DNA from: Candidatus Woesearchaeota archaeon CG10_big_fil_rev_8_21_14_0_10_37_12
GTDB lineage: Archaea > Nanobdellota > Nanobdellia > Woesearchaeales > ARS49
NCBI GenBank assembly: GCA_002762795.1
Contig: PCYA01000006.1
Span: forward strand, 1 to 37,498
Length of the DNA: 37,498 bases
Direction of reading: 5' to 3'
Part shown: piece after piece, positions 1 to 37,498 of the stretch
Layout: each line of letters opens with the position of its first letter
Numbering within the stretch: position 1 is the first letter of the stretch
Position numbers and translations under genes: made by a program
The notes under the pieces: model-generated
What the model was told of the DNA's origin: nothing
Databases searched by the model: none
Seen by the model: the letters and a program-made list of their open reading frames with translations, nothing else

Positions 1-36
1 AAGTCCGCAAGCAGACTTTTGCAAAGTTCCCTTTAC
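1..36. repeat. Partial end of dispersed MITE-like repeat
   Basis: Bases 22-36 read CAAAGTTCCCTTTAC, identical to one end of the repeat at 26879-26893 and the reverse complement of the start of the copy at 12374. Bases 1-18 form an imperfect hairpin (AAGTC..GACTT). The window edge cuts off the rest, so this is either a truncated third copy or a solo end. Confidence 0.5.
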
Positions 37-130
37 TATTTTGTGTACGATTATGGCTTTTTCGCTAGTTAAACCTTTAGTTTAAGCCTTAAAGGAGAGT
101 TTTGTAACAATAAACGCATTTTCTGTCTGT

Positions 131-1447
131 ATGAACAATGAATATGATATAGTTATCATTGGTGGTGGTGTAAGCGGTACTGCCTTGTTGTACGTACTCA
201 GTATGTACACAAATGTAAAACGAATTGCGTTGGTTGAGAAGTATGATAAGCTTGCGCAGGTGAATTCAAAACATACGAATAATTCTCAGACGTTGCATTT
301 TGGTGATATTGAAACAAACTACACTGTTGAAAAAGCAGCGAAAGTGAGTAAAGCCGCAAACCTTGTAAAGAAATATGTTGAAACTATTGGTAAAAAAGAG
401 CCATTGTACAAGAAATATCATAAAATGGTTCTCGCAGTTGGTGAAGAAGAAGTCGTACAACTCGAAAAAAGGTATACTGAATTCAAAAAGTTGTTTCCTG
501 AGCTGAAAAAGGTTGGCAGGAAAGAACTTGAAAAAATTGAACCCAAAATTGTTGAAGGACGAGATTCAAGCCAAGCACTTTTAGCCTTATTTTCACCAAA
601 TGGGTACACAATTAATTATGGCAAACTCTCAGAATCCTTTGTAAAACACGCAAAGAAAACAAACAAGCACATTGACGTGTTTCTTGGTAAAAAAGTTTTG
701 CAAATTACAAAAAAGAAAAAAGGCCATGATGTACAACTCAAAAATAAAACACTTCACGCGCCAGCTGTTGCTGTTACTGCAGGAGCACATAGCCTGTTGT
801 TTGCAAAACAGCTCGGGTACGGACTCAACTACTCGGTCTTGCCTGTTTCCGGTAGATTTTACTTCGCACCACAAGTACTTAACGGAAAAGTGTACACACT
901 TCAAAAGCCAAAGCTTCCATTTGCTGCAATACACGGCGACCCAGATGTCATGGGACCAGAAAAAACCCGCTTTGGGCCAATCGCAAAAGCAATGCCGTTA
1001 TTAGAAAGATACAATTGGTGGACGTTTTTTGATTATCTTAAAACGGCAGATTTTGATTTGAAAACAATTTTGAGCGTATTCAGAATCACTTTTGATCCTA
1101 TACTCTTCAAATACATGCTTAAAGAAACAATATATGAACTTCCACTCGTAGGTAAATATTTTTATGTGAAAAGCGTGCAAAAGATTATTCCCACAATGCG
1201 AGCAAGAGATTTAATGTTTGCAAAAGGTATTGGAGGCATACGTCCTCAAGTGGTGAATAAGGATACGAAGTGGTTGCAAATGGGCACTGCAAAGCTTACT
1301 GGAGATAATATTTTGTTCAATATTACACCATCTCCCGGAGCAAGTATTTGCTTAAAAAATGCTGAAGATGATGCAAAAAAATTACTTGAGTTTTTAGGAA
1401 AGAGCTTTGCGTTTGATGAGAAAAGATTCAAACAAGACTTCACATAA
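131..1447 (+). CDS. mqo: Malate:quinone oxidoreductase-like FAD-dependent dehydrogenase
   Basis: A flavoprotein of the Mqo / L-2-hydroxyglutarate dehydrogenase superfamily, expected to oxidise malate (or a related 2-hydroxyacid) at the membrane surface and pass electrons to quinone. The N-terminus carries the Rossmann FAD motif IIGGGVSGTALLYVL (about residues 9-23). NSQTLHFGDIETNYT (about 51-65) matches the position of the Mqo NAGTGH-type motif, and SPGASICLKNAEDDA near the C-terminus matches the Mqo SPGAS element. At 438 residues it is somewhat shorter than the usual ~490. It converges with the pgi operon and its stop overlaps the last gene of that operon by 8 bases. The substrate cannot be settled from sequence; no quinone-linked respiratory genes are visible nearby. 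Confidence 0.75.
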   Translation: MNNEYDIVIIGGGVSGTALLYVLSMYTNVKRIALVEKYDKLAQVNSKHTNNSQTLHFGDIETNYTVEKAAKVSKAANLVKKYVETIGKKEPLYKKYHKMVLAVGEEEVVQLEKRYTEFKKLFPELKKVGRKELEKIEPKIVEGRDSSQALLALFSPNGYTINYGKLSESFVKHAKKTNKHIDVFLGKKVLQITKKKKGHDVQLKNKTLHAPAVAVTAGAHSLLFAKQLGYGLNYSVLPVSGRFYFAPQVLNGKVYTLQKPKLPFAAIHGDPDVMGPEKTRFGPIAKAMPLLERYNWWTFFDYLKTADFDLKTILSVFRITFDPILFKYMLKETIYELPLVGKYFYVKSVQKIIPTMRARDLMFAKGIGGIRPQVVNKDTKWLQMGTAKLTGDNILFNITPSPGASICLKNAEDDAKKLLEFLGKSFAFDEKRFKQDFT

Positions 1448-1646
1448 TGTGAAAAATATACCCGACGATAATTAAAAATATGCCTATGAACGCCAATACT
1501 TGTTCGTGGTGCATCTCCTTCAAAACGACCACATCAATTTTGTGTTCTTTCATAACACGTTTATGAACAAGTAAAACAGCAATGCCTATCAGAATTTTGC
1601 CAACAACGTCAAATGTTTCTCCGATAATAAACCAAGTTAGTATCAT
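1440..1646 (-). CDS. Small membrane protein, two TM segments
   Basis: A 68-residue protein with a hydrophobic segment at each end (about residues 2-27 and 48-67) separated by a charged stretch rich in Lys, His and Glu (HKRVMKEHKIDVVVLKEMHH). The start ATG overlaps the HAD stop as ATGA, so it is the last cistron of the pgi-zwf-gnd operon. The His/Met-rich connecting loop could bind metal, but that is speculative. I do not recognise a family. Confidence 0.6.
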   Translation of the reverse strand: MILTWFIIGETFDVVGKILIGIAVLLVHKRVMKEHKIDVVVLKEMHHEQVLAFIGIFLIIVGYIFHIM

Positions 1647-2326
1647 TTATTCGCCCTCTTTTTTGCCACGCTTTTTTCCAATTGTTTTAATGTGATATTC
1701 CATGACGTTATTTTTTGGTCTGCAAGGGAAAAATCCTGGTTTTTTGTGTACTTGTTTGGCACGGCTACTGTGAAAATTCCTGCTAGTTTTGCTGCGGCAA
1801 TGCCACTTGTTGAATCCTCGAATGCAATACACTGTGTTGGTTTTTGACTGAAGTATGCAAGAGCTTTTTCGTACATGTCCGGGGCGGGCTTTAAGCAACA
1901 AACATCATCTATTGTTACTTGATGCTCAAAAACATCTTCCATTTTGATTGCGTCTAAAACAAGTTTTACTTCTTTCTTTAAGCTATTGCTTACCAAGCCT
2001 ATTTTAACAGTTGGTTTAATGTGTTGAATAAATTTTTTTACGCCCAACATTATTTTTGTTTTTGGCAATAATATTTTGTACATTTTTCTTTTTTCTTTGA
2101 CGAACGCCTTAGGAGTTACAGGAAGATTGTATTTTGAAACAATTGTTGATGCTGTGTGAATTGATCCTTTACCAAAAACTTGTTTATATTCATTTGTTGT
2201 TAGTTTTGCGTTTGGCTTGTACTTTTTAAGAAGCACATTCCATGTTTGCAGGCTTATTTCAGGTGTGTTTGCAAGTGTTCCATCAAGATCAAACAGTGCA
2301 ACTTGTAATTTTTGTTCTTTATTCAT
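1643..2326 (-). CDS. HAD-superfamily phosphatase / beta-phosphoglucomutase-like
   Basis: A HAD hydrolase of the beta-phosphoglucomutase/phosphoglycolate phosphatase type, 227 residues. Motif I FDLDGTLANTPE (about residues 12-23) supplies the nucleophile and acid/base Asp pair. Motif II is LVSNS (about 115), motif III the Lys of CLKPAPDMYEKAL, and motif IV FEDSTSGIAAAKLAG (about 171-185). The cap is the alpha-helical type between motifs I and II. Start and upstream stop overlap as ATGAATAA, so it is translationally coupled to the cyclase-family gene. In an operon with G6P isomerase and both pentose-phosphate dehydrogenases a sugar-phosphate substrate is likely; which one is not visible. Confidence 0.85.
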   Translation of the reverse strand: MNKEQKLQVALFDLDGTLANTPEISLQTWNVLLKKYKPNAKLTTNEYKQVFGKGSIHTASTIVSKYNLPVTPKAFVKEKRKMYKILLPKTKIMLGVKKFIQHIKPTVKIGLVSNSLKKEVKLVLDAIKMEDVFEHQVTIDDVCCLKPAPDMYEKALAYFSQKPTQCIAFEDSTSGIAAAKLAGIFTVAVPNKYTKNQDFSLADQKITSWNITLKQLEKSVAKKRANK

Positions 2327-2948
2327 TTTTTATGAGTATTACGCGTGCAGGAGCGCCATCCCCTTTCTTTATTTTAAGCGGCAAACCGACAAACGTGTAC
2401 TTTCCGGATTTTGTATTTAACAGATCTAACCCTTCAAAAATTATGCAATTCTTGTTTAATAATTCGCAATGTGCTGCACAATAGCCTTGATGAAATTTTT
2501 GAATACTCAAATAATCAATGCCAACTGTTTTCACACCTTTCTTTTGCAAGTATGCTGCGCCGTCTTCTGTTAAGTAAACGAATTTTTTATTGAACGTCTT
2601 GCTTTTACGCGTGCTGTTTTTTGTTTTTAACAATACAATTTTTTCTGTGATTTTCTTTTTTGATAAACAACTAGCGCAAACACCCTTTCCAAACGGAACT
2701 TCAGTTGCATCAATTACTTGGCAAGGACCAACACAATAATCAAGAGCTACTTTATCAACGCCTTGTCCTCTTTTTCTGACATGTTTTGGAGCATCAATAT
2801 GCGTTCCTGTGTGTGATCCCATATGCAGTTCTGAGCTAAAACTTGTAGCATCTTTTTTTGCTTTGATTGGTTTTTGCTTGAATGCTTTGTTTCCAGGATA
2901 CACAATCATCTTATTGTGCAATGTCATAGATATATCAATGATTTTCAT
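2319..2948 (-). CDS. Cyclase-family metal hydrolase (kynurenine formamidase-like)
   Basis: A 209-residue member of the cyclase / kynurenine formamidase family (PF04199-type), metal-dependent hydrolases of formamide and related cyclic bonds. The metal-binding signature HMGSHTGTHIDAPKHV lies at about residues 42-57, preceded by the typical MTLHNKMIVYPGN start. VKTVGIDYLSIQ and HCELLNKNCIIFEGLDL match the conserved second half. The start overlaps the gnd stop as ATGA. Its place directly after gnd in an operon lacking a recognisable 6-phosphogluconolactonase makes lactone hydrolysis an attractive but unproven role. Other family members hydrolyse N-formylkynurenine or isatin. Confidence 0.8.
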   Translation of the reverse strand: MKIIDISMTLHNKMIVYPGNKAFKQKPIKAKKDATSFSSELHMGSHTGTHIDAPKHVRKRGQGVDKVALDYCVGPCQVIDATEVPFGKGVCASCLSKKKITEKIVLLKTKNSTRKSKTFNKKFVYLTEDGAAYLQKKGVKTVGIDYLSIQKFHQGYCAAHCELLNKNCIIFEGLDLLNTKSGKYTFVGLPLKIKKGDGAPARVILIKNE

Positions 2949-3838
2949 TTTTTCTTAACAGCGTGCCCTCCAAACTCGTTTCGCATTGTTGCAATTAGCT
3001 GTGCGCAGCCTTTTTTCTTTCTCGAACGTTGGCGCATCATTCTTGCTTCATGCAAAACCTTCATCTCTGCAAGTTTTTCCAGTTTTTGCATTTCTTTTTC
3101 TGTTTCTCCTTTTGGAACCTGACAAGCAATTTGTTCAAGGTAATCTTTGCGTTGGAACGCATCCCATAACCAACTCATTAAACGACTTTCTACGATACTT
3201 CCATGTGCGTAGACTTTACATACTTGTTTCAGATCAGTTCCAAACGTTGGTGCATGTTTTTCTACTGCTAAAAATCCTTCATTAATCGCACCCATCATCC
3301 CATATTCTATGCCATTGTGAACCATTTTAACAAAATGCCCTGCACCAGATGTTCCCATGTACCCATATCCATTTTTTACACACATATCTTTGAAAAGTTT
3401 TTCAACTGTTTTGAATACTTTTTTATTGCCACCAATCATCATACACGCGCCGTATCTTGCACCTTCAATTCCGCCAGACGTTCCGCAGTCAAGATAATGA
3501 ATGCCTTTCTTTTTCAGGTTTTTATAACGCTGCATAGAATCTTTGAAATAGGAGTTGCCTCCATCAATGACAACATCATCTTTATTTAATAATGAAACGA
3601 GTTTTTTTAATGTATCATCAACTGGTTTGCCTGCAGAAATCATGAGCCAAATAATTTTTCGCTTTGGTAGTTTGCTCATTAGTTCTTCAAACGAATAAGC
3701 TGGAATAAGACCTTTTTTTGCAAGTTTTCTTGTTGGTTCTGGTGACCTGTTAAATCCGATAATTCTATGTTTGTGTTCCAGCAAGTTCAATACCATGTTA
3801 GATCCCATTCTTCCAAGACCTATGAATCCCATGTTCAT
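2945..3838 (-). CDS. gnd: 6-phosphogluconate dehydrogenase, short type
   Basis: Oxidatively decarboxylates 6-phosphogluconate to ribulose 5-phosphate. The protein begins with the dinucleotide fold [13 protein letters not shown] and NRSPEP at the end of beta-2. [10 protein letters not shown] and [14 protein letters not shown] are the substrate-binding signatures, and [15 protein letters not shown] carries the catalytic Lys. About 297 residues is typical of the short archaeal/bacterial Gnd rather than the 470-residue enterobacterial form. I choose the ATG at 3838 because it overlaps the zwf stop as ATGA and has GAGGTGG about 8 bases before it; an ATG three codons upstream (3847) is possible. 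Cofactor preference cannot be read with certainty. Confidence 0.92.
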
Positions 3839-5208
3839 ACATTCCACCTCATGTTATGTTGTTTAGTAAATTTTTCCAGTGCTTTAGGACCGTCTGAGCC
3901 TTGTTTGTACGTGTGAACGTTATGTTTTTTTGATTTGATTCTATCTATTGCCTTCCATTGATATTCTATTTCATCATTACGTACAAAACGCGATTGGTCA
4001 CCGTTAATAACTGCTTGTAAGACTGTTTCATACGCGCTTGGTGTGTTTGCTGCGAATAAGCAACTGTGACAAAAATTCATTTTTACAGGCATGGTTTTGC
4101 TTTCACCAGGAGATTTAGCATTTAATTCGATAGCAAAACCAAGATCTGGTTGGATACGAATTTCTAAACGATTGGTAGCTTCAGGGCAAGGATCAAGCAA
4201 GCATTTCGGTCTTTTAAACTGGATCAGTATACTAACTTGGTTTTTTTCAAGCTTTTTTCCTGTTTTCAAAAAAAAAGGAACACCTTTCCATCTCGTATTA
4301 TTAATTTCAAGGTGCAATGCTGCAAATGTTTCTGTTCGGGAATTTTTTTCGACATTTGATTCTTTTGTGTACTGTTCATATTGTCCCAGCAAAACATCTT
4401 TTGTTTTTACTTTTTTGAGAATTCGTGCTTTCTCATCTCGTATATTATCTGCGCTCAATCTTTCAGGCTCTTCCATTGCGGTTAATGCTAGTAATTGAAG
4501 CAGGTGATTTTGTACAACATCACGTAATGCTCCTGTTTTATCGTAAAAATTCCCTCGTTTTTCAACACCGAGTTTTTCAGAAAGAACAATTTGTACGTTA
4601 TCAACATATTTTCTGTTCCACAAAGGTTCAAAAACAGTGTTAGCAAAACGTATAAATACGATGTTTTCAACAATTTCTTTACTTAGATAATGATCAACAC
4701 GGTACACTTGATCTTCTTTAAACACTCGTTGGATACACTTGTTTATTTTTTTTGCGGACTTCAAATCATTACCAAAAGGTTTTTCATACACGACACGAGA
4801 CCAGCCTTTGGTTTTCGTAAGATTACTTTTCGAAAGATGTTTTGTAATGCTGTCAAACTGTTCAGGAAGCGTAGCGAGATAAAATAAACGATTTCCAGAC
4901 AAGCCTTGCTTTTTTTCCACTTCATCTAACGTATGCACAATTTTCTTGTATTCTGAAAAATCGTTAAAATCAATTGAAATGTAATGAAACGCTTTTTCCA
5001 ATTTGTTTAAAACACTTTTTTCTTTTCTTTTAATAAATGGTTTTGAAAGATTAAGCAATGCTTTGCTTTTTTGTTCAGATCGCGCAACGCCAACGATTGC
5101 ACACTTGTTTATCTTATTTTTTACAATCAAATTGTAAATTGCAGGGATGAGCTTTCGTTTTGCTAAGTCTCCTGTTGCTCCCATGATGATAAACGTGCAG
5201 TTATTCAT
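3835..5208 (-). CDS. zwf: Glucose-6-phosphate 1-dehydrogenase
   Basis: First oxidative step of the pentose phosphate pathway, glucose 6-phosphate to 6-phosphogluconolactone with NAD(P)H formation. The nucleotide motif is [19 protein letters not shown] near the N-terminus. [11 protein letters not shown] and [16 protein letters not shown] are the substrate/catalytic motifs, with the family RIDHYLGKE seen here as RVDHYLSKE, keeping the catalytic His-adjacent Asp. A length of 457 residues is normal. Start at 5208 because GGAGG lies about 7 bases upstream and the start overlaps the pgi stop as ATGAATAA. Bacterial-type Zwf is uncommon in archaea, so horizontal acquisition is likely. Confidence 0.95.
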
Positions 5209-6496
5209 GGAGCAACCTCCTTGTTTCTTTTTTGTACATTTCAACACTTGGCTGGTCAAACGGGTTCACATCCAATAAAAACGCAATATACATCATTTCG
5301 ATCATTTTCAACTGCAAAAACGCACCAACTGATTCTTCGTCTTTTCTGGTGAGTGTTGTTTCTGTGTATGGCCGTTTATTTTTTTGGTACGCTATTTGTA
5401 CACCTTGAATAATTGCGCTCATAATCTTACGCAGTGGCTTTTTTTGCAAGTCTGAAACAAGCACATCATACTCTTTGTAATTAGGCACTGAATAATTGTG
5501 ATTAAATTGTGTTGTGACAAAGTTTGTTAACTTATCTTGTGGACCTCCCAAGTATAATTGTGCCATGCTATGTAAATCAACGCTTCCGATGCTGACTGTT
5601 GGTGTTATTCCTGCGTTTACAATTTTTCCTTTTTTGTTTTTCTTTTTTCCGATGCTTTCTCCCATGAGTTGTCTGTACCATTTGCCAACGCTTTCCAAGT
5701 CAGTTGCAAAGAGAAAATGATCATATATGTTTCTTCCATGTTTGTTATGCAAATAAATGATGCTTGCACCGATTGCGGCAGGATTTTGTTTTATGTTTGT
5801 CGAAACACATTTTCTTCTCATCAAATCCGCACCATTGAGCAAAGCGTCAATGTTAATTCCCAGCATGCAAAAAGGGAACAAGCCAACAGGTGAAAGAACA
5901 CTGTAACGACCACCAACGTGTAATGGAATTTCCAGCGTTGAAAACGCGCTTTCATGGGCTAGAGTCCACAAATAGCTGTTCTTGTCTGTAATCACAACAA
6001 CATGTTTGTGCGCGTCTTTTTTGTACTTTTTCAGGATTTGCCAAAAAATTTCAAAATTTGCAATTGTTTCAGTAGTATGCCCACTTTTACTTACAGCAAC
6101 CAACAAAACGTTTTTTCTTTTTTTTAATTGCAGGCGCATTTCTGTTTCAATAATAAACAATTCATCAGGATCAACAGCATCTGCATACAACACTCTCGGA
6201 CTATTGTGTAAATTGTATGCTTTCCCAAGAAGTGCTTCCTGCACTGCAATTGTTCCAAGATTGCTCCCGCCAATACCAATCACAACAATAAGAGCTGGTT
6301 TGAACTTGTTTTTTTCTTTAATAAGAGTTTTAATTATTCTTATTTGCTTTTTATCCTGCGGAAGAAACACGCTTGCATATTCATTATTATAACTTGCTTT
6401 CTGAACGCGCTTAATTTCAGGAATGAGCCTGTTAACTGTAGTGTGAAGTTTTGTCTGCGATATTCTTGCATCTCTGTATGTGAATGAAACACTCAT
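5201..6496 (-). CDS. pgi: Glucose-6-phosphate isomerase
   Basis: Interconverts glucose 6-phosphate and fructose 6-phosphate and feeds the dehydrogenase encoded next. It belongs to the PGI superfamily: [31 protein letters not shown], and [16 protein letters not shown] (the PGI signature) are all present. At 431 residues it resembles the compact bacterial form and not the cupin-type archaeal PGI. First gene of the operon: ATG at 6496 has GAGGT three bases upstream and a TATA box CTTTATAAAG at 6533-6542. Confidence 0.95.
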
Positions 6497-6532
6497 GCGA
6501 CCTCTTTTTTATGAGAAAAGTGAAGTAGCATT

Positions 6533-6542
6533 CTTTATAAAG
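6533..6542 (-). promoter_or_regulatory. TATA box of the pgi-zwf-gnd operon
   Basis: CTTTATAAAG lies 37-46 bases upstream of the pgi ATG, giving a short leader with a GAGGT ribosome-binding site at 6500-6504. It is the only strong promoter-like element seen before the six-gene operon. Confidence 0.5.
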
Positions 6543-6599
6543 ATTCTGTTGAAGTGTGATATTAATCTGAGTCTGTGATTTTGGTGTGATACGTAGAAA

Positions 6600-6631
6600 C
6601 ATTTAAATATAACTTATCATTATAGTGATAA
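6600..6631 (+). promoter_or_regulatory. TATA box and near-palindromic operator of the AbiE-like pair
   Basis: ATTTAAATAT (about 6601-6610) sits about 27 bases before the ATG at 6633, consistent with a leaderless transcript. Between TATA and ATG lies TTATCATTATAGTGATAA (6614-6631), a near-perfect palindrome with TTATCA / TGATAA half-sites. Overlapping the start point, it is a natural autorepression site for the winged-helix protein encoded directly downstream. Confidence 0.5.
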
Positions 6632-6632
6632 T

Positions 6633-7271
6633 ATGATTCTGGACACGATGAACGAACACATTATGAAGATTATTGTAGCTTCAAGACCTGTTGATTCTAT
6701 TAATGCGATTGCGCAGCGTATTGGATTGAGTTACGGGTGGACGTATAAATGGGTGAAAGAGTTGGAAAAAAGGGATGTTTTTTGTTTAACACGCAAGAAC
6801 GCATTTTTACAGGAGCACGCAAGATTTTACAAGGAAACAATCACATACATACATTCTGTTTTTTCTAAAAATGTTCGGTTCCATTATGAAATATTGAGTT
6901 TATTCGGAATACAGTACTCGTTTACAAAGACGGATGCAGTGTTTTTGTGGACGCGAGGAGGGTACAATATAGCCAGATCACAAAACCACTATCCTATCTT
7001 TATCAAGGTTGTAAAAAAAAATAAAAAAATATTTGAATATTATTGCAACAAATTAGGAATAACAAGTAAAAACAATGTTTTTTATTCTGTTACGTACGTT
7101 GATGTGATAGAAAAGGCAATAATCGATGACATTCCAGTTGATTCTTTGGACGAAACAATGCAATTCATGCAAGAAAACAAGTACAACTTTTTACCTGCAA
7201 TTGAGATGATAGAACAACAATACGGTAAGAAGAAAACAGTCAAATACAAAGAGGTTGTAACAAATGTTTGA
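6633..7271 (+). CDS. Winged-helix DNA-binding protein, putative AbiEi-like antitoxin
   Basis: A 212-residue protein whose first ~55 residues form a winged helix: SINAIAQRIGLSYGWTYKWVKELEKRDVF is a clear helix-turn-helix plus wing. The rest is an unrecognised mixed domain rich in Lys, Tyr and Phe. The stop overlaps the start of the nucleotidyltransferase gene by 8 bases, so the two are co-translated. Regulator plus AbiEii-family nucleotidyltransferase is the AbiE toxin-antitoxin arrangement, and the palindrome at its promoter fits autoregulation. The family assignment of the C-terminal part is by context only. Confidence 0.7.
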   Translation: MILDTMNEHIMKIIVASRPVDSINAIAQRIGLSYGWTYKWVKELEKRDVFCLTRKNAFLQEHARFYKETITYIHSVFSKNVRFHYEILSLFGIQYSFTKTDAVFLWTRGGYNIARSQNHYPIFIKVVKKNKKIFEYYCNKLGITSKNNVFYSVTYVDVIEKAIIDDIPVDSLDETMQFMQENKYNFLPAIEMIEQQYGKKKTVKYKEVVTNV

Positions 7272-7944
7272 AAAATTCACGAACAGAGAAAATAAGATTT
7301 TTGAAGTGCTTAACTTTTTTGTAGAACAAAAACTCAATTTCGTTGTGATTGGTGGTTATGCAGTGAGTGCATACAAGCACCGTTTTTCCATAGATGCAGA
7401 TCTCGTAATCAGAAAAGAAGACAAGGAAACATTTGCAAAGCTTCTAGAGAAAATGAACTTTAAGAAAACAATAATGAAATATCTTGATCATGTGTACGCT
7501 CCGGAATTTATCCGCTACGAAACAAAAGAAGAACTCTCTATCAGCATTGATTTACTGATTAACGGAGTTGGCTCACGAACAACAAACGCATCATTTAACT
7601 TAGAAGAATTAAAAAAGCACTCAAAACAAAGAAAGATACTCGGTACTGAAAAAGAAACAACAGTTCTTGTTCCTGACCGATCAATACTTGTCATATTAAA
7701 ACTTCACTCCGGCAGGCTTACTGATTTTCGAGACATCGTAGCCATATGTAAAAACCTCGATCACCAACTCATAAAAAAAATTATTTGGAGAGGAAAAAAA
7801 GAAATTGTAAGAGAAAACATCAAGAAACTACTTCAACTCATAGAAGAACCAAACTTTATCAACAGCTTCAAAGGTGTATTCGCAGAGAAAAAATATGATG
7901 CGGACATCCAAGAAGTGAAAAAACTCAAAAAACTACTTGACTGA
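7264..7944 (+). CDS. AbiEii-like nucleotidyltransferase
   Basis: A 226-residue member of the polymerase-beta-type nucleotidyltransferase fold. VVIGGYAVSAYKHRFSIDADLVI (about residues 25-47) gives the GG motif and the paired acidic DxD-type residues for metal and nucleotide binding. SIDLLINGV (about 93-101) supplies a further acidic position, and ILKLHSGRLTDFRDIVAI (about 143-160) matches the Lys/Asp region found in AbiEii/MNT families. Paired with an upstream winged-helix gene, it is a candidate toxin of a type IV-like (AbiE) module. Its target, for example a tRNA 3' end, cannot be inferred. Confidence 0.75.
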   Translation: MFEKFTNRENKIFEVLNFFVEQKLNFVVIGGYAVSAYKHRFSIDADLVIRKEDKETFAKLLEKMNFKKTIMKYLDHVYAPEFIRYETKEELSISIDLLINGVGSRTTNASFNLEELKKHSKQRKILGTEKETTVLVPDRSILVILKLHSGRLTDFRDIVAICKNLDHQLIKKIIWRGKKEIVRENIKKLLQLIEEPNFINSFKGVFAEKKYDADIQEVKKLKKLLD

Positions 7945-7991
7945 GTGTTTACAATCTGTTTAACCTTTGTGAAAAACTCGCACATCAAAGT

Positions 7992-8399
7992 TCATCTCTT
8001 ATTCTTTTTCTTGCTTACTGCTAACCATGTATCTTCATCACGCAATAAGTAGAGTGCGATAAATCCTGCAAGTACAGGCAGTGCAGCAATAAACAAATGA
8101 TTCTGACCAAAAGGGTTTAGTAATTGTTTCCAAGTTGATGCAGTTGAAATAAAATGTAAGAGCAATCCTATACCGTAAGAGAACCTCTTCCATAAGCCAA
8201 TAATAATGGCAAGAGCAAGTATTAATTCAAGTCCGCCAATGATATATGGAACACTTCCTCCTATTGGAAGTTTATAGAACATTTCAAAAATCTTAACGGT
8301 TTTATCACTCGCAACAAGCTTGTCAATTGCCCAAAGCAACAAGAAAACACCCAAACCAAGGCGTAAAACAAACAACCCTTTTTGTTTTGCTGATACCAT
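7992..8399 (-). CDS. DoxX family membrane protein
   Basis: A 135-residue integral membrane protein with four hydrophobic segments. The N-terminal LFVLRLGLGVFLLLWAIDKL and the central GGLELILALAIIIGLWKRFSYG are typical of DoxX/SURF4-like proteins, which often accompany thiol-redox enzymes. TATA-like TTTTATAAAC lies about 25-32 bases before the ATG. It lies just downstream of, and on the same strand as, the thioredoxin/CcdA fusion, which suggests a shared role in extracytoplasmic thiol redox, by inference. Confidence 0.8.
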   Translation of the reverse strand: MVSAKQKGLFVLRLGLGVFLLLWAIDKLVASDKTVKIFEMFYKLPIGGSVPYIIGGLELILALAIIIGLWKRFSYGIGLLLHFISTASTWKQLLNPFGQNHLFIAALPVLAGFIALYLLRDEDTWLAVSKKKNKR

Positions 8400-8443
8400 A
8401 CACGATTAATTGGGAGTTTTGTTTATAAAATTTATGCATTTCT

Positions 8444-10972
8444 TTATTTTACCAGTTCAAGTAGCCATTCTTCTACTGCAAATATTATTTTTTGAAATGT
8501 TGATGTTCCTACGTACTGGTTGAACACGGTAAGCGTTCCTGAAAAGATGAGATAACCAATTGTTATGAATAAGAGTCCTGATATGAGTGACGTGGTATGA
8601 ATTGTGTACGTTCGTTTACCCAAAGAAAAATACAGTTCTTTTCCTTTGATTATCTTCCAGAGCTTGCTTGTTTTGTTAAGTTTGCTTAAGTATGTTGAAA
8701 ACAGTATGAGTGGTAGTGCAAGCCCTATTGCGTACGCAAACAATAAAATGCCTCCTGTGAGTGTTGAACTTGCTGTCGAAGCTAATAATAAGATTGCAAC
8801 AAGTATAGGACCAATGCACGGAGTCCAGGAAAGCCCAAAAATTCCACCAAACAAAAACGCACTTGTGTACGTTGTTGGTTTGTTTTGCTTAATATGCAAT
8901 CCGGAAAAGCCTTTCCCAAGCAAAATGTACACTCCGAACAAGACAAGCAGAATGCCTGCAACTTGTGAAAAAACTGTAAGGTGTGTTTTAAAGAAGTTCC
9001 CTACAAAGGTTGCACTCATACCAAGCAAAGAAAACACCAGGGCAAGACCAAAAAAGAATGCAAGAGACATGCCTTTTACATTTTTCTTTGACGCTTCAAA
9101 CGTGTACGCAATGTACGCTGGTAAAATAGGTAATGTACACGGTGAAATAAATGATAATAACCCTGCAAAAAACGCAACGAACAACAAAAGAAAGATAGAG
9201 TTATCAAAACTGTTCAAACCTTCCTCACTCGCAACAAATTCTGTTGCCTGATTTGACACTTTATCATTAACAAAATTATTCACCCAAAAAGTTTGCAGTT
9301 GTTTTTGCTCAATATTCTCAATATTTGTTTTTTTAGAATTGTATTCTGCAACAAGATTTGACTGAGAAGCGAACTGTGCAGCTTTCATAATATAATATCC
9401 TCTATCAAGCCCCCCAGCTTCTGAGATTTTGCTACCTAATGTTTTAATGCCGGCATTCAAATATGATACATCACCTGTTTGCGTATAGAGTTTTAATAAA
9501 GCATAAGCAATAACTCCATTTTCTTCTGTTGGCTTTGAGAGATCAATATTCTCTCCAGGAGCGTATAATTCAGTATCAGGACTGTTGCGCTCAAAAAACC
9601 CTCCACTATTCCAATCATACAAGTTTTCCAAACTATAAGTTGCAATCTTCCGGGCAGTTTGCAGATATTCTCCATCTTCCAACAAATCATGCCCTTCTAT
9701 AAATACAAGTAAAAGATGTGCGTTATCTAATAAACTTCCCTGCACGCCTTTACTTCCATCTTGTTTGTAATAGTGATACGCTCCAAATTCATCAACCATG
9801 TGTTGTGAGAAAAAATCAAGAGATTTTTTTGCCATTTCTTTATATTCATATTTGCCTGTTTCCTGCCACAAATACAAATACGTTACGATTGCTTCTGCAT
9901 TCCACTCAGCATATTTTGTTTTTTCAACTCTTGGCTTCTCTGCTGGTCGGGGATTTTTTCCATAATATTCATTCTCTCCATGCACGTCCGTGTTGCCGTA
10001 AAAACCTCCGCTCTTTTCATCATACCAATTGGTTTGAATGTACGTGTTTGTTTTCTCAACAACTTCTTTTGCAAGTTGATTATCAGGATCAAGAGTCAGC
10101 AAGTGACTATACGTTTTCAATAATTTTACGTTATCATACAACATTTTCTCATAATGCGGAGGAGTCCAATCGCGCTGCGTTCCGTACCTGTGAAAGCCAC
10201 CCTCAACTGGATCAAAGAGGTTGTAATTCGTTTCTATTTCTTCAACTTTAGTGTATTGATTTTGCAGTGTGTTTTGTACTAACGTTAAAAACTGTTCATT
10301 TTCTGTTAATTCATACGTTTCTAAAGCAAAACCTAACGCTTTGCCCTGTGGAAATTTTTGTCCTGTCCCAAAACCGCCGTGAGTAGAATCATAAACTTGA
10401 AGTGTATGATAGGAATAACCATTAACGAGATTGGTTAATTGATTTTCTGATGGAATAACAGGAGTTTCTTTTTTGTACTCATACGCAAGCTCTGTTGCAA
10501 ACCCATTATTGTTGACATGATCAACTGCTTGTTTCATATTCACAAGCATGTTTTGTATGGGTCTTGGTCCGGAATATCCAAATAACCGTTCTCTACTTGG
10601 CGTGAGTATTGTTGTTGATGGCCAGCCACCTTCAAGATATTTTCTTGTCAAATCCTGTCTTTTATCTGCATCAACGTATATCGGGATAAATTTTTCATTT
10701 ATTGTTGGATAAACATCTTGATGGTAAATGTAATCATCACTTGTATACACGTGACACCAATAACACCAACTTGGAGCGGTGAGAAGCAAGAAAATTGGCT
10801 TGTTTTTTTTAATTGCTTCATTAAACGCATCAGAACCATAATCTCTCCATTCTATTCTTCCAGAAGTGCGCATTTCTTCAGCATGCTCAAACGTGTAATG
10901 TGAAGTAGCAGTTGCAGAAACAGACATGACAAGCAATAGCACGAAAAACCACAAAAACCCCTGCTCCCTCAT
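8444..10972 (-). CDS. DUF255/SPATA20-like thioredoxin-domain protein fused to CcdA-type membrane domain
   Basis: A large exported protein, about 842 residues. A signal peptide (FLWFFVLLLVMSVSATAT) leads into a thioredoxin-like DUF255 domain with active site APSWCYWCHVY at about residues 65-75. Then comes a six-hairpin (alpha/alpha) domain: KFPQGKALGFALETYE, PPHYEKMLYDNVKLLKTY and KTKYAEWNAEAIVTYL are characteristic of the YyaL/SPATA20 family. From about residue 590 to the end is a CcdA/DsbD-beta-like membrane domain with the two redox cysteines in ISPCTLPILPAY and WTPCIGPIL. Electrons would move from cytosolic thioredoxin through CcdA to the outward CxxC. The ATG at 10972 is chosen because the longer frame starts at TTG and a TATAAT-like box lies about 25 bases upstream. 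Confidence 0.9.
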   Translation of the reverse strand: MREQGFLWFFVLLLVMSVSATATSHYTFEHAEEMRTSGRIEWRDYGSDAFNEAIKKNKPIFLLLTAPSWCYWCHVYTSDDYIYHQDVYPTINEKFIPIYVDADKRQDLTRKYLEGGWPSTTILTPSRERLFGYSGPRPIQNMLVNMKQAVDHVNNNGFATELAYEYKKETPVIPSENQLTNLVNGYSYHTLQVYDSTHGGFGTGQKFPQGKALGFALETYELTENEQFLTLVQNTLQNQYTKVEEIETNYNLFDPVEGGFHRYGTQRDWTPPHYEKMLYDNVKLLKTYSHLLTLDPDNQLAKEVVEKTNTYIQTNWYDEKSGGFYGNTDVHGENEYYGKNPRPAEKPRVEKTKYAEWNAEAIVTYLYLWQETGKYEYKEMAKKSLDFFSQHMVDEFGAYHYYKQDGSKGVQGSLLDNAHLLLVFIEGHDLLEDGEYLQTARKIATYSLENLYDWNSGGFFERNSPDTELYAPGENIDLSKPTEENGVIAYALLKLYTQTGDVSYLNAGIKTLGSKISEAGGLDRGYYIMKAAQFASQSNLVAEYNSKKTNIENIEQKQLQTFWVNNFVNDKVSNQATEFVASEEGLNSFDNSIFLLLFVAFFAGLLSFISPCTLPILPAYIAYTFEASKKNVKGMSLAFFFGLALVFSLLGMSATFVGNFFKTHLTVFSQVAGILLVLFGVYILLGKGFSGLHIKQNKPTTYTSAFLFGGIFGLSWTPCIGPILVAILLLASTASSTLTGGILLFAYAIGLALPLILFSTYLSKLNKTSKLWKIIKGKELYFSLGKRTYTIHTTSLISGLLFITIGYLIFSGTLTVFNQYVGTSTFQKIIFAVEEWLLELVK

Positions 10973-11022
10973 ACGAGCAAACCACAAAAGAGATTATAAA
11001 AGAGTTATGAATTTGAACAGGT

Positions 11023-11628
11023 TCAAGATGCAGGAATTATGAGTTCTGGCTTAATGAAGGGTGGTATTTCTTTTTCTTGCACGTCTGCTGGTATTTTTTG
11101 CTCCAGTGTTTCCTTCACGCGATTCATTTTGCGTTGTGCGTCTTTAGGGATGTCATCTTTTGCTGTTTTTTGTGTCGCGTTCAAGTGATCATTAAAAACA
11201 GTGCGTGTGTGATCTCCAATATGGTCATTAAAGTATGCATCAAACCGGTCCCCTTCTGTGGTTGTTGTGTGGAGTTTTTTTGGTGTTATTTCTTTACCAA
11301 CACCTTTATTCAGAACCTCTGCAATAGCACGTGCCTCTTCGCATAAGTCTTTTTCCCAGTCTGGTATGCTTTCAGATTTGCTATAGTTTGATAACGGATC
11401 GTTTCCTTGTTGATATGCTTTGACGAGTTGGACAAATTCACTTACATCTCGTAAGTTGTCAACAGTTCCTAATCGTATTGCGAGTTTCAACACATCTTTG
11501 ATGCGATCTTGCTGTTTATATGAAACATCAAAAAAAGAGATGCCAAGAATGTCAACAAGTGCGGGATTAATGTTCAGCACATCTTTAAATGCTTGTTCTT
11601 CTATTGTTTTCTCAAGCCAAACGTGCAT
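11023..11628 (-). CDS. Hypothetical protein, mostly alpha-helical
   Basis: A 201-residue soluble protein with no signal peptide and no domain I recognise. The N-terminal two-thirds (EKTIEEQAFKDVLNINPALVDILGI to EEARAIAEVLNKGV) looks helical and globular. The last ~70 residues are charged and Pro-rich (KIPADVQEKEIPPFIKPELIIP) and may be a linker or tail. It overlaps the preceding coiled-coil gene by 28 bases on the same strand and is probably co-transcribed with it. Both sit at the left edge of the accessory island. Confidence 0.6.
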   Translation of the reverse strand: MHVWLEKTIEEQAFKDVLNINPALVDILGISFFDVSYKQQDRIKDVLKLAIRLGTVDNLRDVSEFVQLVKAYQQGNDPLSNYSKSESIPDWEKDLCEEARAIAEVLNKGVGKEITPKKLHTTTTEGDRFDAYFNDHIGDHTRTVFNDHLNATQKTAKDDIPKDAQRKMNRVKETLEQKIPADVQEKEIPPFIKPELIIPAS

Positions 11629-12020
11629 AAAATGATTTGTTCCTTGTATTTGTACTTTAGTATTTGTACTTTATAGACTTCTGCGACTTTTGAGAAGTCA
11701 TCTGTGATGTATCGTTCAGTAAGCGTGCAATCAACAGTTGTTCCGTTATAGAGTCCTTGTACGAATGCCTCTATGCCTTGTGCGAATGTGTTGCTTCGTA
11801 ATTGCTGCTCGTTTAGGCGCTGAACTTTTTCACTGGCTACGGTTTGTGCTTGTGTTGAGTTTTGCTTTCTTTTCTGTTCTTCAACCTTTTTGATAATTTC
11901 GTCAAGTGTTTCTTGCGCTTGTTCTCTTTCTTGCTTTGCTTCTTTTAATAGTTCTTCATTCTGGGCAAGTCTTTGTTTTGAATCGAAAGTTTTAAATAAA
12001 CTATATGATAACTTTATCAT
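11601..12020 (-). CDS. Hypothetical coiled-coil protein, 5' end uncertain
   Basis: 139 residues as read from the ATG at 12020. Residues about 15-75 are a strongly predicted coiled coil (LAQNEELLKEAKQEREQAQETL and onward, rich in Glu, Lys and Gln). The first 13 or so codons lie inside the TATA box and palindrome of the divergent ArsR gene, and I found no later ATG, GTG or TTG before the coiled coil. The gene is therefore either started back-to-back with ArsR or is a 5'-truncated remnant cut by arrival of the ArsR cassette. A 14-base tandem repeat (TATTTGTACTTTAG-like, about 11647-11674) encodes the KYKYK near its C-terminus. Confidence 0.5.
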   Translation of the reverse strand: MIKLSYSLFKTFDSKQRLAQNEELLKEAKQEREQAQETLDEIIKKVEEQKRKQNSTQAQTVASEKVQRLNEQQLRSNTFAQGIEAFVQGLYNGTTVDCTLTERYITDDFSKVAEVYKVQILKYKYKEQIILCTFGLRKQ

Positions 12021-12022
12021 AT
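11990..12022 (+). promoter_or_regulatory. TATA box and perfect palindromic operator of ArsR gene
   Basis: TTTTAAATAAA (about 11990-12000) is centred about 26 bases before the ArsR ATG at 12021, so the mRNA is probably leaderless. ATATGATAA-CT-TTATCATAT (12003-12022) is a perfect 9-bp inverted repeat with a 2-base spacer that overlaps the start point and the start codon. This is the size and position expected for an ArsR-family operator. Confidence 0.65.
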
Positions 12023-12356
12023 GTTGAAGTCATTAGAGATTCAAAGAACAGACAATTTACATAGATTATTCTTTAAAGCATTTTCAAATCACACAAGATT
12101 GGAGATTATTCAATTATTGGAAAAAAAACCGCTTACAGTAACAGAAATATGCAATAAAACTGGATTTGAGCAGAGCAGAGTATCTCATAATCTCAAGTGT
12201 TTGGAAAACTGCGGTTTTGTAAAAGCTACACCAAGTGGTAATTTCAGAAAATATGAATTAGATCCTGAAACAATCATCCCTATTGTTGATTTGTTTGATA
12301 AACACATCAAGAAATACAAGAAAAGACTTGAATGTTGCGAGGTAATTGGAAAGTGA
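12021..12356 (+). CDS. ArsR-family metal-responsive repressor
   Basis: A 111-residue winged-helix repressor. The core is FSNHTRLEIIQLLEKKPLTVTEICNKTGFEQSRVSHNLKCLENCGFV (about residues 17-63): a helix-turn-helix with Cys on or near the recognition-helix end. A C-terminal LECCEV pair could be a thiol metal site. The downstream zinc-ribbon gene is related to one in the HxlR cassette 2.5 kb away, and this repressor is clearly related to the copper-operon ArsR at 25.6-25.9 kb (shared EQSRVSH and C-terminal KYKK/KYHK-C pattern). The inducing metal is unknown; Hg, Cu or other soft metals fit the thiols. Confidence 0.85.
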   Translation: MLKSLEIQRTDNLHRLFFKAFSNHTRLEIIQLLEKKPLTVTEICNKTGFEQSRVSHNLKCLENCGFVKATPSGNFRKYELDPETIIPIVDLFDKHIKKYKKRLECCEVIGK

Positions 12357-12703
12357 CTGATGGTTGTGATACTAAAGGGAACTTTAAAAATATCTTAATT
12401 GAGTCAAAGTTCCCTAAGCTAACTTTGAATTTCGACGATAAAATTTACAGGGGCGCACCGCCATTCACCAAAAAACTGAATAATTCAAAGTTAACTAAAG
12501 ATAATAAAGAAGAAAAATTAATTGGAAATGTAACTTGCCCTAAATGCGGACATAAACAGCCAATGGAAATACCCACTTCTTCATGTCAGGCATTTTACAA
12601 GTGTGAAAGGTGTGGCAAGATCATATCAGCAAAAAAAAGCTGTTGTGTATTTTGCGATTATGGAGATCGTAAATGCCCAGTAGCAGAGGAGCATCAAAAA
12701 TGA
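12332..12703 (+). CDS. Zinc-ribbon / CCVFCDYGD protein, chimeric 5' end
   Basis: The last ~60 residues form a double-knuckle Cys protein: NVTCPKCGHKQ, then YKCERCGKI, then the signature CCVFCDYGDRKCP. It is closely related to the protein at 14803-15000, and relatives of this small family are usually found beside Mer-type membrane proteins, where they may bind or hand over soft metals. Codons before about residue 57 come from the end of the ArsR gene and from the inserted repeat at 12374-12499. No ATG, GTG or TTG lies between repeat and zinc ribbon, so either the fusion is translated from the overlapping ATG at 12332 or the gene has lost its start. The stop overlaps the next ATG as ATGA. Confidence 0.6.
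   Translation: MLRGNWKVTDGCDTKGNFKNILIESKFPKLTLNFDDKIYRGAPPFTKKLNNSKLTKDNKEEKLIGNVTCPKCGHKQPMEIPTSSCQAFYKCERCGKIISAKKSCCVFCDYGDRKCPVAEEHQK
12374..12499 (+). repeat. Copy A of dispersed MITE-like repeat
   Basis: This stretch matches the reverse complement of 26707-26893 from end to end: AAAGGGAACTTT at the left, TATCTTAATTGAGTCAAAG, TTCCCTAAGC.AACTTTGAAT, TCGACGA, CGCCATTCAC, AAAAAACTGA and TAATTCAAAGTT at the right. It lacks a ~57-base block with two hairpins that the other copy has. It lies between the ArsR gene and its zinc-ribbon partner and replaces the latter's expected start. Confidence 0.75.
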
Positions 12704-12843
12704 AGAAAGAAGATAAAAAACTATTATACGCAGGAGGAATTGGAGGAGTAATCACATGGAAGAATTTAAAATGGCTTCGTAAAAAGGCATCACTTTTATT
12801 TTTAAATCACTCAATTTTATGGTTTCTTTTTTATCATAACTAA
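12700..12843 (+). pseudogene. Truncated membrane-protein ORF at ATPase insertion
   Basis: A 47-residue frame begins with ATG overlapping the zinc-ribbon stop (ATGA). Residues 1-19 (MKKEDKKLLYAGGIGGVIT) look like the start of a small Mer-type membrane protein. From about base 12752 the frame runs antisense through the 3' end of the convergent ATPase gene and has no recognisable character. The second cassette has a MerC/MerT-like gene in the same place after its zinc ribbon, so I read this as the 5' remnant of such a gene. Confidence 0.45.
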
Positions 12844-14008
12844 TTAGAATGCCTTCTTTTAATTTGAATCTTTTTAAAAAAGCAACCAGTCCGCCATAAT
12901 CTTGTTTTGCATATTTGATTTCAATAGGCAATATTGTATTTGTATCTTTGTTTATTTTTATGACATCAACTTCGTGTTTGTATTGATCTCTCCAAAAGAA
13001 CTCGGCATCAAGATTCAAAATAATGCTTAATTCAAATACGATTCCTTTTAGTTCATTTTTTTCGACTAATTCTGGTGCAAATATGACTGGATAATATTTT
13101 TTTAATGATCTTTGAGTTTTTCTTGTATTTTTTGAGAAATTATACAACTTCTTTATAAGAAATGATTTTTCCAGATAATCAAGATAATTTGAGACTGACT
13201 GCCTTGAAATAGAAAGCTCTTTAGCCAGTTGTTCCATATTCAGAATCGTGCCAGGACTCAGGAGAATTATTCTAAATATGCTTTCAACTGCTGAAGGATT
13301 ATTTATGGAAAAAATTTGCAGCATATCCCTATAGATTATTTTTTCTATGACTGTTTCCTGAATGTATTTTTTAATTGTTTCTCTGTTTTCATTGATCAAT
13401 TCAGGAAATCCGCTTGAAATCAGATAATTATTAAATTCTCTTAAAATATCGTTTTTGTATAATTGAAAATTTTCAAATTTTTGTTGTTTAAATTGCAAGT
13501 ATTCTTTAAAAGTTAAAGGATTTATTTTAAATTCGAAGCATCTTCCTGCAAGGCTTTCCTTTGATTTTTTACGAATGAATAAAGATTCTGAACCAGAAAC
13601 TGCAAGTTTTATATTTTTAAAGTTGTCATATATTCTTTTTATTTGTTCTTCCCAGTTTTCTAGTTTTTGCACTTCATCAAAAAGAAAAAAATATTTTTCA
13701 GTGTTAAGATCTTTGTTCATTAATTGAGAATAGCAATTTAGTACTTGTTTCATGGTTGCGTTTCTAAAATTATCAAAAGAAAAATAACAAATATTGTTTG
13801 CTCCGAATTTGTCAAGATTATCTGCAATTAATTTTAAAAGCAAAGTAGTTTTTCCAACTCTCCTCAAACCAGTGAGCGCGATTATTTGTTTTGTGTTAAT
13901 AAATTGACTTAGTTGTTCATAAATTTCTCGTGGTTTAAAATCTATTGTGAATTCGCTTTTCCACCATTTGTTTGACTCTTCAAGAGCCTCAATAATCATC
14001 TCATTCAT
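12752..14008 (-). CDS. AAA-type ATPase with DUF4143 C-terminus
   Basis: A 418-residue COG1373-type ATPase. Walker A is TGLRRVGKTTLLLKL (about residues 46-60), Walker B YFFLFDEVQKL (about 106-116), followed by LAVSGSESLF as sensor. After a winged-helix-like segment (NMEQLAKELSISRQSVSNYLDYLEKSFL), the DUF4143 region carries the restriction-endonuclease-like pattern EVDVI..ILPIEIKYAK. These proteins are widespread, often strain-variable archaeal genes of unknown function. The gene lies between the two Mer-like cassettes in opposite orientation and appears to interrupt the first. Confidence 0.9.
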   Translation of the reverse strand: MNEMIIEALEESNKWWKSEFTIDFKPREIYEQLSQFINTKQIIALTGLRRVGKTTLLLKLIADNLDKFGANNICYFSFDNFRNATMKQVLNCYSQLMNKDLNTEKYFFLFDEVQKLENWEEQIKRIYDNFKNIKLAVSGSESLFIRKKSKESLAGRCFEFKINPLTFKEYLQFKQQKFENFQLYKNDILREFNNYLISSGFPELINENRETIKKYIQETVIEKIIYRDMLQIFSINNPSAVESIFRIILLSPGTILNMEQLAKELSISRQSVSNYLDYLEKSFLIKKLYNFSKNTRKTQRSLKKYYPVIFAPELVEKNELKGIVFELSIILNLDAEFFWRDQYKHEVDVIKINKDTNTILPIEIKYAKQDYGGLVAFLKRFKLKEGILISYDKKETIKLSDLKIKVMPFYEAILNSSM

Positions 14009-14024
14009 TTGTGTTCATTCAAAT

Positions 14025-14049
14025 TAACATAAATTATCAGTTTATGTTA
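14025..14049 (-). promoter_or_regulatory. Inverted repeat upstream of ATPase gene
   Basis: TAACATAAA / TTTATGTTA is a perfect 9-bp inverted repeat separated by 7 bases, 17-41 bases upstream of the ATPase ATG at 14008. It overlaps the likely promoter position and may be an operator, or the mark of an element end. Confidence 0.4.
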
Positions 14050-14092
14050 GTTGGAACGTACATGGATATTTAAATGTTTCGGATTTTTTAGA

Positions 14093-14110
14093 AAGTAATA
14101 AATACTTACT
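14093..14110 (+). promoter_or_regulatory. TATA box with AGTAA/TTACT operator before HxlR gene
   Basis: AATAAATAC (about 14097-14105) lies about 26-34 bases before the ATG at 14131, predicting a leaderless or near-leaderless mRNA. It is bracketed by AGTAA (14094-14098) and TTACT (14106-14110), with further TACT motifs downstream, a likely HxlR binding site. Confidence 0.45.
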
Positions 14111-14130
14111 AAAAGATACTAACTACTCTG

Positions 14131-14490
14131 ATGAAAGCAAAACCCGTACAAACAATGCCTGTTGGCTGCAAAATGAAAGGGCAAGGCTATTGTCCAAGAC
14201 CCTTAGAATGTGCAGCTTTTTTCTTGAGCAAAAAATGGACGCTTTCTGTGCTTGTGACAATAGGCAATTTTAAACAATTACGATTCAATCATTTGCTTGA
14301 CAAGCTTGAAGAAATCAGCCCAAAAGTGTTATCACAACGATTAAGCGAACTCGAAAATAAAAAGCTTATCACACGCACAGTCTTTATTGAAAAACCACCA
14401 CGCGTAGAATACGCCCTAACAAAACAAGGCAGAAACTTGTACAAATCAATCCTTCCATTAATGAACTGGGCAAACAACTATGAAGAGTAA
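14131..14490 (+). CDS. HxlR-family transcriptional regulator with Cys-rich N-terminus
   Basis: A 119-residue HxlR winged helix: CAAFFLSKKWTLSVLVTIGNFKQLRFNHLLDKLEEISPKVLSQRLSELENKKLI is the standard family core, followed by the wing and KQGRNLYKSILPLMNW. The N-terminus holds three cysteines (GCKMKGQGYCPRPLEC), as in redox- or metal-sensing HxlR/HypR proteins. The stop overlaps the MerT-like gene by 11 bases, so it heads the metal cassette and probably regulates it. Confidence 0.88.
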   Translation: MKAKPVQTMPVGCKMKGQGYCPRPLECAAFFLSKKWTLSVLVTIGNFKQLRFNHLLDKLEEISPKVLSQRLSELENKKLITRTVFIEKPPRVEYALTKQGRNLYKSILPLMNWANNYEE

Positions 14491-14821
14491 ACTTACAACA
14501 GGAAGTGGAATTGGAACAGGTTTTTCCTTAGCGTGCTGTTTTGGATTGCTTAGCTTGTTACTTGGCTTGTTTGGGTTAACAACTGCAATTGCGGCCGTAA
14601 ACAAATACGGAGATTACGTATTCTTTCCATTGTATTCACTTTTTGCAACCCTATTCATCAGTTCAATTTGGAACTGGAAAAGAAAAATAGCAAAAACAGT
14701 TTTGATACTGCTCATACTCGTAATTACCATTTGGCTTATGACATTTGGAATTGTGTACACAGGATTAATCATACTTGGAATAATCATTGGGGGTTTGCTC
14801 ACATGGAAGATCAACACATAG
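14480..14821 (+). CDS. MerT-like small membrane protein
   Basis: A 113-residue membrane protein with about four hydrophobic segments. The first contains a Cys pair, SLACCFGLLSLLLGLFGL, in the position of the MerT Cys-Cys motif, and the remaining segments are short. It lies between a regulator and a Cys-rich zinc ribbon and overlaps both, so a role in soft-metal (mercury-type) uptake or handling is the best guess. No mercuric reductase is present in the window, so the metal could be something else. Confidence 0.7.
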   Translation: MKSKLTTGSGIGTGFSLACCFGLLSLLLGLFGLTTAIAAVNKYGDYVFFPLYSLFATLFISSIWNWKRKIAKTVLILLILVITIWLMTFGIVYTGLIILGIIIGGLLTWKINT

Positions 14822-15000
14822 GCAACGTAACGTGCCCAAAATGCGACCACAAACAACCAATGAATATTCCCAGCAATAGTTGTCAGACATTTTACAAGTG
14901 CAATAACTGCCAAGAGATCATCAAAGCAGAAAAAACCTGCTGTGTATTTTGCGATTATGGAGACAGAAAATGCCCTGTTGCACATGGAGGAACAAAATGA
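14803..15000 (+). CDS. Zinc-ribbon / CCVFCDYGD protein
   Basis: A 65-residue protein starting at the ATG at 14803, which lies inside the end of the MerT-like gene. It has the same Cys layout as the 12.5-kb copy: NVTCPKCDHKQ, FYKCNNCQEI, CCVFCDYGDRKCP, and about 70% identity over the shared region by eye. The longer reading frame upstream is only the antiparallel shadow of the overlapping membrane gene. Relatives accompany Mer-type transporters, so it probably binds soft metals or zinc in the cytoplasm. Confidence 0.8.
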   Translation: MEDQHIGNVTCPKCDHKQPMNIPSNSCQTFYKCNNCQEIIKAEKTCCVFCDYGDRKCPVAHGGTK

Positions 15001-15371
15001 AAGCACTCTCAGGATTAGGAAGCGCAGGAAGCGTGCTCGCCGCATTCGGCTGTCCTGCCTGCTTGCCCGCACTCGGCGCATTAGTATCTGCACTCGGAAT
15101 AAGCTTTACCGCGGGAAAAACCACGCTTCTCATTATCACGGCAGCATTGCTTCTCAGCGGTCTAGCAGGATTTTACATAAACAAGAGAAAACACAAAAAA
15201 CACAAATACTTCTTTATAGCATTAATTGTGACAGCATTCATTGGCATTGCAAGCTACCAACAACTACCAGAATACACATTTTACTCAGGAGCAGGAGTGC
15301 TACTTCTCACTGCCTTTTTTGATTATAAAGAAGTTAAAAAACAAAATTGTTGTAATGTGAAGAGAAAGTAA
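14997..15371 (+). CDS. MerC/MerT-like membrane protein
   Basis: A 124-residue protein with four hydrophobic segments. The first carries GSAGSVLAAFGCPACLPALGALVSALGI, which matches the MerT/MerC first helix with its Cys pair (here CPAC). The last residues include another Cys pair (QNCCNVKRK). The start is ATG at 14997, overlapping the zinc-ribbon stop as ATGA. Together with the MerT-like gene it would form the membrane part of the cassette. Confidence 0.75.
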   Translation: MKALSGLGSAGSVLAAFGCPACLPALGALVSALGISFTAGKTTLLIITAALLLSGLAGFYINKRKHKKHKYFFIALIVTAFIGIASYQQLPEYTFYSGAGVLLLTAFFDYKEVKKQNCCNVKRK

Positions 15372-15416
15372 GAATTTTTAACTTGAGTTAATAAAAAGGC
15401 ACTCTTTAACAAAAAG

Positions 15417-15467
15417 ATTTATATATCATAAACGAATTTAAACTTACATTAACTGATTTAAGGTGAG
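15417..15467 (+). promoter_or_regulatory. Promoter and RBS of toxin-antitoxin pair
   Basis: TATA-like TTTATATATCAT (about 15418-15429) precedes the antitoxin start by about 45 bases, and AGGTGAG (15461-15467) lies 5 bases before the ATG at 15473. This mRNA therefore has a short leader with a ribosome-binding site. Confidence 0.45.
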
Positions 15468-15472
15468 CTAAA

Positions 15473-15721
15473 ATGACTTCCATGAGTTTACAAGTAGGAG
15501 AGTACACCAGTCGCGTTCTGGGCGTGATAAAAGAGAAATTTGGGCTTAAAGATAAAGCAGAAGCGCTTGACAAGTTTGCAGACCTTTACGGAGAAGAATT
15601 TGTAGAAAAAGAAGTAAAAGAAGAACTCATTACAAAAATGATACAGGACTGCGCAAAATGGGAAAAAACAGGCAAAAAGAAAATGAGCATTAAGGAGCTA
15701 GACAAACTGTGCGAGGTCTAA
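15473..15721 (+). CDS. DUF2683-like antitoxin
   Basis: An 82-residue acidic/basic helical protein. The N-terminus (MSLQVGEYTSRVLGVIKEKFGLKDKAEALDKFADLYGEEFVE) resembles ribbon-helix-helix antitoxins of the archaeal DUF2683 group, and the C-terminus is a charged helix that could cover the toxin. The toxin gene follows after three bases, the standard antitoxin-first order of type II modules. Confidence 0.75.
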   Translation: MTSMSLQVGEYTSRVLGVIKEKFGLKDKAEALDKFADLYGEEFVEKEVKEELITKMIQDCAKWEKTGKKKMSIKELDKLCEV

Positions 15722-15724
15722 CTC

Positions 15725-16003
15725 ATGTTTGATTTTGACTTATCAGATGAACTCAAACTATTAATACGTAAACTGGCAAAAAAAGACAAACTACGCATTC
15801 TTATTCTGAACAAAAAAATAAAAGAAATCATAAACAAAACACACATAGAAATAGACACATACAAAAACCTCAGGCACGACCTAAAAGAATACAAACGCGT
15901 GCACATTGATAAAAGCTTTGTTCTATTATTCAAAGTAAACAAAGAAAAAAACATGATTTACTTTTGGAAACTAGAACATCATGATAATGTTTATAAGAAG
16001 TAA
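15725..16003 (+). CDS. RelE-type toxin
   Basis: A 92-residue basic protein of the RelE/ParE fold. The basic stretch YKNLRHDLKEYKRVHIDKSFVLLFKVN and the C-terminal IYFWKLEHHDNVYKK fit the fold, with the Arg, His and terminal Tyr positions used by mRNA interferases of this family. It follows the antitoxin gene in the same operon. Ribosome-dependent mRNA cleavage is the family activity; target preference cannot be seen. Confidence 0.8.
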   Translation: MFDFDLSDELKLLIRKLAKKDKLRILILNKKIKEIINKTHIEIDTYKNLRHDLKEYKRVHIDKSFVLLFKVNKEKNMIYFWKLEHHDNVYKK

Positions 16004-16017
16004 AAAAGAGGTGTGCT

Positions 16018-16221
16018 ATGTGTAAACAAAACTTAGGAAAACTTGACCGCGTTCTGCGATTTGTTTTGGCAGTTTGGTGGCTCGGACCACTCGCTCCAAA
16101 TTATCCATACGTTTGGGTGAATTGGGCAGTATTCATTATTGGCTGGATAGCTTTGATTGAAAGCTTCATCGGATACTGCAAACTGCACGAATGGTTAGGC
16201 GTGAATAATAAAAATCAATAA
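16018..16221 (+). CDS. DUF2892 small membrane protein
   Basis: A 67-residue protein with LGKLDRVLRFVLAV and two membrane segments, ending YCKLHEWLGV, the pattern of the DUF2892 (YgaP-like inner membrane) family. It starts 15 bases after the toxin stop, with GAGGTG upstream of the ATG. DUF2892 domains often accompany rhodanese or thiol-stress genes; here the neighbours are metal cassettes. Confidence 0.8.
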   Translation: MCKQNLGKLDRVLRFVLAVWWLGPLAPNYPYVWVNWAVFIIGWIALIESFIGYCKLHEWLGVNNKNQ

Positions 16222-16311
16222 TATCAGCAATCGTTAAAATGAGATTTGCGTAGTGTTATCACTAAATAATCAAACAAAACATTTATATTAGTTTGAATAA
16301 TTTAATTTATT

Positions 16312-16418
16312 GCACTGTTCACAGAAGAATTGAGCAATAGAGAACGAACTTGAATCTTTGGATTTAAGGGATACACTTTGTTGTGAGACTTCGGATGTGA
16401 GCAGTGTGCTTATTTTTA
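16312..16418 (+). ncRNA. Candidate small structured RNA or structured leader
   Basis: A TATA box ATTTATATTA (16281-16290) predicts a start near G16312. From there CACTGTTCAC (16313-16322) pairs with GTGAGCAGTG (16397-16406), a 10-bp closing stem with one G-U pair. It encloses a hairpin TTGAATC-TTTG-GATTTAA (16350-16367) and a UUCG-containing segment near 16389-16393. A T-rich run (TTATTTTT, 16410-16417) follows the closing stem as a terminator would. The C39-like peptidase gene begins 17 bases later, so this is either a free ~105-nt RNA or its 5' leader. I recognise no known family. Confidence 0.4.
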
Positions 16419-16434
16419 TCGATTACAACTTAAA

Positions 16435-17028
16435 ATGATAAAACACCTGCTTAAAATCAAACCAAAACAATACTTACAGCAAAGATTTGGTTACTGTGGT
16501 TGCTACACGATCAAAGCAATTCTGAGCGCATTTGGAAAAGATAGCAAAAAACCCCCAAAGAAATACCATCCTTACAATTGGAAAAGATTTGGTAGAATGT
16601 TACCGAAAGATATGATTTTCACTTTAGAAAAATATGGATTTAACGCTCGAATTAAGAGTGCAAATGATCTTTCAAATAAACAAAAAATTGAAGCGCTTAA
16701 ACAAGAGTTAAGAAAAAACAAACCGGTTATCCTGCTTGTTGGCAACGGATATTTTTGGTCAGGAAAATATTCACCATTAAGACGCTTTTTCATTAGTCAC
16801 TGGATCAGCCTGTGGGGATTTGATGATGAGAAAAAAATAGTCTATGTTTACGATTCAATATTAAGTCCGGAAGGTGCTAAAAAACTGCCAATAGGAAACA
16901 CGACAAGAACTTACAAAGAAATACTAAGAGATTGGAAAGGAGTGTTTTACTGCCCCAAGTATTTGTATATTGTATTGCTGACCAAAGAATATTTTATTAT
17001 TCCAACATCCATTTCCAAACTGGCTTGA
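16435..17028 (+). CDS. Papain-like C39-type peptidase
   Basis: A 197-residue protein with the catalytic pattern of a C39-like cysteine peptidase. The nucleophile is in RFGYCGCYTIKAIL (Cys about residue 21), with helix start after it. The His is in SHWISLWGFDD (about 122) and the Asp in VYVYDSIL (about 139). PVILLVGNGYFW is the family beta strand before the His. It lacks a signal peptide and any ABC exporter domain, so it is probably cytosolic. Such peptidases cut leader peptides or linear peptides; no substrate gene is obvious here. Its end overlaps a small convergent ORF. Confidence 0.75.
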   Translation: MIKHLLKIKPKQYLQQRFGYCGCYTIKAILSAFGKDSKKPPKKYHPYNWKRFGRMLPKDMIFTLEKYGFNARIKSANDLSNKQKIEALKQELRKNKPVILLVGNGYFWSGKYSPLRRFFISHWISLWGFDDEKKIVYVYDSILSPEGAKKLPIGNTTRTYKEILRDWKGVFYCPKYLYIVLLTKEYFIIPTSISKLA

Positions 17029-17170
17029 CAATTATCTTCAGTTTGCCGATTACAATTTCCTCTTCTTGGTCATTTGTCAGAACCAATCTGCTTTTAAGTT
17101 TAAATGTTCGCATTGCCATTGAGCAAAATATCATAAAATCCTCAGCAGTAATGAGAAGAAGCAAACTCAC
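16997..17170 (-). CDS. Small hypothetical protein with GTG start
   Basis: A 57-residue frame beginning with GTG directly after the TAA of the HXXEE gene (TAAGTG), which suggests translational coupling. It reads as a hydrophobic start (VSLLLLITAEDFMIFCSMA), then a basic/acidic segment containing LVLTNDQEEEIVIGKLKIIVK. It overlaps the 3' end of the convergent peptidase gene by about 32 bases. No family is recognised. Confidence 0.35.
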   Translation of the reverse strand: MSLLLLITAEDFMIFCSMAMRTFKLKSRLVLTNDQEEEIVIGKLKIIVKPVWKWMLE

Positions 17171-17521
17171 TTAAAACAACACTTGAAAGTAAAACATTAA
17201 AAACAATATTACAAAAAACGGCGCAGTAAACAACCCGGGAACATATTTTTTCTCAATGCCCCACCAAACCAAATGCCATGAACCATTGGCAAACATTAAA
17301 ATATTAAAAAATGCCATTATTTGTTCTCGTGCAGGAAATCCTGAGATTAAAAAGACTGCCAGGAAAAATCCAAAAAATAAAATCTCAAATAATATGAACG
17401 TTGACAGTCTCATTCTGAAGAGCGGAAATTTCTTATTGAATTTGTTAGTAATTTCTTCAATTGAGTGAACAAGCTGGAGAAGTAGAAAGACGACAAAATA
17501 ACTCTCAATCAAAGACATCAT
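17171..17521 (-). CDS. HXXEE-type membrane protein
   Basis: A 116-residue membrane protein with about four hydrophobic helices. LLQLVHSIEEITNKF contains the HxxEE motif that names the family, and NGSWHLVWWGIEKKYVPGLFTAPF is the conserved second half. The start at 17521 overlaps the preceding stop as ATGA; an ATG four codons upstream is also in frame. Function is unknown for the family; the conserved His and Glu in the membrane suggest metal or proton chemistry. Confidence 0.75.
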   Translation of the reverse strand: MMSLIESYFVVFLLLQLVHSIEEITNKFNKKFPLFRMRLSTFILFEILFFGFFLAVFLISGFPAREQIMAFFNILMFANGSWHLVWWGIEKKYVPGLFTAPFFVILFLMFYFQVLF

Positions 17522-17784
17522 TTCACCATCCAATTATACACTAAAGCAACAATCGCTCCTAAGCACCAAAACACTGCCGCTTCAGCAAGCATACTTACTA
17601 TGATATTAAACCAACTCAAATCAAAAGCAGGGACTACTTCAGTGTGCAAGCCAGCAACAAAAAAGTTCATTAGAAATTCGTATGAACTTGGAGAGAGCCA
17701 AATCCAAACACGAAATAATGGATGCAAAACTAAATCGATCAAAGCGAATGTATTTGCTAATGCCAAGATGTTAAATTTATTCAT
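17518..17784 (-). CDS. Hypothetical membrane protein
   Basis: An 88-residue protein with three hydrophobic stretches (ILALANTFALIDLVLHPLF, a central FLMNFFVAGL, and AAVFWCLGAIVALVYNW). Start MNKFNILAL at 17784 is chosen because it overlaps the methyltransferase stop as ATGAATAA, the same junction seen in the pgi operon. It is translationally linked to the HXXEE gene downstream. I do not recognise its family. Confidence 0.65.
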   Translation of the reverse strand: MNKFNILALANTFALIDLVLHPLFRVWIWLSPSSYEFLMNFFVAGLHTEVVPAFDLSWFNIIVSMLAEAAVFWCLGAIVALVYNWMVK

Positions 17785-18412
17785 TTTTTTGTCTCTTTCC
17801 TTTCTCAACAACAATCAAGCGCAACACATCAGTCCATAAAAATGTAACCTTTTTCACTTCAAATAACTCACTCACTAACGCAACCGTAGGATTTCCTAAA
17901 CGTACACCATACAACAAATGAAAAATAGGCTCAGCAAACAACTTCTGAAACAACCGTCTCCAAAAACTCTTTGAATAAGTATAATCAAGCACAAATAATT
18001 TTCCACTTTTCTTCAAAACACGATGCAACTCCTTAATGGCTTTCTTTTCAACTTCAGGTTGCATTACACAAAGAACAAACGTACACACAATTGCATCAAA
18101 ATAATTTGAAGGATATGTTATTTTTGTTAAATCCATCTGCGCAAGTTTTACTTTTTTGTGTAGTTTTTCTGCGCGCTTTTTTGCTCTATTTAACATCACA
18201 TGGCTTGCATCAATTGCATGAATTTCAGCTCTTGGATAAAACAACATATTTGCACCAGTACCACAACCAGCATCAAGAATACGCTTTTCGTTATTTTCCA
18301 GTTTTCCTCTAACTTGCGACCAAAGTTTCTTTCTTGCAGGGATATGAATAAATTTTTCTGAGAAATAGTCAAGATAGTCATAAAACCACCCTATTGTGTT
18401 GTACTTTTTCAT
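17777..18412 (-). CDS. Class I SAM-dependent methyltransferase
   Basis: A 211-residue methyltransferase with motif I ILDAGCGTGANML (about residues 40-52), acidic motif II AIDASHVML, motif YFDAIVCTFVLCVM and LHRVLKKSGKLFVLDYT. This is the UbiE/COQ5-like layout. The C-terminus has VTFLWTDVLRLIVVEK. It heads a three- or four-gene run with small membrane proteins, so a lipid or quinone-like substrate is possible, but the substrate is not determined. Confidence 0.85.
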   Translation of the reverse strand: MKKYNTIGWFYDYLDYFSEKFIHIPARKKLWSQVRGKLENNEKRILDAGCGTGANMLFYPRAEIHAIDASHVMLNRAKKRAEKLHKKVKLAQMDLTKITYPSNYFDAIVCTFVLCVMQPEVEKKAIKELHRVLKKSGKLFVLDYTYSKSFWRRLFQKLFAEPIFHLLYGVRLGNPTVALVSELFEVKKVTFLWTDVLRLIVVEKGKRQKNE

Positions 18413-18419
18413 TTTACTT

Positions 18420-18716
18420 TCACAAACTTTTAATTATTTCCAGCGATTTTTTTTGCATATCGTAATTTATGTTACCTTTAACTCCATGATCTAATAATAT
18501 TTCTATCATTTCTCTTAATGTTACGCTACAGAGTTTTGCTGCTTCGCGCAAAGTAACTTGACCTTGTTTGTACAATTGAACGGCATACCTTTGAATACCT
18601 AAAGTCAACAATTGTCTTAATGCCGCAGACTCGTCTATGTTCTCTTTCTTTGTTCGATACTCTACGCTATATAATAATTCCCGTGGCAATCTCGTGGTTT
18701 TAGCAATTGTTGTCAT
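18420..18716 (-). CDS. UPF0175-type antitoxin
   Basis: A 98-residue protein. The N-terminal TRLPRELLYSVEYRTKKENIDESAALRQLLTLGIQRYAVQLYKQGQVTLREAAKLCSVTLREMIEILLDHG is the UPF0175 pattern, a small helix-turn-helix antitoxin. Start at 18716: GGAGG lies 6 bases upstream, and the ATG overlaps the PIN toxin stop as ATGA. It follows its toxin, the reverse of the commonest order. Confidence 0.75.
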   Translation of the reverse strand: MTTIAKTTRLPRELLYSVEYRTKKENIDESAALRQLLTLGIQRYAVQLYKQGQVTLREAAKLCSVTLREMIEILLDHGVKGNINYDMQKKSLEIIKSL

Positions 18717-19201
18717 TTTTCCTCCAAAGCGTGTTTGCAAAGATCATACTCGATTTCGTTCACGTGCTCTTTAAGCCCATCCAAGAGACGCAAAGCACGC
18801 TCTTTGCTAATTTTTCTCTTTTTATAGAGCAAAACTATGAGTGATGATGAAGTAACTGCTTTTTTGCCAAGCTGATTCAGCAATCTTAAAAATTTTTGAT
18901 CGTCACTTGAGATAATATCGTGCTTAATTTGACAGCTCGCGGCATAAACTGAAATTTCTCCCTTGCCGAGTTTTAACCCGCTGATTTCATTTCGTTTCCA
19001 TTCATTTTTGACAACCGCCAGTTTGTTATTCTCTATGTTTTGACTAATTATTACTGCGTCTGGTTTGCCTTGTCCTTCATCAATGCATTCTTCTTTCACT
19101 TCTAAAGTGATGAATGCATTAAAGTTATTTACTAAATCTTCTTTGGCCCCTGCTTTTGTGAGTTTGATCAGACTATCGCTATCAAACAAAATAGTCGTCA
19201 T
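18713..19201 (-). CDS. PIN-domain toxin partner of UPF0175
   Basis: A 162-residue PIN-fold protein. Acidic residues sit in ILFDSDSLIKLTKAG (about 5-19), LGKGEISVYAAS (about 97-108) and DIISSDDQKFLRLL (about 114-127), the three sites for metal at a PIN nuclease centre. Together with the overlapping UPF0175 gene it forms a VapBC-like ribonuclease module. Confidence 0.8.
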   Translation of the reverse strand: MTTILFDSDSLIKLTKAGAKEDLVNNFNAFITLEVKEECIDEGQGKPDAVIISQNIENNKLAVVKNEWKRNEISGLKLGKGEISVYAASCQIKHDIISSDDQKFLRLLNQLGKKAVTSSSLIVLLYKKRKISKERALRLLDGLKEHVNEIEYDLCKHALEEK

Positions 19202-19359
19202 ACAATGTAATTAATCGTACACTTTAATAAATGTTTCGGTTTTAGTCTTTTTATTTATGCACTCAACAATTTGCTACATTGACCAGCACGTGTGTTTTTT
19301 TCTCAATTGAGTTTAAGCCAGAGCTATGATCTACTTTAATTAATCTTTCAAAATTCTCT

Positions 19360-19737
19360 TTACTTTGTCAACCGCAACCCAAACTGCTTCAATTTTTCAA
19401 AATGTTTATCATTATACGTCAAGAGTTCAATTTGGTTTTTAACACAAATAGCACCAATAAACACATCACGCATTTCGATTATTTTGCCTTTCTTCTTTAG
19501 CTCTCTCAAAATATCTGCTGCAATGCGCGAGGACTCATCATCAAAATCCAACACGTCAAGCCATTCTAAAATCTCAGAAACAGGCTCTGCACTTTTTCTT
19601 CCAAACCAAACCTCAAAAGAAGTAATTGCTGTTATAACAAACTCTGCATCTAAAGATTCTATTAACCTTTTTGTTGCATCATCTTTATTCAACAATGCAA
19701 TAAGTACATCAGAATCTAAACATACTTTTCTGACCAT
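19360..19737 (-). CDS. vapC: VapC-type PIN ribonuclease toxin
   Basis: A 125-residue PIN domain. VCLDSDVLIALLN carries the first Asp, TAITSFEVWFGR the conserved Glu, and RDVFIGAICVKNQIELLTYNDKHFEKL the last acidic sites. The ATG at 19737 is preferred to the GTG three codons upstream. It overlaps the antitoxin gene by 22 bases. Family members cut tRNA or rRNA; the target is not visible here. Confidence 0.85.
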   Translation of the reverse strand: MVRKVCLDSDVLIALLNKDDATKRLIESLDAEFVITAITSFEVWFGRKSAEPVSEILEWLDVLDFDDESSRIAADILRELKKKGKIIEMRDVFIGAICVKNQIELLTYNDKHFEKLKQFGLRLTK

Positions 19738-19928
19738 TTTTTCCACATGGGCGCAAGTTCACGCACTTTTTTTTCATCAACGCCTCCCTTGCCAAAGAAC
19801 CCCAACAGTTTTTCTTTATTAGGTTTTTTTTCTATTAAGATCTTAATAACTTTAGAATAACTATCTTCTCCTTTCAAATGCTTTAGTTTTTCATAAACAT
19901 CATCCGAAATACTAATCAGTTTTGACAT
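19716..19928 (-). CDS. vapB: VapB-type antitoxin
   Basis: A 70-residue antitoxin: SKLISISDDVYEKLKHLKGEDSYSKVIKILIEKK is the ribbon-helix-helix start common to archaeal VapB (DUF217-type), followed by a toxin-binding tail LLGFFGKGG and WKKWSEKYV. The ATG at 19928 is chosen because the upstream codons are a repetitive AT tract that also serves as promoter. It comes before vapC, in the usual order. Confidence 0.8.
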   Translation of the reverse strand: MSKLISISDDVYEKLKHLKGEDSYSKVIKILIEKKPNKEKLLGFFGKGGVDEKKVRELAPMWKKWSEKYV

Positions 19929-19957
19929 GCACAATATATAGATATACATATATATAA
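19929..19957 (-). promoter_or_regulatory. AT-rich promoter/operator of vapBC
   Basis: A run of TATATA steps with an imperfect ATATATGTATATCTATATAT palindrome lies right before the vapB ATG and includes the likely TATA box. It suits a leaderless start controlled by VapB binding. Confidence 0.4.
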
Positions 19958-19963
19958 AGCTTT

Positions 19964-20239
19964 TTAATTCCACCAGCCACTGCACCAATTATAAAGGCCT
20001 GCAAATATTCCGCCGCAAATAGCTCCGCAAACAATTCCCCAGATTAAACCAACCAAAACCCCTATTCCCGTTGCTGACAAACCAGGATAAATGCTAACCA
20101 GCATTCCAAACATTTCAGGACTAAACCATAAACCGCTCACGTTCAACATTGCAAACAATGCAACAAATGCCAAATAAACACCCAAAAAAATAGCAAACGC
20201 TGATGCTAAACCTTTCCAACTAAGTTTTTGTACTGCCAT
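19964..20239 (-). CDS. Small membrane protein (annotated in archaea as holin-like)
   Basis: A 91-residue protein with two hydrophobic regions: SAFAIFLGVYLAFVALFAML and a Gly-rich GLSATGIGVLVGLIWGIVCGAICGGIFAGLYNW. GAGGTGA precedes the ATG closely. Archaeal relatives are often labelled bacteriophage holin, but nothing here links it to a phage. It follows the copper operon on the same strand and could be co-expressed with it. Confidence 0.6.
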   Translation of the reverse strand: MAVQKLSWKGLASAFAIFLGVYLAFVALFAMLNVSGLWFSPEMFGMLVSIYPGLSATGIGVLVGLIWGIVCGAICGGIFAGLYNWCSGWWN

Positions 20240-20296
20240 TTTATCACCTCAGTTTACAAGCATCTATTAATTCAATATACATAAAACTATCTTTCT

Positions 20297-20362
20297 CTAC
20301 ATACCGCAACAACTTCCGCCACTTTTTTTCTTTGCTTTTGTTTTCTTTTTTGTTTTTTTCAT
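20297..20362 (-). CDS. 21-residue Lys-rich peptide ending GGSCCGM
   Basis: A tiny frame with a good ribosome-binding site (GGAGG about 8 bases before the ATG), located 11 bases beyond the copA stop in the same direction. It encodes a poly-basic front (MKKTKKKTKAKKK), then S-G-G-S-C-C-G-M. The Cys-Cys and Met at the end look like a soft-metal ligand group. It would be the last cistron of the copper operon. It could alternatively be a chance frame. Confidence 0.5.
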   Translation of the reverse strand: MKKTKKKTKAKKKSGGSCCGM

Positions 20363-20373
20363 TTTATTGCCTC

Positions 20374-22689
20374 CTACAACCTCTTCTTCTTCAACAAAAG
20401 TGAGTTTGTAACAACACTCACCGAGCTTAATGCCATTGCCGCACCTGCGATCACTGGGGACAATAACATTCCTGTTGGATAATATAATACGCCTGCGGCA
20501 ATAGGGACACCTAACACATTGTAAATAAATGCCCAGAACAAATTCTGCTTAATCTTTCTCATAGTCAGCTTACTAAGTTTAATTGCTTTTGGAACATCAC
20601 GCAAATCATTCTTCATCAATACAATATTGCCTGTTTCCATTGCAACATCAGTGCCAGAACCCATTGCTATACCAATATCTGCCTGTGCAAGTGCAGGTGA
20701 ATCATTAATGCCATCGCCAACCATTGCAACTTTAAATTCGCCATTATTTTGCAACTTTTTAACGTAGCCTGCTTTATCCTCAGGAAGTACTTCTGCAAAC
20801 ACGTTCTTAATGCCTGCCTGTTTCGCAATTGCATGCGCAGTACGCTTATTATCGCCTGTAATCATGTACACTTCCAAACCGAGCTTTTGCAAAGATTGTA
20901 CAGCTTCTTTTGAAGTATCTTTGATAACGTCAGCAACTGCAACAACACCAAGAAATTCTTTTTTTGTTGAAAGCAACATTGCAGTTTTTCCTTCGCCTTC
21001 AAGCTCTTCCATCTTTTTCTTTAATGAATCAAATTTGATTTTGTGCTCGTTCATCAATTTTGCATTGCCAAAATAATATGTTTCACTGCCAATTTTCGCA
21101 CTAATTCCATGACCGGGAATTGCTTTAAAATCACTTGTTTTCTTCAGTGTTGTTTTTTGTTTTTTCGCATGCTCAACAATTGCTTCTGCAAGCGGATGCT
21201 CAGAACCCTGTTCAATACTCGCAGCAACCTGCAACAAATGATCTTTAATTATTCCTTTTGCAGGAACTAAATCAGTAAGCGCAGGCTCACCTTTTGTAAT
21301 CGTGCCAGTCTTATCAAACAAAACATACTTGAGCTTGTGCGCTGTTTCCAAAGCTTCGCCGCCTTTAATCAAAATACCATGCTGAGCGCCCTTACCAGTA
21401 CCAACCATGATTGCTGTAGGTGTAGCAAGGCCAAGCGCACACGGGCACGCAATGATAAGAATTGCAACCGCTATCACAATACCAAAACCAACACCTTCCA
21501 AAAAAGTCCAAACAATAAAAGAAACTAATGCAATCACAATAATCACTGGAACAAAATATGCAGAAATTAAATCTGCAAAACGCTGAATTGGTGCTTTTGT
21601 TCCCTGTGCATCCTCGATGAGCTTCACAATTCTTGACAGTGTTGTATTCTCTCCTATTTTTGTTGCCTTAAACTTGAAACTTCCATGTTTGTTAATAGTA
21701 GCACCAATAACTTCATCGCCTGTTTTTTTACCAACAGGAATACTCTCGCCAGTAATCATACTCTCATCAATACTGGAATGTCCTTCTGTGATTACACCAT
21801 CAACAGGAATTTTTTCACCAGGTCGAACAAGAATAATATCATTTAATTTAACATCATCAATAGCGATTTTCATTTCTTTCCCTGCTCGAATCACTGTTGC
21901 AATTTTTGGGGACAAACCAACAAGCTTTTTGATAGCCTCGCTTGTTTTGCCCTTCGCTCTAGTCTCAAACAATTTGCCAAGAATAATTAAAGTGATAATC
22001 GTTGTTGCTGCTTCAAAATACTGACCTTCAGGCTCCATCGCATAAAAGACAATAAACACACTGTAAAAATAAGCAGCAGATGTGCCAATAGCTATTAGCG
22101 TATCCATATTTGCAGAACCATTTTTCAACGCAATCCATGCACTTTTGTAAAATCTTGCTCCGACAATAAACTGAACAGGCGTTGCCAAAACAAACAACAA
22201 ACCCATGGAACCAGGCAAATAATAACCAAAATAACCAAGACCATCACGCATGAAAAACATTCCAATAATCAACGCAGGTATAGAAAAAATCAAACTCAAA
22301 TGAAACAATTTTGTTAATTTGCTCAACTCTTCTTTTTCTCTTTTCTCCCGAATTTCGTAAGGATTTACTTTTTTTGCCTTTGCTTCCACATGAGATTCTT
22401 CAGATTCTATTTTCTCATCAACAGTTATTTTTTTTCCCTCTTCTTTCTTTTCCCCTTCCTTTTTTTCTTCTTCCTGATTCAAAGGAGTTGCCTTGTACCC
22501 TTTCTTCTCAACTGCCTGCACAAGATCAGAAATCTTTGCTTTGCCTTCATCATACTCAACAGTAGCCTGCTCAGTAGCATAATTAACGTTCGCGTCTTTA
22601 ACACCATCAACTTTCTTTAACGCTTTTGTTAACACGTTAGCACAGCTTGCACAGTGCATTCCACCTATAGATAAATCTGCTCGTCTCAT
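20374..22689 (-). CDS. copA: Copper-translocating P1B-type ATPase
   Basis: Exports Cu(I) across the membrane using ATP. An N-terminal HMA domain holds GGMHCASC (about residues 8-15), followed by a long Glu/Lys-rich linker. The core has TGES in the actuator, the membrane motif [12 protein letters not shown], phosphorylation site [30 protein letters not shown] and [24 protein letters not shown]. The last helices have YNVLGVP and [12 protein letters not shown], the Cu(I)-type (P1B-1) ligand pattern. 771 residues is normal. The ATG at 22689 overlaps the upstream stop as ATGA. Confidence 0.96.
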
Positions 22690-24065
22690 GATCTTGCTTC
22701 CCTTGATAAGTTTCTCACATAATAAATTGTTACAGCAAACACGACCAAACCAAGAACAATCCATGCAAACATCATCTCAAAAGACACATCCCTATAATAA
22801 TTCTTATTAATTATTGCCAAATCGAGTTCCTTGTCTTTTGTGAATTTTTTATTGAACGAATCTCTGAAAGATACTGTTGTTGGAAGATTCAATTCATCTG
22901 ATTTTGCAAGAACTTTAAAAGTTCCTTCGCCTGATTCTCCTGGTTTAAGAGTTCCAAGATACACCTTACTTGGTGCAGTCAATAGTTTAAAATCCTCTGT
23001 TTCTGTAACTTCAAGAGAAACATACCTTAATTCAGACAATCCTCTATTCGCCACAACAACCGTTACATCCCCTGCAACATCTTCTGAACGCAAAGTACTG
23101 CCCTTAAGCTCCACCAAAACATCAGGTTGCATGTTTACAGTTACAGGAACTTCAGTAAACGTGTTAAACGGATTATTATCCTCATCATTATATGAAACAA
23201 AAACAGGCAACACGTACACGTTAGGCATTGCATCAGGCATTGCCTGCACGTCAAACGTAACCTGCACAATTTGCCCAGGACCTAACGAATGTATCCTTTT
23301 CTGCGTTGGTGTTCCTGCAGGAGCAATACCTTTGAAACTCATAGCATTAACAGATGATACTGATTTTTCGCTATCTGACATTCCTGTTGATTTTTGAGAA
23401 GACATTCCAAGAGGAGATTTGCCACTTGATATTTGCATGTTAACTTCTTCCAAGCGCGCATTAATCATTGCCTGCATCGAGATCATATTATTCATATTCT
23501 TATTAAAATCATACGTCCCAGTCATATCAAGAACAACATCAACATTCTTCACAGGACGATCATCAAGATTGATCAAAGTTAAAACGACCTGACCAGTCTC
23601 ACCAGGAACAAGTTCCTCAGGAATCTGCTGAACACGATCAACACTAATTCTTGAATCAAAAGTTACAACATTAATATCAAACTGCTTCTCCGCATAAACA
23701 TTCTTATTCCTATTACTACCATACCTCACACGCAACGGAGCAATACCATCACGAGCATCATCCGCAATACGCACACGGAACTGCAAACGCTGCGTTCCTG
23801 TTAAAGAACCCAATTTTGCTGCGCGCTCACTATCCTGAGTCTTCAATATTGTAAACGGATACTCTTCCACAACATCAAACCACGCTTCTGTTGTAGGATC
23901 TCCCTGATTTGAAAGCTCAAAAAATACATCAACAGTCTGACCCGGCTGAGAAGGCATCGGAAGATAATTCACAAGATTGGCATCCAATATTGGCGGTCTT
24001 GCTTCAACAATAAGCGCAGAAAGTGCGAGCAATAAAATTATCAAAATAGTTTTTTTGGCTTTCAT
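22686..24065 (-). CDS. Secreted, membrane-anchored COG1361-like protein with Met-rich segment
   Basis: 459 residues: an N-terminal signal peptide ([17 protein letters not shown]), then several Ig-like beta domains of the archaeal COG1361 type ([60 protein letters not shown]). A C-terminal membrane helix ([19 protein letters not shown]) is followed by RNLSREARS. Between domains, about residues 190-240, is a Met/Ser-rich stretch ([22 protein letters not shown]) that could bind Cu(I) outside the cell. It overlaps both neighbours in the copper operon by ATGA junctions, so it is expected to work with CopA or the cupredoxin. Confidence 0.8.
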
Positions 24066-24271
24066 TTTACTTTGTACTCTCCTAATGCCTCAATGGCTTT
24101 GACAACTTCCTCTTTTGATTTATTTGTTTCACACTCAATTGTTCCTTTTTGAGCAGACTCATCAATTACTACTTTGATATTTGTTGCACCAAGATCTTCA
24201 AGTTCACCTTCTATTAACATCTTACAACTCTTACAATGCACGCCGCTTATGTTTAATTTTATATGAGTCAT
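24062..24271 (-). CDS. HMA-domain copper chaperone
   Basis: A 69-residue free HMA domain, likely delivering Cu(I) to CopA. The metal loop is SGVHCKSCKML (about residues 9-19), followed by the ferredoxin-like fold pattern LEDLGATNIKVVIDES and VVKAIEALGEYKV. It sits immediately after the cupredoxin stop and overlaps the COG1361-like gene by ATGA. Confidence 0.9.
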   Translation of the reverse strand: MTHIKLNISGVHCKSCKMLIEGELEDLGATNIKVVIDESAQKGTIECETNKSKEEVVKAIEALGEYKVK

Positions 24272-24676
24272 TCATACCACCTCGAACTTTCCAATTCCCA
24301 TTTTCATTGAACAAAAAATATCAAACTCTCCTGTTTTTGTTGGCGTGAATTCAATAATATTATCTGAATTGCTCACTAATTTTCTTACACCAAACTCAGG
24401 AATAACTACATCACGCAAACAACCTTGAACTGAACTCATATCAACAACCATTCGCACACGAATATCTTTATTCAGCGTTGATGGTGCAAGCACATAGCCG
24501 TAATTTTGAACTGATAAAATGACTTCCTGCACATCCCCTGAGTAAATGCTTGTTTGAGGCATTAGTTCTGTCGTATTCGTCTGTATTCCAACATACACAA
24601 AAAAAGCAAGAACGATAATTACGCCTGCTATCAATAATCCTTTATTTTGTCTGTTAGTTTTTTTATTTATAGTCAT
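24272..24676 (-). CDS. Membrane-anchored cupredoxin-like protein
   Basis: 134 residues with an N-terminal membrane anchor (KGLLIAGVIIVLAFFVYVGI) and one Greek-key cupredoxin domain facing outside. QGCLRDVVIPEFGVRKLV and IIEFTPTKTGEFDIFCSMKMGIGKFEVV match the Cupredoxin_1 type, in which Cys and Met (C in GCLRD, CSMKM near the end) replace the classic His ligands. Start at 24676 overlaps the upstream stop as ATGA. Probably receives or sequesters extracytoplasmic copper. Confidence 0.88.
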   Translation of the reverse strand: MTINKKTNRQNKGLLIAGVIIVLAFFVYVGIQTNTTELMPQTSIYSGDVQEVILSVQNYGYVLAPSTLNKDIRVRMVVDMSSVQGCLRDVVIPEFGVRKLVSNSDNIIEFTPTKTGEFDIFCSMKMGIGKFEVV

Positions 24677-25596
24677 ATAAATCCCACTCCCAACGATTTT
24701 GGCGCGTACAAAATGATTGCAAACAAAACTCCAGTCACAATAACACATACTGAAGCAAACGTAGCAAAATCAATCTTCACTTTTTTTACTTCCTTGTTCT
24801 CAACAACTTCCTCAAAAAGCATATACGATAAACCAAACAAAATGATTATGTTGATAAGAATGAACACGGGCATGAACAAAAGAATATGATCAAATAACAT
24901 CATAACAGAAATCATCGCACCCATTGTGCCGCCCATCACACCAGCCATCATACCTTCCATGATACCCATCACTCCACAACACTTTCCTGCAAATGCTCCT
25001 ACGGCAACTCCCAAAATCATTCCAACAAGCGCCCCTGTAAAGAATCCATTTGTTGCACCAATAACTGCGCCCAACATCATCCCTGTTTGCATGCCAAAGG
25101 TCATACCAACCATCATACCAACCATGCACGTAATCTTTGCTTTGTATGAAGAGAAATGCCACAATGCTGCGGTAAGCGCAACAACGCTAATGTCCAAATA
25201 TAATATCCACCAGCCATACACTGAAATAAAATTTGGAATATTTTTGAGAAATGCAAAGTATGCAGTTACTTGCAAAAGAACAAGCAATAAAAATGTTGCA
25301 AACGCATACGAAATGCCTTTAAGTTCTAATTCATATTTAGTTTTATTCGCTTTTAAATCTTTTAATCTTTCTTTAATTGTTTTTCTTTCAAACGGACGAA
25401 CATCTGCTCTGAAACCAAGATCTTTAATTGTTTGCACAAGCACTTCAGGCTTTACCAATGATTCATCATACGTTATATCTGCAGAATCATCATGCACTTT
25501 CAATGATTCTATGCCCTGCACTGCTTTAAATTTTCTTTCAATCAATTTAACGCAACTCTCACATTCAATTTCCGGAACGTAAATTTTGACTTTCAT
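24673..25596 (-). CDS. HMA domain fused to Met/Gly-rich multi-helix membrane protein
   Basis: 307 residues. An HMA domain (PEIECESCVKLIERKF, about residues 7-22) is followed by about seven membrane segments. The centre is unusually rich in Met and Gly: CMVGMMVGMTFGMQTGMM, then GAVIGATNGFFTGALVGM, KCCGVMGIMEGMMAGVMG and MGAMISVMML, so Met side chains line several helices. This pattern, plus an internal Cys-Cys, suggests Cu(I) conduction or storage in the membrane. Similar sequences occur, uncharacterised as far as I know, beside copper genes in Firmicutes. Start at 25596 overlaps the ArsR stop as ATGA. Confidence 0.85.
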   Translation of the reverse strand: MKVKIYVPEIECESCVKLIERKFKAVQGIESLKVHDDSADITYDESLVKPEVLVQTIKDLGFRADVRPFERKTIKERLKDLKANKTKYELELKGISYAFATFLLLVLLQVTAYFAFLKNIPNFISVYGWWILYLDISVVALTAALWHFSSYKAKITCMVGMMVGMTFGMQTGMMLGAVIGATNGFFTGALVGMILGVAVGAFAGKCCGVMGIMEGMMAGVMGGTMGAMISVMMLFDHILLFMPVFILINIIILFGLSYMLFEEVVENKEVKKVKIDFATFASVCVIVTGVLFAIILYAPKSLGVGFI

Positions 25597-25916
25597 GCCA
25601 TATCCCTCCAGCGAATACATTTACACTTGCACTTTTGTTTATGATATTTATCAACGTGCTCATCAATAATTTTCAAAAGCGGAATCATTAATTTTGGTTC
25701 AAGAGCATATTCTCTTGTTTTGCCTTTAACTTTACCAACCACAAAACCATGTTCTTTAAGCGTGCGCAAACCATGACTCACTCTGCTTTGCTCATAACCA
25801 AGTTTTGTGCATAAATCAGAAACAGTAAGCGGACCTTTACTCAGTAAATTTATGATATTCAACCTACAATTATCAGCCAAAACAATGAAAAAACTTTTGT
25901 ATGCGTGACAAATCAT
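25593..25916 (-). CDS. ArsR-family repressor of the copper operon
   Basis: A 107-residue winged helix: LADNCRLNIINLLSKGPLTVSDLCTKLGYEQSRVSHGLRTLKEHGFVVGK is the ArsR core. The C-terminus ends in a Cys cluster, KCKCKCIRW, preceded by DEHVDKYHK, a plausible Cu(I) sensor site. It is the first gene of the operon, and its TATA box lies about 25 bases before the ATG at 25916, making the mRNA leaderless. It is related to the ArsR at 12.0 kb. Confidence 0.9.
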   Translation of the reverse strand: MICHAYKSFFIVLADNCRLNIINLLSKGPLTVSDLCTKLGYEQSRVSHGLRTLKEHGFVVGKVKGKTREYALEPKLMIPLLKIIDEHVDKYHKQKCKCKCIRWRDMA

Positions 25917-25946
25917 ATGAAATAGAAATCATGCGCTATTTATAAG
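25910..25946 (-). promoter_or_regulatory. Promoter and possible operator of copper operon
   Basis: CTTATAAATAG (minus strand, 25936-25946) is centred 25 bases before the ArsR ATG. Two copies of AAATCAT (plus strand, 25910-25916 and 25926-25932), 16 bases apart, and a CATATG at the start codon could be repressor contact sites. Confidence 0.45.
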
Positions 25947-26026
25947 ATTTGTGAATTTGTAGTAAGGAAAAGAAACGTCAATTATTCGCATTCTGGAAAA
26001 GCAAAGCAAGAAAAACGCCGAAGCAG

Positions 26027-26038
26027 AAAAACAAAAAA
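26027..26038 (-). terminator. Poly-U terminator after tRNA-Asp
   Basis: On the minus strand, TTTTTTGTTTTT follows the tRNA 3' end by about 30 bases, typical of archaeal U-run termination. Confidence 0.35.
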
Positions 26039-26068
26039 TGTTTTTCTTTTCGTCATTAACTTCGTAAA

Positions 26069-26173
26069 CGCCGAAGCCGGGATTTGAACCCGGGTCGAAA
26101 GCGAACTGCTTACCTTTGCAATGCTCAGATAGTCGACAGGCTTCCGTGCTAGACCAGGCTACACTACTTCGGC
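26069..26173 (-). tRNA. tRNA-Asp (GUC) with 30-nt intron
   Basis: Acceptor stem GCCGAAG/CTTCGGC with discriminator G73 (the Asp identity base). D stem GTGT/GCAC, anticodon stem GAAGC/GCTTT, T arm CCGGG-TTCAAAT-CCCGG. The anticodon GTC is at plus-strand 26135-26137. An intron of 30 bases (26104-26133) sits between positions 37 and 38. CTGT in the anticodon loop pairs with GCAG near the intron end, leaving 3-base bulges CG|A and TT|C, a bulge-helix-bulge site for the archaeal splicing endonuclease. CCA is not encoded. Confidence 0.92.
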
Positions 26174-26207
26174 ATACACTTTGAGAGAAATGAACCATTT
26201 AAAAATC

Positions 26208-26624
26208 TTACGTGTCGGTTTCTACATAGATATCAATTATTCTACGCGATAAACGTCTTGCGCTTCCTTTTGGAACAGATGGTGCGCCCTCCAAGATCTG
26301 TCTGAGCTCTCCATCAACATCAGCCTCAAAAACAATACCTTCACTCATAGTTACAGACCGAACAAGATACCCTCTGCCTCCACGAACAAGCTCTACACCC
26401 ATTGATGTTCCCCTCGAATCATTTTTCAAGCCATACGCTACTGATAATTCTCTTCCTTCACCATCTCTTATCATCTCAGAATATACCGTACAACCAACAT
26501 CGCTTGCTGTGCCGGCAATACGCTCAAACGCTCGCATTCTTGCTTCATCAACAGGGTTTACAAGTATTCGTTTATTTCCATCAATTTTCAAAAAATAAGG
26601 CTCAGTCACTCTAGTTCCATACAT
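26208..26624 (-). CDS. Hypothetical protein, Arg-rich
   Basis: 138 residues, no recognised domain, no signal or membrane segment. It contains alternating hydrophobic/charged strands (LSVAYGLKNDSRGTSMGVELVRGGRGYLVRSVTM) that look like a small beta-rich fold. Arg clearly outnumbers Lys (about 17 to 4), unlike the Lys-rich neighbours. GGTGAG lies a few bases before the ATG. It follows a run of repeat DNA upstream and a tRNA gene downstream. Confidence 0.6.
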   Translation of the reverse strand: MYGTRVTEPYFLKIDGNKRILVNPVDEARMRAFERIAGTASDVGCTVYSEMIRDGEGRELSVAYGLKNDSRGTSMGVELVRGGRGYLVRSVTMSEGIVFEADVDGELRQILEGAPSVPKGSARRLSRRIIDIYVETDT

Positions 26625-26706
26625 TTTTCACTCACCAAAAAAGTTAACAAAAAAGTTGCTTTAAAAAACTTTGCATTAATCTACATTAAAAAGCTACGAA
26701 CTTTTT

Positions 26707-26893
26707 TTAGGCAACTTTGAATTAGTCAGTTTTTTAGTGAATGGCGTGAACGCCCTATGATCTTTGTCGTCGATATTCAAAGTTGGCTTAGGGAACGCTA
26801 AAAAATTTGTCTTACAAATTTTTGGCGCACCAAAAAGCTTTGCTTTTTTAGTGCTTTGACTCAATTAAGATAGTTTTTCAAAGTTCCCTTTAC
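26707..26893 (-). repeat. Copy B of dispersed MITE-like repeat, ~187 bp
   Basis: Read on the minus strand it begins TAAAGGGAACTTTGAA and ends TTCAAAGTTGCCTAAAA: imperfect terminal inverted repeats sharing AGGSAACTTTGAA. Inside are two hairpins (AAAAGC-AA-GCTTTT and AAAATTTGT-AAG-ACAAATTTT), then TTCCCTAAGCCAACTTTGAAT and CGCCATTCACTAAAAAACTG. Copy A at 12.4 kb matches throughout except that the hairpin block is missing. No coding capacity. It fills most of the 277-base gap between the 138-residue gene and rlmN. Confidence 0.75.
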
Positions 26894-26901
26894 GAAAAAA
26901 A

Positions 26902-27717
26902 CTACTTCACAGCCAACATCCCACATGCAGCCTGCGTATCAACGCCTTTTGTTGTGCGAATAATTGTTTTGTACCCTGCATTTATGAGAATTTGCTTGAA
27001 TTCTTCTGCTGTTGCCAACGAAGGACGTTCATACCCAATGCCTGCAACAGAATTATAAGGAATAATATTAACCATCACATTTGGAAGAATCTGCAAAACA
27101 GTTGCAAGCTCTTCTGCACACTTTTGAGAGTCATTAACTCCCTTAATTAACACATATTCAATCATTACTGGCAAATTGTTCTTCACAGGAAACTCTTTGC
27201 ACGCATCCAATAATTCTCTAATTGGAAAACGCTGATTAATCGGAACTAATTTAGAGCGTAATTCATCATTCGGGGCATGCAATGAAAGAGCTAAACAGCA
27301 CTGTGTATCTTTTGCCAATTGTTTTATTTTATCAGGCAAGCCAACAGTAGAAACAGTAATTTTTTTCCAGCTAATTTCTCTTTTTCTAAATTCATTCACT
27401 GCATCAACAACATTATCATAATTATGCAAAGGCTCGCCCATGCCCATAAACACAATGTTTGTGATTGGTCTATCACAAACAGACTGCAATAAATTGAACT
27501 GGCCAACAATTTCCTCTTTCGTTAGATTTCTTGAAAAACCCATCAGTCCAGTTGCGCAAAAACTACACTTCATTGCGCAGCCAACCTGCGAAGAAATGCA
27601 AATGCAAACAGTTCTTTTATGAAAAATAAGAACAGCCTCAATTTTCTTTTTATCATCTAACTCTATTAGAAATTTACGAGTGCCGTCACTTGATTTTGTT
27701 TCAGAGGAGATTTGCAT
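26902..27717 (-). CDS. rlmN: Radical SAM RlmN-like RNA methyltransferase, N-domain missing
   Basis: Installs 2-methyladenosine in 23S rRNA and some tRNAs in bacteria. The radical SAM cluster motif is CAMKCSFCATG (about residues 47-57); FMGMGEPLHNYDNV, LALSLHAPND and IEYVLIKGVND are diagnostic. The C-terminal ACGML holds the second methylated/catalytic Cys. At 271 residues it begins where E. coli RlmN is already at its SEDGT strand, so the N-terminal accessory domain of roughly 80-100 residues is absent. No further in-frame homology was seen upstream, where the repeat lies. Confidence 0.88.
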   Translation of the reverse strand: MQISSETKSSDGTRKFLIELDDKKKIEAVLIFHKRTVCICISSQVGCAMKCSFCATGLMGFSRNLTKEEIVGQFNLLQSVCDRPITNIVFMGMGEPLHNYDNVVDAVNEFRKREISWKKITVSTVGLPDKIKQLAKDTQCCLALSLHAPNDELRSKLVPINQRFPIRELLDACKEFPVKNNLPVMIEYVLIKGVNDSQKCAEELATVLQILPNVMVNIIPYNSVAGIGYERPSLATAEEFKQILINAGYKTIIRTTKGVDTQAACGMLAVK

Positions 27718-27826
27718 GAAAAAATAACCAATTTAGGGTTTTAAGAATGTTTTGAAATACTTTCTGTTAGCACAAGTAATTGCTTTGAACGCAAGATTTA
27801 AGAACTAAACCCGAACAAATAGCCAC

Positions 27827-28798
27827 ATGGCACTAACCACATTCCTTGAAAAAGTTATCCTCAAAGGATTCTTCAAAATAGAATTATCTGGAAACGAAAG
27901 AGCCATCGCACTTGAATCGATAAGAGATAAATATGCCAAATCAATACGACGATCGATTATTGTAAGCTTGCTAATCCTGCCAACCATATTTTTCTTAGAC
28001 ACAGAATTGCTTGCGCTCGTGTTAATACCAATAACAATGGTTTCTGGAACAGCATGGTTTGCAATCTCTCTAGCAAATATAAAAAAGAAATTTGAAAGCT
28101 TTGGCTTAGAACTCACAACAAACATGTTCACAAGTTTTGTGTCATCATTATCACTTCTTGCAATACTTGCAATTTATTCTCTAAATAATGACTTATTTTC
28201 TCCAATATCAAATCTTAGAACTTATTCTCCACTAATTCCAATAATTGCAGGAATTCTCGGATCAATAGCAATGCTCAAAATAATTTACGATTTATTCATC
28301 GGAGCACTCAAATACGACATCAACGACAGCATGCTATCCGGACAACATGAGGCAGCAGAAAAATTCTACAAAAGATCATTATCTTCCTTGCACTTTGCAG
28401 CAGAAAACCTAAGATCAGGAAAAGGACTACAAGTAGCAAACTACTATATCGGCGTATCATTTGACGAAGTCTTTGGATTCATCAAAAGAAAAAGCGGCGA
28501 AATAAACGGCATAGACAATTTAATAAAAAAAGCACACGAACTTAGAGACAACCCAAACATGACACAAAAGAATGCAGACGCGATAAGCATAGAACTGCTG
28601 GAAAACTTCATTAAAAAATGCAAAAACGTACAAGGAAATGCAAAGAAAAACTATGATGCGATAACCCGAGAAATACACGCGCTAAAAACAAAAATAAACG
28701 AAGACCAATCAATGATAGATACACGTTTTGCAATGATTTTTGAAGAAATGGCAGACTTACTTGAGAATCAAGGCGAAAGTTTATTCAGAAAGAAATAA
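27827..28798 (+). CDS. Hypothetical membrane protein with helical cytoplasmic domain
   Basis: 323 residues. About four membrane helices occupy residues 43-160 (SIIVSLLILPTIFFL; LLALVLIPITMVSGTAWFAISLA; FVSSLSLLAILAIY; LIPIIAGILGSIAMLKIIYDLFIG). They are followed by about 160 residues of charged helices (GQHEAAEKFYKRSLSSLHFAAENLRSG and onward) that look like TPR-type or coiled-coil segments. No family recognised. Confidence 0.6.
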   Translation: MALTTFLEKVILKGFFKIELSGNERAIALESIRDKYAKSIRRSIIVSLLILPTIFFLDTELLALVLIPITMVSGTAWFAISLANIKKKFESFGLELTTNMFTSFVSSLSLLAILAIYSLNNDLFSPISNLRTYSPLIPIIAGILGSIAMLKIIYDLFIGALKYDINDSMLSGQHEAAEKFYKRSLSSLHFAAENLRSGKGLQVANYYIGVSFDEVFGFIKRKSGEINGIDNLIKKAHELRDNPNMTQKNADAISIELLENFIKKCKNVQGNAKKNYDAITREIHALKTKINEDQSMIDTRFAMIFEEMADLLENQGESLFRKK

Positions 28799-28920
28799 AA
28801 TCACAGTCTTATGAAAATCATCCTAATATTAAAATATTATTTTGTGCAAAGAAGCACGCTGGCTGTCAGATTGTCTGCTTTAACCCTTGCAAAAATACAG
28901 AATGATTTTGGAGTGCATAT

Positions 28921-29349
28921 ATGAGCTTTGGTGAAGATATTGCTAGAAATCTTGAAACGATTAGAGAGGAGAGAGAACGACGTTATGTTGCAGCACATCT
29001 GTTGCTTGACGTTTTAGGAACAAAATATAAAGAAAGCGGCGTTGTTTGCGAAGTTGAAATACATAAGGGGCACGACGTTCACGCATTCTATCGACTTTCA
29101 GAAAGAGCTGAACGAGTTATTCATGTGCAAGCATACCCTGGATTGAGTACAGACTCTGAACTCCTCATCGCAACACAAATACTCAGCCATGGACGCATGA
29201 TGTCCCTAAGAGCAGCAGGAAAATGCTCAATTGGAAACGAACATGATGCAGTCATCAAAAACCAAAGACAGACAAGTAATATGCGCGTTCCGTATGCTGT
29301 TGAAGAACTGGAAACAAAACTTGCAGAGATTTATGGATTACACACCTGA
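28921..29349 (+). CDS. Hypothetical protein
   Basis: 142 residues, soluble, alpha/beta in appearance (RYVAAHLLLDVLGTKY; VVCEVEIHKGHDVHAFYRLSERAERVIHVQAYPG). Like the 26.2-kb gene it is rich in Arg relative to the Lys-rich neighbours. GGAG lies about 8 bases before the ATG. No motif identifies a function. Confidence 0.6.
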   Translation: MSFGEDIARNLETIREERERRYVAAHLLLDVLGTKYKESGVVCEVEIHKGHDVHAFYRLSERAERVIHVQAYPGLSTDSELLIATQILSHGRMMSLRAAGKCSIGNEHDAVIKNQRQTSNMRVPYAVEELETKLAEIYGLHT

Positions 29350-29367
29350 TGTTATATTTTTAACATT

Positions 29368-30462
29368 CTAAAATCTAACAAACTTCAACTTTGGAACAAT
29401 TTTTCTTGCCTGTTCAACTTTTTTATTAAAATCCTGCATAAAGTTAACAATCAAATCACTGCAGGACTGCTTATCCTCTTTGCACAACAACTTTCCAGCC
29501 TTGCATCTTTGATACACGCTATCTAAATCTTTATCATCCTCAATTAAATGCTGCTTATACAATTCAAACACAATGCACTTCTCAGGCTCGCCACCAATAC
29601 GCTTTTGTTCTTCAATAGTTTCCCTGCCACCTGTTTTTGTTGCTTTCATTTTCTTTCTCAATAACGATTCATCTTCTGGCAATTCAACCATTGAAGACGG
29701 TTTTGACTTAGACATTTTCAAACCACCGTCGAGACTTGGTGTAAATTTATGATACATAGACGCAAGCGGCGCAAACCCATATTTTTCTTTTGTGCGTGCA
29801 ATAACATCTCTTGTCAAACGAATATGCGGATCCTGATCAACACCAACAGGAATAATGCCTGGCATTTTCTCTTCCAACTGCGGATACAACATATCACCCA
29901 TCTGTGCAAGCGAAGAAGCAATTCTTGAAGGATCAGCATTCCCATATACTGCTTTAAATTCATTTAATGTAACATGTTTAGAAAAATCATAACTCAAACG
30001 CATAACATCAATATTTTCAGACTGAAAATAAAAAACCGTTTTCTTAGGATCAAGACCTAACGCAATATATGCAGGAATGTGAAACTCCAATGCCCTCCTT
30101 CTGCTTTCCTCCAAAGAAACACCTCTTGCAGCAGATGCTTCCAAGTCAGCAACAAGCATGTACGTCTTTGCGCCATGCTCCTGAAAATAACGCAAATTAG
30201 AAACACCAATAGAATTACCAAAATGAATCCTATCTGCAGAAGGAACAATTCCTGTCAACGCATAAAATGGCTTTTTGTTCTTAATGCAATCAGCAATAAC
30301 CTTAAAATCCCTGCCTGCAAAAACAGTACCCCTGCGCATAACCTTATTTGGATTAGGAAACATATTAGAATCAAACGCTTCCAAACCAAACTGATTGATT
30401 ATCTTATTATAATCCTCAACTAACACAGAACCCCACGGATCAATCACCCTTTTTTCTGCCAT
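29368..30462 (-). CDS. trpS: Tryptophanyl-tRNA synthetase, archaeal type
   Basis: Charges tRNA-Trp. A class I synthetase of 364 residues. The HIGH-like motif is SADRIHFGNSIG (about residues 54-65), preceded by FYALTGIVP; GVDQDPHIRLTRDVI and LDGGLKMSKSKPSS (KMSKS) follow. The N-terminal IDPWGSVLVEDYNKIINQFG is typical of archaeal/eukaryal TrpRS. Start MAEKRVIDPWG at 30462 is chosen over a longer frame because the upstream residues do not fit the family and a TTTAAA box lies about 25-30 bases upstream. Confidence 0.95.
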   Translation of the reverse strand: MAEKRVIDPWGSVLVEDYNKIINQFGLEAFDSNMFPNPNKVMRRGTVFAGRDFKVIADCIKNKKPFYALTGIVPSADRIHFGNSIGVSNLRYFQEHGAKTYMLVADLEASAARGVSLEESRRRALEFHIPAYIALGLDPKKTVFYFQSENIDVMRLSYDFSKHVTLNEFKAVYGNADPSRIASSLAQMGDMLYPQLEEKMPGIIPVGVDQDPHIRLTRDVIARTKEKYGFAPLASMYHKFTPSLDGGLKMSKSKPSSMVELPEDESLLRKKMKATKTGGRETIEEQKRIGGEPEKCIVFELYKQHLIEDDKDLDSVYQRCKAGKLLCKEDKQSCSDLIVNFMQDFNKKVEQARKIVPKLKFVRF

Positions 30463-30515
30463 GAACAAACCCTGCCAATAACACGTTTTAAACCTTTCGG
30501 CAAACTTGCGCCAGC

Positions 30516-31202
30516 TCAATCCCATTTATCTACAAAAATTTTTTTCTCTTCCTGACCTAAATCAATCAACTTTTCCTTGACATCATCAACAAACGCATCC
30601 GGACCACAAACGTATGCTTGCTGTTCTTGTTCATAATATTTGTTCAAAAAAACAGGAACTCGTTTGTGTTCATGAGCTAAATCAGAACAAGAATCATATG
30701 TAAAAGTCAACACCAATTTAAAATTTCCATCATTCTCAAACTCATCAAGTTTATCAGCATAAATAACATCTGCTTCTGTTTTCACACTATAGATTAACGT
30801 GATTTTCTTTTTTTCATCCAATGCTTGCTTAATCATTGGCATAAATGGGGCAATGCCTGTACCGCCGGCAATAAACAAATATTTTTCAGCAGGCTTTAAC
30901 CAAAACAAGCCAAACGGACCATCAATTATAACTTCAGAACCAACAGACAAATCCTGCAAGTGTGCACTTAATGCTTTTCCTCTTGCGACACAAAGTTCAA
31001 TGAAAGGCTCATCAGTAAAAGAAGCTATGCTGAATGCTCTTCTCAAAGGTCTGCTTGTTCCATTCTCATGAAAATCAGCACAACACACACCAATCCATTG
31101 ACCGGGAAGAAAATTGAAATTATCTGGCTTTGAAAGCCTAACACGTTTTACATTCGGTGTTTCCTGGATTGATTCTACTATTTTGACTTGATGCTTTTTC
31201 AT
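30516..31202 (-). CDS. FAD/NAD(P)H-binding oxidoreductase (FNR family)
   Basis: A 228-residue ferredoxin reductase-like protein. RPLRRAFSIAS (RxxS-type FAD motif, about residues 45-55) and LPGQW form the flavin domain. YLFIAGGTGIAPFMPMIKQA (about 100-119) is the NAD(P) pyrophosphate motif. YVCGPDAFVDDVKEKL (about 194-209) is the conserved C-terminal strand. It lacks its own iron-sulfur domain. It could transfer electrons between NAD(P)H and a ferredoxin such as the one at 35.1 kb, or act as a flavin reductase. It precedes trpS by about 50 bases. Confidence 0.85.
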   Translation of the reverse strand: MKKHQVKIVESIQETPNVKRVRLSKPDNFNFLPGQWIGVCCADFHENGTSRPLRRAFSIASFTDEPFIELCVARGKALSAHLQDLSVGSEVIIDGPFGLFWLKPAEKYLFIAGGTGIAPFMPMIKQALDEKKKITLIYSVKTEADVIYADKLDEFENDGNFKLVLTFTYDSCSDLAHEHKRVPVFLNKYYEQEQQAYVCGPDAFVDDVKEKLIDLGQEEKKIFVDKWD

Positions 31203-31273
31203 AGTTTATACGTGCAAATTTCAGTTTATAGAAGTTTTGGTTTTGAAACAACACAGAAAAATAATTTGAACAA

Positions 31274-31596
31274 GCATGTCAAGAACCACTGGTGATCGCA
31301 CTGCGGTGCTCAACACCAGTGGCATGACTGTTCAGAAAGTCATAAAATAATATAGTCTAGTGGTTCTTGATCATGCTCGGAATGCCACTCGCTCCAGTAA
31401 ACCACTCGTGAAAAAACACGAGTGGCATTCCGACATGTGAAAATATTGTTTCAATATCAAGAGCGTGTTAAATGATTCTCAAGAAAGCTCCTTTTGCTAA
31501 TTATCTACGAAGTGGAACTGGAATGACTCGATTACCTGTCTCCAGTTCTTTTCTCATAATAGTATTAAGCTATGAAATTTACTGCAGTTAACACGC
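31274..31596. other. Palindrome-packed spacer between gdhA end and oxidoreductase start
   Basis: Of the 396 bases without a gene, nearly all between 31274 and 31596 lie in inverted repeats. (1) 31274-31290 with 31359-31376, about 17 bp, containing the competing hairpin CCACTGGTG/CACCAGTGG (31286-31294/31314-31322). (2) 31372-31391 with 31419-31437, about 19 bp with one bulge, competing with CCACTCGTG-A6-CACGAGTGG (31402-31425). (3) GCGTGTTAA/TTAACACGC (31463-31471/31588-31596), enclosing GAACTGGA/TCCAGTTC (31515-31522/31541-31548). Units 1 and 2 share GCATG-TC ends. No ORF. Could be tandem palindromic repeat elements or a structured RNA. Confidence 0.6.
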
Positions 31597-31598
31597 AT

Positions 31599-32717
31599 TT
31601 AAGCCCGACAACTATCACACTTCGCCCTAACACGCTCTTGCGCAATAGTCATAGCAGCAACACGAGGAATAACATGATCTGCCTTAGATTTCTCAAGAAC
31701 TAACTTTGTGTTTTTGCTAATTTTTTCCTCAACCAGCTTCCACATATCATCAGGGATGCCGTCAATAAACTCCACATAACTTGAAATAACGCCGCCGGCA
31801 TTTGCAACAAAATCCGGAACGACAAGAACTCCTTGTTTTGACAGCAGTTCTTCACACTCCATACTTGTTGGAATATTACTACCCTGAACGATCAATTTTG
31901 CTTTGATTTTTGAAACATCAGTTGCATCAAACAAGTCAGGAATAGCAGCAGTAATTAACACATCAACATCCTGAAAAATAATATCCTTGCCAGCAAGAAG
32001 TTCCCCTTCGCCATATTTTGTAACAGTGCCTTGATTCTTTTTTGTTTCAGCAAGTTTTTCAAAATTAATTCCACCTTTCACAACCAGCGTGCCTTTACTG
32101 TCAGAAACTGCAACAAGCTTAGCGCCTGCTTCTGTTAAAAATTTACACGCAAACTCGCCCACATTACCAAAACCTTCAACCGCAAATGTGACTTCACTTG
32201 GTTTTTTATTCATGTGTTCAAGCGCAACCTTCGTGGCAACAACAACACCAAAACCAGTACTGCCAAGCTCGTGAGGAATGCCTCCCAAATCAGCAGGCTT
32301 TCCAGTAATAGATTTTGGATTTCCGTTCTCTTCAGCAAATGCACGCATTTCCTCTTCCGCAGTATTAATATCAGGAGCAGCAACATATTTTGCAGGACAA
32401 ACCTCTTTGATTAATCTCGCAAATGCGCGCATCCATTCAAGTTTTTCCTCTTTCGTTAATTTTTTAGGATCGCCAATAATGCCTGATTTACCACCACCAA
32501 AAGGAATATCTGCAAGCGCACACTTCCAAGTCATCGCTCTTGCAAGTCTAAACACTTCTTCTTTGCTGACTGTTGGAGTAAAACGAATGCCGCCCTTGCC
32601 AGGACCTAATGCTGTGTTATCAATAACAGTAACCCCGCGCATGCCAGTCTTAGGATGATAAACCTCAATAATTCTTTCTGGACCGAAATCGTCGAAAAGC
32701 TCATCTTTTTTAACCAT
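31599..32717 (-). CDS. gdhA: Glutamate (Glu/Leu/Phe/Val) dehydrogenase
   Basis: Reversible oxidative deamination of glutamate or a related amino acid. The N-domain has GKGGIRFTP and CALADIPFGGGKSGI (catalytic Lys), then YVAAPDINTAEEEMRAF. The Rossmann domain is VEGFGNVGEFACKFL, and VVPDFVANAGGVISSYVE the conserved closing motif. 372 residues is the shorter form, lacking about 40 N-terminal residues of the classic 415-residue enzyme. The ATG at 32717 is chosen because GAGGGGGG lies 9 bases upstream; a TTG three codons earlier is in frame. An upstream mini-ORF stops one base before this ATG, so translation may be coupled. Confidence 0.94.
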   Translation of the reverse strand: MVKKDELFDDFGPERIIEVYHPKTGMRGVTVIDNTALGPGKGGIRFTPTVSKEEVFRLARAMTWKCALADIPFGGGKSGIIGDPKKLTKEEKLEWMRAFARLIKEVCPAKYVAAPDINTAEEEMRAFAEENGNPKSITGKPADLGGIPHELGSTGFGVVVATKVALEHMNKKPSEVTFAVEGFGNVGEFACKFLTEAGAKLVAVSDSKGTLVVKGGINFEKLAETKKNQGTVTKYGEGELLAGKDIIFQDVDVLITAAIPDLFDATDVSKIKAKLIVQGSNIPTSMECEELLSKQGVLVVPDFVANAGGVISSYVEFIDGIPDDMWKLVEEKISKNTKLVLEKSKADHVIPRVAAMTIAQERVRAKCDSCRA

Positions 32718-32718
32718 T

Positions 32719-32805
32719 TTAGTCAACCCCCCTCATCGATCGCTTTTCTTCCGCATCAAAAACGTTTTGCGTTTTCGATACGTCGAACATTTCGTCTGGT
32801 TTCAT
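32719..32805 (-). CDS. 28-residue leaderless upstream ORF of gdhA
   Basis: The ATG at 32805 lies at the predicted transcription start (TATA about 26 bases before). The frame runs 28 codons (MKPDEMFDVSKTQ...), ends TAA one base before the gdhA ATG, and contains the gdhA ribosome-binding site GAGGGGGG within its last codons. It does not resemble the missing GDH N-terminus. Its position suggests a leader peptide or translational coupling device. It could also be a coincidental frame in a 5' leader. Confidence 0.45.
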   Translation of the reverse strand: MKPDEMFDVSKTQNVFDAEEKRSMRGVD

Positions 32806-32826
32806 GAACACCAAAAATGTTGAGAA

Positions 32827-32837
32827 ATTTATAAAGG
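32827..32837 (-). promoter_or_regulatory. TATA box for gdhA transcript
   Basis: CTTTATAAATT on the minus strand, centred about 27 bases before the mini-ORF ATG at 32805, gives a leaderless first cistron and an ~88-base leader for gdhA. Confidence 0.5.
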
Positions 32838-32843
32838 TATTGT

Positions 32844-33749
32844 TTAACAATTCACACCAATATTTTCTGGAATTATGCCTTTACTTCTCAGAAAGTCATA
32901 CACTGCCTTTGAAGACTGCCCGCAATCAGTTCCTCGAAAACGATCAGAGAAATTACAAACATCTGCTCTAGAAATATCTGCTCCTCTTATTTGCTCTTCA
33001 ACAAATAACACATTAGATTCATTAAGCGCGTCACTCGACCCAACTAAATAAACAAGTGAACAAACATACTGTCGTGCAAGCAATTCTTCAGCATCATCTC
33101 TATTTTGCCTCTTTTTTATTTGATCCGATAAAAGCCATGTTTCTTCAGCTCGTGGCAACACCTCGCACAAGTTGACATATCCACTAGGAAGATACAATTC
33201 TGGAGCGTGTAATGCACCAACAAAAACGCCATATACAATATCTCCACCAATATCTGGATTTTCTTGTCTTATCAACCGCTCAGTTCTATTCTCCTTAATT
33301 GTTCTCGCTATAGAACGATCCATATTTTCTATCAAGTTATTTAACAACCTGGATCGTGCCCACGCAATATGCGCATACTCATCAAACGACTTAGAAAAAT
33401 CAAAAGGAGTAACAGCATACCCAATTCGATATAACTCTTTAAGTTGTGCAGCTTCTATTGTTCCACATCTAATTGCAGGAAATATCCTCTTATCTGAACG
33501 TAAAACTCTTCCCTGCAAGTCACGCACGAACCCCCTATCAACTACACCTGCACACAGCATATCTAACGCACGCTCATGTAACCTCAACTCACTTTGAGCT
33601 GCTCTAAAATCCGCAGCATGTTTTCTTGCGTCTCTCTTTGTTCGTGGATTTTCATCAACACTCAAAACATTACAGTCGTTTAATGCAGCATATGTTTCTC
33701 GCGCTTCATCAGCTGTTTGATGCCAGGTTTTAACAAGCTTCACCCTCAT
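32844..33749 (-). CDS. Hypothetical protein, Arg-rich
   Basis: 301 residues, soluble and largely helical (ADEARETYAALNDCNVLS; KHAADFRAAQSELRLHERALDMLCAG; YAHIAWARSRLLNNLIENMDRSIARTIKENR). A central Gly-rich segment IGGDIVYGVFVGALHAPELYLPSGYVNL looks like a beta-strand core. Arg is much commoner than Lys, as in the genes at 26.2 and 28.9 kb and unlike the rest of the window. No domain I can name with confidence. Confidence 0.6.
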   Translation of the reverse strand: MRVKLVKTWHQTADEARETYAALNDCNVLSVDENPRTKRDARKHAADFRAAQSELRLHERALDMLCAGVVDRGFVRDLQGRVLRSDKRIFPAIRCGTIEAAQLKELYRIGYAVTPFDFSKSFDEYAHIAWARSRLLNNLIENMDRSIARTIKENRTERLIRQENPDIGGDIVYGVFVGALHAPELYLPSGYVNLCEVLPRAEETWLLSDQIKKRQNRDDAEELLARQYVCSLVYLVGSSDALNESNVLFVEEQIRGADISRADVCNFSDRFRGTDCGQSSKAVYDFLRSKGIIPENIGVNC

Positions 33750-33830
33750 AAAAACAAATCAAAAATACGCAATTAAAAAAACCTTCCTTTTTAACTATTT
33801 TTGAGCAATAACCTTTAAGCAATTAAGAAT

Positions 33831-33995
33831 AAAAAATCCCAATCGCAGCAAGCTGCGGGGTATTTTGAAAATAGTTGGGATTTTTTAAGCCTCGAACTGA
33901 GTTGCGAATCGCAGCAAGCTACGGGGCATGTGCTAAAAAATCTTTTATTTTTGGCACTTTGTGAAGCTAACGCTTCAAAAGAACCCAGTTCGAGC
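33831..33995. repeat. Paired structured repeat elements
   Basis: Two near-identical 23-base units, AATCGCAGCAAGCT[G/A]CGGGG[T/C]AT, lie at 33841-33863 and 33907-33929. The first is enclosed by a 12-bp perfect stem AAAAAATCCCAA / TTGGGATTTTTT (33831-33842 / 33875-33886) and itself contains GCAGC-AA-GCTGC. The second is enclosed by CTCGAACT / AGTTCGAG (33891-33898 / 33987-33994) with inner hairpins GTGC..GCAC (33930-33957) and GAAGC-TAAC-GCTTC (33963-33976). This fills most of the 352-base gap between genes. No plausible coding frame. Confidence 0.65.
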
Positions 33996-33997
33996 AA

Positions 33998-34064
33998 TCA
34001 AATTAGTTTTTCCCCAGTCTCTTCATCATAAATATGAATAACTTGAACAAGACAGACTTCTGCA
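33998..34064 (-). pseudogene. Ferredoxin 3'-end fragment (duplicate)
   Basis: Read on the minus strand this encodes AEVCLVQVIHIYDEETGEKLI and a stop, against AEVCPVQVIHVYDEETGEKLI at the end of the intact ferredoxin gene at 35071. DNA identity over 67 bases is about 79% by eye, with most differences at silent positions. Nothing upstream of it continues the ferredoxin frame. It and the intact 3' end form a direct repeat on either side of the HEPN/MNT genes. Confidence 0.8.
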
Positions 34065-34101
34065 CATCAGCCAATACATTTATATACCACCTGCAACATC
34101 A

Positions 34102-34635
34102 ATGTTTCGAATGATACAAAAATGGAGCAGATACAGAGTTTTAGAGCAATTCTTTGATTATCCTAGAAAATCATTTTTAATAAGAGAATTGTCGAGGAAC
34201 ACGAAACTAGCTGCAACGGCAATAAGGTTGCACCTAAACGCATTAATGGCAGATGGGCTGATCAAAAAAGAAAAAGAAGGACTCTATCCTTCATTCAAAG
34301 CAGAAAAAGAAAGCAAGTTTTTCAAATTGTTAAAAGCTCAAAACATTGTGTTCCGTTTGAATCAAAGTGGACTCGTTGAATATTTAGAAAAAACAACATA
34401 TCCAACTTGCATCGTATTGTTTGGAAGCGCTTCAAGAGGCGAAAATACTGAAACCAGCGACATAGATTTATTCATTCAATCAAAGAAAGTTTCAGTTGAT
34501 CTCAACAAATTTGAAAAAAAAATAAACAGAAAAATAAACATACTTTTTGAAAGCGACATAAAAACTATAAGCGATGAGCTACTGAATAACATTTCAAATG
34601 GCATCATCCTCTACGGTTATTTGCAGGTGGCATAA
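34102..34635 (+). CDS. MNT-type nucleotidyltransferase with winged-helix N-terminus
   Basis: 177 residues. Residues about 1-60 form a winged helix (FLIRELSRNTKLAATAIRLHLNALMADGLIKKE). Residues about 100-125 hold the nucleotidyltransferase signature LFGSASRGENTETSDIDLFI (GSx10DxD). It is the antitoxin-like half of a HEPN/MNT module: MNT proteins AMPylate or otherwise neutralise the HEPN RNase, and the winged helix could autoregulate. TATA box TTTATATA at about 34079-34086; an ATG three codons further in (34111) is an equally good start. The stop overlaps the HEPN start by one base. Confidence 0.85.
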   Translation: MFRMIQKWSRYRVLEQFFDYPRKSFLIRELSRNTKLAATAIRLHLNALMADGLIKKEKEGLYPSFKAEKESKFFKLLKAQNIVFRLNQSGLVEYLEKTTYPTCIVLFGSASRGENTETSDIDLFIQSKKVSVDLNKFEKKINRKINILFESDIKTISDELLNNISNGIILYGYLQVA

Positions 34636-35066
34636 TGGAACCATGGAACGCACATTCAGAAAAAGTAAACAAGCAAAGAGCAGATTTTGAAAAAGCAAAA
34701 GCTTTGCTAAAAATGACTGCACTTAGAGAACAACGCACACACCTAACTCCACTACCACAATTCACCACATTATTAGCAGAAGAATATTATGAAATCATCA
34801 AAGAACTCATAACTGCAATCATGAGCGTAGATGGCTGGAAAACAACCAGCCATGAACTTCTCATAGGATACATTGCAAAATTTTATCCAGAATTCACAAA
34901 CTCAGAATTAGCACTCTTGGACCAACTCAGAGAAATGCGAAACGACATTGCTTATCGAGGAGTTATGATAAACCCAGAATATCTTGAACGAAACCAAGAT
35001 AATATTCATGCAGTAATCCAAAAACTCAAACAAGTTCTTAATATGCGAATGACTGGACAGAGATAA
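34635..35066 (+). CDS. HEPN-domain putative RNase toxin
   Basis: A 143-residue helical protein. LLAEEYYEIIKELITAIMSVDGWKTTSHELLIGYI is the HEPN bundle, and REMRNDIAYRG (about residues 107-117) is the RNxxxYRG form of the HEPN Rx4-6H active site with Tyr in place of His. It is paired with the overlapping MNT gene. GCAGGTGG upstream serves as its ribosome-binding site and is the exact inverse of a sequence before the MNT gene. Inserted next to the ferredoxin gene. Confidence 0.82.
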   Translation: MEPWNAHSEKVNKQRADFEKAKALLKMTALREQRTHLTPLPQFTTLLAEEYYEIIKELITAIMSVDGWKTTSHELLIGYIAKFYPEFTNSELALLDQLREMRNDIAYRGVMINPEYLERNQDNIHAVIQKLKQVLNMRMTGQR

Positions 35067-35070
35067 AATA

Positions 35071-35382
35071 TCAAATCAACTTCTCACCAGTCTCTTCATC
35101 GTAGACATGAATAACCTGTACAGGGCATACTTCTGCAGCCTCTAAATTTAATTCCAATGCTTTTTTCATTGTCTGTGTCATTTGATTTTCAGTAATAATC
35201 AGAATTTCCCTGCCGTTTTCATCTGTTTCTGCACCAATTAATTTTGCTTTTCCATCTTCGTCCATTTCCCAGAACTCAGGAGCAACAGCAGCACACGCTG
35301 CAGCACCAATACAAGCAAGCCTATCATATACTATCTTGTAACGTTTTTCTTTGATTTGTCCTTGATTACTTAATTCCACCAT
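35071..35382 (-). CDS. Ferredoxin with three-Cys cluster motif
   Basis: A 103-residue single-cluster ferredoxin, a soluble electron carrier. The cluster segment is DRLACIGAAACAAVAPEFWEM (Cys about residues 24 and 30) with the distant Cys in AAEVCPVQVI. The middle position of CxxCxxC is Ala, so only three Cys ligands remain. That fits a [3Fe-4S] cluster, or a [4Fe-4S] cluster with a non-Cys fourth ligand as in some archaeal ferredoxins that have Asp there. An insert of about 50 residues separates the two halves. TATA TTTATATTTC lies about 30 bases upstream. A second copy of its 3' end lies at 33998. Confidence 0.88.
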   Translation of the reverse strand: MVELSNQGQIKEKRYKIVYDRLACIGAAACAAVAPEFWEMDEDGKAKLIGAETDENGREILIITENQMTQTMKKALELNLEAAEVCPVQVIHVYDEETGEKLI

Positions 35383-35423
35383 AAGTTAAAAAACTCGGCG
35401 AGAGAAATATAAAGGTTGTTATT

Positions 35424-35855
35424 TTACAGCCGTTTATCTTCTGCAAACAATTCATCCATATCAACAATAGGCTTTCGCTCATCTAAAGCACTATCAAACT
35501 CTCTCCAAAATCGAAGCTTATCCTCTCCTTGCTGCCAGCACAACAAAACTTCTCTGCCATTCATTTTGAAAGGAAAATCAATCAGACCTTCATCAATATC
35601 AGTAACAATAACACCAAGCTCTGCAAGCTTCTCAAGAACACCATACAATTTATAATACAACTGATGAAACTCCCTGTTCACCTTCACTTGCTCTGTAACA
35701 AACAAATGAAAACCAGTTTCATTATTCACTTCAACAACAGGCTCATGACTTTCCAAAATCCACTCAACTTTATCACGAAGACGCTGAGCTTTGCGAACTA
35801 ACTTATCAACAGAAGGCAACAAACGCTCTGCCTGCTCAATACTAAAAGTTTTCAA
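35424..35855 (-). CDS. DUF2203 family protein
   Basis: A 143-residue protein: FSIEQAERLLPSVDKLVRKAQRLRDKVEWIL at the start and KLAELGVIVTDIDEGLIDFPFKMNGREVLLCWQQGEDKLRFWREFDSALDERKPI at the end are the DUF2203 hallmarks. The family has no assigned function. It overlaps the aminopeptidase stop by ATGA and is translationally coupled to it. Confidence 0.88.
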   Translation of the reverse strand: MKTFSIEQAERLLPSVDKLVRKAQRLRDKVEWILESHEPVVEVNNETGFHLFVTEQVKVNREFHQLYYKLYGVLEKLAELGVIVTDIDEGLIDFPFKMNGREVLLCWQQGEDKLRFWREFDSALDERKPIVDMDELFAEDKRL

Positions 35856-37321
35856 TTTAAGTTCTCCAAGAAATGGGTCAACAAGCGAACACCAAAACCT
35901 GTACCTCCTTTCACATTATAATCAGTAGGAGATTCATCCCAGTCAACATTTGCAATATCCATATGCACCCATGGAGTTTTTTCAACAAACGCAGCCAAGA
36001 AACACCCTCCCATAATGGTTCCTGCTTCACGTGCATACTTGCCCATATTATACACATCAGCAATATCAGATTTCACCATCTCGTGATATTCTTTATAAAA
36101 CGGAAACTCCCAAACACGCTCATTTGTTGCAAGACCAGACTCTTTTAGCTTAGAAATCGCATCTGAACTCGTACCCATAACACCAGCACAAACCCTGCCA
36201 AGAGCAATACTGCACGCACCAGTTAAAGTTGCAAGATCAATAATACAATCTGGCTTCAACTTTTTTTCAGTGTACGCCAAAGCGTCAGACAAAACTACTC
36301 TGCCTTCTGCATCAGTATTACCAATCTCAATAGTTTTTCCCAAATAACTTGAAATAACATCCCCTGGCTTGTAAGCATTTTCGCCAGGCATGTTTTCTGT
36401 TGAAGCAAACACGCCCACAACATGAACAGGCAATCTCAGTTTTGCAATACAATTGATTGTTGCAATAATTGCTGCTGCGCCACCCATATCACATTTCATT
36501 GTTAACATACCGTCAGCATTTTTTATATCAAGACCACCAGAATCAAAAGTGATACCTTTGCCAACTAATGCCACCTTCTTTTTTCCGCCGCCATCATACT
36601 CCATAATAACAAAACGCGGCTCATTCACAGAACCCCTATTCACTGCAAGCAAAGCGTGCAAACCAAGTTTCTCTATTTCTTTTTTGTCAAAAACAGTAAC
36701 TTTAACTCCAAATTTTTCCAATTTTTTAGCTTCGTTAGCAAGCTGTTCAGGAGTCAAATTTGACGCAGGCTCATTAATAAGATCACGCGCTAAACAAGTT
36801 GACCCACTAATAACTTTTCCTTTATTCACTGCTACATCTGAAGCGTTTAACACAATTAATTTATCAACAATTTTTTGTTTATCAATATCAACAGTTTTAT
36901 ACTTATCGAACCTATATTCACCAAGCACAAATCCTTCAACAGTAACTTGTGCGCGTTCATCCACAGAATAATTTGGCAAATCAACATCATGAAGTGCAGA
37001 TACAATTATTCTTCCTGTGTAAATATCCCGTGCAGCTTTTAACGCCAATGCTGCCGCATTTCTTAACGTCTCAAGAGTTGCCTCTGCTTTTTTGCCAAGA
37101 CCAACCATCAACACAACTTTTGCAGGAATCTTCCCATTTGTTGGAAAAGATCTTCTTGATTTAAGCTCCCCTTTGAAATCTTTATTTACAAAAGAAACAA
37201 TATTATCTGTTTTTTCACCAATCTCTTTCAGCGATGCAGAAAGTTCCTCTTCAAACAGACCTGCAATAAGCACATCACATGCCACATCTGTTACTTTTTT
37301 CTTTTCTATAAGAACTTCCAT
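35852..37321 (-). CDS. pepA: Leucyl aminopeptidase (M17)
   Basis: A cytosolic two-metal aminopeptidase that removes N-terminal residues from peptides. VALVGKGITFDSGGLDIK (Lys and Asp ligands), TMKCDMGGAAAI, and EIGNTDAEGRVVLSDALAY (the M17 signature with Asp and Glu ligands and Arg) are present, along with DLATLTGACSIALG. 489 residues from the ATG at 37321 is the usual length. The longer frame upstream is rejected because TATA TTATAAAGC lies about 25 bases before 37321, predicting a leaderless start, and its residues do not match the family. Confidence 0.95.
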   Translation of the reverse strand: MEVLIEKKKVTDVACDVLIAGLFEEELSASLKEIGEKTDNIVSFVNKDFKGELKSRRSFPTNGKIPAKVVLMVGLGKKAEATLETLRNAAALALKAARDIYTGRIIVSALHDVDLPNYSVDERAQVTVEGFVLGEYRFDKYKTVDIDKQKIVDKLIVLNASDVAVNKGKVISGSTCLARDLINEPASNLTPEQLANEAKKLEKFGVKVTVFDKKEIEKLGLHALLAVNRGSVNEPRFVIMEYDGGGKKKVALVGKGITFDSGGLDIKNADGMLTMKCDMGGAAAIIATINCIAKLRLPVHVVGVFASTENMPGENAYKPGDVISSYLGKTIEIGNTDAEGRVVLSDALAYTEKKLKPDCIIDLATLTGACSIALGRVCAGVMGTSSDAISKLKESGLATNERVWEFPFYKEYHEMVKSDIADVYNMGKYAREAGTIMGGCFLAAFVEKTPWVHMDIANVDWDESPTDYNVKGGTGFGVRLLTHFLENLN

Positions 37322-37365
37322 CGAAAACTTTACGGAGTTATGCTTTATAAGTTTTTCTTCTTTAC

Positions 37366-37466
37366 AGAGGGGACTTTTATGATCTCGCTTTATCTGTTTA
37401 GCGATGCCCCTCTTGTCAGGAATTAACAAGAATAATTTATAATTGTGTTAATTCCTGAGCACGCTC
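37366..37466. other. Hairpin-rich DNA upstream of pepA
   Basis: AGAGGGG (37366-37372) pairs with CCCCTCT (37407-37413), enclosing TCGCT/AGCGA. Next is a 12-bp perfect inverted repeat CAGGAATTAACA / TGTTAATTCCTG (37417-37428 / 37446-37457), then GAGC-AC-GCTC (37457-37466). It lies upstream of the pepA promoter and runs to near the window edge. Could be a repeat element or the end of a neighbouring transcript. Confidence 0.45.
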
Positions 37467-37498
37467 AGAAAGGCACGCAATTATGATTTATTAATGTG

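Follow-up and report, generated by a model that had tools for sequence, protein, structure and literature searches.

Gene organization of the locus

The window analyzed in this study was a stretch of 37,498 nucleotides of Candidatus Woesearchaeota archaeon CG10_big_fil_rev_8_21_14_0_10_37_12 (contig PCYA01000006.1), which is contig C2 of a 1.35-Mb genome that is 99.1% complete. The nearest named sequence matches, from Candidatus Woesearchaeota and other DPANN archaea, agree with a DPANN lineage. It contained two cassettes, whose open reading frames (ORFs) were found where a first-pass annotation had placed them. Cassette 2 (14131–15371, forward strand) is a tight operon in the order of HxlR, MerT/MerF-like protein, zinc-ribbon protein (ZnR) and MerC-like protein, and all four genes are intact. 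The HxlR-type regulator (14131–14490) matched PF01638 with 80.4 bits (gathering score of 20.8 in Pfam), also scored against the redox regulators RrpA/RrpB and possessed a conserved N-terminal Cys (C...GYCPRPLE). Its gene overlapped by 11 bases with that of the MerT/MerF-like membrane protein (14480–14821), which in turn overlapped by 19 bases with the gene of ZnR-2 (14803–15000; start refined to ATG 14803), a protein of 65 amino acid residues with nine Cys. The last overlap, of 4 bases (ATGA), was between ZnR-2 and the MerC-like protein (14997–15371; start refined to ATG 14997).

Both membrane proteins of cassette 2 had been annotated as Mer-like. The MerC assignment was upheld by Pfam, as the protein matched PF03203 with 39.2 bits (gathering cut-off of 27.6) and possessed both a Cys pair in its first hydrophobic stretch (GCPAC) and C-terminal Cys (CC), although its score against the MerC model of NCBIfam was 39.7 and under the cut-off of 140. 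The MerT assignment was not upheld by the profiles. The only match was to MerF, with 20.0 bits and under the cut-off of 24.3, and the Pfam search yielded no match to PF02411 (MerT). The ACC pair in the first hydrophobic stretch of this protein is, nevertheless, the Cys-Cys pair common to archaeal MerT homologs.

Cassette 1 (12021–12758) is also on the forward strand. It begins with an ArsR/SmtB repressor (12021–12356) that scored 72.1 bits against HTH_metalloreg (cut-off of 55), so that both repressor calls of the first-pass annotation were above the profile cut-offs. This ArsR belongs to a clade whose genes precede those of MerA or ZnR in DPANN archaea, and three Cys, which are candidate metal ligands, were conserved in all nine members of the clade. 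A TATA-like box (TTTTAAATA, 11990–11998, forward strand) with a probable promoter role was found 22–30 bases before the ArsR start codon, and a TTTAAATA-like box was found at equal spacing upstream of ArsR in the relatives. The start codon itself was overlapped by a palindrome, the putative operator ATATGATAA-CT-TTATCATAT (12003–12022, forward strand).

The ZnR-1 domain of cassette 1 (12521–12703) had all its Cys intact and was in an ORF open from 12332. However, ATG, GTG and TTG were absent between 12425 and 12563, and ATT 12521 occupied the position of the ATG in the related locus L020. The membrane ORF that had been described as truncated was found to be a MerT start (12700–12758) overlapping the ZnR-1 stop codon (ATGA). 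Its residues 1–19 matched the intact MerT of L020 at 74%, after which the match ended, before the Cys-Cys pair. An AAA_14/DUF4143 ATPase gene on the reverse strand (12752–14008, 27.7% GC) abutted this break with its 3' end, and this gene is likely to be either the cause of the MerT truncation or a later neighbour. Given that ZnR-1 lacks a normal start codon near its domain, cassette 1 looks decayed, with its ArsR and operator intact.

ZnR-1 and ZnR-2 were 70% identical at the protein level and 74–75% identical at the DNA level over about 180 bases, and they scored 66.0 and 66.4 bits, respectively, against NCBIfam NF041374 (cut-off of 40). Thus, their likeness is not due to chance, which agrees with the earlier description of closely similar zinc ribbons in both cassettes. 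The two cassettes are related, as had been proposed, but they are not of equal standing given the apparent decay of cassette 1.

The zinc-ribbon protein family

ZnR was considered as a member of an unknown family, which was rejected because NF041374 corresponds to the GDCCVxC or "GOS_B" selenoprotein family. This family is listed as GOS_B in a selenoproteome review of 2026, and selenoprotein members exist (PMC13188914). The discovery paper of 2008 reported no functional evidence (PMC2398784). Our literature search on GDCCVxC retrieved nothing, and no published function was found for NF041374/GOS_B. Different from the selenoprotein members, the ZnRs of the window are Cys forms in which GDCCVxC is replaced by KTCCVFC or KSCCVFC.

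Among 27 members of NF041374, C11, P12, C14, P23, C27, C33, C36, C47, C50, Y52 and C57 were invariant and C46 was nearly invariant. The resulting Cys set (CPxC, C, CxxC, CxxC and C) was present in the ZnRs of the window. The CPxC and CxxC motifs would suit one structural zinc, which would leave five conserved Cys, including those of CCxxC, for another job. The structure model of ZnR-2 had a pLDDT of 85.5. Its best match in the PDB had an E value of 0.7 and none was significant, and the sequence search gave only weak zinc-ribbon matches. Thus, the fold says nothing beyond a zinc ribbon.

Relatives of the cassette-1 ArsR and its operator

MerA is a mercury-specific enzyme. It was searched for in 371 genomes of the phylum without reference to the ArsR of the window. 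The cassette-1 ArsR was 73–85% identical to ArsRs encoded upstream of genuine MerA or ZnR in other DPANN genomes. In genomes G101 and G394, MerA genes overlapped ArsR genes whose products shared 78% and 80% identity, respectively, with the cassette-1 ArsR; the MerA genes overlapped by ArsRs of this identity range (L140 and L145) are genuine and end with ACCVE. In G290, MerA was one gene away from an ArsR of 75% identity. The identities between the cassette-1 ArsR and ArsRs of ZnR operons were 85% (L020, in which the order is ArsR, cupredoxin, ZnR, MerT and MerP), 73% (L027), 69% (L024) and 61% (L026). Moreover, a second, separate ArsR clade also included MerA-linked and ZnR-linked members; the tree did not order the members within the first clade.

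The ArsR genes of the first clade also shared a palindrome, TATGAYAAnnTTRTCATATG, over their start codons, 22–30 bases after a TATA-like box. It was exact at cassette 1, where 0.07 chance matches were expected at up to 3 mismatches. The palindrome occurred at 12 places in 10 of the 371 genomes, and a reversed control pattern occurred at none. Nine of these places were at an ArsR of the clade, followed by MerA (three), ZnR (four), MerTP (one) or the contig end (one). G101 had the palindrome twice, before ArsR-MerA and before ArsR-glutaredoxin-ZnR. Two further places (G351 and G269) were at a different ArsR that lacks the clade Cys and is beside an AAA gene, and the last was a stray away from any ArsR start (contig C17 of G100); the operator alone is therefore no proof of a mer role. 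In the genome of the window itself, a search for a second site at 2 mismatches yielded 6 matches and the reversed control 9, so that no second regulon member is claimed. We did not find a description of an ArsR operator regulon common to MerA and ZnR operons.

The most complete gene row was found on a Hydrothermarchaeota contig (L026), where ArsR, ZnR, MerA, MerB and MerTP follow one another. This MerA scored 538 bits (cut-off of 454), ended with SCCVE and started directly at the catalytic core; MerB scored 97.5 bits against PF03243, and the fifth gene combined a MerT-like part with an HMA part. Similar to the window, L026 possesses a homologous ArsR (61% identity) and ZnR (58% identity); different from the window, it owns a reductase and an organomercury lyase. 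A "MerA" beside ZnR at another locus (L053) was not counted, as its end lacked the Cys pair. Given that the same regulator, DNA switch and ZnR adjoin real mercury-detoxifying enzymes in the relatives, mercury handling is the likely role of the unit in the window, and its ligand is likely to be mercury or a metal of similar softness.

Neighbors of ZnR genes in other genomes

The combination of HxlR, ZnR and MerC recurred intact at L021 and L023, which represent two further genera, and L021 also had a divergent MerT. Their MerC proteins were 46 and 28% identical to that of the window and had kept the Cys. Six HxlR homologs had the N-terminal Cys in common, and each was encoded near a small membrane protein with Cys. 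One of the six is a further HxlR of the genome that contains the window (L003). On bacterial plasmids, ZnR followed merT/merP or merTP, behind ArsR or a MerR annotated as Hg(II)-responsive, including arrangements of merR-(merT)-merP-ZnR without merA. In the relatives, ArsR or HxlR precedes ZnR together with MerT, MerC, MerP, MerTP or MerA, which supports the earlier proposal of a soft-metal unit that is related to mer and whose regulators are exchangeable. The accompanying expectation that ZnR genes have Mer-like partners elsewhere stood for many loci. It failed for others, at which only a glutaredoxin (seven loci) or a copper ATPase (seven bacterial loci) adjoined ZnR, so that the ZnR family is not solely linked to mercury.

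The glutaredoxin was within 70 bases of ZnR in the former seven loci, which were from Woesearchaeota, Undinarchaeales, two other archaea, a DPANN archaeon and Peregrinibacteria, and a glutaredoxin also adjoined ZnR at L072. These neighbors, the selenoprotein members of the ZnR family (PMC13188914) and the scores of HxlR against RrpA/RrpB would fit a thiol-redox module, in which ZnR is a redox-active Cys protein (selenocysteine in some lineages) reduced by glutaredoxin, HxlR is a sensor of disulfide stress and metals are secondary. However, glutaredoxin was absent from both cassettes of the window. In addition, the same type of ArsR and the same operator precede both glutaredoxin-ZnR and MerA in G101, which suggests one inducer, most simply Hg(II). 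We regard a thiol-redox module as unlikely.

The copper ATPases, which were of the Cu-type P-type and within 3 kb of ZnR, raise the question of whether the actual substrate is copper or a soft metal other than mercury. The window contained a copper cluster at 20374–25901 with a Cu-type P1B ATPase, an HMA/membrane protein, a cupredoxin-like protein and a second ArsR, which the unit might feed, and the L020 operon includes a cupredoxin gene. In contrast, no copper ATPase was present within 3 kb of any archaeal ZnR locus in the neighbor tabulation, the closest relatives of the cassette-1 ArsR front MerA, and the ArsR that belongs to the copper cluster is more distant (44% identical to that of cassette 1). 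A copper substrate appears improbable, about one chance in nine by our judgment.

Absence of mercuric reductase

The first-pass annotation had noted that mercuric reductase was absent from the window, and this was true of the entire genome (99.1% complete), in which the best match to MerA scored 410 bits, below the cut-off of 454, and had no C-terminal Cys pair. The candidate elsewhere in the genome, a MerA-like flavoprotein encoded on contig C11, was rejected, as it lacked the C-terminal Cys pair and was best fitted by a general FAD oxidoreductase model. No match to MerB was found in the whole genome, and the control genomes of that search gave none either. Because MerA was looked for and is absent, the unit of the window is not classified as a mer operon.

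One explanation of such a state is that the cassettes are dead remains of mer operons that were kept by chance after merA was lost. Cassette 1 is visibly decayed, and the merA-less mer loci of Tn5563 have been called defective (PMC4785139). Yet none of the four genes of cassette 2 is broken and their starts and stops overlap, and its HxlR-ZnR-MerC core is intact in two other genera with the MerC Cys kept in spite of low identities. Moreover, 14 of the 15 genomes with ZnR in the phylum sample had no MerA over the cut-off, the exception being G101, so that the reductase-less state is the rule. Dead remains are a rather improbable explanation, with about one chance in eight.

A strong MerT-like gene was found in 7 of the 15 ZnR genomes, whereas 0.85 were expected (371 genomes; Fisher p = 3e-6), and six of the seven genes were adjacent to ZnR, within about 1.2 kb; these co-occurrence figures are biased upwards, as neighbors of ZnR supplied most of the sequences for the MerT and MerC profiles. 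The co-occurrence of MerC (3 of 3) was discarded as evidence because it was circular, the same three sequences having been used to build the profile. The informative part of that search was that no other strong MerC-like matches were found in the 371 genomes.

Comparison with known mer systems

Proteins of the MerT/F and MerC families move Hg(II) via Cys pairs, and we know of no HxlR regulators of mer operons. We did not find a description of the HxlR-MerT/F-ZnR-MerC combination in DPANN archaea, although its parts are from known families. A survey of 272 mer operons in 2012 found essentially no archaeal Mer transporters and found MerC only in Beta- and Gammaproteobacteria (PMC3466566). Our results place relatives of MerT, MerP, MerTP and MerC as well as the ArsR/operator regulon in DPANN archaea and Hydrothermarchaeota.

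Similar to the unit of the window, the Sulfolobus mer operon is archaeal, has an ArsR-type regulator and encodes a small Cys-rich cytosolic protein that was proposed to function in Hg trafficking; different from it, this protein (TRASH) is of another domain family, MerA is present and membrane transporters are missing (PMC3466566). The ArsR-merTP-GDCCVxC operons of Bacteroidota (Adhaeribacter, Hymenobacter and Dyadobacter) also combine ArsR, MerT and GDCCVxC, and merA was absent within the stretch examined, but MerT and MerP are fused and HxlR and MerC are missing. The Tn5563-type merR-merT-merP elements on plasmids of Pseudomonas and enterobacteria likewise have Mer transporters and GDCCVxC under a metal regulator without merA. 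They differ in that they are bacterial, regulated by MerR, own MerP, reside on a transposon and have no MerC.

Proposed function

We favor, with some confidence, the interpretation of the region as a mercury-type (soft-metal) module that handles the metal but lacks a reductase. By analogy, such a unit would work like the part of a mer operon that is devoted to transport, joined to a metal relay of the kind proposed for the Sulfolobus TRASH protein. In cassette 2, HxlR might sense Hg(II) or thiol stress via its N-terminal Cys and thereby derepress the operon. The shared ArsR and operator suggest that ArsR releases its promoter on Hg(II), for which the case is stronger than for HxlR. The operon of the cassette-1 ArsR is broken, but this protein may still act as a repressor in trans. 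The MerT/F-like and MerC-like proteins would then transport Hg(II), or complexes of Hg(II) with thiols, by way of their paired Cys. One CxxC-CxxC zinc-ribbon site of ZnR may serve the fold, and C27, C46, C47, C50 and C57 could receive the metal on the inner side of the membrane and either retain it or hand it over. In the MerA-bearing relatives, the likely receiver is MerA, the examined proteins of which have no N-terminal metal-binding domain. In the genome of the window, the metal might go to cell thiols or be exported by the CopA-type ATPase at 20374.

Hg(II) import without reduction should be harmful, which counts against a reductase-less module. The ZnR loci that have a glutaredoxin or a copper ATPase but no mer genes also speak against it, as does the HxlR regulator, of which we know no case among mer operons. 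In the published experiment on Tn5563a, a merRTP element that lacks merA, Hg tolerance fell in six strains and rose in two (PMC4447125). Given these phenotypes, Hg(II) import by the unit is plausible, whereas only a modest claim can be made for protection or sequestration by ZnR. A more specific and tentative proposal, which we consider possible but doubtful, is that ZnR is an Hg-binding acceptor from MerT/MerC at the membrane. In MerA operons it would be a free-standing replacement for the missing N-terminal domain of MerA, and in DPANN archaea and merA-less bacterial transposons it would be the final station of a mercury defence that works without a reductase. If so, a selenoprotein family that has been without a function since 2008 would gain one, and a mer variant would exist that stores rather than reduces mercury. 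NF041374/GOS_B becomes testable as a mercury-binding partner.

These results also bear on the merA-less merRTP elements, whose Hg phenotype depends on the host strain. In Tn5563-type plasmid elements, a GDCCVxC gene was found between merP and the transposase gene, and it is missing from the published gene lists of Tn5563 (PMC4785139; PMC4447125). Judging from gene order, the plasmid merRTP-GDCCVxC elements are probably Tn5563, and if Tn5563a carries the GDCCVxC gene, the published interpretation of its phenotypes left this gene out of account (PMC4447125). Members of NF041374/GOS_B were present in 348 of the searched plasmid records. The bacterial plasmid ZnRs were less than 60% identical to those of the window, and plasmid ZnR was also present in other metal islands.

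Regulators and operator candidates

The ArsR of cassette 1 was 44% identical to a second ArsR of the window, which is part of a copper-type cluster (20374–25901, minus strand) that also encodes an HMA/membrane protein, a cupredoxin-like protein, a secreted protein and a CopA-type P1B ATPase. The operator palindrome overlapping the start codon of the cassette-1 arsR gene was also found before another ArsR type in two loci, L156 (genome G351) and L157 (genome G269). The ArsRs of these loci are without the Cys of the cassette-1 type and adjoin an AAA gene, but their recognition helices look similar to those of the cassette-1 type (TGFEQ..VSH). Between the AAA_14/DUF4143 ATPase gene and hxlR of the window, a perfect inverted repeat with 9-base arms (TAACATAAA-7-TTTATGTTA, 14018–14058) is a possible operator of either gene.

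On contig C11 of the window's genome, the gene of an HFX_2341-like regulator adjoins that of a MerA-like FAD oxidoreductase (L060, 7276–8619), which lacks the Cys pair at the C-terminus. Regulators of this type were also found 5' of the zinc-ribbon gene in L022 and close to MerT-like genes in L098 and L108.

GDCCVxC genes in bacteria

Two plasmid merR elements, L148 and L152, possess a GDCCVxC gene 3' of merP (3495–3707 in both), which in L148 adjoins a Tn3-family transposase gene; the gene list published for Tn5563 contains no such gene. In Peregrinibacteria, a zinc-ribbon gene beside merT (L056, 4734–5363) has an apparent frameshift inside the zinc-ribbon domain.

Other genes of the window

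A single minus-strand ORF (8444–10987) encodes 847 residues, in which a DUF255-like thioredoxin/glycosidase-like protein is fused to a CcdA/DsbD-like membrane domain, which matched TsoB and DsbD; a DoxX-like gene at 7992 adjoins it. Adjacent minus-strand genes (2945–6496) are similar to those for 6-phosphogluconate dehydrogenase, glucose-6-phosphate dehydrogenase and glucose-6-phosphate isomerase, a noteworthy set in a small DPANN genome.
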